A stretch of 64,000 nt of DNA from Curvibacter microcysteis (GTDB lineage Bacteria > Pseudomonadota > Gammaproteobacteria > Burkholderiales > Burkholderiaceae_C). The translations under genes were made by a program, and so were the position numbers. Every line of letters begins with the position of its first letter. The stretch's first letter is position 1. Positions 1-64,000 of the stretch are shown here, one piece after another. Location of the stretch: assembly GCF_028649455.1 (NCBI RefSeq), contig NZ_JAQSIO010000002.1:558001-622000 (forward strand), given 5' to 3'. The notes under the pieces were generated by a model that was not told where the DNA came from, searched no databases, and saw nothing but the letters and a program-made list of their open reading frames with translations.

Positions 1-1
1 C

Positions 2-1108
2 GAAGGCGCGCGCGAAGTCAGCCTGGACTACCTCAAGCAAGTGGCGTCCGCGGCGGACCACCTGGGCTACGAGGGCGTGCTGATCCCCACCGGGCGCTCG
101 TGTGAAGACCCCTGGGTGGTGGCCTCGGCCCTGCTGCCCGTCACCCAGCGCCTGAAGTTCCTGGTCGCGGTGCGCCCGGGCCTGCATCAGCCGGCCCTGG
201 CCGCGCGCATGGCCGCCACTTTTGACCGCCTCTCGGGAGGCCGTCTCCTGGTCAACCTCGTCACCGGCGGTGACCAGATCGAGTTGGAAGGCGACGGCGT
301 CTACCTCAACCACACCGAACGCTACGAGCAGTCTGCCGAATTCATCCGCATCTGGCGCGAAATCCTGACGCGCAGCCACACCGGTGAGCCCTTCGACTAC
401 CAGGGCAAGCACCTCAGCGTGACCGGGGCCCGCCTGCTGTACCCGCCCCAGCAAAAACCTTATCCGGCGGTGTATTTCGGTGGCTCCTCCGAGGCGGGCC
501 ATGCGCTGGCCGCCGAGCAGGTGGACACCTACCTCACCTGGGGCGAGCCGCCGGCCGAAGTGGCCAAGAAAGTGGCCGACGTGCGCCAGCGCGCCGCCGC
601 CCATGGCCGTGAAGTGAAGTTCGGCATTCGCCTGCACGTCATCCTGCGTGAGACCGAAGAGCAGGCCTGGGCCGCCGCCGACGCGCTGATCAGCCGCGTC
701 GATGACGAGACCGTGGCCCGTGCCCAGGCGGTGTTCGCCCGCATGGACTCCGAAGGCCAGCGCCGCATGGCCGCGCTGCACGCCACCGGCGGCAAGCGCA
801 GCCGGGGCGACCTGGAAATCAGCCCCAACCTGTGGGCGGGCGTGGGCCTGGTGCGTGGCGGTGCCGGCACCGCTCTGGTGGGCAATCCCCAGCAGGTGGC
901 GGCCCGCATCCAGGAGTACGCCGAGCTGGGCTTGGAGAACTTCGTGCTCTCCGGCTACCCGCACCTGGAAGAGGCTTACCGCTTTGCCGAGTTGGTCTTC
1001 CCGCTGCTGCCTGAACGTCTGCAGGAGGGCTTCACCAAGCCCGGCCTGAACGGCCCCTTGGGCGAGGTGGTGGGCAACCAATACGTGCCCCGCGCTTCGG
1101 CCAGCTGA
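2..1108 (+). CDS. ssuD: FMNH2-dependent alkanesulfonate monooxygenase SsuD (5' end cut by window)
   Basis: This bacterial luciferase-like flavin monooxygenase breaks the C-S bond of alkanesulfonates, giving an aldehyde and sulfite, with FMNH2 supplied by a separate reductase. The reading frame is open to the window edge. The first visible residues ([13 protein letters not shown]) align with about residue 22 of E. coli SsuD, so roughly 20 residues are missing; an internal GTG at 41 is not the real start. Family signatures are intact: [15 protein letters not shown], the YFGGSSEAG and TWGEPP blocks, [15 protein letters not shown], and [18 protein letters not shown] near the end. It is followed 76 bp later by ssuC and then ssuB, so this is the 3' part of an ssu operon; the binding protein and reductase would lie upstream of the window. 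Very sure of the family. Confidence 0.95.
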
Positions 1109-1184
1109 GCCCGCTCCCGGCATTCGCCCTTGACCTGACCCCACCCGGCGCCCGTGCCGGGTCGCACCACCCAACGAGATCCCC

Positions 1185-2063
1185 ATGACCCAACCTGCGC
1201 GTGATTTACCCAACCCCCTCGAGGCGCCCGGCCTGGGCCTGTTAGCTGCCGGTGAGGCCGATGCCCCCGCCTGGACCTGGGCCCTGCGTTGGCTGAAGCC
1301 GCTGTGGCAACGCATCATCCCCTGGCTGGTGCCGGTGGGCCTGATCGTCGGCTGGCAAATCGCTTCCGCCCAGGGCTGGATCTCCACCCGCGTGCTGCCC
1401 GCGCCCTTGGACGTGGTCAAGGCCGCCTGGACCTTGAGCGCTTCGGGCGAGCTGTGGACCCACGTCAAGGTCAGCGCCGGCCGCGCCTTGCTGGGCCTGG
1501 GCATTGGCGGCGGCCTGGGCCTGCTGCTGGGCTTGTTGACCGGCTCGGTGCGCTTTTTCGAGACCCTGCTCGACTCCAGCATCCAGATGGTGCGCAACAT
1601 CCCGGCGCTGGCGCTGATCCCGCTGGTCATCCTGTGGTTCGGCATCGACGAGTCGGCCAAGCTGTTCCTGATCTCGGTGTCGGTGTTCTTCCCGATCTAC
1701 CTCAACACCTTCCACGGCATCCGCAACGTGGACCCGGGCCTGATCGAGATGGGCCGCACCTATGGCCTGTCGCGCTGGCAGCTGTACCAACAGGTGGTGC
1801 TGCCGGGGGCCATGTCCTCCATCCTGGTGGGCCTGCGGTTTTCGCTGGGCCTGATGTGGGTGATCCTGATCGTGGCCGAGACCATCTCGGCCCAGGCCGG
1901 CATTGGCTACCTGACCATGAATGCGCGTGAGTTCCTGCAGACCGACATCGTGCTGGTGGGCATCCTGCTGTACGCCTTGCTGGGCAAGTTGGCCGACGTT
2001 TTTGCCAAGACGCTGGAGCGCTACTGGCTGCGTTGGCACCCCGGCTACCAGTCGGCCGCCTGA
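1185..2063 (+). CDS. ssuC: Aliphatic sulfonate ABC transporter permease SsuC
   Basis: Inner-membrane permease (292 aa) of the aliphatic sulfonate importer, working with the ATPase encoded next (ssuB). It has about six hydrophobic segments. The cytoplasmic EAA loop is visible around residues 185-205 ([16 protein letters not shown]), as expected of BPD_transp_1 family permeases of the Ssu/Tau/nitrate type. The N-terminal 35 residues are hydrophilic and somewhat longer than in E. coli SsuC. The start is the ATG at 1185. It sits 76 bp after ssuD and 43 bp before the ssuB start, so all three are probably one transcript controlled by sulfur supply, as in other proteobacteria (known for the family; no CysB/Cbl site was identified here). 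Family is secure; substrate is inferred from ssuD. Confidence 0.93.
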
Positions 2064-2106
2064 AGGCCCTGTCGTTCCCCACCAACCCTTTTCGGATCCC
2101 TTTGCC

Positions 2107-2940
2107 ATGAGCACCCACACCTCTTCCACGGCGGCCTCAACCGCCAACCCGTCCGGTGGCGTGCGCTTGCACATTCAAGGCCTGAGCAAGCGCTACGGCC
2201 AGCGCGACGTGCTGCGCAGCACTGAGCTGACCATCGAAGCCGGCGAATTTGTCGCCATCGTCGGCCGCAGCGGCTGCGGCAAGAGCACCTTGCTGCGCAT
2301 GGTGGCCGGCCTCGAAGCCCCCACCCGGGGCAGCCTGAGCATCGACGGCGCACCGGTCAAAGGCCTGAACCCGGACACCCGCATCATGTTTCAGGACTCG
2401 CGCCTGCTGCCCTGGAAGCGCGTGCTGGACAACGTGGCGCTGGGCCTGACCCCGGCCCAGCGCCCCTCGGCCCAGGCGGTGCTGTCGCAGGTCGGCCTGG
2501 GCGAGCGCGAAGGTGAATGGCCGGCCCGCCTGTCCGGCGGCCAACGCCAGCGCGTGGCCCTGGCCCGCGCCCTGGTGCACCACCCGCGCCTGCTCTTGCT
2601 GGACGAGCCCTTGGGTGCGCTGGACGCGCTGACCCGCATCGAGATGCATGCCTTGATCGAAGGCCTGTGGCGCCGCCATGGCTTCACGGCCTTGTTGGTG
2701 ACCCACGACGTGCAGGAGGCGGTGGCCCTGGCCGACCGGGTGATCCTGATCGAAGACGGCGTCATCGCGCTGGACGAAAAGATCCCGCTGGCCCGCCCAC
2801 GCTCGCGCGGTGACGCGGCCTTTGCCGCGCTCGAAAAACGCATCCTCGACCGTGTGCTGCAACACGAAGACCCCGAGCTGCCCGAGGCCGACCCGCGCTG
2901 GGCGGGCGTGCCCGCGCATGGGCTGCGCTGGGCCGTCTGA
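2107..2940 (+). CDS. ssuB: Aliphatic sulfonate ABC transporter ATP-binding protein SsuB
   Basis: ATPase subunit (277 aa) that powers the Ssu sulfonate importer. All ABC ATPase motifs are present: Walker [10 protein letters not shown] near residue 58, the Q-loop in [17 protein letters not shown], the signature [15 protein letters not shown], Walker B LLLLDEP, and the H-switch in [10 protein letters not shown]. The [11 protein letters not shown] block is characteristic of the SsuB/TauB/NrtD group. The open frame runs upstream to 1921 inside ssuC, but that stretch is compositionally unlike the family. The ATG at 2107, just before the variable Ser/Thr-rich N-terminus, is the sensible start. It ends the ssu operon; a short AT-rich spacer with no strong hairpin separates it from metN. 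Confidence 0.93.
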
Positions 2941-3083
2941 ATCGCTTTTTTATAACCAAGCGTTCTGTAGACCTAATTAATCAGTATTTAAAAATCTTTG
3001 GGTAAACCCTTACATTCGTCGCTCGCTCGGGGTGGACCGCCCGTTCACCGACCGAACACGGCATTCCATCCGTACAGGGTTTC

Positions 3084-4124
3084 ATGATTGATTTAGAAGG
3101 CATCTACCAGACCTACCCAGGCCCACAAGGCCCTGTGGAGGCCTTGCGCGGCATCGACCTGCGCATCGCGGCCGGCGAGGTGTTCGGCATCATCGGGCGC
3201 AGCGGCGCGGGCAAAAGCTCGCTGGTGCGCACCATCAACTGGCTCAACCGCCCCTCGCAGGGCACGGTCACGGTGGCCGGGCGCTCGCTGGGCGATTTGA
3301 GTGACGCCCAGCTGCGCGAAGCCCGGCGCGACATCGGCATGATCTTCCAGCACTTCAACCTGCTGGCCTCGCGCACCGTCTACGACAACGTCGCGCTGCC
3401 GCTCGAGCTGGCGCACTGGTCGGCCGACCGCATCCGCGCCCGCGTAGAGCCGCTTTTGGAGCTGGTCGGCCTGAGCGCCTTCCGTGACCGCTACCCGGCC
3501 CAGCTCAGTGGCGGGCAAAAGCAGCGCGTGGGCATTGCCCGCGCCCTGGCCAGCCAGCCCAAGGTGCTGCTGTCGGACGAGGCCACCTCGGCCCTGGACC
3601 CGGAAACCACCCGCTCCATCCTGGCCCTGCTGCGCGACATCAACCGCGAACTGGGCCTGACCATCGTGCTCATCACCCACCAGATGCAGGTCATCAAGCA
3701 GGTGGCCGACCGCGTGGCCGTCATCGACGGCGGCCGCATCGTCGAGTGCGGCCCGGTGCTCGAGGTCTTCAGCCGCCCGCAGCACGCCACCACACGCAGC
3801 CTGATCGAAGACGTGGTGCCGCAGTCCTTGCCCGAAGCCGTGCTGGCCCGGGTGCAGGCCCAGTTGCAGCAGTCGCCCGACGCCTCGGCCCGTTTGCTGC
3901 GCCTGGTGTTTGCCGGCGCGCAGGGCGAGCAGGCCTTGCTGTCGGACGTGATCCGGCGTTTCAACCTCGACCTGAACATCCTGCATGGCCAGGTCGACGA
4001 GGTGCAGGGCCAGCCTTTTGGCTCCCTGTCGGTCTTGGCCCGCGGTGATGCGGGCGCGGTGGCCCAGGCCGTGGCGCAGTGGCGCCAGGCCGGCGTGGGT
4101 GTGGAGGAGCTGAGCCATGTTTGA
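3084..4124 (+). CDS. metN: Methionine ABC transporter ATP-binding protein MetN
   Basis: ATPase (346 aa) of the MetNIQ importer of D- and L-methionine. The N-terminal ABC domain has Walker [10 protein letters not shown], the QHFNLL Q-loop, signature [15 protein letters not shown] and Walker [13 protein letters not shown]. The C-terminal part (about residues 245-346) is the NIL/ACT-like regulatory domain, which in the family binds methionine and inhibits transport. The stop overlaps the metI start by 8 bp, showing translational coupling. The 143-bp spacer upstream is notably AT-rich for this genome and probably carries the met operon promoter, although I could not fix a -35/-10 pair. I saw no recognisable SAM riboswitch or MetJ box array. 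Identity is secure. Confidence 0.95.
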
Positions 4125-4785
4125 ACGATTCACCGCCGAATTGCTGGCCCTGATGCTGGATTCCTTCTGGGAAACCGTGCTGATGGTGGGCATCGCCGGC
4201 CTGCTGGGCACGGTCATCGGCCTGCCCCTGGGCGTCTACCTGCGCCTGACCGATCGGGGCGGCGTGCTGGAAAACCGCTGGGCCAACCGCCTGGTGGGCA
4301 CCCTGGTCAACGCCGTGCGCTCCACGCCCTTCATCATCTTGCTGGTGGCTGTGATCCCGTTGACCCGTTTGCTGACCGGCTCCTCCATCGGCACGGCCGC
4401 CGCCGTGGTGCCGCTGACCCTGGCGGCCGGCCCCTTTGCCGCGCGCCTGATCGAGGCCTCGCTGCGCGAGGTCGACGAAGGCTTGGTCGAAGCCGCCCAG
4501 TCCATGGGCGCGACGACCTGGCAGATCGTGCTCAAGGTGCTGCTGCCTGAAGCCCTGCCGGGCATCGTGGCCGGCGTCACCATCACCCTGGTCAGCCTGA
4601 CCGGCTACTCGGCCATGGCCGGCGCCATTGGCGGTGGCGGCCTGGGCGACCTGGGCATCCGCTACGGCTACCAGCGCTTCTTGCCCGAGGTGATGGCCGT
4701 CGTGGTCGTGGTGCTGATCCTGTTTGTGCAGGCGCTGCAAAGCGCTGGCGACTGGCTGGTGCGCCGCCTGGCCCACCGAGGCTGA
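4117..4785 (+). CDS. metI: Methionine ABC transporter permease MetI
   Basis: Inner-membrane permease (222 aa) of the MetNIQ importer, the usual length for the family. About five hydrophobic helices are visible. The EAA-type coupling loop lies around residues 125-150 ([20 protein letters not shown]) and is followed by the conserved [20 protein letters not shown] block that marks MetI proteins. The start ATG at 4117 lies inside the 3' end of metN, so ribosomes finishing metN probably restart here. The metQ gene follows after 78 bp. Nothing unusual was seen. Confidence 0.95.
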
Positions 4786-4863
4786 AGTTTTGATTTGACC
4801 GTTCGCGCGGCCCGGGCCACAAGCCCGCCGCGCCTTGTTTGAACCCTGAAGAAGGAAACCCCC

Positions 4864-5661
4864 ATGAACTCCAAACGTTTCGCCCTCAAGTCCCTGGTGT
4901 TGGCCACCGCGGTGCTGGCCTCTGGCCTGAGCCTGGCCCAGGACAAGCCACTGAAGATCGGCGTCACCGCCGGCCCGCACGCGCAGATTTTTGAGCAGGT
5001 CAAGAAGGTCGCTGAAAAAGACGGCCTCAAGGTCCAGATCATCGAGTTCAGCGACTACATCCAGCCCAACGCCGCCTTGGCCGCCGGTGACCTGGACGCC
5101 AACAGCTACCAGCACAAGCCCTTCCTAGACCAACAGGTCAAAGACCGGGGCTACAAGATCGTGTCGGTGGGCTACACTGTCAACTACCCGATGGGCATCT
5201 ACTCGAAGAAGGTCAAGTCCCTGGCCGACCTGAAGCCGGGCGCCCGTTTTGGCTTGCCCAACGACCCCACCAACGGGGGCCGCAGCTTGCTGGTGCTGCA
5301 AGACCAGGGCTTGATCAAGCTGCGCCCTGAAGCCGGCCTCAAGGCCACGCCGCTGGACGTGATCGACAACCTCAAGAAGCTCAAGTTCGTCGAACTCGAA
5401 GCCGCCCAGTTGGCCCGCGCCCTGGACGACCTGGACGCCGCCGCCATCAACACCAACTTCGCCCTGTCGGCCGGCCTGACGCCGGGCAAGGACTCGATCG
5501 CGCAAGAAAACGCCAAGAGCCCCTACGTCAACCTGATCGCCGTGCGTGAACAGGACAAGGACAAGCCCTGGGTCGCCAAGCTGGTCAAGGCCTACCAATC
5601 GGAAGAAGTGCGCAAGTTCATCCAGACCGAGTTCAAGGGCTCGGTGTTGGCCGGCTTCTGA
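4864..5661 (+). CDS. metQ: Methionine-binding periplasmic protein, MetQ/NlpA family
   Basis: Substrate-binding protein (265 aa) that delivers methionine to MetNI. It has an N-terminal signal peptide (Lys/Arg n-region, then hydrophobic LVLATAVLASGLSLAQ), then mature protein from about residue 26 with family blocks IGVTAGPHAQI, ALAAGDLDANSYQHKPFLDQ, GRSLLVLQDQGLIKL and the C-terminal FIQTEFKGSVLAGF. E. coli MetQ is a lipoprotein; here no cysteine occurs at the cleavage region, so this copy is probably a soluble periplasmic protein (inference). The ATG at 4864 follows a GAAGAAGGAAA ribosome-binding site. It is the last gene of the operon and converges on the zinc-knuckle gene. Confidence 0.93.
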   Translation: MNSKRFALKSLVLATAVLASGLSLAQDKPLKIGVTAGPHAQIFEQVKKVAEKDGLKVQIIEFSDYIQPNAALAAGDLDANSYQHKPFLDQQVKDRGYKIVSVGYTVNYPMGIYSKKVKSLADLKPGARFGLPNDPTNGGRSLLVLQDQGLIKLRPEAGLKATPLDVIDNLKKLKFVELEAAQLARALDDLDAAAINTNFALSAGLTPGKDSIAQENAKSPYVNLIAVREQDKDKPWVAKLVKAYQSEEVRKFIQTEFKGSVLAGF

Positions 5662-5690
5662 CGCCAGCGGCGGGGCAGGGGGCGCTGGCG
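5662..5690. terminator. Candidate hairpin between convergent genes
   Basis: Directly after the metQ stop, CGCCAGCG (5662-5669) is the exact reverse complement of CGCTGGCG (5683-5690), with a 13-nt loop. It lies in the 52-bp gap between two convergent genes and could end transcription from either side. There is no U-run on either strand, so it is not a canonical intrinsic terminator. The call rests on the inverted repeat and position only. Confidence 0.35.
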
Positions 5691-5713
5691 CGGCGCCTCC
5701 CTTGGCGCGGTGC

Positions 5714-8101
5714 TCACGACTTCAAACGAAGCCAATCCGCGTAGTCCACGGTGCAGCCCACCACCACGCTAGGCAAGGTGACCAAATCTGATGCCTGGGG
5801 CGGCCGCTTGCGCGTGGCCGCACCAGGCGTGCCGCTCTGGCGCAGCATCGATTCCATCTTGAAGTGGGCGGACCAGCGGTAGCCCTCTCCATTCAAAACC
5901 CACAGGTCTTTGTTCACGCCATAGGTCGTTTTCATCGGCTCGGCTTGCGGCTGCAGGCGCGCGCTGAGCGCACGCAAATCACCGGCTTGTGCGGCCAGGT
6001 GCATCTCCACATGCACCTGAGTTCGCCCCAGCGCACTTCCTTTGCCGCTGTAGCTGATTTTGCGAACCGGCATGTCCAGCAAGGTCAACTGTTGGGGAAT
6101 CCACACCTGCTCCATGAAGCCAAAAGGCCCCGTCGGTGCCCCGGGCGTCGTGGCCCAGCCTTCCTGGGTCAGGCCTTTGAGGGTGGCCAGCAAGCGGTCC
6201 TCGTGCCGAGCGTCGCAGCGCAGCCAGGCGTTCAGTTCTTGTTGATAGGTTTCTCGGCGGGCGTCTGCGCTGTCCCACTGCGCCCGCTGCAGGCGCAGCT
6301 CGCTGAGGGGGCCGACCAGCCATTTCGGTTGCCCCGGGCTGAGCGCCAGAAGCGCGCCTGCGCAGGCCAAAGCCAGGTACTTGACCCCGCCGCGCCGCGA
6401 CCGGGCCGCTGCCTCGGTCTGCACCTGGCCCCACCAAGCTTGGGCAAAGGCCTTGTTCTGGGTGAACTGCGCCAGCTGGGCGGGGATCAGCGCCCGCCGC
6501 GTGAGCCCGTGCGCCAGGGCCACGGCCAGCGGCCAGCCGAGCGTGAGCAACCAGTCGCCGCGAAAACGCACCCCGCTGCCCCAAAAAACCGCCAAGGGCA
6601 GAACTGTCAAGGCGTAGAGCCCCCAGGCCCAGGCTTGGTGGAAGCGCGAGAGGCTTTGGCTGCGCTGCTGCATCAGCTGGCAGGCGCTGCGCACCTCGAG
6701 ACTGGCTTCTGTCCCGGGCGCGGCCTGTTGCCGAAGCACGGCTTGGGCATGGTGATCGGCACTCAGGTAATTGCGCAGGGCGTTGCGGGCTCCGTGGCCT
6801 CCGGTTTGAACCGCTTGGATGACCGCCTCGCGGTCGGCCGCGAGCAGTGCATCCACAGCGGCTTCGCCACCCACCAATTGCTCCTGGCGTCCCAGGGCCC
6901 AGAGGGTGGCCTCGGTGTCGTTGACGCTCAGCGCCATGTCCCAGCCTGGCACCGTACCGTGCCAGCTGCGCGTCAGGCGCAGCCGAGGTTCGGCCTGGAT
7001 GGACTGGGTGGCCAGCTGAAAGCTGCCGACAGCAGCGGCTTGTGAGCTGCCGATGGCAGCTTCGATCACCGGTCGCCAAGCCGCCGGCGTACCGGCAGCG
7101 TGCTCCACCCTTTGCTGGCTCAGCAATTGGGTAAAGATACGTTCCTGGACATGGGTCCATCCCTGGGCTCCGCAAGTGCGGCAGTCCAGTTGCTTGCGCC
7201 CGCGGCAACTTGTGCACTCAATCCTGCCTTGGGCGCGGCAGCTGGGGCAGTCCTCCAGGCCCTGAGCGTTGCAATTCGAACAGTAGACCTTGCCGCTGGC
7301 GGCGCAGGTCTGGCAGCCCACCCTGGTGCGCCCGTCACAGATGGGGCACGTGGGCTTGCGGCCGTGGCAACTCCGGCAGGCTTGCTGACCCGAGCCGCCA
7401 CAGCGGTTGCAATCCACATCGCGGTTGACGGTGGCAGGCCCTTTGCCGTGGTCGACCACCACCGTGACCTGGTGTCGGCCCCGGCCAAAACAGGCATCAC
7501 AAGGGATTTTGCCGTCGCTGCAACCCGCGTAGCAGGTTTGGGTTCCAGCGCCGCCACAGGCCGAACAGGTCTGCATTTGCTGGCCTTTGCAACTGGGGCA
7601 CAGGGTTTTTTTTTGGCCTCGGCACACCGAGCATTGGGTCTGGCAGTCGCCATGGCACGTCCCGCACGTGGTCTGACCGCTGGCACTGCAGTCCTTGCAA
7701 GGGGTTTGGCCTGAGGTCTGGCAATGGGGGCAGGCAGCATCCAGGCCAAAACGCTGTGCATCGGCATCCAGCGCGCCCGCTGCCGGCATGGTCTGGACGT
7801 CGCCCGGTGCTCGGCGCAGCCATTGCTCGGCCCGCTCGGGGAGCGCTTGTTGCAGGCGCAAGCGTTCTTGTTCCGCACGCTGTGCCAATTCGGCCTCGTC
7901 CGATACCAGCACGGCCCCCGATCGCCCGGTGCCGGTGCGGCGGCCTCGTTGCGCCTGGATTTCTTGCGTTTGGTGAATCACCACCGAGCAATCCTGGCGC
8001 TGGTCCCGAATCAGTCGCAAGTCTTGCCGGGTGAAGCGGGTCTTGTCTGTCAGCAAAGCGACCCATCGGGTCCAGCGCGGGGTGTTAAGGGGCTCGGTCA
8101 T
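5714..8101 (-). CDS. Large membrane protein with tandem DnaJ-type CxxC zinc knuckles, unknown function
   Basis: Not a recognised named gene. The 795-aa protein has three parts. Residues 1-120 are charged and probably helical. Residues about 124-310 hold some 15 CxxC pairs, mostly as CxxCxGxG-like knuckles such as CSACGGAG, CDACFGRG and CNRCGGSG, like the zinc-binding centre of DnaJ repeated many times. After about residue 480 come two or three hydrophobic helices (LYALTVLPLAVFWG, WLLTLGWPLAVALAHGL, YLALACAGALLAL) and a C-terminal soluble domain. There is no J domain and no HPD motif, so it is not a DnaJ. The open frame extends to 8185, but the ATG at 8101 (MTEPLNTPRW) starts the more plausible protein. 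A membrane-anchored zinc-binding scaffold is possible; the function is unknown. Confidence 0.8.
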   Translation of the reverse strand: MTEPLNTPRWTRWVALLTDKTRFTRQDLRLIRDQRQDCSVVIHQTQEIQAQRGRRTGTGRSGAVLVSDEAELAQRAEQERLRLQQALPERAEQWLRRAPGDVQTMPAAGALDADAQRFGLDAACPHCQTSGQTPCKDCSASGQTTCGTCHGDCQTQCSVCRGQKKTLCPSCKGQQMQTCSACGGAGTQTCYAGCSDGKIPCDACFGRGRHQVTVVVDHGKGPATVNRDVDCNRCGGSGQQACRSCHGRKPTCPICDGRTRVGCQTCAASGKVYCSNCNAQGLEDCPSCRAQGRIECTSCRGRKQLDCRTCGAQGWTHVQERIFTQLLSQQRVEHAAGTPAAWRPVIEAAIGSSQAAAVGSFQLATQSIQAEPRLRLTRSWHGTVPGWDMALSVNDTEATLWALGRQEQLVGGEAAVDALLAADREAVIQAVQTGGHGARNALRNYLSADHHAQAVLRQQAAPGTEASLEVRSACQLMQQRSQSLSRFHQAWAWGLYALTVLPLAVFWGSGVRFRGDWLLTLGWPLAVALAHGLTRRALIPAQLAQFTQNKAFAQAWWGQVQTEAAARSRRGGVKYLALACAGALLALSPGQPKWLVGPLSELRLQRAQWDSADARRETYQQELNAWLRCDARHEDRLLATLKGLTQEGWATTPGAPTGPFGFMEQVWIPQQLTLLDMPVRKISYSGKGSALGRTQVHVEMHLAAQAGDLRALSARLQPQAEPMKTTYGVNKDLWVLNGEGYRWSAHFKMESMLRQSGTPGAATRKRPPQASDLVTLPSVVVGCTVDYADWLRLKS

Positions 8102-8324
8102 CGAAGGCTGGTCTCTTTGGTTGTGGATAAAAAGGGGCTCAGGTCGTCTGTTGCTCTGCTGGCGGACTCCCTGCCCAGGGCACACTGCGTGACAGCCTGC
8201 GTGCGTGCCTTTGGCTTGTCATGACGTGGCCCACGCCTTGGCGCGCGGACACCATTCCCATCAATCCCAGGGCTGTTCCGAGGGACGGGGCGCAGCGCGG
8301 GGCGGGGCAGGTCTGGCGTACTCG

Positions 8325-8774
8325 CTAGCCCACGCAGGTTTTGCGACCTGGCAGGCTGTCCATCTGGGATTCAGAGGGGACTTGTTTCAGCGGGCCGTGC
8401 AGAAAGGTTTCGTCCGAGACCCGCTCGGTGTCGACGGCGATCAAAATCACGCCCTGTTGGCTCAGAACTGCAGCCGCCAGGGTAGGTGACAGGGGCTGTG
8501 CGTCCTCGTCCACCAAGCGCACCGCCAGGATGCGGTCCACTTGGCGGCAACGCTGCATCGATTGCATGCGCTTGGCGACGGCCTCGAATGAGGCGGCGGG
8601 GGTCCCCGGGTGCCAGGCCCAACTGTGGGTGCTGAGCAATCCGAAGGCCAGCCAAGCCCAGGCCTTGAGTCTGAGCCTCGGTGGTTTGATGGCGGACTTG
8701 TAGTTCAGTGCGGCGTGCCAAGGGCAGGACAGCAATGGAATGAGCACCGGATCCCCCTGATGTGACTGGGCCAA
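8325..8774 (-). CDS. Hypothetical small exported protein
   Basis: Unrecognised protein of up to 149 aa. A hydrophobic stretch (LKAWAWLAFGLLSTHSWAW) preceded by basic residues looks like a signal peptide with cleavage near WAW-HP, leaving a mature domain of about 95 residues. The mature part contains FEAVAKRMQSMQRCRQVDRI followed by strand-like VILIAVDTERV. The open frame begins with TTG at 8774; a GTG at 8747 is an equally good start, and I cannot decide. It lies upstream of and in the same direction as the zinc-knuckle gene, with a 223-bp gap that holds nothing recognisable. The reading frame could be fortuitous in such GC-rich DNA, so confidence is moderate. Confidence 0.5.
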   Translation of the reverse strand: MAQSHQGDPVLIPLLSCPWHAALNYKSAIKPPRLRLKAWAWLAFGLLSTHSWAWHPGTPAASFEAVAKRMQSMQRCRQVDRILAVRLVDEDAQPLSPTLAAAVLSQQGVILIAVDTERVSDETFLHGPLKQVPSESQMDSLPGRKTCVG

Positions 8775-9049
8775 TTCGGCCCGGCGCGCTGAAGCACGCG
8801 CTTTTATTTGGTGTGGAGATTATTGACTATCGGTCATGTTCAGCGGACCGTTGACAGAAGAGACCCATTGCCGTCTCGACACAACGTGGCTCCGGCACCT
8901 CCGCTCAGGGGCTCTGCCCCTGGTTGGCGCCGGTGCCAGCCCCCCCGTGCCTGTGTAGACTCAAAGGCTCGATGACCGAACCGAGGTGGCACCCGTCCCC
9001 GGTATGCCCTCCGAGGCCGTGTCTGATCCTGCTGCTGATTGCCCATCCC

Positions 9050-12000
9050 ATGCCGACTTCCGCCACGCCTTCACTGACCCCGGGTTTCATGGTCCTGCAT
9101 GGCAACCGCCTGGAGGACTTGCGCGATTTGTTGACGGACTTTCTGCGCCAGCATCCGCTGCCGCCGCTGTGGCCCGAGATCTTCCTGGTGCAAAGCGCCG
9201 GCATGAAGCACTGGCTGGAGCTGTCCCTGGCCGACGAATCCGCCTTGGGCATTTGCGCGGCCACCCGCATGGAGCTGCCCAGCGCCTACCTGTGGCAGGT
9301 CTACCGCCAGGTGCTGGGTCCGGCGGCCGTGCCGGCCCAAATGCCGTTTGACAAGGCCAGCCTGCTGTGGCGCCTGGTGCGCTTGTTGCCCGACCTGGTC
9401 GCCTCGCGCCCCTTGTACCAGCCGCTGCAGCGTTACCTGGACCAGGCACCGGACGCGCGCAAGCTCTACCAACTGGCGCTGCAACTGGCGGACGTGCTGG
9501 ACGGCTACCAAAGCTACCGTGCGGATTGGCTCAGCGACTGGGCCCAGGGCCGGGACGTGCTGGGCCGCCCCAACACCTTGCCCGCCCAGGCCCCGGCGCT
9601 GGACGCGTCCCAGGCCTGGCAGGCCCAGCTCTGGCGCGACCTGCGTGCCGACGTGGGCGAGGCCCTGGCAGACGCCTCGCGTGCCGCCGTCCACGCGCGT
9701 TTCATGGCCCGCCTGGCCGAGCTGACCGACACCTTCGTGGCCACCGGTGAACGCCCGCCAGGCCTGCCGGCGCGCATCGTGGTGTTTGGCATTTCGTCCT
9801 TGCCGCACCAGGCGGTCGAGGCCTTGGCCGCGCTGGGCCAACTGACCCAGGTCATGCTGCTGGTGCACAACCCCTGCCAGTTCTTTTGGGGCGATCTGGT
9901 CGAAGGCCATGAGCAGCTGCGCCAGTTGCTGCGCCGGCGCCAGCCCGTCAAAGCCGCAGCGCTGGCCCAGGCCACGCCGGGTGCGGCCCACCACCCGCTG
10001 CTGGCCTCCTGGGGCAAGCAGGGGCGGGACTACCTGCACATGCTCGACGAGTTCGACCGGGTCGAGGACTACCGCAACCGCTTTGTGCGGGTCGACGCTT
10101 TTGTCGACCCCTTGGGCATCGGCAGCACGCCGACCCAGTTGGCGCAATTGCAGTCCGGCTTGCTGAACCTGGAGCTGCCCAGCGCGCCGCTGCCCCTGGC
10201 CGAGGACGATGATTCGATCCGCCTGGTCAGCTGCCACTCGGCCCAGCGCGAGGTCGAGGTGCTGCACGACCGCCTGCTGGCCTGGCTGGACGCCGACCCC
10301 AGCCTGCAGCCGCGCGAGGTCATGGTCATGGTGCCCGACATCGCCACGTTTGCGCCCCACATCCAGGCCGTGTTCGGCCGCTTCGCGCGCGGCGAGCCGC
10401 GCCACATCCCCTACTCGGTGGCCGACACCTCGCCGCGCCAGTCGCCGCTGGTGATGGCTTTGCAACAGCTGCTGTCGCTGCCGCAGGCGCGCATTTCGCT
10501 GGCCGACTGGCTCAGCCTGTTCGAGGTCAGCGCGGTGCGCCACCGCTTTGGCCTGAGCGAGGTCGAGGTCGACGAGGTGCAGACCTGGCTGCAGGCCGCG
10601 GGCGTGCGCTGGGGGCTGGACACCGACCACCGCCTGCGCTGGGGCCTGCCGCCCGGCGTGCCCGGCCTGGCGCAAAACACCTGGGACTTCGGCCTGCGCC
10701 GCCTGCTGCTGGGCTATGCCGTGGGCAGCGGCCCGGTCTGGGCCGGCACCTTGCCGCAGCCCGCCCTCAGCGGTCTGGACGCGCCCCTGGCCCAGGCCCT
10801 GTGGGGCTGGGTCGAGGCCACGCGTGAGAGCCTGGACGCCCTGGCCCAGCCCCACACGCCCAGTGAATGGGTGCGGGTGCTGAGCGAGCTGGTGGCGCGT
10901 TTTTTTGAAGGTGCTGACGAGGCCGAGGCCCGCCAGGTGCAGGCCCTGCTCGAGCCCCTGCAAACCTGGTTGCAGCACTGCCAGGCCGCGAACCTGGACA
11001 GCCCGCTGCCGCTGGAGGTGGTCAGCGACCACTGGCTGGGCCAGTTGCAGGACGGCGGCTTGCAGCAGCGCTTCCTGGGCGGCGGCGTGCAGTTCGGCAC
11101 GCTGATGCCCATGCGCTCCATCCCTTTCCGGGTGGTCTGCTTGCTGGGCTTGAACGACGGCGACTACCCGCGCCAAAGCGCCCCGCGTGACTTTGACCTG
11201 ATGGCCAGCAGCTGGCGCGCGGGCGACCGCTCCCGCCGCGAGGACGACCGCTACCTGTTTTTGGAGGCCCTGCTGTCGGCGCGCGAGCGCCTCTACATCA
11301 GCTGGCAAGGCCACCGCGCCACCGACAACGCCGAGCGCCCGCCCTCGGTGCTGGTGGCCCAATTGATTGAATTCCTGCACCGGCATTGGACGCCCGCGCG
11401 CGCGCGCCAGGTGCAGCCGCTGCAGCCGTTTTCGGTGGCCTATTTCAGCCAGGGCAGCGGCTTTGCCACCTACGACGAGGACTGGGCCCGGGCCCAGCCG
11501 GCCGAGCCCGCCGCCGGCGCCGGGGTGGCCGCGCCGGCCGCGCTGGAGGCCACGGTCCCCAGCGTGCTCACCTTGAACGACTTGCGCCAACTGCTGCGCC
11601 AGCCGGTGGAGGTGTTCTTCAAAGGGCGTCTGGGCGTCTACCTCGACGAGCTCGAGGAGCACACACTGGACAGCGAGCCCTTTGGCCTGGACGGGCTGGA
11701 GAAGTACCAGCTGGGCCAAGAGGTGCTGGCCGCCGACACCGCCCCCCAGGTGCTGACCGAGCTGCTGCACTCGGGCCGCCTGCCCATGGCCGCCTTTGGC
11801 CAGCGCGAGGTGCAGGGCCTGCAGACCCGGCTGAGCGTGGTGCAGCAGCGCCTGGCCCCCTTGGAGGCGCGGTTTCCCTTCCCCTTGCCGGCCCAGTCGG
11901 TGGACTTGTCCATCGAGTTGCCGGCCGAGCCGGGGCAGCCGCCTGAAGCCGTGCAACTGCTGGGCACCCTGAGTGGGCTGTTCTGCGAGCGCGAAGAGCG

Positions 12001-12637
12001 TGCCGACACCGCCCCGGCCGACTGCGCGCCTGGCCTGCAGCGCAGCCAGCGCCTGGGCGCGGTGCTGCAAGGCAAGGAGTCCGAGGCCATGGCCCGGGTG
12101 CAGGTGCTCACCGGCCTGTGGGTGTCGCACCTGGCGGGCTGCGCGGCGGGCCTGCGCCTGAACAGCACGGTGCTGGGGCTGGACGGGCAGATTGGCTTGC
12201 GGCCCCTGTCCCGCCCCCAGGCCCTGGCCTGTTTGCAGCGCCTGGTCGTGGCTTACCGCGCGGCCTGGCAGCGCCCCTTGCCCGTGGCCTGCCAAACCGG
12301 CTGGGCCTATTGGCAGGCGGCGCGCCGCGCCGAGGCGGCCGAGCTGCTCGGCCCCGCCAAGCGCGAGCCACGCGACCCCCATGAGGCCGCACGCGCCGCC
12401 TTTGAGGGCAGCTTCCAGCTGGCCGGGGAGCGGCTGCAGTCGCCCTACCTGCAACGCTGCACCCAGGCCTATGAAGATCTGCAGGCCGAGCTGCCCGACT
12501 GGGCCGAGCAGCTCTACGGCGACCTGGCGCGGCACCTGCGCATCGGGCCGCTGCCGCAAGAAGAGGGTGACGAGGGCGCGGCGAGCCACCCCCGCGCTGA
12601 GCCGCTGGGCACCCGTGCAGCGCAGCACCGGCCTTGA
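9050..12637 (+). CDS. recC: Exodeoxyribonuclease V subunit gamma RecC
   Basis: RecC (1195 aa) is the subunit of RecBCD that scans for Chi and splits the duplex at the pin; its helicase-like and nuclease-like domains are inactive. Family features seen here are the N-terminal MVLHGNRLEDLRDLL, FLVQSAGMKHWLELSLAD, an early RMELPSAYLWQVYRQ block, MPMRSIPFRVVCLLGLNDGDYPR in the middle, and SWRAGDRSRREDDRYLFLEALLSAR. The open frame starts at 8924, but the ATG at 9050 (MPTSATPSLTPGF) precedes the conserved region and is preferred. The 275 bp upstream show no other gene. recB begins 58 bp downstream and recD overlaps recB, giving the order C-B-D; E. coli by contrast has ptrA between recC and recB. Confidence 0.93.
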   Translation: MPTSATPSLTPGFMVLHGNRLEDLRDLLTDFLRQHPLPPLWPEIFLVQSAGMKHWLELSLADESALGICAATRMELPSAYLWQVYRQVLGPAAVPAQMPFDKASLLWRLVRLLPDLVASRPLYQPLQRYLDQAPDARKLYQLALQLADVLDGYQSYRADWLSDWAQGRDVLGRPNTLPAQAPALDASQAWQAQLWRDLRADVGEALADASRAAVHARFMARLAELTDTFVATGERPPGLPARIVVFGISSLPHQAVEALAALGQLTQVMLLVHNPCQFFWGDLVEGHEQLRQLLRRRQPVKAAALAQATPGAAHHPLLASWGKQGRDYLHMLDEFDRVEDYRNRFVRVDAFVDPLGIGSTPTQLAQLQSGLLNLELPSAPLPLAEDDDSIRLVSCHSAQREVEVLHDRLLAWLDADPSLQPREVMVMVPDIATFAPHIQAVFGRFARGEPRHIPYSVADTSPRQSPLVMALQQLLSLPQARISLADWLSLFEVSAVRHRFGLSEVEVDEVQTWLQAAGVRWGLDTDHRLRWGLPPGVPGLAQNTWDFGLRRLLLGYAVGSGPVWAGTLPQPALSGLDAPLAQALWGWVEATRESLDALAQPHTPSEWVRVLSELVARFFEGADEAEARQVQALLEPLQTWLQHCQAANLDSPLPLEVVSDHWLGQLQDGGLQQRFLGGGVQFGTLMPMRSIPFRVVCLLGLNDGDYPRQSAPRDFDLMASSWRAGDRSRREDDRYLFLEALLSARERLYISWQGHRATDNAERPPSVLVAQLIEFLHRHWTPARARQVQPLQPFSVAYFSQGSGFATYDEDWARAQPAEPAAGAGVAAPAALEATVPSVLTLNDLRQLLRQPVEVFFKGRLGVYLDELEEHTLDSEPFGLDGLEKYQLGQEVLAADTAPQVLTELLHSGRLPMAAFGQREVQGLQTRLSVVQQRLAPLEARFPFPLPAQSVDLSIELPAEPGQPPEAVQLLGTLSGLFCEREERADTAPADCAPGLQRSQRLGAVLQGKESEAMARVQVLTGLWVSHLAGCAAGLRLNSTVLGLDGQIGLRPLSRPQALACLQRLVVAYRAAWQRPLPVACQTGWAYWQAARRAEAAELLGPAKREPRDPHEAARAAFEGSFQLAGERLQSPYLQRCTQAYEDLQAELPDWAEQLYGDLARHLRIGPLPQEEGDEGAASHPRAEPLGTRAAQHRP

Positions 12638-12695
12638 ACCTGTGCCCTCGCCAAAGCCCCCAGCCCCCGAGCCGACCGATCTGACGGACCCCTGC

Positions 12696-15600
12696 ATGAG
12701 CCCCACCGACCTTGACTTGCCCACCCCCGCCGCCGAGGCCCAGCCCCCGCTGCAGGCGCTGGACCCGCTGACCCTGCCCTGGCAGGGCCTGCAGGTCATC
12801 GAGGCTTCGGCCGGCACGGGCAAGACCTGGACCCTGGCGGCGCTCTATGTGCGCCTGGTGCTGGGCCACCAGGCCGAGGGCCTGCACACCGAGCGCGGCT
12901 TGTTCCCGCCGCAAATCCTGGTCATGACCTTCACCGACGCGGCCACCGCCGAGCTGCGCGGCCGCGTGCGCGCCCGCCTGGCCCAGGCCGCGCGCTACTT
13001 CGCCGAGCGGCCCGAAGGCGAGGCCGAGGCCGACCCCTTTTTGCACAAGCTGCGCGCCCAGATCGAGCCCGCGCGCTGGCCCGAGTGCGCGCGCCGCCTG
13101 GACCTGGCCGCGCAGTGGATGGACGACGCCGCCATCTTCACCATCCACGGCTGGAGCCACCGCATGCTGAGCCAGCACGCCTTCGACAGCGCCAGCCTGT
13201 TTGAGCAGGCCCGGGTCGAAGACGGGGCCCAGCTGCAGCTGGCGGCCGCGCAAGACTACTGGCGCCGCTGGTGCTACCCGCTGGCGGTGGGCGACCTGGA
13301 CGCGCTGAGCCCACTGGGCCGCGACCCGGCCGAGCTCTTGCAGCGCCTGGTGCCCCTGTGGGCCCAGGCCGAGCGCAGCCCGCAAGCCGCTTTGGCCGCC
13401 CAGGAGCCCTTGGAGAACCCCGACCAGTTGGTGGCCCAATGGCGCCAATGGCAGCAGCGCCACGAGGCCTTGCTGGCCCAGGCGCGCGCCGCCTGGACGC
13501 CCGACTGGCTGCAGGCCCTGGGCGACGCCGCCGCGCGCAAAACCCTCAAGAACTACCGCCCCGACTGGCTGGCTGGCTGGCTCACGGCCATGGGCCGCTG
13601 GGCCGAGGGCGAAGCCGCCAAGCTGGAGCTGCTGGAGCGCTTCAGCCTCAGCCGCCTGCGCGAGCGCGGCTGGCGCGACGCCGACGCGCACCCGGTCAGC
13701 GCGCTGCTGGACGACTTGTGCGACCACCTGCGCGTGGCGCCCGACATCGGCCCGGCCTGGCTGGCCCATGCCGCCCAGCACATTGGCGCGGCCTACCAGG
13801 CCGCCAAGGCGCGCTTGGCACAGTTTGATTTCTCCGACCTGCTGCAGCGCCTGTACCAGGCCCTGCAAGCGCCCGACGGGCGCCTCGCCGCCGCCATCCG
13901 GGCCCAGTTCCCGGTGGCGCTGGTGGACGAGTTCCAGGACACCGACCCCTGGCAGTACGGCGCGCTCTGGCGCATCTACGGTGGGCCCGACGGGCTGGGC
14001 ACGGGCCTGATCATGATTGGCGACCCCAAGCAGGCCATTTACAGCTTCCGCGGCGCCGACCTGGCCACCTACCTCAGCGCGCGCAGCCAGGCCCAGGCCG
14101 TGCACACCTTGTCGGGCAATTTCCGCTCCAGCGCGGGCGCGGTGGCCGCCGTCAACCACGTGTTCGCCCAGGCCGTGCAGCCCTTTGGCCCCTTGCCCTT
14201 CGAGCCGGTGCAGGCCTGCAACCCCGATGTGCAGGCGCTGCAGGTGGGCGGCCAGCCCCAGCCCGCGCTCACCGTGTGGCGGCAGGGGCGTGACAAACCG
14301 GCCTCCAAATCGGCCTACCTCCGCGACATGGCCGCGCTGTTTGCCTCGCAAATGGTGGCCTTGCTCAACCAGGGCGCGGCCCAGCCCGGCCAGATGGCGG
14401 TGCTGGTGCGCAATGGCTTGGAGGCCCAGGCCATCCGCAGCGAACTGGCCGCGCGCGGCGTGCGCAGCGTGTACCTGTCCGACCGCGACAGCGTGTACGC
14501 CACGGCCGAAGCGCAAGACCTGTGGCGCCTGCTCTGTGCCGTGGCCCAGCCGCGCTCGGCCAGCGCGCTCAAGGCCGCGTTGCTGACCCGCTTGTGGGGC
14601 CTGAGCTGGCCCGAATTGGAGCGCCTGCTGCACGACGAAGACGCCTGGGACGCCCTGGTCGACCAGTTCCATGGCTGGCAAAAAATCTGGCAGCAGCAAG
14701 GCCTGCTGCCCATGCTGCACCACTGGCTGCACGCGCTGGGCGTGCCGCGCCGCCTGCTGGCGCCCGGGGCCGAGCAAGGCGAGCGCCGCCTGAGCAACCT
14801 GCTGCACCTGGGCGACCTGTTGCAAGCCGCCAGCCAGGGCCTGCAAGGGGAGGGCGCCTTGCTGCGCTACCTGGAGCAGCAACTGCAAAAGCCCAGCGCC
14901 AGCGGCGAGGCGGCCCAGACCCGGCTGGAGAGCGACGCCGCGCTGGTGCAGGTCATCACCATGCACAAGTCCAAGGGCTTGCAGTACCCGCTGGTGTTCC
15001 TGCCCTTTGTCTGTGGCTACCGCGCCGAAGACACGGCGAATGGCCGCGATGACGCCCAGCGCCTGGCCGAAGACGTGCGCCTGCTCTACGTGGCCCTGAC
15101 GCGCGCCGAACAAGCCCTGTGGCTGGGCGTGGCCCCGCTGGCGGGCGACCTGGACGGCAAGACGCCCCAGGTGATGAGCGCCTTCTCGCGCCTGCTGGGC
15201 CGCCAGGGCCCGGACGACCTGGACCCCTGCTTGCAGGCCTGGGCCGCCTGTCCCGACATCGCGGTCTTGCCCGCGCCGCCGCCCGATGACCAGCGCTACC
15301 AGCCACCCGCCCAGGCCAGCCAGCCGCAGGCCGCCCTGCAGCCCCAGCGCCGCGCCAGCCGCCCCTGGTGGACGGCCAGCTTCAGTGCGCTGACCCGCGA
15401 ATTGGGCGAGCGGCCCGAGGCGCCTGGCAGCGGGCAAAGCCCCTTGTCCGAGCGCGACGAGCGCCTGGACGACGCCCTGACCGACAACCGCGACACGCCC
15501 GAAGCCACGCCCGAGGACGAGGCCGTGGCCCCGGGCTGGAACAGCTTCCCGGCCGGCAGCCGCTACGGCACCCTGCTGCACGACCTGCTGGAGTGGCAGG

Positions 15601-16322
15601 CCGGCCAGGGCTGGCCCGCCGCGCAGCCGCTGCCCGCGCCCGCCGAGCCCGGCGCTGCCGGGCTGCTGGACCCGCGCCAGGCCGACTGGTTGGCCCTGCT
15701 GCAACGCCAGGCCGCCGCGCTGCAACTCGACGAGGCCCAGACCGCCCAGTTGGGTGACTGGGCGGGGCAGATCCTGCGCAGCCCGCTGCACTGGCCCGGG
15801 GCCGAACAGCCCCTGGTGCTGGGCCAACTGGCCCCGACCGATTTCTGGGCTGAAATGAACTTCAGCCTGCCCGTGCGCGGCCTGCCCACAGCGGCGCTGG
15901 ACGCGCTGATCAGCGCCCGGGTCCTGCCCGGCCTGCCGCGCCCGAGCTTGCTGCCCCGCCAGCTCGAAGGCATGCTGACGGGCTTCATGGACTTGGTGCT
16001 GCTGCACGAGGGCCGCTACCACGTGCTGGACTACAAATCCAACCGCCTGCCCGACTACCGCGCCGAGACCCTGGCCCAGGCCGTGCTGGCGCACCGCTAC
16101 GACGTGCAGTACAGCCTGTACCTGCTGGCCTTGCACCGCCTGCTCAAGTCGCGGCTGCCCGACTACCAACCCGAGCAGCACCTGGGCGGCGCCATCTACC
16201 TGTTCGCGCGCGGCACCGACCAGCTGGGGCAAGGCGTGTTCTACGAGCGCCCGCCCGTGGCCTTGATCGAAGCCCTGGACCAGGCCTTCAGCGGCCACCG
16301 CACGCAGGAGGCCTTGGCATGA
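12696..16322 (+). CDS. recB: Exodeoxyribonuclease V subunit beta RecB
   Basis: RecB (1208 aa) is the 3'-5' UvrD-like helicase and the only nuclease of the RecBCD double-strand break repair enzyme. Walker A is ASAGTGKTWTLAALY near residue 35. The helicase motif VALVDEFQDTDPWQY, GDPKQAIYSFRGADL, the LSGNFRS block, VQVITMHKSKGLQYPLVFLP and LLYVALTRAEQALWLG are all present. The C-terminal RecB nuclease domain is intact: TLLHDLLEW, GFMDLVLLHEGRYHVLDYKSN with the metal-binding Asp and Asp-x-Lys. The open frame extends back to 12192 within recC, but the ATG at 12696 gives the normal N-terminus. It overlaps recD by 4 bp (ATGA). All catalytic residues I could check are there, so it should be active. 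Confidence 0.95.
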   Translation: MSPTDLDLPTPAAEAQPPLQALDPLTLPWQGLQVIEASAGTGKTWTLAALYVRLVLGHQAEGLHTERGLFPPQILVMTFTDAATAELRGRVRARLAQAARYFAERPEGEAEADPFLHKLRAQIEPARWPECARRLDLAAQWMDDAAIFTIHGWSHRMLSQHAFDSASLFEQARVEDGAQLQLAAAQDYWRRWCYPLAVGDLDALSPLGRDPAELLQRLVPLWAQAERSPQAALAAQEPLENPDQLVAQWRQWQQRHEALLAQARAAWTPDWLQALGDAAARKTLKNYRPDWLAGWLTAMGRWAEGEAAKLELLERFSLSRLRERGWRDADAHPVSALLDDLCDHLRVAPDIGPAWLAHAAQHIGAAYQAAKARLAQFDFSDLLQRLYQALQAPDGRLAAAIRAQFPVALVDEFQDTDPWQYGALWRIYGGPDGLGTGLIMIGDPKQAIYSFRGADLATYLSARSQAQAVHTLSGNFRSSAGAVAAVNHVFAQAVQPFGPLPFEPVQACNPDVQALQVGGQPQPALTVWRQGRDKPASKSAYLRDMAALFASQMVALLNQGAAQPGQMAVLVRNGLEAQAIRSELAARGVRSVYLSDRDSVYATAEAQDLWRLLCAVAQPRSASALKAALLTRLWGLSWPELERLLHDEDAWDALVDQFHGWQKIWQQQGLLPMLHHWLHALGVPRRLLAPGAEQGERRLSNLLHLGDLLQAASQGLQGEGALLRYLEQQLQKPSASGEAAQTRLESDAALVQVITMHKSKGLQYPLVFLPFVCGYRAEDTANGRDDAQRLAEDVRLLYVALTRAEQALWLGVAPLAGDLDGKTPQVMSAFSRLLGRQGPDDLDPCLQAWAACPDIAVLPAPPPDDQRYQPPAQASQPQAALQPQRRASRPWWTASFSALTRELGERPEAPGSGQSPLSERDERLDDALTDNRDTPEATPEDEAVAPGWNSFPAGSRYGTLLHDLLEWQAGQGWPAAQPLPAPAEPGAAGLLDPRQADWLALLQRQAAALQLDEAQTAQLGDWAGQILRSPLHWPGAEQPLVLGQLAPTDFWAEMNFSLPVRGLPTAALDALISARVLPGLPRPSLLPRQLEGMLTGFMDLVLLHEGRYHVLDYKSNRLPDYRAETLAQAVLAHRYDVQYSLYLLALHRLLKSRLPDYQPEQHLGGAIYLFARGTDQLGQGVFYERPPVALIEALDQAFSGHRTQEALA

Positions 16323-18274
16323 GCCGCAGTCCCACACCACCGACCCAGCTCGACTGGCTCAGCCTGCCGCCCGACGACGCCGGGGCCCCCGAGGCCACGG
16401 CGCCCGCCGCCGTGCCCTGGCCCTGGCAAATCCCCGAGGCCGACTCCCCCTTGAGCACCCTGGACCGCGCCCTGGCGCGCTTTCTGCAGGACGCCCAACC
16501 CAGCACCGAGCCGCGCCACGCCTGGCTGGCCGCCCTGGTCAGCCACCAGTTTGGCCGTGGCCACGCCTGCCTGGACCTGGACGCGCTGGCCAGCCAACCG
16601 GCCGCCACCCTGGGCTGGGAGCCCGCCGCCCTGCAAGGCCTGCCCTCCGCGCTGGGCCGGGCCGCCGACGACCTGCCTTGGTGTGGCACCCTGGGCAGCC
16701 CCCTGGTGCGCGAAGGCCAGCGCCTGTACCTGCGCCGCAACTGGCAGGCCGAGCAGCAGATCCGGGACTCCATCGCCGCCCGCCTGGCCTTGCCGCCGCT
16801 GGCGCCGGCGGGCCTGGCCTCGGCCCTCAACCAGCTGTTCGCCCCGGACCCGCTGGTGCCCGGGCCGGACTGGCAAAAAGTGGCTTGCGCGCTGGCGGCG
16901 CGCCAGCGCTTCACCCTGATCACCGGTGGCCCCGGCACTGGCAAGACCACCACCGTGGTGCGCCTGTTGGCGCTGCTGCAGGACAACGCGCGGCACAGCC
17001 CTCAGCGGCGTGGCCAGCCCTTGCGCATTGCGCTGGCCGCCCCCACGGGCAAGGCGGCGGCGCGGCTGGCCGAGTCCATTGCCTCGGCGGTGCAGCGCCT
17101 GCCGGCGCCTTTGCAGGCCGACATCCCCGAGCAGGCCCAGACCCTGCACAAGCTGCTGCAGGTGCGCCCGGGGGCCGGGCACCAGCCGCCGCCCGAGCTG
17201 GCGCTGGACTTGATCGTGGTGGACGAGGCCTCGATGATCGACCTCGACATGATGGCCCGCCTCCTGGCCGCGGTGCCGCCCAATGCCAGCGTCATCCTGC
17301 TGGGCGACAAGGACCAACTGGCCTCGGTCGAGGCCGGGGCGGTCATGGGCCAGCTCTGCGAAGGGGCGGACGCGGGCGGCTACAGCGCCGACACCGTGGC
17401 CTGGCTGCAGTCGGTGGCCGCGGTCGACGTGTCACCCTACCAGGGTGCGGGCGGCGCGCTGGCCCAGCAAACCGTGATGCTGCGCTTCAGCCGGCGCTTT
17501 GCCGGTGACAGCGAGATCGGCCAATGGGCCAGCGCCGTCAACCAGGGCCAGATGGCCCAGGTGCAGGCCTTGTGGCGGCGCAGCCCGCGCGCCACGGCGG
17601 CGGCCAGTGCTTCGGTGGACCGCCTGGAGCCCACCCAGGCCCACGACCCGGCCCTGGCCTCGATCTGGCAGCGCGGCTGGTCGACCTGGCGCGCCTGGCT
17701 GAGCGCGGTCACTGCGTCGACTGCGGCCGTGGACGACGCCCAGGCCTTGCAGGCCCTGGTGGCCTTCAACCGGTTTCAGGTGCTGTGCGCGGTGCGCGAG
17801 GGGGCTTGGGGCGTGGACGGCCTGAACCGCCGCATCGCCCAGGCCCTGGGCCTGCCCACCGAGGGCTGGTACGCGGGCCGCCCGGTGATGGTCACGCGCA
17901 ACGACTACTCGCTGCAGCTCATGAACGGTGACGTGGGCCTGTGCCTGCGGCATGCCAAGGGCTTGCGCGTGGCTTTTGCCGACGGCCATGGCGGGGTGCG
18001 CTGGGTGCAGCCCTCGCGGCTGGACGCGGTGGAGAGCGTGTTCGCCATGACGGTGCACAAATCGCAGGGCTCGGAGTTCGAGCATGTGGCCCTGGTGCTG
18101 CCCGAGCTGCCGGTGGCGGTGCTCACGCGCGAGCTGCTCTACACCGGCATCACGCGCGCCAAAAGCCGGCTCACCCTGGTGGTGCCGGCCACGCCCGCGC
18201 TGTGGCGCGCGGTCGAGAAAAAAGTGGTGCGCAGCGGGGGCCTGGGGGCCGCCGCCCGACCGGCCGCCAGCTGA
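16319..18274 (+). CDS. recD: Exodeoxyribonuclease V subunit alpha RecD
   Basis: RecD (651 aa) is the 5'-3' superfamily 1B helicase of RecBCD. Motifs in order: a RecD N-terminal domain (about residues 30-175), Walker A LITGGPGTGKTTTVVRLL near 200, motif Ia APTGKAAARL, Walker B LIVVDEASMIDL, motif III LLGDKDQLASVEAGAVMGQLC, the FSRRFAGDSEIGQWA block, motif V AMTVHKSQGSEFEHVALVLP, and motif VI LLYTGITRAKSRLTLV. The start ATG overlaps the recB stop in ATGA, so the two are translationally coupled, in keeping with equal subunit supply. It is slightly longer than the E. coli protein (608 aa) because of insertions around residues 415-450. Confidence 0.95.
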   Translation: MSRSPTPPTQLDWLSLPPDDAGAPEATAPAAVPWPWQIPEADSPLSTLDRALARFLQDAQPSTEPRHAWLAALVSHQFGRGHACLDLDALASQPAATLGWEPAALQGLPSALGRAADDLPWCGTLGSPLVREGQRLYLRRNWQAEQQIRDSIAARLALPPLAPAGLASALNQLFAPDPLVPGPDWQKVACALAARQRFTLITGGPGTGKTTTVVRLLALLQDNARHSPQRRGQPLRIALAAPTGKAAARLAESIASAVQRLPAPLQADIPEQAQTLHKLLQVRPGAGHQPPPELALDLIVVDEASMIDLDMMARLLAAVPPNASVILLGDKDQLASVEAGAVMGQLCEGADAGGYSADTVAWLQSVAAVDVSPYQGAGGALAQQTVMLRFSRRFAGDSEIGQWASAVNQGQMAQVQALWRRSPRATAAASASVDRLEPTQAHDPALASIWQRGWSTWRAWLSAVTASTAAVDDAQALQALVAFNRFQVLCAVREGAWGVDGLNRRIAQALGLPTEGWYAGRPVMVTRNDYSLQLMNGDVGLCLRHAKGLRVAFADGHGGVRWVQPSRLDAVESVFAMTVHKSQGSEFEHVALVLPELPVAVLTRELLYTGITRAKSRLTLVVPATPALWRAVEKKVVRSGGLGAAARPAAS

Positions 18275-18310
18275 GCTGGGCCGGGCCGGGCTGAGCCCTT
18301 TGATCCCGCC

Positions 18311-18553
18311 TCAGGGCTTGGGCGCGCGCAAGGCGTTGTCGAGCTGGTCGACCAGCTCGGACCAGTCGGCGTCCTGCTGCCACTGCTGGCGCAAAAAGCC
18401 GGCCTGGGCCGGGGTCCAGAAGGGCGCCTCAGGCAGGCTCAGCTCGGCTGCCAGCGGGTTGTGCTGGTGGATGAAGTGCTGGATCTGCTCGGCCGAGGCT
18501 GGCAGGCCCAGTTGCTCAAACAGGTCGTGGAAGCGCGGGTGGGTGTTGTCCAT
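18311..18553 (-). CDS. DUF2789 family protein
   Basis: Small soluble protein of 80 aa that matches my memory of the DUF2789 family: an N-terminal LFEQLGLPASAEQIQHFIHQH helix pair, the conserved LPEAPFWTPAQAGFLRQ block, and acidic DADWSELVDQLDNALR at the end. The function of the family is not known. The open frame extends far upstream, but the ATG at 18553 fits the family length. It converges with recD (36-bp gap) and is read in the same direction as the next small gene upstream, 82 bp away. Confidence 0.8.
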   Translation of the reverse strand: MDNTHPRFHDLFEQLGLPASAEQIQHFIHQHNPLAAELSLPEAPFWTPAQAGFLRQQWQQDADWSELVDQLDNALRAPKP

Positions 18554-18635
18554 GGTGGGAGGGCGCCAGGGCGCTGGTAACGTGACGAAGCACCCGAGGC
18601 TAACCCAAACCACATCGGACTGCACGACAGCGCCT

Positions 18636-18857
18636 TCAGGTCTTGGGCACGGCTGCGGCCTCCAGCGCCGCCATCGAATGGCGCCGCGCGATGCTGGCGT
18701 GGGCGTCGGCCTGGTAGCGGTCGCCCGACTCGTACAACAGGGCCGCTGCGCGGTGGTGTTTGGTGGCTTTGTCATGCAAATCGGCGGCTTTGCGTTGCAT
18801 GCGTTCCAGGGCGATTTCGCCAGCTTCTTCGCTCAGGCGCGGGAGTTTGAGGATCAT
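18636..18857 (-). CDS. Hypothetical small helical protein
   Basis: Unrecognised 73-aa protein, strongly helical and rich in Ala, Arg and His (KLPRLSEEAGEIALERMQRK, then AADLHDKATKHHRAAALLYE), possibly a short coiled coil or three-helix bundle. A good Shine-Dalgarno AGGAG lies about 8 nt before the ATG at 18857, which supports a real gene. It lies between the Fnr-like regulator and the DUF2789 gene, all on the minus strand, so the three may be co-transcribed. The regularly spaced His residues (HDKATKHH, ARRHS) are notable, but I assign no function. Confidence 0.6.
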   Translation of the reverse strand: MILKLPRLSEEAGEIALERMQRKAADLHDKATKHHRAAALLYESGDRYQADAHASIARRHSMAALEAAAVPKT

Positions 18858-18954
18858 CTTGGGCTCCTAAGGAGGGACAGGGGGCAGAGGGCGCGGTCGG
18901 ATCAACCGCAGCCCTCAGCGTGCCGGTGGCCGGCGCCGGGGTCTGTCTGTTGCC

Positions 18955-19731
18955 TCACCAAGCCGAGGCTTGGCTCGCCGAGCTGGGGCCTGGCTCGGCC
19001 GCATGGGCTGGACTGGGCGTGGTCGCCTCTGTCGGCTGGCGGCGCGGGCCCTGGCTGAGCTGCTGCAGCACAGCCAGGTTCAGCACCTGGATGTCGCGCC
19101 GCTGCACGCGCAGCACGCCGCTTTGGTCCAGGCGCGAAAACAGGCGGCTGATGGTCTCCACGGTCAGGCCCAGGTAGCTGCCAATGTCCTCCCGCGACAT
19201 GCGCAGGCTGATTCGCGAGGCCGAAAAGCCCTGTCGGCGCAGGCGCAGCCCCAGGTCCAGCAAAAAGCTCGCCAGCCGCCCCGAGGCTGGGGTGCTGCCC
19301 AGCATGAAGACCAGCTGCTGCGTCTGGGCCAGGGCATCGCACAAGGTCTGTTGCCACTGCGCTTGCTGGCTGGGGTCACGCCAGGGGGCGTTGGGCAGCA
19401 ACCAGACCACGCTGTCCTCCAGGGCCAGGGCTTCGCAGGCATGGCTGGGGCGGCCCAGGCCGTCCAAGCCCAGCAGCTCGCCAGGCAGGTGAAAGCCCAT
19501 CACTTGCTGGCGCCCCTCGGGCCCGAGCCAGACACTTTTGAAGCTGCCGACCTGGACCCGAAACAGGTGGCTGAAGGGGTCGCCCCAGCGGTATAAAACC
19601 TCCCCCCGGCGGACCGAGCGCAAGGCCACGGGCCGGGCTGAGCCGGGCGGGAGCAGGGTCTCGATCGCGGGGCTCAGTCCCGGGCAGGGTCGGCTCGGGG
19701 CAGGGTGGCGCAGCAGGGGACTTGGGGTCAT
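18955..19731 (-). CDS. Crp/Fnr family transcriptional regulator, Fnr-like but lacking the Fe-S cysteine cluster
   Basis: Regulator (258 aa) with an N-terminal cyclic-nucleotide-binding-type beta-roll (about 35-150), a long dimer helix, and a C-terminal winged helix. The recognition helix GLTVETISRLFSRLDQSG is nearly that of E. coli FNR, including E, S and R of E-T-I-S-R that read the TTGAT half-site. FNR senses oxygen with three N-terminal cysteines plus one near residue 122. Here only one cysteine lies near the N-terminus (residue 16) and one at HACEALAL. The frame upstream reaches a stop at 19780 with no usable start, so a hidden cysteine-rich extension is unlikely. It may be a Dnr/NnrR-type sensor using another signal. 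The 265 bp to the divergent gene at 19997 hold no clear Fnr box. Confidence 0.88.
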   Translation of the reverse strand: MTPSPLLRHPAPSRPCPGLSPAIETLLPPGSARPVALRSVRRGEVLYRWGDPFSHLFRVQVGSFKSVWLGPEGRQQVMGFHLPGELLGLDGLGRPSHACEALALEDSVVWLLPNAPWRDPSQQAQWQQTLCDALAQTQQLVFMLGSTPASGRLASFLLDLGLRLRRQGFSASRISLRMSREDIGSYLGLTVETISRLFSRLDQSGVLRVQRRDIQVLNLAVLQQLSQGPRRQPTEATTPSPAHAAEPGPSSASQASAW

Positions 19732-19996
19732 GTCGGGGCTTTCAGGCGAGGGCGCTGGGACGGGACGGCAAAGCCCACCTCAGGCCCGCCACCGCGATCC
19801 GATGCTGCGAGGCGCTTGCGGCCCGGTCTGTGCGCTGCCTCACCCAGTGGCGGGTTCGGGGGCGGCGCAGGGCGCTTGCGTCCTTCAGCGCACAGACCTG
19901 CGCTGTGGCGCTGGGCTCAATCGGTTGGGGGCCCGCTTGGATCGGGTCCCATTGCTTCTCAGCCTCTATGCCGCTTTGGCGGCCGAAAGAACAGCC

Positions 19997-20545
19997 ATGC
20001 CCTTTGAGCCCACTGCAAGCCCCCGGGCTGCCTGGCGTCCAGCCCTTCTGGCTTTGGTTTGTGGGTGCGCCCTCGGCGCCGCACAGGCCCAGAGCAGCCT
20101 GCCCGCTGCGCCCTCATCGGCCAACCCGGCGCCCCTGCGCGCCCAGGACCGGCCCCACGGCCTGTCCCACGGGGCGATGCACCCCGCGGCCCCTGGCGAG
20201 GGCCCGCGCCAGCGGGTGCCCGTGGAGCAGCACATCCTGCGCCTGCATGAGCGGCTGAGCATCACCCCCGCCCAAGAACCCGCCTGGAGCGACGTGGCCC
20301 AGGCCATGCGCGAGGCAGCCTCTGAGATGGACACCGCCATGGCACGCCGAGGGGCGTTGCAGCAGGCGGGCCCGGTCTCGGCCCCCACCGCGCTGGAGGG
20401 CTACGCCAGCCTAGCCCAGGTGCATGCCGACACGGCCCAGCACCTGGCCAACCGCTTTGGCCCGCTGTACGCCCTGATGTCGCCCGAGCAGCAGCAGCGC
20501 GCGGATCGGGTGTTCGCCCACCCCATGGCGGGAGCCCGTCGATGA
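19997..20545 (+). CDS. Periplasmic CpxP/Spy-like (LTXXQ-type) protein
   Basis: Exported protein of 182 aa. A signal peptide is visible (WRPALLALVCGCALGAAQAQ, cleavage near residue 33). The mature part is helical, with HILRLHERLSITPAQEPAWS resembling the LTxxQ motif of CpxP/Spy/ZraP periplasmic proteins, and MSPEQQQRADRVF near the end resembling the second such motif. Family members bind misfolded envelope proteins or sense metals. The open frame extends to 19538, but the ATG at 19997 just before the signal peptide is the likely start. Its stop overlaps the next gene's start (ATGA), so the two exported proteins are translationally coupled. It faces the Fnr-like regulator across 265 bp. Confidence 0.75.
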   Translation: MPFEPTASPRAAWRPALLALVCGCALGAAQAQSSLPAAPSSANPAPLRAQDRPHGLSHGAMHPAAPGEGPRQRVPVEQHILRLHERLSITPAQEPAWSDVAQAMREAASEMDTAMARRGALQQAGPVSAPTALEGYASLAQVHADTAQHLANRFGPLYALMSPEQQQRADRVFAHPMAGARR

Positions 20546-20940
20546 ACGCCTCCCCAAGCCGCGCCGGCGCCGAGCCTGCCCGAGCCGAGCCTCGCAGGGG
20601 CACCTGGCGCATTTGCCTGCTGGGGGCGGGTTTGCTGTGCGCGGCCTGGAGTGCCCAGGCGGACATCAGCATCAGCTTGGGCCTGACGCCTTATGGCTAC
20701 GTGCCTTACCCCGGGCCGGTCGCCGTCTACCCGCCGGGGCCGGGCACTGCCTATTACCCGCCCCCGGTGATCTACCTGGGCGACGGCGAATGGGGGCGGG
20801 ATGGCGACCGGCTGGAGCAGGGCCGTTGGCCACCACCACCGCCGCGCCGCGTGGGACCTGCGCGGGCCCGGGGACACGGTCCCGGTGGCCCCGGTCCAGC
20901 CCCCCATCACCCCGGCCCCGGCGGCCCGAACCGCCGTTGA
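20542..20940 (+). CDS. Secreted Pro/Gly/Tyr-rich low-complexity protein
   Basis: Unrecognised 132-aa exported protein. A signal peptide (WRICLLGAGLLCAAWSAQA) precedes a short beta-like segment (DISISLGLTPYGYVPYPGP) and then a proline/tyrosine/glycine-rich tail ending in Arg/Gly/Pro repeats such as GPGGPGPAPHHPGPGG. It resembles YXWGXW- or glycine-zipper-type small envelope proteins only in general composition. The ATG overlaps the stop of the CpxP/Spy-like gene by 4 bp, so the two products are made together and may act together in the envelope (inference). The next gene begins 18 bp later. Confidence 0.65.
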   Translation: MNASPSRAGAEPARAEPRRGTWRICLLGAGLLCAAWSAQADISISLGLTPYGYVPYPGPVAVYPPGPGTAYYPPPVIYLGDGEWGRDGDRLEQGRWPPPPPRRVGPARARGHGPGGPGPAPHHPGPGGPNRR

Positions 20941-20958
20941 GTGGAGGCACCCTGAACC

Positions 20959-22077
20959 ATGAACCCCCACCTCTGTGAATTGCGGGCCCTGGGCCAGACC
21001 TTGTGGCTGGACGGCCTGTCGCGCGACACCCTGCGCCTGGGGCGCTTGGCGTCCTGGGTCGGCGCCCAGGCCTTGGGCGGGGTTGGCAGCCAGTGGGCCG
21101 CGTGGCGGCTTGCCTTGACCGAAGGCAGCTTCTACGACGAGGCGATTGCCGACCTGTCGCGCCGCCATGGCTCCGCCCAAGCGCTGTTCATGGCCCTGGT
21201 CTTGGCCGATGTGGGTGAGGCCGCTGACCTGCTGCGCGCCGAGTTTGACCGCAGCTCGGGCGCCACCGGTTGGGTCTCTTTTCCCTTGCCGCCCACCCTG
21301 GCCGACGATGCCCGCGCCCTGGTGCAGGAGATGGCTTGGTGGCATCAAGCGGCCGGGCGCCCGAATGTGCTGATCCAGCTGCCGGGCACCCCCGCTGGAC
21401 TGGTGGCGCTGGAGGCCGCCGCCCAGGCCGCCCTGGCGGTGCAGATGAACCACCAGTTCAGCGCGGCGCAGTGGCAGCAGGCCTGCGCGGCCCATTGGCG
21501 GGGCTTGGAGCAGCGCCAGCACGCCGGTCTGCCCCTGGCCGTGGCGGTGGTGGTGGCCGTGCCGGTGCGCGACTGGGAGGCGCTGTGCGAGCCACCGGGC
21601 AGCCCGCGCCGTTTGGGGCTGGCCGTGGCCCAGCAGGTCTACCACGCCTGGTGTGTCGCGCATGCCTCGGCGCGCTGGCAATCGCTGGCGCACGACGGCG
21701 CGCGCGCGGCGCCGCTGCTGTGGCAGTCCGGGGGCGAGGGCTGGCGCGAGTCGGTGGACTACCTGCCCGCCCTGGTCGCCCAAGGCAGCTTGCATGCGCT
21801 CAGCGGGGAGGTCTTGGACACCTGGCTGGCGCAGGGCCAGATGCTGCAGGGCGGTGCATTGGGCGAGCCGCTGGGTGAAGTGCGGCAGGTGCTGTCCCCC
21901 GAGGGGGGCTACGCCGATGCGGTGCTGGAGGCGTTTCGGCGCGAGGGCTTGGACGACGGTGCCGCGGCCGAGCGCTTTCAGCACGAGGTCCAGGCCCGCG
22001 CGCTGCGGGACTGGGACCTGATCCTGGCCGCCGTGGCCGAGAAAATGGCGCAAAGCCTGGGCGCGCCCCTCGATTGA
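20959..22077 (+). CDS. Transaldolase-like protein with degenerate active site
   Basis: A 372-aa protein alignable with the long (about 370 aa) transaldolases of the actinobacterial type: LWLDGLSRDTLRLGRL matches the N-terminal WLDDLSR block, FYDEAIADL, then RPNVLIQLPGTPAGLVAL, then QQVYHAWCVAHASARWQSLA and the LWQSGG region. In active transaldolases the block LMIKIPAT carries the lysine that forms the Schiff base; here the position is glutamine (LIQLPGT). The conserved GVTTNPTIF block is also lost (GGVGSQWAAWRLA). The known chemistry is therefore unlikely. It may be a structural or regulatory relic, or a repurposed enzyme. The start ATG at 20959 lies 18 bp after the previous gene, with no clear metabolic partner nearby. 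Confidence 0.72.
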   Translation: MNPHLCELRALGQTLWLDGLSRDTLRLGRLASWVGAQALGGVGSQWAAWRLALTEGSFYDEAIADLSRRHGSAQALFMALVLADVGEAADLLRAEFDRSSGATGWVSFPLPPTLADDARALVQEMAWWHQAAGRPNVLIQLPGTPAGLVALEAAAQAALAVQMNHQFSAAQWQQACAAHWRGLEQRQHAGLPLAVAVVVAVPVRDWEALCEPPGSPRRLGLAVAQQVYHAWCVAHASARWQSLAHDGARAAPLLWQSGGEGWRESVDYLPALVAQGSLHALSGEVLDTWLAQGQMLQGGALGEPLGEVRQVLSPEGGYADAVLEAFRREGLDDGAAAERFQHEVQARALRDWDLILAAVAEKMAQSLGAPLD

Positions 22078-22167
22078 GGAGGGGGGGCGCGCTGGGTGTG
22101 CGCCAGGGCACAGAGCGCCTGCGCCGCCCCGCCGATACTGCTTTTTCAACTTTGCCAAGGCCCCTGC

Positions 22168-22548
22168 ATGACTTACCAAGGCGCCCGCGCCCGTCCCTCC
22201 GTCACCGAACAGCGCCGGGTGTTTGCCGTCACGGCCGCCCACTGGGACGCGCAGGACCAACTGACCCATGTGCGCTGGGTCGAGGTCGTTGCGGCCTCCA
22301 ACCTCGACGCCGGCCCCGCCACCGTGGTCCCGCTGAGTGAACTGGTCGATGCCTTGCACGACGGCGCCCAGGTGCGCGTGGTCTACCCCGAGGCGCTGGG
22401 CCTGCCCGTGGGCCTGACCCTGGAAACGGTGGAGCACCCCGACGGCCACGAAACCGTGGCCCTGGCCTCGCCCATGGGCACCGAAACCCACGCCAGCCCG
22501 GGCTTGCATGGCTTGGCGCGCCTGGACGCGGCGGCGCTGGGGACTTGA
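22168..22548 (+). CDS. Hypothetical protein
   Basis: Unrecognised 126-aa soluble protein. The N-terminal half reads as beta strands (RRVFAVTAAHWDAQDQLTHV, then RWVEVVAASN), followed by VVPLSELVDALHDGAQVRVV and an extended C-terminus. No signal peptide or membrane helix is seen. The open frame starts at 22096, but the ATG at 22168, after a short AT-richer stretch, gives a compact protein. It sits 90 bp after the transaldolase-like gene and converges with the LysR gene (25-bp gap). Confidence 0.6.
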   Translation: MTYQGARARPSVTEQRRVFAVTAAHWDAQDQLTHVRWVEVVAASNLDAGPATVVPLSELVDALHDGAQVRVVYPEALGLPVGLTLETVEHPDGHETVALASPMGTETHASPGLHGLARLDAAALGT

Positions 22549-22573
22549 GTGCCCAGGCCCCCCGGCCATGGGC

Positions 22574-23482
22574 TCAGGCTGGCTGGAGGCCGGGCGCGGC
22601 GCTCAATTCGTCGTGCAGCCACTGGCGCAGCTGGGTCAGTGCGCCCAGTTGGGCCCGGTCTTCCGGGTAGACCAGCCAATAGCCCTGGGTGTCGGTGTAG
22701 CCGTCGCGCAGGGGGGCCGACACCAGGCCCGCCGCCAGGTCATCCGCCACCAGGCAATCGGGCACCAGGGCCAGGCCCATGCCCGCCATGACCGCGCGGA
22801 TCAGGCTGTGGAACTGGTCCAGTTGCGGCCCGTGCAGCGGGTTCACGCCGGTCACCCCATGCGCCTGGCACCAGTGCAGCCAGGCCTGGGGCACGCTGCT
22901 GTGTTGCAGCAGGGTGAATGAGCGGATGTCTTGCGGCGTGCGCAGCAGGGCTTGGTCGCGGGGCGCGGGCGGGGCAATCAGCACCAGCTCACGCCCGGTC
23001 AGGTACTGGGCCACGGCGCCCGGCCAGTGGCCGTCACCGAACAGGATGGAGGCGTCCAGGTCGGCCCGATGGAAGTCGTAACCCTCGACATAGGGCACGA
23101 AATTGAGCGTGATCTGGGGGTGTGCTTGCTGAAAACGCGGCAGCCTCGGTATCAACCATTTGGCGCCAAAAGTGGGCAAGGTGGACAGCTTGAGCGCGCC
23201 GCCGCCGTCGCGGTGGGTGATCAGCTCCAGCGTGGCGGCTTCCAGCTGTGCGAGCAGCGGCCGCACCTGGGCCTCGTAGCGCTGACCGGCTGGGGTCAGG
23301 CTCAGCCGGCGCCGCTCGCGTTGGAACAAAGGCACGTCCACCCAGCGTTCCAGCTCTTGAATCTGCTTGCTGACCGCGCTCTGGGTCAGCATCAACGCCT
23401 CGGCGGCGCGCGAGATGCTGCCGTAGCGCGCCGTGCTGGAGAAGGCGCGCAACAAATGGGTGGGTGGGGTGAGGCGGCGCAT
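22574..23482 (-). CDS. LysR-family transcriptional regulator, GcvA-like
   Basis: LysR regulator (302 aa). The N-terminal winged helix-turn-helix is clear (ISRAAEALMLTQSAVSKQIQ, residues about 20-45), and LFQRERRRLSLTPAGQRY follows as in GcvA-type members. The remainder is the two-lobed effector domain (LSTLPTFGAKWLIPRLPRF, FVPYVEGYDFHRADLDASIL). It is transcribed away from the Bug-type binding protein at 23640 across 157 bp, which holds a perfect T-N11-A palindrome (23546-23560). By the usual LysR logic it controls itself and the divergent gene (inference). The effector is unknown. Confidence 0.9.
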   Translation of the reverse strand: MRRLTPPTHLLRAFSSTARYGSISRAAEALMLTQSAVSKQIQELERWVDVPLFQRERRRLSLTPAGQRYEAQVRPLLAQLEAATLELITHRDGGGALKLSTLPTFGAKWLIPRLPRFQQAHPQITLNFVPYVEGYDFHRADLDASILFGDGHWPGAVAQYLTGRELVLIAPPAPRDQALLRTPQDIRSFTLLQHSSVPQAWLHWCQAHGVTGVNPLHGPQLDQFHSLIRAVMAGMGLALVPDCLVADDLAAGLVSAPLRDGYTDTQGYWLVYPEDRAQLGALTQLRQWLHDELSAAPGLQPA

Positions 23483-23545
23483 GTCAGGTGCCTTGGCGTG
23501 GGATTGGGGGGGGCGGTGGGGCGGCCCAACGCGTCGCGTGAATAT

Positions 23546-23560
23546 ATTCCAATCTGGAAT
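23546..23560. promoter_or_regulatory. LysR-type operator (T-N11-A palindrome)
   Basis: ATTCCA-ATC-TGGAAT is a perfect 6+3+6 inverted repeat and contains the T-N11-A core (T at 23547, A at 23559) typical of LysR binding sites. It lies between the divergent LysR (start 23482) and Bug protein (start 23640), about 64 and 80 bp from the two starts, in an AT-rich patch of otherwise GC-rich DNA. Confidence 0.6.
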
Positions 23561-23639
23561 GGTTTATGGCTTGGATTTCGTTTGCGCCGGCGTGGGTGCC
23601 AGGCCCAGAATGGGCACTTCTCTTGCTTAGCTTGGCTCC

Positions 23640-24599
23640 ATGCAAAGACGACACCTCCTGACCCTGGCCGCTGCTGCGGCGGCCGCTCATTCCTCGGCAT
23701 TTGCCGAGGGCAAACCGATCCGCCTCGTGGTGCCTTTTCCCCCTGGTGGGGCGACCGACATCACCGGCCGAGCCCTGACCGAGCCCCTGGCCCGCCTGCT
23801 GGGCCAGCCCGTGGTGGTGGACAACCGGGGCGGCGCGGGGGGCTCCATCGGCATGACCGAAGTGGCCCGCGCGGCCCCGGATGGCCTGACCTTTGGCGTG
23901 GCCACCGTGTCCACCCACGGCGTGAACCCGGCCGTGTACAAAAAACTGCCTTACGACCCGATCCGGGACTTCGCTCCCGTGGCCGAGCTGGTCAAGGCGC
24001 CCGGTGTGCTGGTGGTGAATGCGGCGCTGCCAGTCAAGGACTATGCCGAGTTCCTGCGCTACCTGAAAGCCAACCCGGGCAAGCTGTCCTATGCCACGCC
24101 GGGCACCGGCACCATTGGCCACATGTGGGGCGAGTTGTTCAAGAGCGCGACCGGCACCTTCATGCTGCACATCCCTTACCGGGGCGCGGGCCCGGCCCTC
24201 AACGACGTGGTGGGCGGGCAGGTGATGGTGTACTTCGACCAGGTGGCGGCCTCGCTGCCCCACATCCAATCCGGCAAGCTGCGGGCTCTGGCTGTGTCCT
24301 GGCCCAAGCGGCTGGAGGTCCTGCCCCAGGTGCCCACCTACGCCGAGCTGGGCCTGGCCGCCTGCAACGAGCCGTCCTGGTTTGGCCTGGTGGCCCCGGT
24401 GGGCACGCCCAAACCTGCCATCGCCCGCGTGCATGAAGCCCTGGTCAAAGCCCTCAAAGAGCCCGCCGTGCGCGAACGCCTGGCGGCCCAGGGCCTGTTT
24501 GCCACCGGCACCACGCCCGAAGAGTTTGGCGCCGAGGTGAAGGCCGAAATCGAGAAGATGCAACGCGTCAGCGCCTACGCCAAAATCACGCTGGATTGA
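23640..24599 (+). CDS. Bug/TctC family tripartite tricarboxylate transporter substrate-binding protein
   Basis: Periplasmic solute-binding protein of 319 aa. Signal peptide MQRRHLLTLAAAAAAAHSSA with cleavage near AFA-EG. Family marks: IRLVVPFPPGGATDITGRAL, the VVVDNRGGAGGSIG block that binds the carboxylate-bearing ligand, YKKLPYDPIRDFAPVAEL, and the typical DQVAASLPHIQSGKLRALAV. No TctA/TctB membrane genes lie nearby, which is common for Bug proteins in Burkholderiales. The divergent LysR gene probably regulates it. The downstream N-formylglutamate deformylase and FAD oxidase are on the same strand after a 98-bp gap, hinting at uptake of a carboxylate such as a glutamate derivative (weak inference). 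Confidence 0.9.
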   Translation: MQRRHLLTLAAAAAAAHSSAFAEGKPIRLVVPFPPGGATDITGRALTEPLARLLGQPVVVDNRGGAGGSIGMTEVARAAPDGLTFGVATVSTHGVNPAVYKKLPYDPIRDFAPVAELVKAPGVLVVNAALPVKDYAEFLRYLKANPGKLSYATPGTGTIGHMWGELFKSATGTFMLHIPYRGAGPALNDVVGGQVMVYFDQVAASLPHIQSGKLRALAVSWPKRLEVLPQVPTYAELGLAACNEPSWFGLVAPVGTPKPAIARVHEALVKALKEPAVRERLAAQGLFATGTTPEEFGAEVKAEIEKMQRVSAYAKITLD

Positions 24600-24697
24600 G
24601 GCCGAAGCCTGCGGGCCGGCCCAGGCTTTCATGGGCAGGGCCGGCAAAATGACAAGAGACAAGAAAACGCACCGCTTCGGTGCGGGAGAATGACTGC

Positions 24698-25546
24698 ATG
24701 ACCGATTTGATCCGAACTTGGGCGGGCACCACGCCCCTGGTGCTTGACTCGCCGCACAGCGGCACTTTCTACCCCGACGACTTTCAACACGCGTGTGACC
24801 TGGCCGTGCTGCGCCAGGCCGAAGACACCCACGTCGACAAGCTCTATGACTTCGCGCCCGCCCTGGGCGTGGCCTGGGTCGAAGCGCTGTTTCCGCGCAG
24901 CTACCTCGACGCCAACCGCAACACCACCGAAATCGACACCAGCTTGCTCGATGGCGCCTGGCCGGGCCCCGTGGCCACCGACCCCGCGGTGCTGAGCAAA
25001 GTGCGCCTGGGCAAAGGCCTGATCTGGCGCAGCACCGATGGCGGCCTGCCGATCTACCAACGCCGGCTGGGCGTGGCCGAGGTGCAAGAGCGCATCGAAC
25101 GCTGCTGGGTGCCCTACCACGCCGCGGTGGCCCAGGCCATTGACGCGGCCCATGCGCGCCACGGCTACAGCCTGCACATCAACTGCCACTCCATGCCCGC
25201 CGTGGCCTCCAGCCATGCCACCGACTTCCCTGGTGAGGCCCATGCCGACTTCGTGGTGGGCAACCGCGACCACAGCACCAGCAGCCCGGCCCTGGCCGAA
25301 CTGATCTGCGAGCACCTGCGCGGCCTGGGCTACAGCGTGGCCCTGAACCACCCCTACAAGGGCGTGGAGCTGGTGCGCCGCTACAGCCACCCGGCCAGCC
25401 ACCGCCACAGCATCCAGCTGGAGATCAACCGCAAGCTCTACATGGACGAAAGCACGCTGGAGCCGAATGCCGGTTTTGATGGCCTGCGCGCCCACTTGCA
25501 AACCCTGGTGCAGCGTCTGCTCACCGTGGACCCCCGGGGGCTGTGA
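24698..25546 (+). CDS. hutG: N-formylglutamate deformylase (amidohydrolase)
   Basis: Zinc amidohydrolase (282 aa) of the FGase family, which hydrolyses N-formyl-L-glutamate to formate and glutamate, the last step of one histidine degradation route. Family motifs: [17 protein letters not shown] at the start, [35 protein letters not shown] with the presumed metal-binding His, and [22 protein letters not shown] ribosome site lies before the ATG at 24698; an in-frame GTG at 24680 is less likely. The rest of the hut pathway is absent here, so the physiological substrate may differ. Its stop TGA shares a base with the start of the next gene (TGATG), implying coupling with the FAD oxidoreductase. 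Confidence 0.88.
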
Positions 25547-26646
25547 TGGACGCCGTCGATTGCGTCGTCATCGGGGCTGGCGTGGTGGGCCTGGCCGTGG
25601 CGCGCGCCCTGGCCCTGGCCGGGCGTGAGGTCCTGGTGCTGGAGGCGGCCGACGCCATTGGCACCGGCACCAGCTCGCGCAACAGCGAAGTCATCCACGC
25701 CGGCATCTACTACCCCCAGGGCTCGCTCAAGGCCCGGCTCTGCGTGCAAGGCCGGCAGATGCTCTATGCCTATTGCGCCGAGCGGGGCATTGCCCACCAG
25801 CGCTGCGGCAAGCTGCTGGTCGCCACCCAGGAGGCCCAGCTGGGCCAGCTGCAAGGCATCATCGACAGGGCCGCTGCCAATGGCGTGGACGACCTGGTCT
25901 GGTTGTCGCGCGAGCAGGCCCAGGCCCTGGAGCCGGCCCTGGCCTGCGTCGGCGCCCTGCATTCACCCAGCACCGGCATCGTGGACAGCCACGGCCTGAT
26001 GCTGGCCCTGCTGGGCGACCTGGAGAACGCCGGTGGCCTGCTGGCACTCAACTCGCCCCTGGCCAGTGCCCGGGTGGAGGCGGGCGGCATCGTGCTCAAG
26101 GCGGTGGACGGCACCCAGCTGCGCGCGCGCACCGTGGTCAACGCGGCTGGCCTGCACGCGCAAGACCTGGCGCGCCGTTTTGACGGGCTGGACCCGGCCC
26201 GGGTGCCCCCGGCCTACTATGCCAAGGGCAATTACTTCACCCTGGTCGGCCGTTCCCCGTTCAGCCGACTGATCTACCCCGTGCCCCAAGCCGCAGGCCT
26301 GGGCGTGCACCTGACGCTGGACCTCGGCGGCCAAGCCAAGTTTGGCCCGGACGTGCAGTGGGTCGATTCACCCGACGACCTGGTGGTGGACCCGGCGCGC
26401 GGCGACGCTTTTTACGCCGAGGTGCGCCAGTACTGGCCCGAATTGCCCGATGGCGCGCTGTTGCCGGGCTACGCCGGCATCCGGCCCAAGATCCAGGCCC
26501 CTGACCAGGCCGCGCTGGACTTCATGGTGCAGGGCCCGGCCGACCACGGTGTGCCCGGCTTGGTCAACTTGTTTGGCATCGAGTCGCCCGGCCTGACCAG
26601 TTCGTTGGCCTTGGGCGCCCATGTGGCGGCGCTGCTGGCCGCCTGA
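25546..26646 (+). CDS. FAD-dependent oxidoreductase, L-2-hydroxyglutarate oxidase (LhgO)-like
   Basis: DAO-superfamily flavoenzyme (366 aa). The N-terminal Rossmann motif is [21 protein letters not shown] with the acidic LEA end. [15 protein letters not shown] is the signature of L-2-hydroxyglutarate dehydrogenases/oxidases. [11 protein letters not shown] and RLIYPVP also match. E. coli LhgO oxidises L-2-hydroxyglutarate to 2-oxoglutarate and passes electrons to the quinone pool. The start is taken as ATG at 25546 (the frame also offers GTG at 25543), overlapping the preceding stop. The pairing with a deformylase releasing glutamate suggests a short glutamate/2-hydroxyglutarate recycling unit, but that is inference. 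The subfamily is likely; the exact substrate is not proven. Confidence 0.85.
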
Positions 26647-26710
26647 GCACCGCCCCTGGGCGGCTTCGCGTAAGATCGCGCCCTTTCGCGTTTTCACCCG
26701 GGCCTTTGCT

Positions 26711-27250
26711 TTGTCACACTCCAGCGCTTCTGATTTCTCCCAAGACGACCCGGCCTCGGCCGACGAGGAGGCGGTGGCGATCAAAGAGCCCCGGCTGTGG
26801 AGCGACAACGGCTGGACCGCGCGCGTGATCAAGAACGAAGACGACGACGGCTGGGCCGTGGCCATGTTCAAGGGCCGCGAGCCGGAGCCCGCTTTGGTCG
26901 GCCCCTGGACCATGGGGCGCGACAAGAAGAACCCCAAGCCGCTCGATGTGGGGGCCTTCAACACCCTGGTCAAGACCGCCAGCGAAGTGCTGCGCCGCCA
27001 CGAGCAACAGCTGCGCGCCCAGTTGCACAAAAGCGTCATGCTGACCCTGGGGGAGGACCGCTGGGAGGTCACCCTGGACATCGTGCCCGACGAATTCGAG
27101 CCCTATGCCCTGCTGGCGGCCCACCCCCAGCAAGGCGGCCACGCCAGCACTGATGGCCCGGTGGCCGAGCGCCGCGTACGGCCCGACTTCAAGCTCAACC
27201 CGCGCAGCGCCGCCGCCTGGATCGAGTCCGACTTCGGCCCGGTGCGCTGA
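26711..27250 (+). CDS. Conserved-looking hypothetical protein
   Basis: Unrecognised soluble protein. The preferred reading is 179 aa from a TTG at 26711 (LSHSSASDFSQDD); the open frame extends upstream to 26621 inside the oxidase gene, and no ATG is available near the N-terminus. An acidic N-terminus is followed by a folded part: WSDNGWTARVIKNEDDDGWA, VAMFKGREPEPALVGPW, and a helix SEVLRRHEQQLRAQLHKSV, then strand pair VMLTLGEDRWEVTLDIVPDE. No signal peptide or membrane helix. It is read in the same direction as the oxidase, with 64 bp between, but nothing links it to that pathway. Confidence 0.65.
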   Translation: MSHSSASDFSQDDPASADEEAVAIKEPRLWSDNGWTARVIKNEDDDGWAVAMFKGREPEPALVGPWTMGRDKKNPKPLDVGAFNTLVKTASEVLRRHEQQLRAQLHKSVMLTLGEDRWEVTLDIVPDEFEPYALLAAHPQQGGHASTDGPVAERRVRPDFKLNPRSAAAWIESDFGPVR

Positions 27251-27279
27251 GGCCCCAGGGGCTGGCAAGCCCGCATCCA

Positions 27280-27387
27280 TGGAGACCCGCCAGCACGACC
27301 CCGCCAATCGAAGATTGGCGGTTGAGGCGAGGCGCGAAGACGCAGGCAGTGCCACCGGTACGACAAGGCGAAGCAAGGACGTCTCCA
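27280..27387 (+). ncRNA. Candidate structured RNA element (strand uncertain)
   Basis: Within the 332-bp gap 27251-27582, TGGAGAC (27280-27286) pairs with GTCTCCA (27381-27387) to close a domain of about 108 nt. Inside is a perfect 9-bp hairpin CCGCCAATC-GAA-GATTGGCGG (27301-27321), and short possible stems GCG-AAGA-CGC and GGC-AGT-GCC follow. The 3' side carries purine-rich single-stranded-looking sequence (ACAAGGCGAAGCAAGGACG). It sits 195 nt before the GGDEF-EAL gene and could be its leader, an sRNA, or a 3' element of the gene before. I could not match it to a known family, including the GEMM c-di-GMP riboswitch. The remaining DNA of the gap shows no gene. Confidence 0.4.
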
Positions 27388-27582
27388 GGGTTGTGTCAGC
27401 GGTTCTGAATGCCAGGCCGCGCAGGCAGGGCCTCGCCGGGCCTTTGCACGGGCCCAGGGCGTGCCAAAGCAGGGTTTTCACAGGGCAAAATCGGGGTCGA
27501 ACCGTCATCTTGTTTAGGTACATTACGTCAACAAACACGTGTTCGGGGCTGCTGCCTGCCCCTGTTCCCCTAAGGCCGACCC

Positions 27583-29973
27583 ATGTCCTCTGCCGAACTG
27601 CCTCAGGATCTGACCCCGCTCAGGCCTGACGAAAAGCGCTTGTTGCGTGCTGAAGTTCTGAGTCTGCTCTACGCTTCCACCCGGCGCACCACCCTGGTGG
27701 CCCTGTTGGTGGCGGCGCCCCTGGTCGCGACCCAATACCGGTTTGTGACCCCCTCGGTCTTGCTGGCTTGGGGATTGGTGTTTTTTCTGGTTTACGGCGC
27801 TCGCGAATGGCTGGCTTGGGGGTTTCGCCACCAGCCTGCTGATCAGGCTGACGGCGCCCGTTGGCTGAACTTGTTTCGCATCACCAGCGGCTGCAGCGGC
27901 CTGGTCTGGGGCTTGGTGGGGTTTTACTTCTACCCCGCCGCCGACGCGGCCGGGCAGGCCTTCCTGGTGGTGGCCCTGGTCGGTGTATCGAGCGGGGCCA
28001 CCATGGTCTACCTGGTGGACAACTGGAGCGGGCGGTTTTTTTGTGCAGGCCTGTACGCGCTGGCGCTGCCGGGTTTTTTCAACCACGGCAGTTCGTTTTC
28101 CATCTCTCTGGCCTTGCTGCTGGCGTTTTTTCTGGTCTACATCAACATGGCCGGGGCCACGTTCACCCGCAATCTGCGCGAAAACATCGTGCTGCGCATT
28201 GTGGCCAACGAGCGCGCCCGCGTGGCCCATGACCTGGCCCAACGCCACGCGCTGCACATCGAGCAAACCCCCATGGGCGTGATTGAGTGCAACGATCAGT
28301 TCGAGGTGATCGCCTGGAATGCCGCCGCCGAGAAGATCTTCGGCTACCGGGCCGATGAAATCATGGGGCGCTCGCTGCAGTGCCTGGTCGCGCCTTGGGA
28401 GGCCGAGCGCGCGGGCGCCTCGATCCGCCGCCTGTTCAGCGGGGGGACGCCAGAGAACAACCGCACCGACAACCTGCACAAAGACGGCAGCACCATCGTC
28501 TGCCACTGGTTTGCCACGCCCTTGAAGGACATCAACGGCAAGGTCACCGCGGCCGCCACCCTGGTGGTGGACATCACCGAGTCGCAAAAGAGCCTGGAGG
28601 CGGTGCACCAACTGGCCTACTACGACGTGTTGACCCAGCTGCCCAATCGCCGGCTGCTGCTGGACCGCATTGGCCAGTCCTTCACCTTGAGTGCACGCAA
28701 GCGCTCGCATGGGGCCATCGTGTTCCTCGACTTGGACCGCTTCAAGAACCTCAACGACATGAAGGGCCACGCGGCCGGTGACCTGTTGCTCAAGCAGGTC
28801 GCTCAACGCCTGAAGGACACGGTGCGTGGGCATGACACCGTGTCCCGTTTTGGCGGCGATGAGTTCGTCGTGGTGCTCGAAGAGCTGGGCGCCACGCTGG
28901 AGGACGCGCTGAGTGCCAGCCGCGTGGTGGCGCAAAAGATCATCAAGGAGATCAACCAGCCCTTTGATGTGGACGGCTATCTGTACCAGACCTCCCCGAG
29001 CCTGGGGATCTGTCTGTTCTATGCCGATGAGCTGAGTGTGACCGAGGTGCTCAAGCGGGCGGACATGGCCATGTACCAGGCCAAGCAGGCCGGGCGCAAC
29101 ACCTTGTTCTACTTCAATGAAACCCTGCAGCCCATGTTGGAAGCCCGGGCCAGTCTGGAGGCGGACCTGCGCCATGCCCTGAGCGCCGACCAGTTGCAGC
29201 CGTACTACCAGATCCAGGTCGATGCGCAACGCCGCCCGCTGGGCGCGGAGTTGCTGTTGCGCTGGCTGCACCCGGTGCGGGGCTGGGTGTCGCCGGGAGA
29301 ATTCATTCCCATCGCGGAAGAGTCCAACCTGATTTGTGAACTCGGCGACTGGGTGCTGAATGCGGCTTGCGCCCAGATCCGAGCCTGGCAAGACAGTGCG
29401 GGGGCGAGGGCGCTGCGGCTGTCGGTCAACATCAGCGCGCGCCAGTTTGAGCACGATGATTTTGTCGACCAAGTGGCCCGCTTGCTGTCCCTGCACGCCT
29501 GCCAACCGCGCTTGCTGCGCCTGGAGCTCACCGAAGGCCTGATGCTCAAGAAAAGCCCTGAGGTGATCGAGAAGCTGGTCCGGCTCAAGGCCATGGGCCT
29601 GTCCTTGTCCATCGATGACTTTGGCACCGGGTACTCGTCGTTGGCGGTGCTCAAGCACTTCCCGCTGGATGAGCTGAAGATCGACCGGGGCTTTGTGTCT
29701 GACCTGCCGGGCAATGCCGACGATGCGATCTTGATCAAGACGATCGTGGCCATGGGCCAGAACCTGGGGCTGGAGGTGATCGCCGAAGGCGTGGAAACGC
29801 AAGCCCAATTCGACTTTCTGCGTCAATCGGGCTGCTATGCCTACCAGGGCTATTGGCTGGGGCGGCCCATGGCCGTGGAGGCTTTCGACCGCGAACTGGA
29901 GGGCTTTTACGAAGCGCTGGCCGAGGCCGAGGCCCGCGCGCAGTCAGCGCAGGCCTTGACCTCGGTGTCTTGA
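27583..29973 (+). CDS. Membrane-bound PAS-GGDEF-EAL cyclic-di-GMP enzyme
   Basis: Signalling protein of 796 aa. Residues 35-205 hold about six hydrophobic helices (a MASE-like sensor). A PAS domain spans about 215-335 (TPMGVIECNDQFEVIAWN). The GGDEF domain (about 345-510) has the intact motif RFGGDEF, so diguanylate cyclase activity is expected, and the inhibitory I-site RGHD five residues before it. The EAL domain (about 535-775) reads GAELLLRW, so the name motif is ELL instead of EAL. Other catalytic residues are kept: SVNISARQ, LTEG, DDFGTGYSSL, LKIDRGFV, AEGVET and YQGYWLGRP. It is likely bifunctional. ATG at 27583; monocistronic. Confidence 0.93.
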   Translation: MSSAELPQDLTPLRPDEKRLLRAEVLSLLYASTRRTTLVALLVAAPLVATQYRFVTPSVLLAWGLVFFLVYGAREWLAWGFRHQPADQADGARWLNLFRITSGCSGLVWGLVGFYFYPAADAAGQAFLVVALVGVSSGATMVYLVDNWSGRFFCAGLYALALPGFFNHGSSFSISLALLLAFFLVYINMAGATFTRNLRENIVLRIVANERARVAHDLAQRHALHIEQTPMGVIECNDQFEVIAWNAAAEKIFGYRADEIMGRSLQCLVAPWEAERAGASIRRLFSGGTPENNRTDNLHKDGSTIVCHWFATPLKDINGKVTAAATLVVDITESQKSLEAVHQLAYYDVLTQLPNRRLLLDRIGQSFTLSARKRSHGAIVFLDLDRFKNLNDMKGHAAGDLLLKQVAQRLKDTVRGHDTVSRFGGDEFVVVLEELGATLEDALSASRVVAQKIIKEINQPFDVDGYLYQTSPSLGICLFYADELSVTEVLKRADMAMYQAKQAGRNTLFYFNETLQPMLEARASLEADLRHALSADQLQPYYQIQVDAQRRPLGAELLLRWLHPVRGWVSPGEFIPIAEESNLICELGDWVLNAACAQIRAWQDSAGARALRLSVNISARQFEHDDFVDQVARLLSLHACQPRLLRLELTEGLMLKKSPEVIEKLVRLKAMGLSLSIDDFGTGYSSLAVLKHFPLDELKIDRGFVSDLPGNADDAILIKTIVAMGQNLGLEVIAEGVETQAQFDFLRQSGCYAYQGYWLGRPMAVEAFDRELEGFYEALAEAEARAQSAQALTSVS

Positions 29974-30034
29974 GGCGGCCCGCCGGGGCCGGCCACGGTG
30001 TGGCGCGGACCCCAGCAGGCCAGCCTGAGCCCCA

Positions 30035-32275
30035 TCAAGCCAGCTTGAAGGGCAGGGCGCGCAGTGGTTTGCCGGTCAGGCGCGCCACGGCGTTGGCAAA
30101 GGCCGGTGCCAGGGGCGGCAGGCCCGGTTCGCCCATGCCGGTGGGTGCCTCGGCGCTGGGCACAGTGTGCACGGCGATCTTGGGCATGTCGGTGATGCGG
30201 GGCACCGGGTAGTCGCCAAAGTTGCTCTGCTCCACCACGCCGTCCTTCAGGGTGATGGCCGCACCGGGCAGGCACATGCCCAGGCCCATCAGCGCGCCGC
30301 CCTGCACTTGGGCTTCCAGGGTGCGTGGGTTGATCACCAGGTTGCAGTGCACCCCAGCGGTCACCTGGTGCAGCACGGGGGTGCCGTTCTTCACCGAGGC
30401 TTCCACCACATAGGCCACGACCGAGTTGAAGGACTCGTGCACGGCCACGCCCCAGGCGCGGCCGGCAGCCAGCTTCTTCTTGCCGTAGCCCGACTGGTCG
30501 ACCGCCAACTGCAGCGCGGCCTTGTGGCGCGGATGCTTATCACCCATCAAGGCCAGGCGGTAGGCCACCGGGTCTTGGCGCGTGGTGCGGGCGATCTCGT
30601 CGATCAGGGTTTCCATCACAAAGGCGGTGTGGGTCGAGCCCACGCTGCGCCACCACAGCACCGGCACATTGACCTTGGGGTGGTGCACGGTCAGGCGCAT
30701 GGGCAGCTCGTAGGGCTCCTTCATGCCTTCGGTGGCCGTGCCGTCGATGCCGTCCTTGAACAGGAAGGCTTCAAAAGGAGTGTCCTTGACGATGGACTGG
30801 CCCACGATCACATGGTCCCAACCGAGGATGCGGCCTTGTGCGTCAAAGCCGATCTGCGCGGTGTGCACATGCATGGGGCGGTAGTAGCCGCCGTGGATGT
30901 CGTCTTCACGGCTCCACAGCGTGCGGATGGGCGCATTCAGCCCGGCCGTGCGCGCCGCCTTGGTCACCTGGGCGGCCTCGACCACGTAGTCGCTGCTGGG
31001 GATGGCACGGCGGCCAAAGCCGCCCCCGGCCATCTGCACATGCACCTGCAGGTTCTGCGGCGGCAGGCCCAGCACGGTGGCGGCGGCCATGCCGTCCAAG
31101 CCTGGCATTTGGGTGCCCACCCACATTTGGGCCTTGTCGCCGCTGACCTCGATGGTGCAGTTCAGTGGCTCCATGGGCGCGTGCGCCAGGTAGGGGAAGA
31201 CGTACTCGGCCTTGATCTGGTGCTTGGCGCCCTTGATGGCCGACACATCGTCGTTGAACTTGCGTGGGCCTTCCTTCTGGGCCAGGGCACGGTACTGGGC
31301 CAGTTGGCGGACGCTGTCCACCTTCTCGACCTGGCTGCTGTCCCATTCCAGCTTGAGCGCCGCGCGGGCCTGGCGGGCGTTCCAGTAGCCGTCGGCGATC
31401 ACGGCCACGCCTTCAGCGCCGCGGTCCAGCGGCACCCGCAGCACGGCCTTGACGCCGGCCATGCCCTTGGCCGCGCTGTCGTCCAGCGACTTCAGGCGCG
31501 CGCCAAACACCGGCGGGCGGGCCACCACGGCGGTCAGCATGCCGGGGCGGCGCACGTCGATGCCGTAGTCCTGCTGGCCGCTGGACTTGGGCTTGGCGTC
31601 CAGGCGCCCGGTGGCTTGGCCGATCAGGCGGAAGTTTTTCGGGTCTTTCAGCGTCACGGTCGCGGGCACGGGCAAGGCCATGGCGGCTTCGGCCAGTTCG
31701 CCATAGCCCAGGCGTTGGCCGTTGGGCGCCACGACAAAGCCGTCGCGGGTTTGCAGCGAGGCGGCGTCCAGCTGCCAGCGGGCGGCCGCAGCCTGCACCA
31801 GCATGGCGCGGGTGCGCGCACCCAGTTCACGGTACTGGGTGAAGGAGTGGGCGATCGAGCCCGAACCGCCGGTGATGTGCATGCCAAACATCGGGTCGAT
31901 GTAGGCAGGGTCGTTGCTGCCGTGCACGCTCTTCACGCGCGACCATTCGGCGTCCAGCTCTTCGGCCAGGATCATGGGCAGGGCGGTTTGCACGCCTTGG
32001 CCAAAGTCCAGGCGGTTGATGGTGACGGTGGTCGTGCCGTCAGCCGCGATGTGCACAAAGGCCGAGGGCTGTTGCGTGGGCTTGAGTGCGGCGGGCGCGG
32101 CTGCGTCCTGCGCCAGCGTGCCCAGGGGGAAGGCGCCCAGCGCGAAGCCGCTCAAGGCGCCCAGCTTCAGGAAGCTGCGGCGCGGCAGGCCAGCGGGTTC
32201 AGTACGGGGCTGGGTTTTTTCGATCAGGCCTTGCAGGCCCCGGGGCAGCTCAAAAGTGGTGGCGTCGAAATGCAT
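30035..32275 (-). CDS. iorB: Molybdopterin-binding large subunit, isoquinoline 1-oxidoreductase beta (IorB)-like
   Basis: Large subunit (746 aa) of a molybdenum hydroxylase of the xanthine dehydrogenase family, in the IorB group of aldehyde/N-heterocycle oxidoreductases. A twin-arginine signal is visible near residue 35 (RRSFLKLGALSGFALG), so the enzyme is probably exported folded with its cofactor. Family motifs: LNRLDFGQGVQTALPMIL near the start, HAPMEPLNCTIEV, AGGGFGRRA, LWSREDDIHGGYYRPMH, and near the C-terminus GEPGLPPLAPAFANAV with the catalytic Glu. The frame opens at a TTG (32290), but the ATG at 32275, preceded by AAGGAGAG, is the better start. It follows iorA by 11 bp. The substrate is unknown. 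Confidence 0.9.
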   Translation of the reverse strand: MHFDATTFELPRGLQGLIEKTQPRTEPAGLPRRSFLKLGALSGFALGAFPLGTLAQDAAAPAALKPTQQPSAFVHIAADGTTTVTINRLDFGQGVQTALPMILAEELDAEWSRVKSVHGSNDPAYIDPMFGMHITGGSGSIAHSFTQYRELGARTRAMLVQAAAARWQLDAASLQTRDGFVVAPNGQRLGYGELAEAAMALPVPATVTLKDPKNFRLIGQATGRLDAKPKSSGQQDYGIDVRRPGMLTAVVARPPVFGARLKSLDDSAAKGMAGVKAVLRVPLDRGAEGVAVIADGYWNARQARAALKLEWDSSQVEKVDSVRQLAQYRALAQKEGPRKFNDDVSAIKGAKHQIKAEYVFPYLAHAPMEPLNCTIEVSGDKAQMWVGTQMPGLDGMAAATVLGLPPQNLQVHVQMAGGGFGRRAIPSSDYVVEAAQVTKAARTAGLNAPIRTLWSREDDIHGGYYRPMHVHTAQIGFDAQGRILGWDHVIVGQSIVKDTPFEAFLFKDGIDGTATEGMKEPYELPMRLTVHHPKVNVPVLWWRSVGSTHTAFVMETLIDEIARTTRQDPVAYRLALMGDKHPRHKAALQLAVDQSGYGKKKLAAGRAWGVAVHESFNSVVAYVVEASVKNGTPVLHQVTAGVHCNLVINPRTLEAQVQGGALMGLGMCLPGAAITLKDGVVEQSNFGDYPVPRITDMPKIAVHTVPSAEAPTGMGEPGLPPLAPAFANAVARLTGKPLRALPFKLA

Positions 32276-32286
32276 GGTGCTCTCCT

Positions 32287-32760
32287 TCAAGCCAGGGTTT
32301 GGGCGGCATCGGCCACGGCGGCGCGGATGCGGGCATAGGTGCCGCAGCGGCAGACGTTGCCGGCCATCGCGGCGTCAATCTGGGCTTCGGTGGGCTTCTT
32401 GCCGCGCGGCAAGGTCTTCAAAAACGCGGTGGCCGACATGATCTGGCCGCTTTGGCAGTAGCCGCACTGAGCCACGTCATGCTTCACCCAGGCCGCGTGC
32501 ACGGCTTGGCCCACCTTGTCCTGGCCACCGGTGACGGCTTCGATGGTGGTGATTTTTTGCCCGGCGGCGGCCGAGATCGGCGTGACGCAGGAGCGTATGG
32601 CCTGGCCGTTCAGGTGCACGGTGCAGGCGCCGCACAGGGCCGCACCGCAGCCGAATTTGGTGCCAGTCATGCCCAGCGTGTCGCGCAAGGCCCAGAGGAT
32701 GGGGGTGGAGGGGTCGGCATCGACCTGGCGGTCCTGGCCGTTGATGTTCAGCGTGCTCAT
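32287..32760 (-). CDS. iorA: 2Fe-2S small subunit, isoquinoline 1-oxidoreductase alpha (IorA)-like
   Basis: Small iron-sulfur subunit (157 aa) that carries electrons from the molybdenum site of the partner IorB. Both clusters are present: the plant-type site FGCGAALCGACTV with its fourth cysteine in SCVTP, and the helical site QCGYCQSGQIM plus NVCRCGTYARI. The ATG at 32760 follows GGAGTCCCACCCC. The gene order small-then-large subunit matches Ior operons, with 11 bp between genes. The promoter region holds the palindrome GAATATTTATTC, 20 bp upstream of the start, also found before the TetR gene; this suggests repression by that regulator. Confidence 0.92.
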   Translation of the reverse strand: MSTLNINGQDRQVDADPSTPILWALRDTLGMTGTKFGCGAALCGACTVHLNGQAIRSCVTPISAAAGQKITTIEAVTGGQDKVGQAVHAAWVKHDVAQCGYCQSGQIMSATAFLKTLPRGKKPTEAQIDAAMAGNVCRCGTYARIRAAVADAAQTLA

Positions 32761-32780
32761 GGGGTGGGACTCCTGTGGGT

Positions 32781-32792
32781 GAATATTTATTC
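32781..32792. promoter_or_regulatory. Predicted TetR operator before iorA
   Basis: GAATATTTATTC is a perfect 5+2+5 palindrome, 20 bp upstream of the iorA start. An identical 12-mer occurs at 33421-33432 upstream of the neighbouring TetR gene. With flanks, this site reads TGAATATTTATTCG and the other, on the opposite strand, TGAATAAATATTCG, so 14 bp match apart from the central two. Two copies in the two relevant promoters point to control by the TetR protein (inference). Confidence 0.65.
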
Positions 32793-32832
32793 GGTTATGA
32801 GAGGGTTTGAGGCTGGGTGTCACCAGGTCGGA

Positions 32833-33405
32833 TCAGGCCTTGATGCCGTCCCAGCACAGGCCAAAAGCCATCGCCAGGTGGGCCTCGTCGTGGGGCAGGG
32901 TGCCGGCGCGCAACAGGTTGGCGGTTTCGCGCACCGAGCCGGCAAAGCTGTTGAGCAGCAGCAGCGTGGGCACGTCCTTCAGGATTTGCTGCTGCTTGGC
33001 GTTGTTGATCAGGTCCAGCCAGGCTTGGATCAGCCGGGTCGACAGGTTGCGGCTTTCTTCGCTGAACCAGGGCGAGTTGTAGTACTGCTCCAGAAACACC
33101 ATCTGCGCGTACTGCGTCAGGCGGTGGTTGAGCCAGTTGGTCCACATGCGCTGAAAGCGGCGCTTGAAAGGGTCTTGCGGGGTGTCACCCTGCATCAGCG
33201 TGGCCGCGGTTTCGGTCTTGGCCTGCTCGTAGAGCGCGGTCAGCAGCTCTTCTTTGGACTTGAAGTAGACGTACAGCGTGCCCGTGGCCAAGCCCGCCTC
33301 GCGGGCAATTGCGGCCATGGTCAGGCCGCTCAGGCCGGTCTGCTCGACCAGCCTGAAAGTGGCTTGCGCGATGGCGCGCAGCTTGACCTCGTCCTTGGGT
33401 TTCAT
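32833..33405 (-). CDS. TetR/AcrR family transcriptional regulator
   Basis: Regulator of 190 aa. The N-terminal helix-turn-helix is typical: LRAIAQATFRLVEQTGLSGL, MAAIAREAGLATGTLYVYFK, then SKEELLTALYEQ. The C-terminal helical ligand-binding domain (residues 60-190) is not conserved enough for me to name a ligand. It lies directly upstream of iorAB on the same strand with a 72-bp gap. The palindromes at 33421-33432 (16 bp before its own start) and 32781-32792 (before iorA) are probably its operators, so it likely represses itself and the hydroxylase genes until a substrate appears. Confidence 0.92.
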   Translation of the reverse strand: MKPKDEVKLRAIAQATFRLVEQTGLSGLTMAAIAREAGLATGTLYVYFKSKEELLTALYEQAKTETAATLMQGDTPQDPFKRRFQRMWTNWLNHRLTQYAQMVFLEQYYNSPWFSEESRNLSTRLIQAWLDLINNAKQQQILKDVPTLLLLNSFAGSVRETANLLRAGTLPHDEAHLAMAFGLCWDGIKA

Positions 33406-33420
33406 GGGCGCATGATAGTC

Positions 33421-33432
33421 GAATATTTATTC
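33421..33432. promoter_or_regulatory. Predicted TetR operator before the tetR gene
   Basis: Second copy of GAATATTTATTC, 16 bp upstream of the TetR start at 33405, in an AT-rich spot. The site probably overlaps the promoter or ribosome entry region, fitting autorepression. See the iorA copy for the shared 14-bp core. Confidence 0.65.
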
Positions 33433-33568
33433 ATGCATCAAAGCCCTGCTGGGCGCAGGTGTATGGACTGGCTGGGGCCTTTACCAGGCCGCGACCGGCG
33501 CTTCATCGGCAGCGCATCGGGCGGGGTCAGCATGAGCGCCTTGATTGACCACCACCCAAGGAACTGCT

Positions 33569-33949
33569 GTGAAGCACACCGCCCAGGCCGCACCCGCTGG
33601 CCTCTCTTCTGTTTCCAACCCATCGCCCGCACCGCGCTGGGCCCGGCGCACGGGCGCTGGCCTGCTGTGGGCGGCTCTGGGCTTGTGCAGCCTGGCTGCC
33701 CAGGCGCAAAACGGCCCGCCTTCGGGTCAGCCGCCGGGCCCCCCGCCGGAGGCTGTGGCCGCCTGCACCGGCAAGACCGTGGGCGCGGCCTGCAGCTTCA
33801 CAGGCCGGCAAAACGACACCCTGAGCGGCCAATGCGCGACGGCGCCCTCGGGCCCACCGGGCAGCAGCAGCTCGTCTTCATCGTCTTCGTCCTCATCGTC
33901 GAGCAGCACTTTGGCCTGCCGACCGAGCAACATGCCCGCGCCTCGGTGA
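33569..33949 (+). CDS. Small secreted cysteine-containing protein with poly-serine linker
   Basis: Exported protein of 126 aa starting at GTG 33569, with AAGGA upstream; the frame begins at a TTG at 33545 that is less likely. The signal peptide core is GLLWAALGLCSLAAQAQ. The mature protein begins with a Pro-rich stretch, then VAACTGKTVGAACSFTGRQN and LSGQCATAP, a pattern seen in small secreted proteobacterial proteins that use paired cysteines. A run of 15 serines (codons 33863-33907, mixed AGC and TCN) precedes a final LACRPSNMPAPR. I know no function. It stands alone between the TetR and aldolase genes. Confidence 0.65.
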   Translation: MKHTAQAAPAGLSSVSNPSPAPRWARRTGAGLLWAALGLCSLAAQAQNGPPSGQPPGPPPEAVAACTGKTVGAACSFTGRQNDTLSGQCATAPSGPPGSSSSSSSSSSSSSSSTLACRPSNMPAPR

Positions 33950-34026
33950 CGGCCCGAGGGGTTGTTTCCTTCGGTGACAACCCCGACGGGTCGTTGCGGA
34001 GGCCGCCCCGCCAGCAGGGATGAGGC

Positions 34027-34842
34027 TCAATACGCCCCCTGACTCCCCGCACGCTGTGCCGGCACCGGTGTGGCCCGCGCGCCCAGCCATTGGCGGGCCA
34101 GGCCACGGGCGGCGTTGGCGAACATCAGCACGTCCACGCCGACGGCCACAAAGGTGGCCCCGATGTCCAGGTAGCGCTGGGCCAGCGCGGCGTCCGAGGT
34201 CAACGTGCCGGCGGCCTTGCCTGAGGCGACGATGGTGCGGATGGCGTTTTCAATCGCGGTCTGCACGTCGGGGTGGCCGGGTCGGCCCCGGTGGCCCATT
34301 GAGGCGGCCAGGTCGGCTGGGCCGATGAAGACCCCGTCCACGCCGTCGACGGCACAGATCTCGCTCAGGTGTTCCAGCGCGGTCACGCTTTCGGCCTGCA
34401 CCAGCAGGCAGATGCCGTCGTCGGCGGCGTCCAGGTAGTCGCTTTGCAGGCTCCACTGTGAAGCCCGACCCACTGCGCTGCCCACGCCCCGGATGCCGCG
34501 CGGCGGGTACTGCACGGCCGAGACCATCAGGCGCGCCTGCTCGGGCGTGTCCACCATCGGGATCAACAGGTTGCGCACGCCGATGTCCAGCAGTTGCTTG
34601 ATCAGCGCCACATGGCCTTCCACGGCGCGCACCACGGGCTGGGCGCGGTAGGGCGCCACGGCCTGCAGTTGCTGCAAGGTGCTCTGAAGGTGGTTGGGGG
34701 CGTGCTCGCCGTCGATCAGCAGCCAGTCGAAACCAGCGGTGGCGCTGACCTCGCTGAGGTAGGGCGAGGCCATGGACAGCCACAGGCCGATCTGGGCCTG
34801 TTGGTGTTGCAGGGCGAGCTTGAAGGGGTTGGGGTGGCTCAT
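34027..34842 (-). CDS. HpcH/HpaI family class II aldolase
   Basis: Metal-dependent aldolase (271 aa) of the HpaI/GarL family, which cleaves 4-hydroxy-2-oxo acids to pyruvate and an aldehyde. Motifs: [31 protein letters not shown] with the metal/base region, [32 protein letters not shown], and [16 protein letters not shown]. Sequence alone does not separate 4-hydroxy-2-oxoheptanedioate aldolase (HpaI, giving succinic semialdehyde) from 5-keto-4-deoxy-glucarate aldolase (GarL, giving tartronate semialdehyde). The garD gene in the same operon favours the second; the neighbouring succinate-semialdehyde-type dehydrogenase would fit the first. It is the last gene of a four-gene minus-strand operon. 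Confidence 0.88.
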
Positions 34843-34900
34843 GCGGGTCTCCTGATGAGGGGGTCAATGGGGGTGGCAGGCTCCATGCGGCTGGCCCAAC

Positions 34901-36400
34901 TCAGTCGAGCTGGCCCTGGCACAGGTACTTGGTGTGCAGGTAGTCGTCCAGGCCATAGCGCGAGCCCTCTCGGCCATAGCCCGACGCCTTGACGCCGCCA
35001 AAGGGGGCGGCCTCGGAGGCCACGGCCCCTTCGTTGATGCCCACGATGCCGCTCTCCAGCGCGCTGGCCACCCGCCAGATGCGGCGCACGTTCTGCGAGT
35101 AGAAGTAGGCCGCCAGGCCGAACGGCGTGTCGTTGGCCAGGGCGATGACCTCGTCTTCGGTGTCAAAGGTGAACAGCGGCGCGACCGGGCCAAAGGTCTC
35201 TTCTTGCGTGAGTACCATGTCGGGCGTCACGCCGCTGAGCACCGTGGGCGCGTAGTAATGCGGGCCGTCCAGCCCGGACCCTTGCAGGCGCTGGCCACCA
35301 GTTTCCAGGCGCGCGCCCTTGGCCAGGGCGTCTTGCACATGGCGCTCGATCTTCTCCACCGCGCGGGCATTGATCATCGGGCCGATCAGGCTGGCGGGCT
35401 GCTGGGCCGGGCCCACGGGCAGGGCGGCAACGCGGGCGGCCAGCTTCTGGCTGAAGGCCGCCTGCACGCTGCGCTGCACATAGATGCGGTTGGGGCAGAC
35501 GCAGGTCTGGCCCCCGTTGCGGAACTTGGCGGCCATCACGCCGTCCACCGCCGCGTCCAGGTCGGCATCTTCAAACACGATGAAGGGCGCGTTGCCACCC
35601 AGCTCGAGCGACAGCTTCTTCAAGGTGTCGGCCGAGGCGCGTGCCAGGTGCTGGCCCACCGGGGTGGAGCCGGTGAAGGTGATCTTGCGCACCTCAGGGC
35701 TGGCGAGCCAGACATCGACCACGGCCGGGGTCTGCTGGCGCGAGGCCGTGACCACGTTCAACACGCCGGGCGGAAAGCCCGCCAACTCGCCCAGTCGGGC
35801 CAGGGCCAGGGCAGTCAGCGGGGTGTCTTCGGCGGGCTTGGCCACCACGCAGCAGCCGGCGGCCAGGGCCGGCGCGATCTTGCGCGCGATCATGGCCAGC
35901 GGGAAGTTCCACGGTGTGATGGCGGCCACCACGCCGACGGGCTCTTTGAGCACCATCATGCGCCGGCCATTGACGGCGGCGGGCACCATGTCGCCGTAGA
36001 CGCGGGTGGCTTCTTCGGCAAACCATTCGATGTAGGAGGCGCCATACAGCACCTCGCCCCGCGCTTCGGCCAAGGGCTTGCCCTGCTCCAGCGAGATCAG
36101 CCGGGCCAGGTCGTCCTGGTGCTGCAGCAGCAGCGCGTGCCAGCGCTTCAGGGCCTGGGCGCGCTCCTTGGCCGGACGCACGCGCCACAGCTTGAAGGCG
36201 GCACAGGCCGCGTCCAGTGCGGCTTGGGCATCGGCGGCGTCGCCATCGGGCACCTGGGCGATCAAGGCTTCGGGCCGGGCCGGGTCCAGTGCCGGGTTGT
36301 GCACGGGCAGGGCCTGACCGGCCTGGCCGGCCACCCATTGGCCGTTGATGAAGTGGTGGGCGCGCAGCAGGCTGGGGTCGGAGAGGGTCAGGGAATGCAT
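34901..36400 (-). CDS. gabD: NAD(P)-dependent succinate-semialdehyde dehydrogenase-type enzyme
   Basis: Aldehyde dehydrogenase of 499 aa. Family motifs are complete: PWNFPLAMIARKIAPALAAG, FTGSTPVGQHL, LELGGNAPFIVFEDADLD with the general base Glu, and FRNGGQTCVCPNRIYVQ with the catalytic Cys. The CVC arrangement and the IGPMINARAVEKIE block match GabD-type enzymes. Position between the aldolase (58 bp downstream) and garD (126 bp upstream) suggests it oxidises the semialdehyde produced by the aldolase. The real substrate could be succinic, tartronic or 2-oxoglutaric semialdehyde; the gabD label is by family similarity only. The start is the ATG at 36400. Confidence 0.88.
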   Translation of the reverse strand: MHSLTLSDPSLLRAHHFINGQWVAGQAGQALPVHNPALDPARPEALIAQVPDGDAADAQAALDAACAAFKLWRVRPAKERAQALKRWHALLLQHQDDLARLISLEQGKPLAEARGEVLYGASYIEWFAEEATRVYGDMVPAAVNGRRMMVLKEPVGVVAAITPWNFPLAMIARKIAPALAAGCCVVAKPAEDTPLTALALARLGELAGFPPGVLNVVTASRQQTPAVVDVWLASPEVRKITFTGSTPVGQHLARASADTLKKLSLELGGNAPFIVFEDADLDAAVDGVMAAKFRNGGQTCVCPNRIYVQRSVQAAFSQKLAARVAALPVGPAQQPASLIGPMINARAVEKIERHVQDALAKGARLETGGQRLQGSGLDGPHYYAPTVLSGVTPDMVLTQEETFGPVAPLFTFDTEDEVIALANDTPFGLAAYFYSQNVRRIWRVASALESGIVGINEGAVASEAAPFGGVKASGYGREGSRYGLDDYLHTKYLCQGQLD

Positions 36401-36526
36401 GGTGTCAGGGGGTGAAATGGGGGCCGCACCGGGGCGGCAGGCGACATGAAGCCCGCACCGCGCGCCCGCGCGGCAGTGACAAGACTCTCAGGGGTGGCGG
36501 GGGCGGAAGGGCGGGGCGAACCCGCC

Positions 36527-38062
36527 TCAGCTCACGATGCCCAGGTGCCAGGGCACGAACTCGTGGTCGCCCAGGCCCAGCAACTCGCTCTTGGTTTTGT
36601 GGCCCGAGGCGGCGTGCAGGATGTGCTCAAAGATGCGCTGCCCCATTTGCTGCACATCGCAGTCGCCGTCGAGCACCGCGCCGCAGTTGATGTCCATGTC
36701 CTCTTCAAGGCGCTCGAACATCGGCGTGTTGCTGGCCAGCTTGATGGTGGGCGCGGGTTTGGAGCCGAACATCGAACCCCGCCCGGTGGTGAAGCAGATC
36801 AGGTTGGCGCCGCTGGCAATCTGCCCGGTCACGGCCACCGGGTCGTAGCCGGGCGAATCCATGAACACAAAGCCCGCTTTGTCGATCGGTTCGGCGTAGC
36901 GGTAGACCTCGACCAGGGGGGTGGTGCCGCCCTTCATGGCCGAGCCCAGGCTTTTCTCGAAGATGTTGGCCAGGCCGCCGGCCTGGTTGCCGTGGCCCAC
37001 CACGCCATTGAACTGCGCGTTGTGGCCGCGCGTGTACTCGGCCCACCAGTCCAGCCGGTCCAGCAGCTTTTGGCCCACTTCGGGGCTGACCGCGCGGCGC
37101 GTCAGCATGTACTCGACGCCGTGGATCTCGGGCGTCTCGGACAGGATGGCCGTGCCGCCATGGCGCACCAGGATGTCCATGGCCGCGCCCAGCGCCGGGT
37201 TGGCGGTGATGCCCGAAAACCCATCGGAGCCGCCGCACTCCAGGCCGATCTTGATGTGCTCCGCACTCACCGGCTGGCGCGTCACCTGATTGACCTGGGG
37301 CAGCATGACCTCGACCGCGGCAATGCCGGCCGCGATGGTGGCGCGCGTGCCGCCGCTGTCCTGCATGACCAGCGACTGCACCAGGGCGCTGTTTTGCAGC
37401 CCTTGCGAGCTGAACAGGTCGGCCACCTGGTTGCGTTCGCAGCCCAGGCCGACGATCAGCACGCCACCCAGATTGGGGTGGCGCGCGTAGCCGGCGATGG
37501 TGCGGCGCAGCAGGTCAAAGTGCTCACTGGGCGAGGACATGCCGCAGCCACTGGTCTGGGCAAAAGCCACCACGCCGTCCACGTTGGGGAAGTCGCGCAA
37601 GCGCTCTTCGGTGAAGTGCGCCGCGATGCGGTTGATGGTGGTGGCCGAGCAGTTGACCGAGCTGATCAGCCCGATGAAGTTGCGCGTGGCCACGCGCCCG
37701 TCGGGCCGCACGATGCCCATGAAGGTGGCGCGCTGCTCGGGTGGCAGCAGGTCTACCGGGCGCACATCTTGGCAGAAGGCCGGGTCGCGGTACTCGTCGA
37801 CCAGGGTCAGGTTGTGGCCGTGCACATGCTCGCCCGCTTCAATGTCGCGGCTGGCCGCGCCGATCACGGTGTCGTACTTGCGCACGCGCTCGCCCGCGGC
37901 GATGGCGCGCGCTGCGATCTTGTGCCCGGCGGGCACTTGGGCGCGGGTGCGCAGCCCGAATTCGGCCAGGGTCTGGCCCAGCGCGATGGGCGCGCGCGCC
38001 ACCAGCACGTTGTCGTTGGGGTGCAGCCGGATCAGCGGCGAGAGCGTTGGGCTTGTGGTCAT
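36527..38062 (-). CDS. garD: Galactarate dehydratase (GarD/UxaA family)
   Basis: Dehydratase of 511 aa. The N-terminal SAF domain (about 1-95, LIRLHPNDNVLVARAPIALG) is followed by the catalytic UxaA/GarD domain: GIVRPDGRVATRNFIGLISS, SVNCSATT, FAQTSGCGMSS, GLGCERNQ, LECGGSDGFSGITANPALG, and TTGRGSMFG. Cysteines in these blocks are those thought to bind the iron cofactor. GarD removes water from meso-galactarate to give 5-keto-4-deoxy-glucarate, the substrate of the aldolase family encoded two genes on. Altronate dehydratase is the alternative, but the overall layout with aldolase and Bug protein suits an aldarate. The gene is 46 bp after the Bug protein gene in the same operon. Confidence 0.87.
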   Translation of the reverse strand: MTTSPTLSPLIRLHPNDNVLVARAPIALGQTLAEFGLRTRAQVPAGHKIAARAIAAGERVRKYDTVIGAASRDIEAGEHVHGHNLTLVDEYRDPAFCQDVRPVDLLPPEQRATFMGIVRPDGRVATRNFIGLISSVNCSATTINRIAAHFTEERLRDFPNVDGVVAFAQTSGCGMSSPSEHFDLLRRTIAGYARHPNLGGVLIVGLGCERNQVADLFSSQGLQNSALVQSLVMQDSGGTRATIAAGIAAVEVMLPQVNQVTRQPVSAEHIKIGLECGGSDGFSGITANPALGAAMDILVRHGGTAILSETPEIHGVEYMLTRRAVSPEVGQKLLDRLDWWAEYTRGHNAQFNGVVGHGNQAGGLANIFEKSLGSAMKGGTTPLVEVYRYAEPIDKAGFVFMDSPGYDPVAVTGQIASGANLICFTTGRGSMFGSKPAPTIKLASNTPMFERLEEDMDINCGAVLDGDCDVQQMGQRIFEHILHAASGHKTKSELLGLGDHEFVPWHLGIVS

Positions 38063-38108
38063 CGTGGGGTCGGGTGAATGGGGCGGGCGGGGCCGGGTGT
38101 GCCGGGGC

Positions 38109-39113
38109 TCAGCCCTTGGCCAGCAATTCCTTGAGCTTCAGGCGTTCGATCAGCTGGGTTTCACGGCGGTAGACCTCGCTCACGTAGCGCGCGTAGTCGG
38201 GGCCGTCCAGGTACATCAGGGGGGCGTCGATGCGGTCGCAGGCGGTGGCAAACTCAGCGCTGGCGGCGGCCTGGCGGAAGGCCTCGCGCAGGCGCTTTTC
38301 AATGGCGGGCTCCAGGCCCTTGGGGGCGCCCACGCCATTGGGCGCGTCCACCACCACGTTGTAGCCCAGCTCTTTGAGCGTGGGCGCGTCGGGGAAGTCT
38401 TGGGTTCGCTTCTCGCCCCAGGTGGCCAGCAGGCGCAGCTTGCCGGCCTTCACATAGGGCGCCCATGAGGTCGAGTCAGCCAGCGCATTGAGTTGGCCCC
38501 CCAGCAGGTCTTGCAAGGCCGGCGCGCCGCCCTTGTAAGGGATGTGGTTGAGCTGCACGCCGGCGGCCAGGGCCAATTCCTCCATGCCCACATGGGTGGC
38601 GCCAGCCACGCCCGCGCTGCCATAGGTCAGCTCGCCGGGCTTGGCCTTGGCGGCGGCGACCAACTCTTTGAGCGATTTCCAGGGCGCGTCGCTGTGCACC
38701 ACGATGCCAAAGGTCTGGCCCGAGGTGCGGGCCAGGTAGCTGAGGTCTTTCAGCGGGTCGAGCGCCACGGTACCCAGTTGTGAGAAGCGCGTCACCGAGA
38801 TCGGGATCTGCCCAACGGTGTAGCCGTCCGGCTTGGCGCTGGCCAGGGCCTTGGCGCCCAGCATGCCAGCGGCACCGGCCTTGTTTTCCACCACCACACT
38901 CTGGCCCAGTTGCTTGGCCGCGGCCGAGCACAGGGCGCGCATGGTCACGTCGGCCGTGCCGCCCGCGGGCCAGGGGCAGATGAAGGTGATGGGGCGGTCC
39001 GGGTAGCTGGACTGCGCCTGGCTGGCCAGGGGCAGTCCCAGGGCGAGGGTGCCCAGGCTTTTGGCGATGAATTGGCGACGGTTGTCGGCATGCGACGGCT
39101 TCAGGTGGCTCAT
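38109..39113 (-). CDS. Bug/TctC family substrate-binding protein, first gene of the aldarate operon
   Basis: Periplasmic binding protein of 334 aa. Signal sequence NRRQFIAKSLGTLALGLPLA with a possible twin-arginine, then ITFICPWPAGGTADVTMRAL and VVVENKAGAAGMLGAKALA, the ligand-binding blocks of the Bug family. Others: HSDAPWKSLKELVAAAKAKP and YGSAGVAGATHVGMEELALA. The frame is open far upstream (to 40301, through the divergent LysR gene), but the ATG at 39113, preceded by GGAGAC, starts the signal peptide. It probably captures an aldarate such as galactarate for import, although no TctAB-type membrane genes are nearby. It faces a LysR gene across 141 bp. Confidence 0.9.
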   Translation of the reverse strand: MSHLKPSHADNRRQFIAKSLGTLALGLPLASQAQSSYPDRPITFICPWPAGGTADVTMRALCSAAAKQLGQSVVVENKAGAAGMLGAKALASAKPDGYTVGQIPISVTRFSQLGTVALDPLKDLSYLARTSGQTFGIVVHSDAPWKSLKELVAAAKAKPGELTYGSAGVAGATHVGMEELALAAGVQLNHIPYKGGAPALQDLLGGQLNALADSTSWAPYVKAGKLRLLATWGEKRTQDFPDAPTLKELGYNVVVDAPNGVGAPKGLEPAIEKRLREAFRQAAASAEFATACDRIDAPLMYLDGPDYARYVSEVYRRETQLIERLKLKELLAKG

Positions 39114-39193
39114 GTTTGTCTCCGCTCGGGGCGATTTGTCGTGGGGGGCAGGGCGCGTGCTCTCTGTCAGCGGCCGATTCTGCGCAGGCTCAA

Positions 39194-39232
39194 CATAGCC
39201 GTCTAATGAAGTTATAGACTGACTCCATAGCC
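39194..39232. promoter_or_regulatory. Candidate LysR binding region between divergent genes
   Basis: CATAGCC occurs twice (39194-39200 and 39226-39232), 32 bp apart, about three helical turns. Between them lies the inverted repeat GTCTA-N9-TAGAC (39201-39219). The block sits 23-81 bp from the two divergent starts (LysR at 39255, Bug at 39113). Spaced repeats on one face of the helix fit a LysR tetramer; this is inferred from layout only. Confidence 0.5.
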
Positions 39233-39254
39233 TAGATGACATGAAGATGCCGCC

Positions 39255-40211
39255 ATGACCTTTGCCACACCGTCCATTGACCGTGTCTTGCGCTCCAACC
39301 TCAAGCTCAAGCACCTGCAGCTGCTGGTGGCGCTGGACCAGTTTCGTCACCTGGGACGGGCGTCGGAGTTCTTGTCGCTGACCCAGCCTGCGGTGTCCAA
39401 GACCCTGGCCGAGGTGGAGCGCCTGTTTGGCGTGGCGCTGTTCGTCCGTTCGACCCGGGGCACCGAGCCCACCGCTTATGGCCAGACCGTGGTGCGGTTT
39501 GCGCGTTCGGTGCTGGCCGACTTTGACCGCACGCGCGACGAGATCGCCGCTGTGGCCAGTGGTGCGGCGGGCCGGGTGCGCGTGGGCGCCATGGTGGTGG
39601 CCACGCCGGTGCTGGTGTCGCGCGCCATCGCGCAGCTCAAGCAGCAGTCGCCGCAGACCTCGGTGCTGGTGGAAGAGGGCGACCTGACGCGCTTGTTGCC
39701 GCCCTTGCGCCAGGGGGAGCTGGATGTGTTTGTGGGCCGGCTCGAGCCCGGCTATGCCGCGCCCGACCTGGAGACTGAGGCGCTTTACACCGAGCCCATG
39801 TGCATCGTGTGCGGCCCGCGTCACCCGCTGGCGCGGCGGCGGCGCGTGGACTGGGCCGAACTGGCCGCACAGCCCTGGGTCATGCCGCCGCCCTGGGCGT
39901 CGTCCCGCATCAAGCTCAACCAGATGTTCTACAAACACCGGCTCAACCCACCGGTGGATGTGATCGAGAGCGCTTCTTTTCTGGTCACGCTGACTTGTTT
40001 GCGCGAGCATGGCGCGATGGGCTTCTGGGCCCAGTCGGTGGCCGAGCACTACCGCGATCAGGGGCTGGTGCGCGTGCTGCCCATCGAGGTGCCCATCGAC
40101 CTGCCGCCGGTGGGCCTGATCACCGTGCGCGGGCGTTTGCGCACCCCGGCGGCCGAGCAGTTCATGGCTTGCCTGAGGCAGGTGAATGCGGTGCTGAAGA
40201 CAGAACCTTGA
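39255..40211 (+). CDS. LysR-family transcriptional regulator (GbpR/CbI-like) of the aldarate operon
   Basis: LysR regulator of 318 aa. Helix-turn-helix at about residues 28-55 (HLGRASEFLSLTQPAVSKTL, then AEVERLFGVALFVRSTRGTE). The effector domain begins VRVGAMVVATPVLVSRAI, like GbpR-type regulators of sugar and aldarate catabolism. It is divergent from the Bug-garD-aldehyde dehydrogenase-aldolase operon, with repeat elements in the 141-bp gap, so it is the likely activator of that operon in response to the imported compound (inference). The ATG at 39255 is in frame with the conserved start region. Confidence 0.9.
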   Translation: MTFATPSIDRVLRSNLKLKHLQLLVALDQFRHLGRASEFLSLTQPAVSKTLAEVERLFGVALFVRSTRGTEPTAYGQTVVRFARSVLADFDRTRDEIAAVASGAAGRVRVGAMVVATPVLVSRAIAQLKQQSPQTSVLVEEGDLTRLLPPLRQGELDVFVGRLEPGYAAPDLETEALYTEPMCIVCGPRHPLARRRRVDWAELAAQPWVMPPPWASSRIKLNQMFYKHRLNPPVDVIESASFLVTLTCLREHGAMGFWAQSVAEHYRDQGLVRVLPIEVPIDLPPVGLITVRGRLRTPAAEQFMACLRQVNAVLKTEP

Positions 40212-40401
40212 AGCCCATGGGGCGCGCGCCCGCGCCGGCCAAAAAGACGTGGGCGGCAGCGGGTTCTGCGTGCCGAACTCGGAATGGCTGGCGCCAGCCA
40301 AGTATTATTTGAAGTTCATTTCGTTGGAGGGGGGGCCGGTGGCTTTCAGGCGCTGGCCCGGGGACAGTCACCGGCCTCCATGACTTCTTTTTGCCTTGCT
40401 C

Positions 40402-43400
40402 ATGCACATCCAGTCCACCCGGCGCACCAGCGCTGTCGCTCCCAGTACCGGTTACAAACAGCGGCGCGGGCCCCAATGGGGAGCCTGGCTGCTGGTGTGT
40501 TGGTGCTTGTCCTTGATGTCGCTCATGGCCTCGGCCGCCCGGGCCGACACCATCAGCACCTATGCCGGCAACCCAGTTCCCAATGGCCTGGCCACCAACA
40601 TCGGGGCCAGCGCCAACGGCGTGGTCGTGGACTCGGCGGGCTTGCTCTACGTGACCGATATCAGCAACCACACCGTTCGAAGGATCGACCCAGCAACGGG
40701 GCAAAGCACCGTGATCGCCGGTATCGGGCGCAGTGGTTTCTCGGGGGATGGCGGGGCGGCCACCAGTGCCATGCTCAATGCGCCCAGAGGGGTGGCGGTC
40801 GACAGCGCCGGCAATGTCTACATTGCGGACACCAGCAACCACCGCATCCGCAAGATCAACACCAGTGGGGTGATCTCTACCTTCGCAGGCACGGGCACGT
40901 CCACTTTCGCGGGCGATGGCAATGCCGCCACGGCGGCCAACTTCAACAACCCCCAGAGTGTGGCGGTCGACGGTGCAGGCAACGTGTTCATCGCCGACAC
41001 CGGCAATGCCCGCATTCGCCAAGTCAGTGTGGGCGGCACGGTCACCACGGTGGCCGGCACTGGCTTCGCCGGCTACCAGAGCGACAACGTGGCGGCTACC
41101 AGCACCCGCATCAACAGTCCCCGTGGCGTGGTGCCCGATGGGACGGGTGCCTTCTACATCCTCGACACCGGCAACCACCGCATTCGCAAAGTCAGCGCCG
41201 ACGGGATCATCACCACGGTGGCGGGCACGGGGTCTGCCACCGCTTCCGGCGACGGCGGTGTGGCTACCAGCGCCGGTGTTCGCGCGCCAACGGGTTTGGC
41301 CCTGGATGGCAGTGGCAATCTCTATATTTCCGACACCAGCAACCGCATCCGCAAGGTCAGCGCCGGTGTGATCACAACCCTGGCAGGCACGGGGACCTCG
41401 GGCTTCAGTGGCGATGGCGGGGCGCCCGCCAGTGCCCAGATCAATTCTCCGCAGGGGTTGGCCGTGGACAGCATGGGGACGGTGTACGTGGCGGACAGCA
41501 ACAATGTCCGGGTGCGAAAAATCAGCGGGGGTCTGATCTCCACACTGGCTGGCACCGGAAGCAGCACCTTTGGCGGTGACGGTGGCGATGCCCTGAATGC
41601 GCAGTTCACCGACCCTCGTGGCGTGGTCCGCGACAGCGTGGGCAATGTCTATGTTGCGGACGGCATCGCTCACCGGATCCGCAAGATCAGTCCCGCCGGG
41701 ACCGTGACCACCTTGGCGGGCACTGGCGCGCAGGGTTACAGCGGTGACAACGGTCCGGCCAGCAGTGCCCAGTTGTACAACCCGATGTCCATCGCCCTGG
41801 ATTCATCCGGCAATGTGTACTTCTCGGACCTTAACAACAACCGCATCCGCAAAATTGACACATCGGGCAACATCACCACTGTGGCTGGCAGCGGCGTGGG
41901 CGGGTTTGCTGGTGATGGGGGGGCTGCAACCAGCGCCCGGGTCTTTGCGCCCTATGGTCTTGTGGTGGACAGCCAGGGCAACCTCTTCATCGCCGACACG
42001 GGCAACGATCGGATTCGCAAAGTGGACACCGCCGGCATCATCACGACCTGGGCGGGCACCGGCGGGACGGGCTTCACCAATGGTGCTGCGGCCAGTGCCA
42101 AGTTCAATGCACCTCTGGGATTGGCCATCGACAGTGCGGACAGCCTGTACGTGGTCGACTTCGGTAACAACGCGATTCGCAAAATTGCCGGCGGCATGGT
42201 CAGCACCGTGGTGGGCACGGGCGCAGGTGGATTTACCGGCGACGGTGCAGCCGCCACCAGCGCCACGTTGAACGCACCGCGCGCCGTGGTCGTGGATGCT
42301 GCGAACAAGCTCTACATTGCAGATACCGGCAACCACCGGGTTCGCCAAGTTGACAGCAGCGGCGTGATCACCACCGTGGCGGGGGCCGGCACCTCCGGAT
42401 TCAGTGGCGACGGTGACGTACCCACCAGCGCCCAGTTCAGTTCGCCGTGGGGGCTGAGCCTCTTCGGTTCGATGGGCCTGTTGATCGCGGACAGCGGCAA
42501 CCGGCGAGTGCGCCTGCTGGCCTTTGCCGACCCACCCGGCGCACCGACCGCGGTCACCGCCACGGCGGGCAACGCCAGCGCCACGGTGTCGTTTGCCGCG
42601 CCTGCGGCCAACGGCAGCTCGGCCATCACCGGCTACACCGTGGTGTCCAGCCCGGCGGGTGGCACCGACAGCAACGCCGGCTCCACGGCCCTGAGCCACG
42701 TGGTCACCGGCCTCACCAGCGGGGTGAGCTACACCTTCACGGTGGTGGCCAGCAACCTGGCCGGGCCTGGGCCAGCTTCGTCACCGTCGAACAGCGTGGT
42801 GCCCATCTCGCTGGTCAACGGCGTGTGCAGCGCAGCGAGCAATGTCAGCAGCCTGTTCATGCCCAGCACCAACCTGTGCTCGGCCGGCAGTGCCAGCGCC
42901 GTGAGCAACAGCTCGCCCTGGCGCTGGAACTGCGTCGGCAGCAACGGCGGCAGCACCGCCATGTGCTCGGCGCCGGTGGGGCAAACGGTCTCTGGCACGG
43001 GTGCGTCGCGGGTCAGCGTCGGGGGCAGCAGTTGGGTGGTGGACCAGGTGGGCACCACCAATGGCCAGCCCAACACCGCCGGGGCCATCCGCGTGACGGG
43101 GGACGCCAAATCCCCGCCGGACGCAGCGCCTGCCGGCTATGTGTTCCCGCACGGCCTGTATGACTTCACCTTGACCGGGGGCACCGGCCCGGCCACCGTG
43201 GTCATCAACTACCCCACGCCGCTGCCCGCCGACACGGTGTACTGGAAGTACGGCAAGACCAGCCCCACCGGTGCGGCGCGTTGGTACATCTTCCCTGGCG
43301 CGGTCATCAGCCAAGACCGCCTGTCCATCACCCTGACCCTCAGCGACGGGGCGCTGGGCGACGACGACGGCACGGTCAACGGCGTGATCACCGACCCAGG

Positions 43401-43569
43401 TGGCCCCGGCGCACCGAGCAGCGCCACCACGGCGGTGCCCACCTTGTCACCCTGGGCTTTGGCGGCCCTGGGCTCGCTGTTGCTGCTGCTGACCTGGCGC
43501 CAACGTGCTGGTGCCGGTGCCGGTGCCGGGCGCCGCGCAGGCCGTCGCCCGAGCGCTCAAAGACCGTAG
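40402..43569 (+). CDS. Exported NHL-repeat protein with fibronectin III domain and IPTL-CTERM-like tail
   Basis: Surface or secreted protein of 1055 aa. A long signal region (GAWLLVCWCLSLMSLMASAA) precedes 12 NHL repeats of about 56 residues from roughly residue 55 to 710, each like AGTG..GFSGDGG..., then GVAVDSAGNVYIADTGNHRI; twelve blades would make two six-bladed propellers. A fibronectin type III domain follows (about 712-800, PGAPTAVTATAGNASATVSF), then a Cys-containing spacer and a C-terminal segment. The end reads VPTLSPWALAALGSLLLLL followed by WRQR and a basic Gly/Ala tail, matching the IPTL-CTERM sorting signal (motif, helix, basic cluster). The frame starts at TTG 40396, but ATG 40402 is preferred. 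It overlaps the convergent FGE-like gene by 13 bp at the 3' end. Confidence 0.87.
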   Translation: MHIQSTRRTSAVAPSTGYKQRRGPQWGAWLLVCWCLSLMSLMASAARADTISTYAGNPVPNGLATNIGASANGVVVDSAGLLYVTDISNHTVRRIDPATGQSTVIAGIGRSGFSGDGGAATSAMLNAPRGVAVDSAGNVYIADTSNHRIRKINTSGVISTFAGTGTSTFAGDGNAATAANFNNPQSVAVDGAGNVFIADTGNARIRQVSVGGTVTTVAGTGFAGYQSDNVAATSTRINSPRGVVPDGTGAFYILDTGNHRIRKVSADGIITTVAGTGSATASGDGGVATSAGVRAPTGLALDGSGNLYISDTSNRIRKVSAGVITTLAGTGTSGFSGDGGAPASAQINSPQGLAVDSMGTVYVADSNNVRVRKISGGLISTLAGTGSSTFGGDGGDALNAQFTDPRGVVRDSVGNVYVADGIAHRIRKISPAGTVTTLAGTGAQGYSGDNGPASSAQLYNPMSIALDSSGNVYFSDLNNNRIRKIDTSGNITTVAGSGVGGFAGDGGAATSARVFAPYGLVVDSQGNLFIADTGNDRIRKVDTAGIITTWAGTGGTGFTNGAAASAKFNAPLGLAIDSADSLYVVDFGNNAIRKIAGGMVSTVVGTGAGGFTGDGAAATSATLNAPRAVVVDAANKLYIADTGNHRVRQVDSSGVITTVAGAGTSGFSGDGDVPTSAQFSSPWGLSLFGSMGLLIADSGNRRVRLLAFADPPGAPTAVTATAGNASATVSFAAPAANGSSAITGYTVVSSPAGGTDSNAGSTALSHVVTGLTSGVSYTFTVVASNLAGPGPASSPSNSVVPISLVNGVCSAASNVSSLFMPSTNLCSAGSASAVSNSSPWRWNCVGSNGGSTAMCSAPVGQTVSGTGASRVSVGGSSWVVDQVGTTNGQPNTAGAIRVTGDAKSPPDAAPAGYVFPHGLYDFTLTGGTGPATVVINYPTPLPADTVYWKYGKTSPTGAARWYIFPGAVISQDRLSITLTLSDGALGDDDGTVNGVITDPGGPGAPSSATTAVPTLSPWALAALGSLLLLLTWRQRAGAGAGAGRRAGRRPSAQRP

Positions 43570-44255
43570 GCACACCGAAAGCCGATGTAGACCACTTCAA
43601 AGTCCGCCGGCTTCCATTGCACCGCGCTGGCCTGCATTTGGGCGGGGCCGTACCACCAGGATCCGCCGGCGGTCAGGGCCTTGTCGCCCTCCCGGTCGGC
43701 CAGCCATTCCCAGGCGTTGGCGCCCATGTCGTACAGGCCGTTCACGCCGGGGCGTGTGGCGCCCACGGGTGCCAGGTTGGGCCAGGGGTCGTCGCCGTTG
43801 GTGTTGGCGCCTCGGGGCGAGTCGCCGGTGGGGTAGGGGTAGGTTTGGCCGACCACAAAACCCGCTTGCCCCACCCATTCCGTGTAGGCGGCGCGGGTCC
43901 ATTCGGCCCGGGTGGGCAGACGCCCCCCAGCCCACTGGCAAAAGTCACGGGCCTCGTACCAACTGACGTGCACCGCCGGGAGGTCTTGCCGGGCATCTGA
44001 GGCCCCCAGGGGTTGGCGAAAATGCCAGCCTTTGCGGCGCTGCCAGCCGCCGTCCCATTCGTGGCCGCCGCCGTTCGCCTCTGCGGCCGTGGTGCGCCCG
44101 GTGGCTTGGGTGAACGCTGCGAAGCGGGCGATGCTGACCTCGTGCCGGTCGATGGCAAAGCGGTCGAGGCGCACTCGGTCGTTGGCCAGCGCAGAAAGCG
44201 CCGCCAGCGTCAACGTCAGGCCGGTGACCCAAGACCGGCGCACAGCAGTTTTCAT
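43557..44255 (-). CDS. Exported SUMF1/FGE-fold protein without the catalytic cysteines
   Basis: Protein of 232 aa with signal peptide WVTGLTLTLAALSALA and a formylglycine-generating-enzyme-type fold: FAIDRHEVSIARFAAFTQAT, VSWYEARDFCQWAGGRLPTR, AEWTRAAYT, NGLYDMGANAWEWLAD, and a final GGSWWYGP...YIGFRCAYG. True FGE uses a copper-binding Cys pair near the C-terminus in a GGSxxCxxxxC block; here that place reads GGSWWYGPAQMQAS with no cysteine. It is therefore probably a binding or structural member of the family. The 3' end overlaps the NHL gene tail by 13 bp in convergent orientation. It is followed on the other side, same strand, by the small IPTL-CTERM gene upstream (160 bp). Confidence 0.82.
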   Translation of the reverse strand: MKTAVRRSWVTGLTLTLAALSALANDRVRLDRFAIDRHEVSIARFAAFTQATGRTTAAEANGGGHEWDGGWQRRKGWHFRQPLGASDARQDLPAVHVSWYEARDFCQWAGGRLPTRAEWTRAAYTEWVGQAGFVVGQTYPYPTGDSPRGANTNGDDPWPNLAPVGATRPGVNGLYDMGANAWEWLADREGDKALTAGGSWWYGPAQMQASAVQWKPADFEVVYIGFRCAYGL

Positions 44256-44415
44256 GGTTGTGTTCTCGTTCCTTGATCGGGGGCTGCACCGCCCATTTCG
44301 TCAGCGGCTGTCAGCCACCGGGCGATTGTCAGCCAAGGAACGCTGGCGCACATCGAGGAGGGCCATTCCCCTCGCTGGGCTGTGCGCTGCCTGCCGCAGG
44401 GCAGGCGCGTCCCCG

Positions 44416-44850
44416 TCAAAAGCCCGATCGGCGCATGCGGTAGAAGGTGATGCCTGCCAGCAGCAGGGCCAGCAGCATCATGCCCACTTCAGACAGCGTG
44501 GGGATCGACGGCACAGCGGAGGTGATGGCCACCGCCACCCCATTGCCGTTTTGCTTGACAGAGAACGTGGTGCTGCCGTTGCCGATGATCGTGTAGCTCT
44601 GCGTCACGCCCTGACCCAGGACGCCCGGGGTGGCGGCCACCACGGCGGGGTTGCTGGAGGTAATGAAGCAAATGGCCCCAGCGGGTAGGACGGTGATTGA
44701 AAACGTGTCACCGACCTGACCTGTCAGCGTGCGGTTGGTCGAAGCAGCCGTGTTGCAATCGACCGCGATATTACCCAAATCAGCAGCAAAGGCAGCCGAC
44801 GAGACGGTCAAAGAAATGGCGAGGATCAGTTTTTGGAAAAAGCTTTTCAT
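44416..44850 (-). CDS. Small exported protein with IPTL-CTERM sorting signal
   Basis: Protein of 144 aa. A signal peptide (FFQKLILAISLTVSSAAFA) leads a short beta-rich domain (about 25-110; NRTLTGQVGDTFSITVLPAG, then AICFITSSNPAVVAATPGVL). The C-terminus carries the IPTL-CTERM signature: IPTLSEVGMMLLALLLAGIT followed by FYRMRRSGF, that is motif, transmembrane helix and basic end. The family is found mainly in Burkholderiales and is presumed to be processed by a sorting enzyme. A TTG opens the frame at 44859; the ATG at 44850 is the start. Codon use is less GC-biased than its neighbours. With the NHL gene this makes two such proteins within 5 kb. Confidence 0.8.
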   Translation of the reverse strand: MKSFFQKLILAISLTVSSAAFAADLGNIAVDCNTAASTNRTLTGQVGDTFSITVLPAGAICFITSSNPAVVAATPGVLGQGVTQSYTIIGNGSTTFSVKQNGNGVAVAITSAVPSIPTLSEVGMMLLALLLAGITFYRMRRSGF

Positions 44851-44894
44851 GATAATCAATTGAAGTTACTGCTTGTTTTAATGTGGTGCTGAAT

Positions 44895-44915
44895 CAGTGA
44901 GCGCTGCGCTCACTG
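44895..44915. promoter_or_regulatory. Perfect 21-bp palindrome upstream of the small IPTL-CTERM gene
   Basis: CAGTGAGCGC-T-GCGCTCACTG is a perfect 10+1+10 inverted repeat, 45-65 bp upstream of the start at 44850 and in an AT-rich setting. An operator for a dimeric regulator or a stable hairpin in a leader RNA are both possible. No U-run follows on the minus strand, so it is not a usual terminator. Confidence 0.5.
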
Positions 44916-45257
44916 TGCAGTGCACTTGCGATTAATTGCTGATTGTTTTTAAACAAACCCTGATGGCAGGCATTGGGGCTGCCTTTGTGATTTTGACCCA
45001 AGAGTTTCAAGGCACCTCATGATCAATCAGTGCTTTGTTTTAATAACCCGCTGCTCTTTGTCAGGGCACGCTGTTGGCGCTCGCTGATGGCTGTATGCTC
45101 TTGAGTATGGTTTCCGGGTGGGATTCTAATTCCAAAGCGGAATTGGGTGAAAAATGCCCATCCATTTTCAAGGGTTGTAATACAGTGTAATGTTCGGGCA
45201 GGTTGATGGTGTATCCGAAGGGATATTCTCGGTATTCATTTTGACCGCTGGCCGGCC

Positions 45258-45350
45258 TCATTGGCGTCGCCCACTCTGGTGGCTGGCCCAAGCCGCGATC
45301 GGTGTGCCGCCGACGCTGAAGTGCTCGCCCGACACCAGCCCCTGTGGGGC
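45258..45350 (-). pseudogene. Remnant of IS5-family transposase
   Basis: About 30 codons on the minus strand read APQGLVSGEHFSVGGTPIAA followed by WASHQSG. This closely resembles the block GLLSxEHFSVDGTLIxAWAS-KS of IS5-group DDE transposases, where the D of VDGT is a catalytic aspartate; here it is Gly (SVGGT). A stop follows at 45258, and I found no continuing similarity on either side or in other frames. It is a short dead fragment inside the AT-rich gap. The call rests on recognition of one conserved block. Confidence 0.55.
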
Positions 45351-45540
45351 CGCCAGGTCGACCGGGGCGTTGGGCCGTTTTCGCAGCGGTGGGCCTCGCG
45401 AGCGCCTGGCCGCAGTGGCTTCAATGAATGGGTGTCCGCTGCCCGTGGCAGGCATTTGTCACGCTTTGGGCGACTGACACGGTGCGTGGGGTCACACGAA
45501 GCGGTTAAAACAAAGCTTCCTTCAACACCGGGAGATCATC

Positions 45541-45924
45541 ATGGGTTTTTTCAGCAGCATTCTTTCCAAACTGGGCTTCGGTGAACACGCTGTGGCCGCC
45601 GCCGAGCAAGCGCCCAGTGCCACCACGGCGCCTGCACCGGCCTCTGCCCCCACCGCCATCAGTCCGGTGGATGTGCTGGGTCAGCTCGAAGCCCTGGCGG
45701 CCAGCCACCCCGAAAAGCTCAACTGGAAGGTCTCCATCGTGGACCTGATGAAGCTGTTGGGGCTGGACAGCAGCCTGAGCGCCCGCAAGGCCCTGGCCAC
45801 CGAGCTGGGCTGCCCCGCCGACCGCATGGGCGACTCCGCGGCCATGAACATCTGGCTGCACAAGACGGTGCTGCAAAAGCTGGCTGCCAATGGCGGCAAT
45901 GTGCCCGCCGATTTGCTGCACTGA
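45541..45924 (+). CDS. DUF3597 family protein
   Basis: Small soluble protein of 127 aa. It begins MGFFSSILSKLGFGEHA, has an Ala/Pro-rich linker (about 22-40), then the conserved helical domain: VDVLGQLEALAASHPEKLNW, KVSIVDLMKLLGLDSSLSAR, KALATELGCP, and a C-terminal NIWLHKTVLQKLAANGG. These are the marks of DUF3597, whose members look like small LysM-associated or peptidoglycan-linked proteins in name only; function is unknown. The ATG at 45541 is preceded by GGGAGATCATC. It stands alone, convergent with the FAD oxidoreductase gene. Confidence 0.88.
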   Translation: MGFFSSILSKLGFGEHAVAAAEQAPSATTAPAPASAPTAISPVDVLGQLEALAASHPEKLNWKVSIVDLMKLLGLDSSLSARKALATELGCPADRMGDSAAMNIWLHKTVLQKLAANGGNVPADLLH

Positions 45925-45997
45925 CACCGGGCCCCTCGCGCGGCGGCTGGCCCCCCCCCCCGCGGTGGGGCGGTCGCCGCACCCACCGGTACACCGC

Positions 45998-47461
45998 TCA
46001 GGCCTGCGCGGCCACCGGCGCGGGCAGCACCTTGCCCGGGTTCAACAGGCCTTGCGGGTCCAGCGCTTTCTTGATCTGCCACATCAGGGCCAGTTCGACC
46101 TCGGACTTGTAATGGCTCAGGTCGTCGCGCTTGGCCACGCCCACGCCGTGCTCGGCCGAGATCGAGCCCCCGGCCGCATGGGCCAGCGAATCCACCTGGC
46201 GCGAGATCGGCTCGTAAAACGCGCCCAAGTAGTCCTTGGCCGGGCGGTCGGCGGGGCGCAGCGGGTTGAAGTGCACATTGCCGTCGCCCATGTGGCCGTA
46301 GACGATCATGCGGGTCTGCGGCTCCAGGGCCAGCACGGCGGCGGTGGCCTCCTCAATGAAGGCCGCGATGCGCGACAGCGGCACCGACACATCGCACTTG
46401 ATGCTGCCGCCAGTGCGGGTTTGCGCGTCGGAGATCTCCTCGCGGATGCGCCAAAAGGTTTGGGCGTCGGCGCCGCTTTGGGCCAGCGTGGCGTCCAGCA
46501 CCAAGCCGCTTTCAAGGCCGGACTCCAGCACCTGCATCAGGGTCTGGTCCAGGCCCTCGGCCGAGGCGCCGGAAGTCAGCTCGATCAGCACCATCCAGTC
46601 GTGGCGCGCTTCAAAAGGCGACTTGACCTTGCCCAGGTAGCCCAGCACCAGGTCCAGCGCCGGGCCTGAGATCAGCTCGAACGCCGTCACGGCCTGGCCC
46701 GCCGTCTTTTTGGCCTCGCCCAACAGGGCCACGGCCGCGGCCGGGCTGGCCACCGCAGCCAAGGCCACCGACGAGGCGGTGGGTTGCGGCATCAGCTTCA
46801 GCACGGCCGCGGTGACGATGCCCAGCGTGCCCTCCGAGCCAATGAAGAGCTGCTTGAGGTCGTAACCCGTGTTGTCCTTGCGCAGGCCGCGCAGGCCCGA
46901 GTAGATGCGCCCGTCGGGCAGGACGGCCTCCACGCCCAGCACCAGGTCGCGCATGTTGCCGTAGCGCAGCACAGCGGTGCCGCCCGCGTTGGTGGAGATG
47001 TTGCCGCCGATCTGGCACGAGCCTTCCGAGCCGATGCGCAGCGGAAACAGCCGCCCCGCGTCCTCAGCCGCCTTACGTGCCGCATTCAGGGTGACGCCGG
47101 CTTGCAAGGTCAGGGTGTCGTTGACGGTGTCCACCGCCAGCACCTGGTTCATGCGGCGCAGGTTCAGCACCACGGCCTGGCCCTGGGGCTCGGGCACGGC
47201 CCCGCCCATCAGCGAGGTGTTGCCCCCTTGCGGCACCACCACCACGCCGTGGGCGTGGCACCAGGCCATCACCTGGCTGACCTGTTCGGTGCTGTTGGGC
47301 AGCACCACGGCGGCGGCCTGGCCCACGTACAGGCCTCGGTAGTCGGTCACAAAAGGCTGCAGGTCGGGCGCCTGGCTCAGGCAGGCCTGGGGGCCGACGA
47401 TGGCGCTCAGGGCGGCGACGATGGCCTCGTTGGACAGGGGGGAGGCGGTGTTTGCGGTCAT
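45998..47461 (-). CDS. FAD-linked 2-hydroxyacid dehydrogenase, GlcD/D-2-hydroxyglutarate dehydrogenase-like
   Basis: Flavoprotein of 487 aa of the VAO/PCMH group. The N-terminal FAD-binding domain shows VVVPQGGNTSLMGGAVPEPQ, LQAGVTLNAARKAAEDAG, LRIGSEGSCQIGGNISTNAG, and LFIGSEGTLGIVTAAVLKL. The C-terminal FAD-oxidase domain has IVYGHMGDGNVHFNPL and ISAEHGVGVAKRD, with the His residues that bind metal and substrate, and LDPQGLLNPGKVLP at the end. Candidates are D-lactate, glycolate or D-2-hydroxyglutarate as substrate; a single-subunit enzyme of this length with an ISAEHGVG block fits D-2-hydroxyglutarate or D-lactate dehydrogenase best. It is divergent from a LysR gene (161-bp gap), the likely regulator. 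ATG at 47461. Confidence 0.88.
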   Translation of the reverse strand: MTANTASPLSNEAIVAALSAIVGPQACLSQAPDLQPFVTDYRGLYVGQAAAVVLPNSTEQVSQVMAWCHAHGVVVVPQGGNTSLMGGAVPEPQGQAVVLNLRRMNQVLAVDTVNDTLTLQAGVTLNAARKAAEDAGRLFPLRIGSEGSCQIGGNISTNAGGTAVLRYGNMRDLVLGVEAVLPDGRIYSGLRGLRKDNTGYDLKQLFIGSEGTLGIVTAAVLKLMPQPTASSVALAAVASPAAAVALLGEAKKTAGQAVTAFELISGPALDLVLGYLGKVKSPFEARHDWMVLIELTSGASAEGLDQTLMQVLESGLESGLVLDATLAQSGADAQTFWRIREEISDAQTRTGGSIKCDVSVPLSRIAAFIEEATAAVLALEPQTRMIVYGHMGDGNVHFNPLRPADRPAKDYLGAFYEPISRQVDSLAHAAGGSISAEHGVGVAKRDDLSHYKSEVELALMWQIKKALDPQGLLNPGKVLPAPVAAQA

Positions 47462-47622
47462 GGCAGATCGGGGGCGAAATCAGGGTGAAGGGCAGGGCAG
47501 CATGGCCTTTGGGCAGGGGCCCGCAAGCCAGCCGCCCAGCGGGTGAATCAAGCGGGTGCCGATTCTGGTTTAAACATGAAAAAGTTACAATTGCCGCTCT
47601 GTGAATTCATTGAAAACGAAAC

Positions 47623-48558
47623 GTGAACAGTCTCCCGGACAACGAAGACCTGCGTGTCTTCACCGTGGTGGTTCGCAAGTCCAGCTTTGCCGCTGCGGCG
47701 GAGGAGCTGGGCAGCTCGCCCGCCTATGTCAGCAAGCGCATCCGCCTGCTCGAGCAGGTGCTGGGTGTGCGCCTGCTGCACCGCACCACGCGCCGCGTGG
47801 CGGTGACCGAGGACGGCGAGCGCGTGTTCCACTGGGCCCAGCGCGTGCTGGACGATGTGGACCACCTGATGCAAGAGGTGGCGGTCACCCGCCAAACGCC
47901 GCGCGGCTCGCTGCGCATCAGCAGCAGCTTTGGTTTTGGCCGCCAGGTGGTGGCGCCCCTGGTGTCGCAGTTGGTGGAGCGCTACCCCGGCCTGCAGGTG
48001 CGCTTTGAGGTGTTTGACCGCCTGGTCGATGTGGCCAGCGAAGGCTTTGACCTGGACGTGCGCGTGGGCGACGACATCGCCCCGCACCTCATCGCCCGCC
48101 GACTGGCCGACAACCACCGCATCCTGTGCGCCGCACCCGCTTACCTGCAGCGCCGGGGCACGCCGCGCCACCTGCAGGACCTGAGCCAGCACGACTGCCT
48201 GGTCATCAAAGAGCGCGACCACCCTTTTGGGGTCTGGCGCCTGCACGCGGGTGCGCAGGAGGACACGGTCAAGGTCACGGGTCCACTGTCGTCCAACCAC
48301 GGCGAGATCGTGGTGCGCTGGGCGCTGGACGGGCGTGGCGTGCTGCTGCGCTCCATTTGGGACGTGGCGCCCTGGCTGCAAAGCGGCGAACTGGTGCAGG
48401 TGCTGCCCGAATGGCGCCAGGAGGCCAACATCTGGGCCGTCTACCCCTCGCGCCTGAGCAACTCGGCCAAGGTGCGGGTGTGTGTGGAATTTTTGCAGGC
48501 GCAGTTGGCGCCGCTGGACCCGGGTCTGGCCCGGGCCAGCGCCGCGCCCGGCGCCTGA
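47623..48558 (+). CDS. LysR-family transcriptional regulator
   Basis: LysR regulator of 311 aa, starting at GTG 47623 (MNSLPDNEDLRVFT). The helix-turn-helix FAAAAEELGSSPAYVSKRIR is at about residues 22-42, followed by LLEQVLGVRLLHRTTRRVAV. The effector domain includes RQTPRGSLRISSSFGFGRQV, the form common in the group of LysR proteins near DmlR (D-malate utilisation). It is divergent from the 2-hydroxyacid dehydrogenase gene. The gap is AT-rich around 47565-47615 and has TGAATTCA, but I found no clear T-N11-A palindrome. Regulation of the neighbour is by analogy. Confidence 0.9.
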   Translation: MNSLPDNEDLRVFTVVVRKSSFAAAAEELGSSPAYVSKRIRLLEQVLGVRLLHRTTRRVAVTEDGERVFHWAQRVLDDVDHLMQEVAVTRQTPRGSLRISSSFGFGRQVVAPLVSQLVERYPGLQVRFEVFDRLVDVASEGFDLDVRVGDDIAPHLIARRLADNHRILCAAPAYLQRRGTPRHLQDLSQHDCLVIKERDHPFGVWRLHAGAQEDTVKVTGPLSSNHGEIVVRWALDGRGVLLRSIWDVAPWLQSGELVQVLPEWRQEANIWAVYPSRLSNSAKVRVCVEFLQAQLAPLDPGLARASAAPGA

Positions 48559-48562
48559 CCCA

Positions 48563-49579
48563 TCAGGGCATGGGGTGGTGCCCACCTCGGGCCGGGGCTT
48601 TCAGGTGGTTTTGGCCCCAGTAGGCCAGCGCCGCCTTGCCCTGGATGTTCAGCTTGCCATAGACGCTGTGCAGTTGGTTGCGCACCGTGGCGGGTGAGTT
48701 GCCTTGCTCCCTCGCGATTTCTTTGTAGCTCAGACCCTGCGCCGCCAGGGCCGCCACCCGTTGCTCGCTGGCGGTCAATTCGGCATGGCCTTGCAGGCGT
48801 TCCAACCGAAAGCGAAGCACGTCGCCACAGCGCTCCAGGCGGGCCGTGATCCGGCGTCCCTTGTAACGGTCCTGCGGGCTGTTCAGCAAGGGGTTCAACA
48901 AGGGGGGCGGCAGGCTGACCCCAGGGAATTCAGGCCACTCCAGTGCCAACCAGTCGCGCGCCTGCGGCGTGGCCACGATGATGTGGCCGCTGAGGTCGGT
49001 GATCAACTCGCAAGACGGGCTGCTGGCTCCCGTGTCCTGGTGGGTGGCCCATTTGTCGGCCAGGGTCATGGCGTTCAGGATGTGAGGCAAGGTCTGGTCG
49101 GCCAAAGCCACCTCGCTTTGCAGGTAGGCGCGCTTGGCCTGCGCGCGCCACAGCGACACCAGGGCAAAGTGGTGCCCGGTGCGCTGCGTGTGCAGCATGG
49201 CGTGGCGGGTCTCAAACAAGGCCGCGTAGTCGCGCAGGCGTTGGTTGGCGATGCCCGTCACATCCTGCGCGAAGGTCTGCCCGGGGCGGTCCATGGCCCG
49301 TTGGATCAGGCGGTCCTGGCTGCTCACCCGGCCTTCAGGGGTCAGTCGCTCACTGGTCACCTGGGCGAGCCGGTAGCGGATTTTCTCGATCCCGTTGCCG
49401 TAGGAGAGGCAGGCATTGAACCGCATGTCCTGGGATTCAAAGAGGCTCATCGAGTAGATGGCGGCCGAGTCAAAGTGCATGTGCGTGCGCAGCTGGCGCA
49501 AGGCCTGTTGGCCCAGGGCATCGGCGCGGGCCACGCTGGCATCGTGGTACAGGTCGAGTAGAAAAGGCGTGAGTTTCAT
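48563..49579 (-). CDS. LuxR-type transcriptional regulator
   Basis: Protein of 338 aa. The C-terminal 60 residues are a LuxR helix-turn-helix: LTASEQRVAALAAQGLSYKE, then IAREQGNSPATVRNQLHSVY and GKLNIQGKAAL. The first 250 residues are not a phosphoacceptor domain; they resemble a GAF/PAS-like sensor (FDSAAIYSMSLFESQDMRFN) with a possible small PAS around ELITDLSGHIIVATPQARDW. The frame opens at 49603, but ATG 49579 (MKLTPFLLDL) is the likely start. It is 68 bp after the caspase gene and on the same strand, so it may be the last gene of that transcriptional run and could regulate it; this is inference. Confidence 0.85.
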   Translation of the reverse strand: MKLTPFLLDLYHDASVARADALGQQALRQLRTHMHFDSAAIYSMSLFESQDMRFNACLSYGNGIEKIRYRLAQVTSERLTPEGRVSSQDRLIQRAMDRPGQTFAQDVTGIANQRLRDYAALFETRHAMLHTQRTGHHFALVSLWRAQAKRAYLQSEVALADQTLPHILNAMTLADKWATHQDTGASSPSCELITDLSGHIIVATPQARDWLALEWPEFPGVSLPPPLLNPLLNSPQDRYKGRRITARLERCGDVLRFRLERLQGHAELTASEQRVAALAAQGLSYKEIAREQGNSPATVRNQLHSVYGKLNIQGKAALAYWGQNHLKAPARGGHHPMP

Positions 49580-49647
49580 GCAGTTCCAGGTTCTGGATGG
49601 CATCCGATGGGCGCAGGCGTTCTAAGAACCGCTCACTGGGCAAGGGC

Positions 49648-52600
49648 TCAGCGTGCTTTGGGCCGCCGCGCGAGCGCAAAGTCGTCCAAGCCGCCAGGGG
49701 GCGCGATCAGCCTGGGCGTTTGGCGACCTTGGGTCAGCGCCGGTACCCGGGTCGAGACCCAGGCATCCAGCCCTTTGTAGGTGACCTGGCCCACGCTGTA
49801 GGGGTCGGCTTTCCAGGCATCGCCCAGCCCTTCCAGCAAGGCATGCGTGAAGGCCCCATGGCGACCGGGGGCGTATTCCCAGCTCAACTGGTCGCTGCGG
49901 CTGCTGGCGAAGACCAGCACCTGGCTGTCCGGTCGGGCCAGTTCGCTGTTGAGGGCGTCCCCATTGCTCAGCCGCACGCCGCCCAGCCCGCCCGACAAGG
50001 CCGGCTGCCCCGCATGGCAGGTGTCAATGAAGAACACCGCCCGGCTGCCGCCGCCGCGCAGGTTGAGCGACAGCAAGGTGTCCTGAATGGCCTTGTAGGG
50101 CACGCCGGTGTCGGGCAGTTGCTTGAGCCGCACATCGTGCGAGCCAAAGTAGTAGCGGTGGTCCTCGCCCAGGGTGAAGCCGTGGCCGGCCAAAAACAGC
50201 ATCCCCACATCGCCCTCGGCCACTTGGGACTGCAACCACTGCAGGCCATTGAGGATGGCGTCGCGTCCCGCCCCCTCGTTGGTCAGCACCCGGGCTTCCA
50301 CGTCGCGGTAGCCCAGGCCGCGCTGGCGCAGCAGGGTGTCGGCAAAGGAGCGTGCATCGGCGTGCGCGTAGCTCAAGGCCGGCACCTCAGCGTCCTGGAA
50401 AGTGGACACCCCCACGGCCAGCAGCCACAGCTTGGGCCGCTGCGCCGCTTCTCCAGCCGGTGTGGCCTCTGCCGCGGACCGGCTGCGGGCTTCCTGGCCC
50501 TCCGCAGCGCCTGGCAAGGTCAGGCTCAACGGCAAGCTGCTGCCATGGCGGTTGTCCGCCTGCAGGCGCAAGCTGGTGTCGTTGGGGCCCAGGTCCAGGC
50601 GCAGTTGACGCTGGCCCTGGCTGTCGTCGCTGCTGCTCCAGCGCGTGGCGGCCAGGGCCTGGCCGTTGACCCAGACGCGCAGGCGGCGCATGGGGGCGTC
50701 GGCATGGCTGCGCACCCGCAGCGTCACCTGCACCTCGCGGCCGCCCAGGCGCTGTGGGCCCGTCACCAGCTCCAGCACCGGGGGCAGGGCTTGCGTCACC
50801 GGCGCACGGGGCTCTTGCCGCTGCGCGGACTGGTTGGCCACTTCCAGCGCTTGGTCTTCATCCAGGGTGCGCAGCACCTGGTTGATCACGTCGGGGCGGT
50901 GGTAGCGCTCGCGGAATTGCTGCAGCGGAAAGAAGTCGCTCTCCTGGTCTTTCGCGCGGTTCAGGTGCCAGCCGGCCAGCGTGTCGGCGCCTGCTGCGGC
51001 GTCAAAATAACCGGAGGGCGTCCACAGCAGCCAACGCTGCCGGTCGGGGGGCACGTACAAGGCCAGCAGTTCTTGTCCGTCTGACAGGCGGTACCAGCGC
51101 ACGGTGCCGTCCCCCAGGGCGGCCACCAAGAGGCGGCCGCTGCGGTCGATGTTCACGCCCCAGGCCGGGGTGTGCAGCGCGCGCATCCACAGCCTTCGGC
51201 CGTTTGTGTCCAGCCGGTACAGCCCCAGCTGCGTTCCCAGCACAAAGCCGCTGCGGTCGGGCAATTCGGCCAGGGCGTTGCTGGGCTCATTGCGGGGCCC
51301 GCCCGGCAATTCGGGGCGCAGGTTCAGCAGCTGTCCGTTCAAGGTGGGCTGGGTGTCGTTGAGCCAGCGGGTCACGCCCAACTGGTTTTGTGAGGGGGCC
51401 AGGCCTTGGGGCAAGGTGCCTGCCCGTAGTTGCCGTCGAGCGAGGTCAAACACCAGCGGCTGGCCGCCTGCCAGTTCGTAGCCGAACTGCACGGCCTGGG
51501 CGCTGGGGTCCAGTCGCAAGCTGTCCAGGCAGCAACTGCCCCGCAAGTCGGCCCCGGGCGCTGGGCTCAGGGCCGTCCAACTGCCGGTTTCCTGGAGCCG
51601 ACCCCATTGGCCATCGCCAAAGCCCAGCAGCCAGCGGCCCCCAGCCAGGGGGCGAACGGCCAAGGCGGTGCTGGCGCCAGTGGGGCGGTTGCTCAGCACC
51701 TGGCCGGTGTCGCGCGACCACACCCGGGCCAGCGTGCGGCCGTCCACACTCCATTGCCCCACGCCCAGCAGCTGGCGACCGTCGGCACTCCAGGCCACCC
51801 GGTCCAGCGAGGCCCAGGGGGCCAGGGCCCCCAGGTTCAGCTGGGCCAGCTTGGCCGGGAACTGGTTGACCAGCCCGACGGTGTCCAGCACCAGCTGGTG
51901 CTGCAGGGTGTAGCTGTCACGCACTTCCACGACGGCGCTGCCCGGTGTGGGCGCAGGTCCCCCCGCGCTGGCGGGGTGCCGGGTGTAGCCCACCGCCAAG
52001 GAGCGCCCATCGGGCGAAAACGCCAGTGTGTTGGGGTAGCTGGGCATCTTGGACACGGCCTGCACCCGCAGGGGCACGCCCACGATCTGGCGACCGCGCA
52101 GCTCCAGCAGGTAAGTGTTCAGCTGCCCGATCGAGCTGGCCAGTGCCAGTCGGCCATCCTGGGCCCAGGTGACTTTGGTGGTGACCGTCGGCGTTTGCGG
52201 GTCCAGCGGCGCCGTCAATTGCAGCGGCGGGGTCTCCGTGACCAGGCTGTACACCAGCACCTGAGCCCGGTCGCTGGTGGTGCCCACCGCCAACCAGCGG
52301 CCATCCGGGCTGAAGGCCAGATCCGACACCACGCCGGGCAGGCCCGCCAGGCGCTGGCGCATCACGCCGCTGCGCCGGTCAAACAGATACACCGACGCGC
52401 CGCCGTCCCAACTGAGGCCGGTGGCGCCGCCCGTGGCAATCAGCTCGCCGTCCGAGGACAGGGCCACGGCCAACAAGCGGCCCTCCAGCCCCTCATCCAG
52501 CGGGGGGCGAATCACCCGGAGCAGCCGGCCTTCGGGCAATTGCCACACGCGCACGGTCTTGTCGTCGCCCGCCGTCACGGCCCAGCGTCCGCTGGGCTCG

Positions 52601-53559
52601 GTGTCCAGGGCCCAAATCGCCCCTTGGTGCCCGCCGCTGTCCAGGCGCAGAAAAGGTTGGTCCGGCGGGCCTTCACCCCGTCGCAGGCTGGTGGCCGAAG
52701 GCGCCGCGCCCGCCGTCGGGCGGGCCGAGGCCAGCACCGGGTTGGCGCTGGGGTTCGGGCGGGCGCCGGGCTGGGCCGAGCCCGCATCCAGCCGCAGGTC
52801 GCCGACCAAGCCGCTGACCAGCCAGGGCCGCTGTTTGCCCTGGGTGTTGGCGTCGACCTCGCCCTGGGTTTGTTCTGCCAACTCCTTGAGCGAGAGCCGG
52901 GTGTTCAGCAGGTTGCGGTTGAAGGCCAGGGCGAAGGGACTGTGCTCACCCTCGCCATCGCGGGCGGTTTGGCCTGGGCTGGTGGAATACAGCTGCAAGC
53001 TGCCGCGCACGTAGGGCGGCTCGGCAAACCCTTGGCTTCCTTGGCCGCGCGAGGGCAGGCTTCGGCAGGCGTCCATGACCATCACGGACACCCGGGCGTT
53101 GGCCCCTTGCAAAACCGACTGCAGGTAGTTGATGGACAAGCCCCGGGTCTTCAACTGAACCGCGCTCACCTCTTTGGGGAACTGGTCCACCGGGATCAGG
53201 TAGTTGTTGCCGTCCACTTCCAGGCCATGCCCGGCGTAATAGACCAGGGCCAGATCGGCTTTTTGGGCGCGGCGCGCGAAGTCCTCCACGTCCTGGTTCA
53301 TTTGTTGCAGGTTGCGGTCCTTCACCAGCGTGACCGCAAAGCCCAGCCGATCCAGGCTGGTGGCGATCAGCTCGGCGTCACGCACCGGGTTTTTCAGGGC
53401 CACCACCGGCGCGTAGGCCGCATTGCCGATGACCAGTGCCACTTTTCGCCCGGTGGTCTCTGCCGCGTGCACCCCGGACAGGGCCCAGAGGTGGAGCACC
53501 AGCACCAGGGCCAAGCCAGCCCACGCCCCCCACCCAAACCGTCGATGCCACTGCTTCAT
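49648..53559 (-). CDS. Exported protein with two caspase (peptidase C14) domains flanking a WD40-like region
   Basis: Protein of 1303 aa. A signal peptide or anchor (GAWAGLALVLVLHLWALSGV) precedes a first caspase domain (about 37-260): VALVIGNAAYAPV, YYAGHGLEVDG with His111, and VMVMDACRS with Cys165. A Pro/Ala-rich linker leads to a WD40-type region (about 310-890) with units such as WALDTEPSGRWAVTAGDDKT and LAFSPDGRWLAVGTTSDR. A beta-sandwich-like stretch (about 920-1010) follows, then a second caspase domain (about 1040-1290): LLAVGVSTFQDAEVP, FLAGHGFTLGEDH with His1126, and VFFIDTCHAG with Cys1181. Both dyads are complete, so both could be active proteases. The frame opens at a TTG (53577); ATG 53559 is better. 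It follows the sigma, SulP and YbjN-like genes on the same strand. Confidence 0.9.
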   Translation of the reverse strand: MKQWHRRFGWGAWAGLALVLVLHLWALSGVHAAETTGRKVALVIGNAAYAPVVALKNPVRDAELIATSLDRLGFAVTLVKDRNLQQMNQDVEDFARRAQKADLALVYYAGHGLEVDGNNYLIPVDQFPKEVSAVQLKTRGLSINYLQSVLQGANARVSVMVMDACRSLPSRGQGSQGFAEPPYVRGSLQLYSTSPGQTARDGEGEHSPFALAFNRNLLNTRLSLKELAEQTQGEVDANTQGKQRPWLVSGLVGDLRLDAGSAQPGARPNPSANPVLASARPTAGAAPSATSLRRGEGPPDQPFLRLDSGGHQGAIWALDTEPSGRWAVTAGDDKTVRVWQLPEGRLLRVIRPPLDEGLEGRLLAVALSSDGELIATGGATGLSWDGGASVYLFDRRSGVMRQRLAGLPGVVSDLAFSPDGRWLAVGTTSDRAQVLVYSLVTETPPLQLTAPLDPQTPTVTTKVTWAQDGRLALASSIGQLNTYLLELRGRQIVGVPLRVQAVSKMPSYPNTLAFSPDGRSLAVGYTRHPASAGGPAPTPGSAVVEVRDSYTLQHQLVLDTVGLVNQFPAKLAQLNLGALAPWASLDRVAWSADGRQLLGVGQWSVDGRTLARVWSRDTGQVLSNRPTGASTALAVRPLAGGRWLLGFGDGQWGRLQETGSWTALSPAPGADLRGSCCLDSLRLDPSAQAVQFGYELAGGQPLVFDLARRQLRAGTLPQGLAPSQNQLGVTRWLNDTQPTLNGQLLNLRPELPGGPRNEPSNALAELPDRSGFVLGTQLGLYRLDTNGRRLWMRALHTPAWGVNIDRSGRLLVAALGDGTVRWYRLSDGQELLALYVPPDRQRWLLWTPSGYFDAAAGADTLAGWHLNRAKDQESDFFPLQQFRERYHRPDVINQVLRTLDEDQALEVANQSAQRQEPRAPVTQALPPVLELVTGPQRLGGREVQVTLRVRSHADAPMRRLRVWVNGQALAATRWSSSDDSQGQRQLRLDLGPNDTSLRLQADNRHGSSLPLSLTLPGAAEGQEARSRSAAEATPAGEAAQRPKLWLLAVGVSTFQDAEVPALSYAHADARSFADTLLRQRGLGYRDVEARVLTNEGAGRDAILNGLQWLQSQVAEGDVGMLFLAGHGFTLGEDHRYYFGSHDVRLKQLPDTGVPYKAIQDTLLSLNLRGGGSRAVFFIDTCHAGQPALSGGLGGVRLSNGDALNSELARPDSQVLVFASSRSDQLSWEYAPGRHGAFTHALLEGLGDAWKADPYSVGQVTYKGLDAWVSTRVPALTQGRQTPRLIAPPGGLDDFALARRPKAR

Positions 53560-53707
53560 ATGAAAAAATAGAAACAAATAGTAAATAAATGCGAGTTTAG
53601 CCAGCGCACGGATTGATCAAGCACCTGCATGTGCAAAGAAGTACTCCGACACCCGGCCAACAGGCCCGGTGTGGCGTTCTGGCTGCAAAGCGCTGACGGG
53701 GCCGTGT

Positions 53708-54178
53708 TCAGTGGCAGGACGCGCGTGGTTGTTGCTGTTCTTTGCAGGCTCGGGCAATGCACTGCACGAGGTGCTGGAGGGCCTTCAAGTTGCGCGCCAT
53801 GACCGCCTTCAGCAGGGCCGGGTCTGGCGCTTGGTCGCTGCCCGCCAGAAAGCACTCGATGGTGGCACTCAGGCGGTAGCCTTCTTCGTCCTCGCTGCGG
53901 GGGATCAGGTAAGCCTTGGCGGCCTTGCAAGTGCGGTTGGCTTCGTTGACCACATTCAGCGCGCTGACCAGGTCCAGGCCCGTGCTTTGCTGGTTGGCAA
54001 AGCTGGGGTAGACCAGCATCAGGTACTCGGGGTCTTTGTCCGCGTCCAGGCGGACATACAGGCTGCCGAGGTCGGGGTGGCGAAAAATGACGTCTTGGTC
54101 CTCGTCGATGTGGGCCATCAGGCCCAGTTCTTCTTGGATCAGCGTTTGGTAGCGTTCTGCCAGGGTATTGGGGCGCAT
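53708..54178 (-). CDS. YbjN-like / type III chaperone-fold protein
   Basis: Soluble protein of 156 aa with an alpha/beta pattern like the YbjN and CesT/Tir chaperone fold: RYQTLIQEELGLMAHIDEDQ, FRHPDLGSLYVRLDADKDPE, YLMLVYPSF, then the helix DLVSALNVVNEANRTCKAAK and the strand YRLSATIECFLAG. YbjN affects envelope stress and motility in enterobacteria, though resemblance here is at fold level and not proven. The ATG at 54178 has a very strong AAGGAGG site 5 nt upstream, and the leader holds a 9-bp hairpin (54208-54242), so expression is probably tuned separately from the SulP gene upstream. The caspase gene begins 148 bp downstream on the same strand. Confidence 0.68.
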   Translation of the reverse strand: MRPNTLAERYQTLIQEELGLMAHIDEDQDVIFRHPDLGSLYVRLDADKDPEYLMLVYPSFANQQSTGLDLVSALNVVNEANRTCKAAKAYLIPRSEDEEGYRLSATIECFLAGSDQAPDPALLKAVMARNLKALQHLVQCIARACKEQQQPRASCH

Positions 54179-54207
54179 GGGAACCTCCTTGTATGCGGAT
54201 GGGTGGG

Positions 54208-54242
54208 GTCAGCAGCGCGCACCGATGTGGCGGGCTGCTGAC
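54208..54242. promoter_or_regulatory. Hairpin in the leader of the YbjN-like gene
   Basis: GTCAGCAGC (54208-54216) is the exact reverse complement of GCTGCTGAC (54234-54242) across a 17-nt loop. It lies between the SulP stop (54322) and the strong ribosome site (CCTCCTT, 54184-54190) of the next gene. It could be an attenuator, an mRNA-processing site, or an end for the upstream transcript. Confidence 0.45.
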
Positions 54243-54321
54243 TCCCTATTCGCCATCCGGCGCAAAAGGTTGGTTGCTGGGCAGAACTTTTTTTGCAGGT
54301 CAGGCCGGCGCCCGGCCGCCA

Positions 54322-55965
54322 TCAAGCCTGCAGGCGCTCGCCCAGCAGCGCCGTGACGGACTCGGGCGTGGCCGTGCTGCTCACGGTCACCGGGTGCTGC
54401 TGGGGGTTCCAGCGCTTCAGGGCTGCGTGCAGTTGGTGGGCGGCCTGAAAGTCCAGGTGGCTGACCTGATCCAGGTGCACTCGCCAGCCTCGCACGGGCA
54501 GGTCGGCGCGCACCGACTGAACGGCCTGAGAGATGCCCGCCAACAGCGCGGGCGTGGCTTGAAACCCCCAGGCCCCTGTCAAGCGCAGGTGCAGTTCGCC
54601 CTCGCGCCAGCTCAGCCGCCAGTGGCGGGGCTGACGGTGCAGGCCCAGCCCGATCCAGCTCAGGACCGCGCCCGCCAGCAGGCCATAGACCGAGTTGTGC
54701 AGCAGCAAGCCCACGCAGACCACCAGCAGCAACAACAACAGGGCGCGACCCAGCACGGGCTGGGGACGCTGGGTCTGCAGGGTCCAGCGCAGCAAATCGG
54801 TGAGCACCCCGGTCAGCATGTCCAGCGCCACCAGCACCACGCAGCCGGCCAGCACGGCCCGCGGCAGCTCGGCCACCCCGGGCAGGGCAAAAGCCAGGAT
54901 GACGGCCAAGGTCAGGCCATGGAACAAGGGGGCTCGGCGGCCCAGCTTGTTCTGGACCTGCAGCATTTGGCTGCGGCTGAACGAGATGGCCACCGGCGGC
55001 AGGCACAGCGCACCACACAGCAGGGTGGCCAGACCGCTCACGCCCAGCTCTCGGTCCATGTTGATGGGGGTTTCCTGGGCTTTGAAACTGTTCAGGGCGC
55101 CCAGGGTGTCGGCCATGCACACGATGCCCAGGCCCGCACCGCCCAGCACCACGGTCAGCAGCCAGGCCGGCTCTTGCAGCAGCCCCAGCAGATGGCCTGC
55201 CGGGGGCCACTGGACCAGCCCGGCTTGCTCCAGCGTCACGCTGCCCAGGGTTCGGCACAGCCCCGGATGGGGCATGAAACGCAGGCACAGCGCGTAGGCC
55301 AACCAACCGACCGCCAGGCCCACCAGCATGCTGGCGGGTGACCAGCGCTTGCGCTGTGGAGGGCCCTTCTCCGTCCAGTATTTGAAGCCCAGGCTGCAGC
55401 CCACCACCAAAGCCGCCACCCCGAGGCCACGCCAGTTGCCCTCGGTGGCGCAGCTGGCCAGCTTCTGGATCTCGCTGCTGATCATGCTCACGCCGCCGGC
55501 GAACAAGGTCCCGCCCACCACCAATTGGGCCAGCAGGCTGCTGACCCGGCTGCCCCAGCGCAAGGCGGCCACCAGCAGCTGGACCAGGCCGGCCATCAGC
55601 ACCAGGCAGGCCCCCAGCAGCACCACACCTTGCAAGCCCAGGGTGTGGACACTGGTGTAGTTCCAGCCCACGCTGAGCAGCCAGCCATACACCAGCATGG
55701 GGGTGGCCCGTGGGCCCGCCAAATGCTTGGGCACCTGGGACAGCAGCTGCGCGATGAACACCGCCACCATCACCGCCGCGACGCAGCGCAAGCTGGTCAG
55801 GCTGACCCAGTTGGGCACCCCGGCTGCCAGCTTGGCGGGGGTGGCCGAACTGGCCATCGACAGGTATTCATTGAAAAACACCACGGCGCTGATGGCGCCC
55901 ATCAGCACGTCCGGCCCCAAAGTGGCCGTGGGCAGGCGTGGCCGGGTGCTTGCCAGCCCCTTCAT
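54322..55965 (-). CDS. SulP-family membrane transporter with C-terminal STAS domain
   Basis: Integral membrane protein of 547 aa. Some 10-12 hydrophobic helices occupy residues 20-430, with SulP-type features such as GWLLSVGWNYTSVHTLGLQG, GLGIVCMADTLGALNSFKAQ, the block SRSQMLQVQNKLGRRAPLFHG (the SGS/SRS region before the last helices), and a C-terminal STAS domain (about 455-547) with LRLTGAWGFQATPALLAG and LDQVSHLDFQAAHQLHAAL. SulP proteins carry anions such as sulfate, bicarbonate or C4-dicarboxylates; this one is divergent and I cannot name the substrate. The frame opens at a GTG (55980), but ATG 55965 overlaps the upstream stop in ATGA, so it is coupled to the small membrane gene. A transporter inside a sigma/anti-sigma unit is unusual. 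Confidence 0.8.
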   Translation of the reverse strand: MKGLASTRPRLPTATLGPDVLMGAISAVVFFNEYLSMASSATPAKLAAGVPNWVSLTSLRCVAAVMVAVFIAQLLSQVPKHLAGPRATPMLVYGWLLSVGWNYTSVHTLGLQGVVLLGACLVLMAGLVQLLVAALRWGSRVSSLLAQLVVGGTLFAGGVSMISSEIQKLASCATEGNWRGLGVAALVVGCSLGFKYWTEKGPPQRKRWSPASMLVGLAVGWLAYALCLRFMPHPGLCRTLGSVTLEQAGLVQWPPAGHLLGLLQEPAWLLTVVLGGAGLGIVCMADTLGALNSFKAQETPINMDRELGVSGLATLLCGALCLPPVAISFSRSQMLQVQNKLGRRAPLFHGLTLAVILAFALPGVAELPRAVLAGCVVLVALDMLTGVLTDLLRWTLQTQRPQPVLGRALLLLLLVVCVGLLLHNSVYGLLAGAVLSWIGLGLHRQPRHWRLSWREGELHLRLTGAWGFQATPALLAGISQAVQSVRADLPVRGWRVHLDQVSHLDFQAAHQLHAALKRWNPQQHPVTVSSTATPESVTALLGERLQA

Positions 55966-56345
55966 GGCTGAACCGTGCACAGCGGGTTGCTCTGCACGGC
56001 GTCCGCCAGCTCGCCCAGGCTGGCGCGCACCGCATCCGGCCCCTGACCGGGGACGTTCAACTCAAAGGCGCCGCGCTCATTGGGGCCTTGCACGATGTTG
56101 GCGTTGAAGTTCAGCATCCAGCGGCGCAGGTCGCGCACCGTGGCCCCCGGTGCAAAGGCCACCTCCAACGCGCCACAGGCGCTGTCGCCGCCGCCTCGGG
56201 TGCCACCGTCCGCACTGCGCGCGGGCGGGCTCTGCCAGGCGGCCATCAGCCCCAAGGCCACCCCCATCTGCACCATCAGCAGCATCAAGACCACACTGAC
56301 CCGCTGGCCGCACCAAGCGGCGGCTTTCTCCAACCATTGCTTCAT
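55962..56345 (-). CDS. Small membrane-anchored periplasmic protein, paralogue of the anti-sigma C-terminal half
   Basis: Protein of 127 aa with one membrane helix (about 16-37, SVVLMLLMVQMGVALGLMAA) and a periplasmic domain from residue 50. That domain aligns with the C-terminal half of the next gene product: both begin at a cysteine (C57 here, C143 there), share the pattern LRRWMLNFNANIVQGPNERG against LNRALLQNGWQVLSGPDSLG, then SLGELADAVQSNPLC against SLGDLAQQLEANPSC. The cysteines are 65 and 64 residues apart, so a disulfide is plausible. It thus looks like the anti-sigma protein without its cytoplasmic part. It overlaps the genes on both sides by ATGA. The start ATG is at 56345. Confidence 0.75.
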   Translation of the reverse strand: MKQWLEKAAAWCGQRVSVVLMLLMVQMGVALGLMAAWQSPPARSADGGTRGGGDSACGALEVAFAPGATVRDLRRWMLNFNANIVQGPNERGAFELNVPGQGPDAVRASLGELADAVQSNPLCTVQP

Positions 56346-57004
56346 TGTTTTTCCTTGTCGGGGTGCGCCGGGGCACCGGGGCATGAGGGGTTGGCTTCCA
56401 GCTGTTGGGCCAGGTCCCCCAGGCTGTGTTGCAGGGTCGGCAGATCGCCACCGGCTTGCAAGCCATAGCGGCCAAGGCTGTCCGGTCCGCTGAGGACTTG
56501 CCAGCCGTTTTGCAGCAGCGCCCGATTCAGCTCTGCCTGCGTGAGGTCACCGCGCCAGCGCACCAACCAGGGGGCGCAGTGGGCGGCCGAGCCGCGTTCC
56601 AGACCTTGTTCAGCCCCGGTCGGCGGGAGCGGGCTGGCGGGCCACAACAGCACCAGCAAGGCCAAGGACTGCAGCGCCAGCACGGAGCCCGTGGCCAGGC
56701 TGTGCCGGTGCATGAATTGGGCCAGGGCTTCGCGCCAGCGGCGCCGCCTTGGCAGGCTCACGGCGCCGGGGGCGCCCAGGCGCTGCGCAAAGGCTTGACG
56801 CGCGGCGTCTTGGCCGGCTTCAAATTGCTGCTCGGCCTTGAGTTGCGCCAAGCCGCCCAGCACCGCCAGGCGGCTGGGCGAGGGCTGGCCCGCTGCGGCG
56901 TCTTGCAACTGGGCTTGTTCTGTGGCGCTCAGGGGGCGGTAAAGCGCCTCGACCAGCAAGTCGTCCTCGGGGCGCAGCGGGGGCTCGTGGTCCGGCAGGC
57001 TCAT
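56342..57004 (-). CDS. Anti-sigma-factor-like single-pass membrane protein
   Basis: Protein of 220 aa. Residues 1-100 are cytoplasmic, acidic at first (LPDHEPPLRPEDDLLVEALY) and basic near the membrane (SLPRRRRWREALAQFMHR). One helix spans about 101-121 (SLATGSVLALQSLALLVLLW), and a periplasmic domain of about 100 residues follows, holding the C143/C208 pair shared with the next protein. The place directly after a sigma factor gene, overlapping it by ATGA, and the topology are those of membrane anti-sigma factors; no zinc HxxxCxxC motif is present. The C-terminal domain type, with IVxGP..G.Y-like core, occurs in some anti-sigma proteins as I remember them. Anti-sigma function is inferred, not shown. 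Confidence 0.75.
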   Translation of the reverse strand: MSLPDHEPPLRPEDDLLVEALYRPLSATEQAQLQDAAAGQPSPSRLAVLGGLAQLKAEQQFEAGQDAARQAFAQRLGAPGAVSLPRRRRWREALAQFMHRHSLATGSVLALQSLALLVLLWPASPLPPTGAEQGLERGSAAHCAPWLVRWRGDLTQAELNRALLQNGWQVLSGPDSLGRYGLQAGGDLPTLQHSLGDLAQQLEANPSCPGAPAHPDKEKQ

Positions 57005-57633
57005 GGCGACACGCTTTGGGTGGGTGCTTGGCTCTTCATGCACAGCTGCAGCTTCTTGATGGCCGAGAACATGCGGCTTTTGACGGTCTCCACCTTGCCC
57101 AGGCCCAGGCGCTGGGCGGTCTCGGCTTGCGACTCGTCAGCCAAGCGCCCTTGCACCACGGAACGCAGCGGGGCGCTCAATTGGTTCAGGCAGTGGCTCA
57201 ACAGCTGCAATTGGTGTTCCAACTCCCAGGCCTCGGGTGGGCGATTTTGATGCGATTTATACAGCTCGCGTTGCAGCCAGGCTTCTCCCTGGGGCGTGTC
57301 CATCAATTCATCAATCGATACCTTGGCCAGGTCTTTGGCTTGCTTGCGCCATGAATCGATCAGTTTGCGGGGGGCTATTTGCCGTGCCAAATACGTCGTC
57401 AGCGCTTGTGCATAAGCGGTGCTGTGGGGCAGGGCATCACATTCAAACCCTTTGATTTTGCCGTCTACCAAATCGGCCAAGGTCTGGCTGATGGCGTCTT
57501 CGGCGTCGTCGCCTGTCACGCTGGGGTATTCAAAGTGAAATCGGCTCAGGGCGTGGCGCCGCAATCCGTCCACAAATGAATCACGGGCGGCGCTGGCGCG
57601 GCGCAAATGATCAAGAAACAAAGGGATGGACAT
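57001..57633 (-). CDS. RNA polymerase sigma factor, ECF-like
   Basis: Sigma-70-family protein of 210 aa, first gene of the minus-strand cluster. Region 2 is around residues 20-105 (TGDDAEDAISQTLADLVDGK, then TYLARQIAPRKLIDSWRKQA), and region 4 around 150-200: LNQLSAPLRSVVQGRLADES, then QAETAQRLGLGKVETVKSRM as the helix-turn-helix. The stop overlaps the next start in ATGA. The ATG at 57633 (MSIPLFLDHL) has no strong ribosome site, only a C-rich leader that carries a hairpin (57670-57687); an in-frame GTG at 57681 lies inside that hairpin. It probably directs transcription of its own cluster; a matching promoter could not be fixed by eye. Confidence 0.85.
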   Translation of the reverse strand: MSIPLFLDHLRRASAARDSFVDGLRRHALSRFHFEYPSVTGDDAEDAISQTLADLVDGKIKGFECDALPHSTAYAQALTTYLARQIAPRKLIDSWRKQAKDLAKVSIDELMDTPQGEAWLQRELYKSHQNRPPEAWELEHQLQLLSHCLNQLSAPLRSVVQGRLADESQAETAQRLGLGKVETVKSRMFSAIKKLQLCMKSQAPTQSVSP

Positions 57634-57669
57634 GGGGCAACAGACGGGGCCGAGGGGCTGAATCCAGGT

Positions 57670-57687
57670 CCGTCTGAACACAGACGG
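57670..57687. promoter_or_regulatory. Hairpin in the leader of the sigma gene
   Basis: CCGTCTG-AACA-CAGACGG is a perfect 7-bp stem with a 4-nt loop, 37-54 bp upstream of the sigma start. A further CAGACGG copy lies at 57641-57647, next to the start codon, so the left arm could pair with either copy. That gives a possible two-state leader in front of a gene with a weak ribosome site, or a protein-binding repeat. Confidence 0.45.
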
Positions 57688-57765
57688 TGGATTAAAAATG
57701 CCAAGCGGGTGATTTTAGGGGGCGCCTCGGACGGAAGTAGGCGCAGCCGTGCGGTATCTCTGCCA

Positions 57766-57784
57766 CATAGAACACTGTTCTATG
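57766..57784. promoter_or_regulatory. Perfect 19-bp palindrome between divergent sigma and zinc-ribbon clusters
   Basis: CATAGAACA-C-TGTTCTATG is a perfect 9+1+9 inverted repeat. A third half-site GAACA follows at 57785-57789, giving GAACA-c-TGTTC-TATG-GAACA. It lies 133 bp from the sigma start and 148 bp from the zinc-ribbon start, placed to control both. A reading as a LexA-like site (CTGT-N8-ACAC) is possible but one base short of the usual CTGT-N8-ACAG. Confidence 0.6.
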
Positions 57785-57931
57785 GAACACCCCGTGGGCC
57801 TTGCTTAACATCCGCGCGAGTCAAGGCGGATGTGGTGTTTTGCATTCCGATTCGTCTTGTTTTTTCATTGTGGCCCCAGCGCCGCAGGGGTGGGCGTCCA
57901 CCTCTGACCCCAGACGAATACCGGAGGTTTT

Positions 57932-59329
<1,398 letters not shown>

Positions 59330-59397
59330 TCGCGGGGCCGGCGGCCCGTGCTTGATCTGATTTTTTGCCAATCACTGAATAAAAAAGAGGGAACACC

Positions 59398-60564
59398 ATG
59401 TCACACAACGAAACACGCGCCACGCCTGCGGCATCCAGCCTGATGGAGCTGCTGCTGCGCTCCGGCGAGGCCTTGCAGAACCGGCAGGCGCTGAGCACTT
59501 TGATCGTCACCGCCGTGGGAGCGGTGTTGCTGATCATGGCCTCGGCCAGCACGGGCCAAGGGGTGGTCATCGCGCTTGGGGGGCTGTTGGCCCTGGTGCT
59601 GGTGCACTCTGGTTTGTCGGCGGCGGGCATCCAGTTGATGGACCAGGCTCTGGGGGGCCAGCCCCGTCCCATGGCGGCGGCCTTGTTGGATGGTTTGTTC
59701 GCGGCAGGCAAGCTGCTGTGCCTGGCCTTGCTGGCGGGCCTGGGACTCGCTGTGGGCCTGCTGGTGTTGGCCGTGGCGTTGTTGCTGTGCAAGATCCCGG
59801 TGCTGGGCAGCTTGCTCATCACGGTGCTCCTGCCCGCCGGGGTGCTGACGGTGGCGTTTGTGTACGCCGCCTTGTACTTCTCGATGGCCATGGTGGGGCC
59901 CGCCGTGTGGTCGGGCTCGTCGATTCGCCATGCGGTGTCCACCTTGTACGTGTTGGCCACCCAGCGCCTGGTGCAAACCGCTTTGGGCGTGGTGCTGCAC
60001 ACCGTCTTGATGACCTTGATTTCGTCGATGCTGGTGGGCTTCATCAGCTTTGGCGTGCTGACCGTGGGCGGGATGAGCGCGGGCATTCTGGCCAGCAATA
60101 ACCTGCAGGGCTTTGGCATGCACATGCTCATGCGGGCGATGAGCGGCATGGGCGGTGACAACGGCCTGCTCCTGGGGGCCGGTTTTGGCTTGGGCATCTT
60201 GGGGGCTTTGGTGGCGGCCAGCCTGCTGTCCATGTTCATCCTGGGGCTGAACCGCTTGTTTTTGCACTTGACGGCCGAGCTGGACGTCTCCAGCGCCGAC
60301 GCGGGCCTGAGCGAGCAGATTCAACGCGCCAAGGAGCGCGCCCGCCAATTGCAAGAAGACGCCCGCCGCCGCGCTGCCGAAGCCCGCGAGCGCGCCGAGC
60401 AAGGCCGCCTGAACCCGGGCCCCACCAGCCCAGGGGCGCCCACTGCGGCGCCGCAAGTGGTGGCCACTTCCCCGGCACCGGCCGCCTTGAGCTGCCGCCA
60501 TTGCCAGGCGCCCGTCGAAGCGGGCGACCGTTTCTGCGAGAACTGCGGCCAATCTTTGGTCTGA
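59398..60564 (+). CDS. Polytopic membrane protein with C-terminal zinc ribbon
   Basis: Protein of 388 aa. Residues 30-290 hold about six hydrophobic helices (ALSTLIVTAVGAVLLIMASA; LCLALLAGLGLAVGLLVLAV; LLITVLLPAGVLTVAFVYAA; and GFGLGILGALVAASLLSMFI among them). A cytoplasmic coiled coil rich in Arg/Glu/Ala (about 305-340, QRAKERARQLQEDARRRAAE) leads to a Pro-rich linker and a final zinc ribbon (SCRHCQAPVEAGDRFCENCG). I recognise no transporter signature. The ATG at 59398 follows GAGGGAACACC. It is 68 bp after the first zinc-ribbon gene, and the third begins 12 bp after its stop, so all three are probably one operon. Confidence 0.82.
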   Translation: MSHNETRATPAASSLMELLLRSGEALQNRQALSTLIVTAVGAVLLIMASASTGQGVVIALGGLLALVLVHSGLSAAGIQLMDQALGGQPRPMAAALLDGLFAAGKLLCLALLAGLGLAVGLLVLAVALLLCKIPVLGSLLITVLLPAGVLTVAFVYAALYFSMAMVGPAVWSGSSIRHAVSTLYVLATQRLVQTALGVVLHTVLMTLISSMLVGFISFGVLTVGGMSAGILASNNLQGFGMHMLMRAMSGMGGDNGLLLGAGFGLGILGALVAASLLSMFILGLNRLFLHLTAELDVSSADAGLSEQIQRAKERARQLQEDARRRAAEARERAEQGRLNPGPTSPGAPTAAPQVVATSPAPAALSCRHCQAPVEAGDRFCENCGQSLV

Positions 60565-60576
60565 GTGAGGTCGCCG

Positions 60577-61800
60577 ATGAAACGCTTTTGCCATGCCTGT
60601 GGCACCGAACAAGCCCTGGACGCCACGTTTTGCGAAGAGTGCGGTGAAACCTTGCGGCCCCCGCGCTCGGCGGCTGGGGCCGCTGCGCAGATTGCCTCAG
60701 CCCCAGCCCCAGCCCCAAGCGCTGGCGCCCCCAGTGCCCGCCCGGGGCGCCAAAGGCGCCCATGGACCCCCAAGACCTTGGCGCTGGTTGCTGCTGCCGC
60801 CGTGTTGGTGCTGGGCGGCGGTGGCGCGGCCTGGTGGGCGCTGGCCTCCCGCGACGCCACCGAGGCCGAACTGCGCGAGGGCCTGAAGGACTGGTTGGCC
60901 ACCGACGCCAAAAAGCAACTCAACCGCCCCTGCCTGAGCAACTTTGACTACGCCAAAAGCCCGGTTTACATCGACGCGGGCAACCAGCAGGCGGTGGATT
61001 GGTTGACCGCCTTGACCCAGGCTGAGCTGTACACAGGGCCTGATCCTGTGGTCCAGCAGGGCCTCTTTGGCGCGCGTTTGTTGCGCTACGAGAAGACGCC
61101 CAAGGCAGCGCAATTTGTCTCGGGTCGGCAGCTCTGCGCTGCCAGCACCTTGGGCTTGGAAAGCCTGAAATTTGACCCCAAGGCGGTGCTCAAGCAGGAG
61201 GGCCAGCGCATCCAGCCGGGCACGGCGCGCATCCTCTGGGCTGACCGTGCGGACTGGAGCCTGGTGGCGCCCTTCAAGTCCGAATTCGATGGGCAGTTCT
61301 CGACGGAAGAACGCGCCGTTCGCTGGATTGCACAAGACCAGGGCTGGCGGGCGCTGACCCAAGCCGAGCAAGAGGCTGCGCAAGCCAAGCTGCCCCGAGG
61401 CGGCGATCAGGGCCACCAGACCGACGCCGATGGGGTGTCCCTTTGGGGGCGCCTGAGCGGTCTGTTTTCGGGTTTGACGGGCAGCACCCCGGAGAGCGTC
61501 GCCGAGGCCGCCTTCCGGGCCCAGCAGGACTGTGACCCCAAGCGCTTCAGTGAGTACTTTCGGGAGCCTTCGATCACCCAAGAGGTCATGCAAACCCAAA
61601 TGACCATGTACTGCGCGATCCAGGCGCGCAGTGCTGACAAGGGCGACAAGATCGCCTCGCTCAAGTCCACCCGCGTGGGGGGCGCTGGCGACAAAGTGCG
61701 GGTGCGCTTGGACGTGACGTTCGCGAGCGGCAAGACGGACTCTCAGGTCCTCATCGTGGAGAAAGTCGACGGCCGCTGGTGGTCCCGGCTCAATCTCTGA
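60577..61800 (+). CDS. Membrane-anchored protein with N-terminal zinc ribbon
   Basis: Protein of 407 aa. It starts MKRFCHACGTEQALDATFCEECG, a zinc ribbon that mirrors the C-terminal one of the gene before. A basic Pro/Ala linker, one membrane helix (about 62-82, TLALVAAAAVLVLGGGGAAW) and a large extracytoplasmic domain follow; in it DWLATDAKKQLNRPCLSNFD, ILWADRADWSLVAPFKSEFD and a C-terminal DUF4878-like stretch (about 300-407, VAEAAFRAQQDCDPKRFSEY, ending VEKVDGRWWSRLNL) can be seen. The frame opens at GTG 60565, but ATG 60577, with GAGG upstream, starts cleanly at the ribbon. It is the third gene of the cluster. Confidence 0.82.
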   Translation: MKRFCHACGTEQALDATFCEECGETLRPPRSAAGAAAQIASAPAPAPSAGAPSARPGRQRRPWTPKTLALVAAAAVLVLGGGGAAWWALASRDATEAELREGLKDWLATDAKKQLNRPCLSNFDYAKSPVYIDAGNQQAVDWLTALTQAELYTGPDPVVQQGLFGARLLRYEKTPKAAQFVSGRQLCAASTLGLESLKFDPKAVLKQEGQRIQPGTARILWADRADWSLVAPFKSEFDGQFSTEERAVRWIAQDQGWRALTQAEQEAAQAKLPRGGDQGHQTDADGVSLWGRLSGLFSGLTGSTPESVAEAAFRAQQDCDPKRFSEYFREPSITQEVMQTQMTMYCAIQARSADKGDKIASLKSTRVGGAGDKVRVRLDVTFASGKTDSQVLIVEKVDGRWWSRLNL

Positions 61801-61913
61801 GGCCGTCGGGGCGCGGGGTGTTGGCTCCACCCGTGGGGTGCGCGCCGGCCCTGCACCCCGTCGTCGAAGCGCGTTGCTGGGGCATTTGGTTTGCACCTGC
61901 TTACAACCCTACT

Positions 61914-61954
61914 TTGATCGCAGTCAATCCCGGGTCTGTGGGGGTGTTTAAGAT
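61914..61954 (+). promoter_or_regulatory. Fnr/Anr-type box with -10 element upstream of the DUF883 operon
   Basis: TTGAT-CGCA-GTCAA (61914-61927) differs by one base from the Fnr/Anr consensus TTGAT-N4-ATCAA. A -10-like TAAGAT lies at 61949-61954. A start site seven bases after it would put the box centre near -41, the normal place for class II activation by Fnr-type proteins. The DUF883 gene begins at 62014. The window itself encodes an Fnr-like regulator with a matching recognition helix. Confidence 0.6.
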
Positions 61955-62013
61955 GGCTCTGTGCCCATCGGCTGACATATGGCTTGGCCGGGGCCTGAAA
62001 TCAGGAGAGAACC

Positions 62014-62328
62014 ATGGCCTCTAGCAACAGCGACAGCAGCCGTCCCGTGACCCACTCGGAGCTCGACAACCTGGTCGCCGACCTGCGCAACCTGATCACC
62101 CGCAAAGAACTCGACGCCGTGCCTGAAATCAAGGCCCTGCGCGAGCGCATGGACGCCGGCCTGGAGTCGGTGCGCGCCAGCGCCGTGCAAGCCGCGCACG
62201 ACGCTGCCCGCCAAGCCCGAGACGCCGCCCGCGCCGCCGACGACTATGCCCACGACGAACCCTGGCGCGTGGCCGGTGCCGCACTGGCGGTGGGCGCCCT
62301 GATCGGCTTCTTGCTGGGCCGCCGCTGA
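62014..62328 (+). CDS. DUF883 / ElaB-YqjD family membrane protein
   Basis: Small protein of 104 aa. A helical cytoplasmic part (ELDNLVADLRNLITRKELDA, then SVRASAVQAAHDAARQARDA) ends in a single C-terminal membrane helix GAALAVGALIGFLLGRR, the signature of ElaB/YqjD-type proteins that tie ribosomes to the membrane in stationary phase in E. coli. A GGAGA ribosome site precedes the ATG. It is the first gene of a three-gene set equivalent to yqjD-yqjE-yqjK, and its promoter has an Fnr-type box, so induction under low oxygen or slow growth is likely. Confidence 0.9.
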   Translation: MASSNSDSSRPVTHSELDNLVADLRNLITRKELDAVPEIKALRERMDAGLESVRASAVQAAHDAARQARDAARAADDYAHDEPWRVAGAALAVGALIGFLLGRR

Positions 62329-62380
62329 TGCGTGACGCAGGCCCCCGCCTGCCACGCCGTGGGCCTGCCGGGGCAGGCGC

Positions 62381-62776
62381 ATGAAGTGGCTGTCCTTTTT
62401 GGGGCTGGACCAGCGCGTGCAACGCGTGCGCCAAGGTGCGGCCGACCTGGCCCAGGCGGCGGAAGACCGGGTCGAGCTGCTGACCATCGAGTGGGCCGAA
62501 GAAAAGCAGCGCCTGCAGCGCATCGTGCTGCTGGCCGTGCTGGGCGCGGTGCTGACCTCGGTGGTGTTGATCGTCTTGTCGGCCGCGGTCATGGTGCAGT
62601 TTTGGGACACGCCTTGGCGTGTCACCGTGGCCTGGTCGGTGGCTGGGGTCTGGCTGCTGCTGTGGCTGGGCCTGGCGCTGGCCCTGGTGCAGGCGCTGCG
62701 CGCGGGGCACCGGGCGTTTGCCTTGACCCGGCGCGAGTTGCTGCGTGACTGGCACGAACTGAAGGACGGTTTATGA
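62381..62776 (+). CDS. YqjE-like / phage holin superfamily III membrane protein
   Basis: Protein of 131 aa with two membrane helices (about 48-72, RIVLLAVLGAVLTSVVLIVL; and 82-104, VAWSVAGVWLLLWLGLALAL) after a helical N-terminus (LGLDQRVQRVRQGAADLAQA). It matches the YqjE group of the holin-like superfamily III; the label does not mean phage origin. The start codon follows a hairpin, GCCTGC-CGGG-GCAGGC (62363-62378), that leaves little room for a free ribosome site. The stop overlaps the next start in ATGA. Same operon as DUF883, 52 bp apart. Confidence 0.85.
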   Translation: MKWLSFLGLDQRVQRVRQGAADLAQAAEDRVELLTIEWAEEKQRLQRIVLLAVLGAVLTSVVLIVLSAAVMVQFWDTPWRVTVAWSVAGVWLLLWLGLALALVQALRAGHRAFALTRRELLRDWHELKDGL

Positions 62777-63150
62777 GCCGCGACGCCTCCACCTCCTCGA
62801 CCCCTTCTACCCAATCCAGCTCGACCGGCCTGCCTGGCCGCGAAGCCCCCAGGCCGCCAAGCCCTGAAGAGCGCAAAGGCCAGTTGCTGGAGCGCATCGA
62901 GCGCCAACGCCTGCTGCGCCAAACCCGGCGCATCCAAGCCGCCATTGCCACCTTGCAAGCCGAAGGCCCCGCCAGCGCGAGCGGCGACAGGGCGGGCGAC
63001 GGGTTTCCGCGCAGCCAGTTGATGCGGACTTTGACCCGCCAGCCGCTGTTGGTGGCTGCCGCTGCCGGCATGTTTTTGCTGATGGGCCCGCGCCGCGTGG
63101 TGGGCCTGGCCAGTTGGGTCCTGCCCATGTTGATGCGCCGCCTGGGCTGA
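62773..63150 (+). CDS. YqjK-like protein
   Basis: Protein of 125 aa, third in the yqjD-yqjE-yqjK-type set and coupled to the gene before by ATGA. The N-terminal 35 residues are Ser/Thr/Pro-rich and disordered. A charged helix (RKGQLLERIERQRLLRQTRR) resembles the start of YqjK. A hydrophobic C-terminal stretch (LLVAAAAGMFLLMGPRRVVG) may be a membrane or amphipathic helix. The function is unknown; shared regulation with DUF883 is expected from the layout. Confidence 0.75.
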   Translation: MSRDASTSSTPSTQSSSTGLPGREAPRPPSPEERKGQLLERIERQRLLRQTRRIQAAIATLQAEGPASASGDRAGDGFPRSQLMRTLTRQPLLVAAAAGMFLLMGPRRVVGLASWVLPMLMRRLG

Positions 63151-63221
63151 AGGCTGGCGCCCGGCAAAGGCCAGGTGCTCGTGCCTTTGGGCGCCCAGCC
63201 GCTGCGGCTGGGCCGTGTTTT

Positions 63222-63983
63222 TTACATCTGCTGTTCGCGCGCCATTTTGGCCAGCATGTCTTTCCACAAACGCACTTGGCTGGAGCCGCCCTTGCGCGTC
63301 AGCCCATTGGCCAGCCACAGGTCGTCGTCGTTGAAGCTGTAGACCGGCTCCAGGTCGGTGCGCTGTGAGGCGGGGCGGATGACGGGGTTCAGGTTGTCCA
63401 GGATCAGCGGGTCAGCGTCGGGCGTGGGGTAATAGGCCAGCACCATGTGCGCCTCGTTCAGGCGCAGGGCGCGCACGTAGGTGATGCGCAGGCGCTCAAT
63501 GGGCACGCCCAGCTCTTTGAGCATCAGGTACTTGGCCACGGCGTAATCCTCGCAGTCGCCACCCAGGCTGCCCAGCAGCTCGACAGGGGTGGCCCAGTAA
63601 TCGTCCATGCCCCAGTGTTGCCGGTCAGAGTAATACGGCACCTGGTTGAAAAAATCATTGGACCGGGCCAGTTGGCTGGTGAGCTCCATCCGGCCCGCCT
63701 CTTTGGCCTGCAGCGAATCGCGCACGATGCGCTGCCAGGTCAGCAAGCGGGCGGGCGCATCAGGGCCCCATTGGCGGTCGGCCCAACTCAGCAGGTTGCG
63801 CGAAAAATCCACCACCCCGGCCTGCGCCCAGGTCCAGGCCCCCAAGGCCAACACCAGCACCAAGGCGCTGGCCAGGCCGGCTGCCACCCAGCGGCGCAGC
63901 GCAGGGCTGGCCAAGCGCTGGCCCGCCGACCAGGGCAGGGTGGGGCAGTCGCTGTGACGGACGGGGGCGTTGAGGCCGGGCAT
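63222..63983 (-). CDS. Transglutaminase-like cysteine peptidase (BTLCP), LapG-like
   Basis: Protein of 253 aa with an N-terminal membrane helix or signal (WVAAGLASALVLVLALGAWT) and a periplasmic papain-like domain. The catalytic triad of LapG-type BTLCP proteases is visible: Cys in LGSLGGDCEDYAVAKYL, His in LNEAHMVLAYYPTP, and Asp in LILDNLNPVI. LapG cuts large surface adhesins and is held back by LapD when c-di-GMP is high. No adhesin or LapD gene lies in the window; the bifunctional GGDEF-EAL protein at 27.6 kb is not LapD-like. The ATG at 63983 is used; no upstream extension could be checked. It converges with the YqjK-like gene. Confidence 0.88.
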   Translation of the reverse strand: MPGLNAPVRHSDCPTLPWSAGQRLASPALRRWVAAGLASALVLVLALGAWTWAQAGVVDFSRNLLSWADRQWGPDAPARLLTWQRIVRDSLQAKEAGRMELTSQLARSNDFFNQVPYYSDRQHWGMDDYWATPVELLGSLGGDCEDYAVAKYLMLKELGVPIERLRITYVRALRLNEAHMVLAYYPTPDADPLILDNLNPVIRPASQRTDLEPVYSFNDDDLWLANGLTRKGGSSQVRLWKDMLAKMAREQQM

Positions 63984-64000
63984 GCCGCGTATGGGAAGGG

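Follow-up and report, generated by a model that had tools for sequence, protein, structure and literature searches.

A rare group of genes, found together repeatedly in bacterial genomes, probably forms a conserved envelope-to-gene signalling module, judged by sequence. The genes encode a putative ECF-type sigma factor, an anti-sigma-like membrane protein that we call AsfA, a second membrane protein, AsfB, a SulP transporter of a dedicated clade and a caspase whose N-terminus is signal-peptide-like. We analysed this gene set in a window of 64,000 nucleotides from Curvibacter microcysteis. Six consecutive minus-strand genes occupy positions 49648–57633, and the first four are linked by three ATGA overlaps that are visible in the sequence, as an earlier note on this DNA had described. 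That note confined the system to these six genes; all six are present, but the module appears to be larger, with a LuxR gene, a dyad and three zinc-ribbon genes lying outside those limits. The features are:

57001..57633, minus strand: putative ECF-type sigma factor, 210 aa (TIGR02937 5e-11 and Sigma70_r4_2 2.3e-5, both slightly below cut-off)
56342..57004, minus strand: AsfA, anti-sigma-like, with a cytoplasmic N-terminal part, one membrane helix (102–120) and a periplasmic domain that is propeptide-like and carries a Cys pair (from the ATGA overlap, hydropathy and the domain family)
55962..56345, minus strand: AsfB, one membrane helix (18–36) and, as in AsfA, a propeptide-like domain, but no sigma-binding part
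54322..55965, minus strand: anion transporter of the SulP/SLC26 type (Pfam 4.3e-11); its STAS-like tail is divergent, and two of its Cys (172, 237) are invariant
53708..54178, minus strand: YbjN-fold protein, found only in two Curvibacter loci (AF2 and Foldseek to 6vu7 and 5fr7; distribution)
49648..53559, minus strand: caspase-WD40-caspase protein, 1303 aa, with a signal-peptide-like N-terminus and both dyads intact
48563..49579, minus strand: HTH protein of the LuxR type, encoded downstream of the caspase gene in both Curvibacter loci
57766..57784, no strand: perfect dyad CATAGAACACTGTTCTATG, in the stretch that separates the sigma operon from zr1
57932..59329, plus strand: zr1, double zinc-ribbon protein with one membrane helix (DZR 6e-9; homologue in C. 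gracilis)
59398..60564, plus strand: zr2, multi-helix membrane protein with a C-terminal zinc ribbon (homologues beside the cluster in genomes G002 and G650)
60565..61800, plus strand: zr3, zinc-ribbon membrane protein (homologues in G002 and G650)

Gaps of 143 bases upstream of the YbjN-like gene and 148 bases upstream of the caspase gene mean that a single transcript for all six genes is not established and that separate transcripts are possible. A sigma-70 promoter scan of positions 48500–58300 found none. The dyad is the sole site in the genome with two or fewer mismatches, and the G650, G823, G155 and G076 loci have no copy with four or fewer. The LuxR gene is present as three tandem copies in C. 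gracilis, and in Curvibacter the LuxR-type protein probably gives a second level of control through the dyad. In G650, a protein with a DZR match (3.4e-9), a possible homologue, lies at the position corresponding to zr1.

Recurrence of the cluster across genomes

Searching by SulP first, we found a distinct SulP clade in six genomes from two families. Genes for an AsfB-like protein, SulP and a caspase occur together in all six, and those for the sigma factor and AsfA are also present in five; the sixth locus stops at a contig end. Four of 399 genomes of the family had a SulP match at E ≤ 1.4e-36, with the next match at 5.7e-14, while searches of 349 genomes of the order and of 120 genomes of the G650 family yielded G650 (6.4e-43), and G823 and G650, respectively. 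Contig scans with the SulP alone gave no relative in the first scan and only C. gracilis in the second. Gene order and strand are the same in G000, G002 and G650, whereas G155 and G823 carry the genes as two divergent halves; the order is shared with C. gracilis and, minus the YbjN-like gene, with a genome of another family (G650).

We also examined loci of ordinary SulP proteins. In a class-level search the SulP profile matched 59/218 genomes, the best match outside the window genome being 3.9e-28. We examined the flanks of the seven best class matches and of the second SulP in each of G000 and G002, and these flanks contained no asf domain (the propeptide-like domain of AsfA and AsfB), caspase, S8 protease, P1 or sigma gene. 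Overall, none of 14 ordinary SulP loci carried both an asf domain and a caspase, counting these nine controls, one of which is on a contig (L226) of only 6.2 kb, and five order controls in which we looked for asf, caspase and sigma genes but not for S8. The earlier placement of the SulP inside a sigma/anti-sigma unit, to which a caspase also belongs, is upheld. The earlier note took absence or loss of linkage of the caspase and YbjN-like genes, in relatives that keep the block from sigma to SulP, as refuting its proposal. For the caspase the proposal stands, as the gene is linked in all six (that of G076 is cut by the contig end); for the YbjN-like gene it is refuted, with copies in two of six loci, both from Curvibacter, and we therefore rejected it as a core member of the set.

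The sigma factor, AsfA and AsfB

The sigma factor in the window scored narrowly below the curated cut-offs for region 4 (24.4 versus 25.7 bits) and TIGR02937 (42.5 versus 42.9 bits), and had no match to region 2. Among its relatives, G155 passes the cut-offs of both region 4 and TIGR02937, G002 that of region 4, and G650 and G823 that of region 2. A search for the sigma factor on plasmids gave no match.

The asfA gene adjoins the sigma gene through an ATGA overlap, and hydropathy indicates a single membrane helix at residues 102–120, both as in membrane anti-sigma factors. Family-profile scans of AsfA from the window matched no anti-sigma family, which counts against the sigma-factor circuit proposed below. 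Relatives with the asf domain did match NCBIfam anti-sigma models (L141, 1.3e-14; L130, 8.1e-8; AsfA of G650, 0.0044), all below curated cut-offs. The description of AsfA and AsfB as an anti-sigma pair is no more than half right. AsfA is anti-sigma-like, but in AsfB only 17 residues precede the helix at 18–36, too few for a sigma-binding domain, and we therefore rejected AsfB as a second anti-sigma factor. The AF2 model of AsfB is helical from residue 2 onward. AsfB is a membrane-anchored copy of the AsfA periplasmic domain.

The C-terminal domain common to AsfA and AsfB appears to resemble a subtilisin propeptide. Sixteen of 50 asf domains matched the Pfam family Fervidolysin_NPro-like (PF22148) at E ≤ 0.1, the best at 3.2e-6, although AsfB from the window did not. 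The AF2 model has the topology beta-alpha-beta-beta-alpha-beta, with a domain pLDDT of about 80. Foldseek gave a best E of 0.12, and a structural second look (VIA) placed subtilisin propeptides on top with a Z of 6.6, a value that can also reflect a common arrangement. Comparison of the asf profile with PDB sequences gave nothing better than E 0.66, and an hhalign comparison (48 and 12 sequences) did not connect the domain with the N-terminal region of neighbouring S8 proteases; we count these two results, the Foldseek E and the ambiguity of the Z against the proposed circuit. A Cys pair is present in 10/11 cluster copies of the domain and in 2/39 others.

In the sequences surveyed, loci with the propeptide-like domain nearly always have an S8 or caspase gene close downstream. 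We found 48 asf places and examined 40 loci; five places are cluster copies from G000, G002 and G076, the second place in G155 belongs to the same locus (L129), and G184:C113 and G280:C7 were left out. A same-strand protease gene lies within 6 kb downstream in 37/40 loci (S8 in 25, caspase in 12), and all nine of the downstream proteases that we checked, weak ones included, pass the Pfam cut-off for S8 or C14. The three loci without such a gene are L137, which ends 118 bases past the asf gene, L146, and L160, which carries a caspase on the opposite strand.

A proposed sigma-factor circuit with periplasmic proteolysis

The reading that we favour, tentatively, is an ECF sigma-factor circuit that releases AsfA through proteolysis in the periplasm; this proteolysis would be linked to the caspase, with AsfB and SulP as its gate. 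Support comes from the recurrence of the gene set, the separate SulP clade, the proteases encoded downstream of asf genes, the propeptide-like domain and the conserved Cys residues. AsfA would keep the sigma factor at the inner membrane, and the periplasmic propeptide-like domains of AsfA and AsfB would engage the exported caspase, serving as an inhibitor-like decoy and as substrate. A change at SulP would free or activate the caspase; it could concern the load of anion, the state of transport, or whether the conserved Cys pairs of SulP, AsfB and AsfA are oxidised or reduced. The caspase would then begin the cleavage of AsfA, and regulated intramembrane proteolysis would follow, setting free the sigma factor, which would raise expression of the operon. 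Propeptide domains are known to act on subtilisins and not on caspases, which counts against this circuit, as do the transport residues kept in SulP and the gaps before the YbjN-like and caspase genes. A precedent is provided by Csx29, a caspase-like protease that cuts the sigma inhibitor Csx30 (PMC10028731).

In a more specific and rather doubtful version, a transmembrane sigma circuit has the exported caspase as its site-1 protease. SulP would be a "transceptor", its anion or thiol/disulfide state sensed by the propeptide-like domains, with AsfB plugging the caspase until it is removed and AsfA serving as substrate. If true, this would be, to our knowledge, the first caspase in the regulated release of a membrane-held sigma factor and the first SulP to be a signalling receptor for a sigma factor. 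Bacterial caspases are common, but little is known of what triggers them or what they cut in nature; the genes here suggest both a caspase controller, the sigma/anti-sigma pair, and a physical partner, the protease-propeptide-like domain. They thereby offer a testable model for the role of many exported bacterial caspases and for that of SulP in a sigma-factor operon.

The same genes could instead encode a protease as the output, a reading that is possible and that we consider less probable: the sigma factor would drive the exported caspase, the propeptide-like domains of AsfA and AsfB would fold, tether or restrain it, SulP and the remaining genes would be regulon cargo for anion uptake or export, and the sigma factor would not be released by proteolysis. 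Proteases follow asf genes in 37/40 loci, the arrangement expected of inhibitor/enzyme pairs, and AsfB carries the domain although it lacks a sigma-binding part. SulP retains an Arg that aligns by profile to the anion site, a placement that also uses a topology we take to be correct. The anion-site Arg is Arg393 in AtSULTR4;1 (PMC8298490). This reading leaves unexplained, however, why a protein encoded beside the sigma factor carries a protease-partner domain.

The caspase and the YbjN-like protein

The caspase gene begins with ATG, with a TTG 18 bases upstream. Its product has two Peptidase_C14 matches (1.1e-52), and both His/Cys dyads (H110/C165 and H1125/C1181) are intact, confirming the double caspase that the earlier note had recognised. 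The counterparts in L130 and L133 are split into a caspase of ~300 aa and a WD40-caspase of ~1000 aa. The protein starts with a signal-peptide-like stretch and is probably exported to the periplasm.

The cluster is unlikely to serve phage defence or programmed cell death with the caspase as the killer. Such a role is consistent with a match to the PADLOC caspase model (3.6e-22) and with patchy presence, the cluster being found in 2/9 genomes of the genus and 1/17 in the genus of G155. The N-terminus of the caspase nevertheless resembles an export signal, and the sole other PADLOC match among the six genes is a marginal one to BilA on AsfB (E 0.047). Cell death as the output is no more than a possibility, and probable export of the caspase accords better with proteolysis or signalling in the envelope than with a suicide protease in the cytosol.

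The YbjN-like protein had no Pfam match at E ≤ 0.1, and its profile gave nothing better than 0.49 against PDB sequences. Its AF2 model, built from two sequences, matches YbjN (6vu7) with E 4.5e-4, probability 1.00 and TM 0.54–0.63, so it has the YbjN fold, although it is not part of the core.

The SulP transporter and its STAS-like tail

The SulP in the window matches Pfam Sulfate_transp (E 4.3e-11; 42.6 bits versus a cut-off of 23.2). Alone it matched nothing in the PDB at E ≤ 1; the cluster SulP profile was required and matched SLC26 chains. Cluster SulPs form their own clade with support of 97/95 against 15 other SulPs (row L003 was dropped from the tree as the same locus as L068). Two Cys residues, 172 and 237, are present in 6/6 cluster proteins versus 0/13 and 1/12 of the controls having a letter at the respective position. 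Only linkage points to a sensor role for SulP, and SulP may simply transport, given that the TM10 Ser/Thr-Arg and the TM8 acidic residue are retained.

The earlier note had suggested that the STAS tail of the transporter acts in the switch, which would make it an anti-anti-sigma domain that binds AsfA. We regard this as very improbable and set it aside as the main mechanism. Alignment shows a STAS-like tail in five of the six cluster SulPs, with Pfam STAS matches in G650 (3.1e-5) and, below cut-off, in G823 (0.0034); the SulP of G076 lacks a tail, however, and the window, G002 and G155 proteins have no Pfam STAS match. We placed the phosphorylation site in the tails by an Asp followed by a phosphorylated Ser, which we take to be the anti-anti-sigma motif. 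The Asp is followed by Phe-Gln in the window and Phe-Leu in G002, whereas the second place is Ser in G155, Ser in G650 and Thr in G823, such that this comparison would count against a STAS switch only for the Curvibacter and G076 copies. Moreover, the ten neighbourhood proteins scanned included no member of a switch kinase or phosphatase family.

That the genes are chance neighbours, or share a hotspot without forming a functional unit, is scarcely credible: occurrence is patchy and the YbjN, LuxR, P1/P2 and zinc-ribbon genes come and go, but the same core is found, re-ordered yet together, in six genomes of two families, some of them distantly related, with its own SulP clade and 0/14 control loci, indicating that the set is probably a real module.

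Comparison with known systems

The cluster SulPs are like other SulP/SLC26 transporters in their Sulfate_transp domain, TM10 Ser/Thr-Arg and TM8 acidic residue, and differ from ordinary ones in forming their own clade, in their two invariant Cys and in a STAS domain that is weak or missing. The asf domain appears similar in predicted topology, and at the family level, to subtilisin propeptides, PF22148 and I9-type inhibitors (POIA1); unlike these, it sits on a membrane anchor and, in AsfA, is fused to an anti-sigma-like part.

In RseA/DegS/RseP and like cascades, a membrane anti-sigma factor receives its first cut outside the cytoplasm; the cluster described here differs in protease class, in the propeptide-like domain and in the transporter. 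An anti-sigma proteolysis cascade of this kind is recounted in PMC10028731.

Sigma-70 genes occur in operons of caspase homologues in Myxococcus, Anaeromyxobacter, Haliangium, Sorangium, Ralstonia and Fibrobacter (PMC3501461). The cluster may be alike in this, having a sigma gene and a caspase homologue within seven consecutive same-strand genes when LuxR is counted, although the 143- and 148-base gaps make a single operon no more than a possibility; by contrast, the text available from that paper mentions neither a propeptide-domain anti-sigma factor nor SulP. ECF54 sigma factors are likewise linked to subtilase and caspase-like CHAT proteases but, in the account available, are regulated by proteolysis without an anti-sigma factor (PMC8999054). 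The literature that we searched held no description of a SulP/propeptide version of the sigma-caspase set, in agreement with the earlier statement that no described system has these genes; sigma-metacaspase operons are known, and the SulP/propeptide set is apparently undescribed.

The PADLOC scan of the six proteins found no type III-E Csx29, Csx30 or Cas7-11. In the type III-E CRISPR CASP system (Csx29-Csx30-CASP-sigma), as in the circuit proposed here, the inhibitor of an ECF-like sigma factor is the target of a caspase-like protease, which cleaves it (PMC10028731). That system is RNA-triggered with Cas7-11, whereas the cluster described here has membrane-anchored AsfA and AsfB, a probably exported caspase and a SulP transporter.

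Organization and distribution of the cluster

ATGA overlaps in the window sequence join the sigma, asfA, asfB and SulP genes; asfA encodes an anti-sigma-like membrane protein, and asfB a membrane helix with the same C-terminal domain (the asf domain).

Features of the cluster in the window
57001-57633, minus strand, sigma
56342-57004, minus strand, asfA
55962-56345, minus strand, asfB
54322-55965, minus strand, SulP
53708-54178, minus strand, YbjN-like gene
49648-53559, minus strand, caspase-WD40-caspase protein of 1303 residues
48563-49579, downstream of the caspase gene, LuxR-type gene
57932-61800, divergent from sigma, three zinc-ribbon membrane-type genes, zr1-zr3

We observed all six genes, in unchanged order, in Curvibacter gracilis (locus L058), with identities to the window of 56% for sigma, 48% for asfA, 62% for asfB, 45% for SulP, 44% for YbjN and 63% for the caspase. 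Downstream of the C. gracilis caspase gene are three LuxR copies (tandem paralogues, L058 2267-5303), compared with one in the window; on the other flank, zr1-zr3 lie past a glycosyltransferase gene and a fourth LuxR copy. Because none of the flanking genes compared outside LuxR-to-zr3 had a counterpart at the matching place in C. gracilis, we take the shared block to run from about 48.6 to 61.8 kb in the window.

Few genomes carry the cluster, and its distribution is patchy. It occurs in two of nine genomes of the genus; G008 supplies the third SulP match there, a weak and partial one. A SulP-only search of 399 genomes of the family returned four genomes at E ≤ 1.4e-36, the next matches being ordinary SulPs at 5.7e-14; SulP-only searches then picked up G650, a member of a different family, among 349 genomes of the order, and G823 among 120 genomes belonging to G650's family. 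The gene order sigma-asfA-asfB-SulP-caspase in G650 matches the window, as does the strand. In G823 and in G155, another distant genome, asfB-SulP-caspase share one strand and sigma-asfA lie on the opposite strand; in G823, the two divergent halves are separated by the accessory genes P2 and P1 and a GDPD gene, and the sigma factor does not match our sigma profile but matches Pfam region 2 at 2.9e-7. The G076 copy, at a contig end, comprises the end of a caspase gene, asfB and SulP. A CHASE2-domain protein directly follows SulP (L068 1344-2906; 5e-22), and is a possible alternative sensor. The six cluster SulPs form one clade relative to 15 other SulPs (support 97/95), with G076 and G155 on long branches, and asf or caspase genes were found in the available flanks of none of 14 ordinary SulP loci.

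The asf domain and its associated proteases

The C-terminal domain common to AsfA and AsfB was found in 43 of 399 family genomes. Downstream, on the same strand and within 6 kb, 25 of 40 asf loci have an S8 protease and 12 have a caspase. The distance is at most 0.65 kb except in two loci: L158, at 3.4 kb, and the G155 cluster (L129), which has SulP in between. Nine proteases, picked so that the weakest matches were included, were scanned with Pfam; six pass as Peptidase_S8 and three as Peptidase_C14. Across loci L129-L168, the family-wide pattern is sigma, an anti-sigma with a propeptide-like domain, then an S8 protease or caspase, a pattern broader than the SulP variant.

The name propeptide-like rests on family-level evidence, and the function is putative. 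Pfam Fervidolysin_NPro-like matches 16 of 50 asf domain sequences (best 3.2e-6), the window AsfB not being among its matches. An AF2 model of AsfB, built from just two sequences (mean pLDDT 67), has, besides a membrane helix, a domain of beta-alpha-beta-beta-alpha-beta topology (domain pLDDT about 80). The top Foldseek row for this model is the subtilisin inhibitor POIA1 (E 0.12), and subtilisin propeptides head the list in a structural second look at Z 6.6, a value that can mean a common arrangement. Profile comparison of the asf domain with the N-terminal region of neighbouring S8 proteases yielded nothing. Anti-sigma models match the N-terminal part of asf-domain relatives (L141, 1.3e-14; L130, 8.1e-8; G650 AsfA, 0.0044), all below curated cut-offs, and none matched the window AsfA in family scans. 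In AsfB there is no room for an anti-sigma N-terminal part.

The window caspase protein has two His/Cys dyads, both intact, and an N-terminal stretch that is signal-peptide-like as judged by hydropathy alone. Caspases of the distant copies have a single caspase domain by Pfam, together with Sel1 repeats; these exceed the Pfam cut-off in two genomes (G650, G823) and are weaker in the other two (G155, G076). At two further asf loci (L130 9791-16330 and L133 230-9114), a caspase (~300 aa) and a WD40-caspase (~1000 aa) are separate genes in one row; the 1303-aa window protein looks like a fusion of such genes.

Conserved residues of the cluster SulPs

At least two cysteines are present in 10 of 11 cluster asf domains, the exception being G823 AsfA, versus 2 of 39 others. 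Cys 172 and Cys 237 of SulP are invariant across all six clusters; of the control sequences that have no gap in these columns, 0 of 13 and 1 of 12, respectively, have cysteine. By SLC26 topology, both would presumably face the periplasm. The cysteines of the asf domains and SulP suggest disulfides, and perhaps a redox-sensitive surface.

A TM8 acidic residue (Asp, but Glu in G076) and a TM10 Ser/Thr-Arg are kept in all six cluster SulPs, and transport by these proteins is therefore likely to be possible. In AtSULTR4;1, Glu347 of TM8 has a role in proton coupling, and the sulfate site includes Arg393 and Ser392 (PMC8298490). The TM10 equivalence is visible in an alignment with prestin; the TM8 equivalence is our own reading, prestin having no acid there. 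By Pfam, a STAS domain is above cut-off in G650 alone, weak in G823, and not detected in the window, C. gracilis and G155 SulPs.

A candidate operator and accessory genes

A perfect dyad, CATAGAACNNTGTTCTATG, occupies 57766-57784 in the interval separating the sigma operon from that of zr1; nowhere else in the 4.8 Mb genome is there a site with at most two mismatches. Five such places exist in C. gracilis. Three fall in its cluster: one upstream of sigma, one upstream of P2 and one separating the fourth LuxR from zr1; their coordinates, in ascending order, are L058 2229, 13425 and 17060. Six of seven cluster-less congeners have no dyad and the seventh has one two-mismatch site; a reversed control pattern matched once in nine genomes, and 30 simulated sequences of 19 kb contained no dyad with up to three mismatches. 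In the two Curvibacter genomes, the dyad is almost restricted to the cluster. Because the G155, G650, G823 and G076 loci, where the dyad is absent, also yielded no LuxR homologue, it is reasonable to consider the dyad a candidate operator of LuxR-type proteins.

P2 (lipoprotein-like) and P1 (a membrane protein), neither with a Pfam match, flank four of the six clusters.

Positions of the P2-P1 pair
L058 (C. gracilis), 1-2072
L129 (G155), 12704-15270
L180 (G650), 2470-5041
L187 (G823), 11897-14415

Among 13 genomes searched, P1 was found in exactly these four, and not in C. microcysteis, G076 or seven cluster-less congeners. Outside these genomes, 12 plasmid records carry relatives of P1. Of four plasmid stretches read, a Salmonella plasmid has a P2 homologue preceding P1; P2 was unrecognised in the other three, and the window sigma, AsfA, AsfB, SulP and caspase had no match in any. 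P2/P1 are accompanied by a GDPD enzyme in G155 (9e-17) and G823 (1.2e-12), and by a lipase-type protein in C. gracilis (Lipase_3, 5.9e-6) with a homologue in G650. Homologues of zr2 and zr3 adjoin the G650 cluster, in another family (L180 13468-17855).

Proposed mechanism and comparison with known systems

Our data establish the association of the genes, the predicted topology and the domain identity. We propose that AsfA would bind sigma, that the propeptide-like domains of AsfA and AsfB would pair with the caspase, that there may be a first-site cleavage, and that SulP could act as the sensor. Searches of open papers on the theme yielded no SulP/propeptide-type anti-sigma/caspase system, and passages of two papers queried for related terms (PMC7406223, PMC8103513) contain nothing on one. 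Related arrangements are known: operons that pair sigma with a metacaspase date from a 2012 report (PMC3501461), ECF54 sigma factors have subtilase/CHAT neighbours according to a review (PMC8999054), and in CRISPR CASP the action of a caspase-like protease on an inhibitor of sigma is established (PMC10028731).
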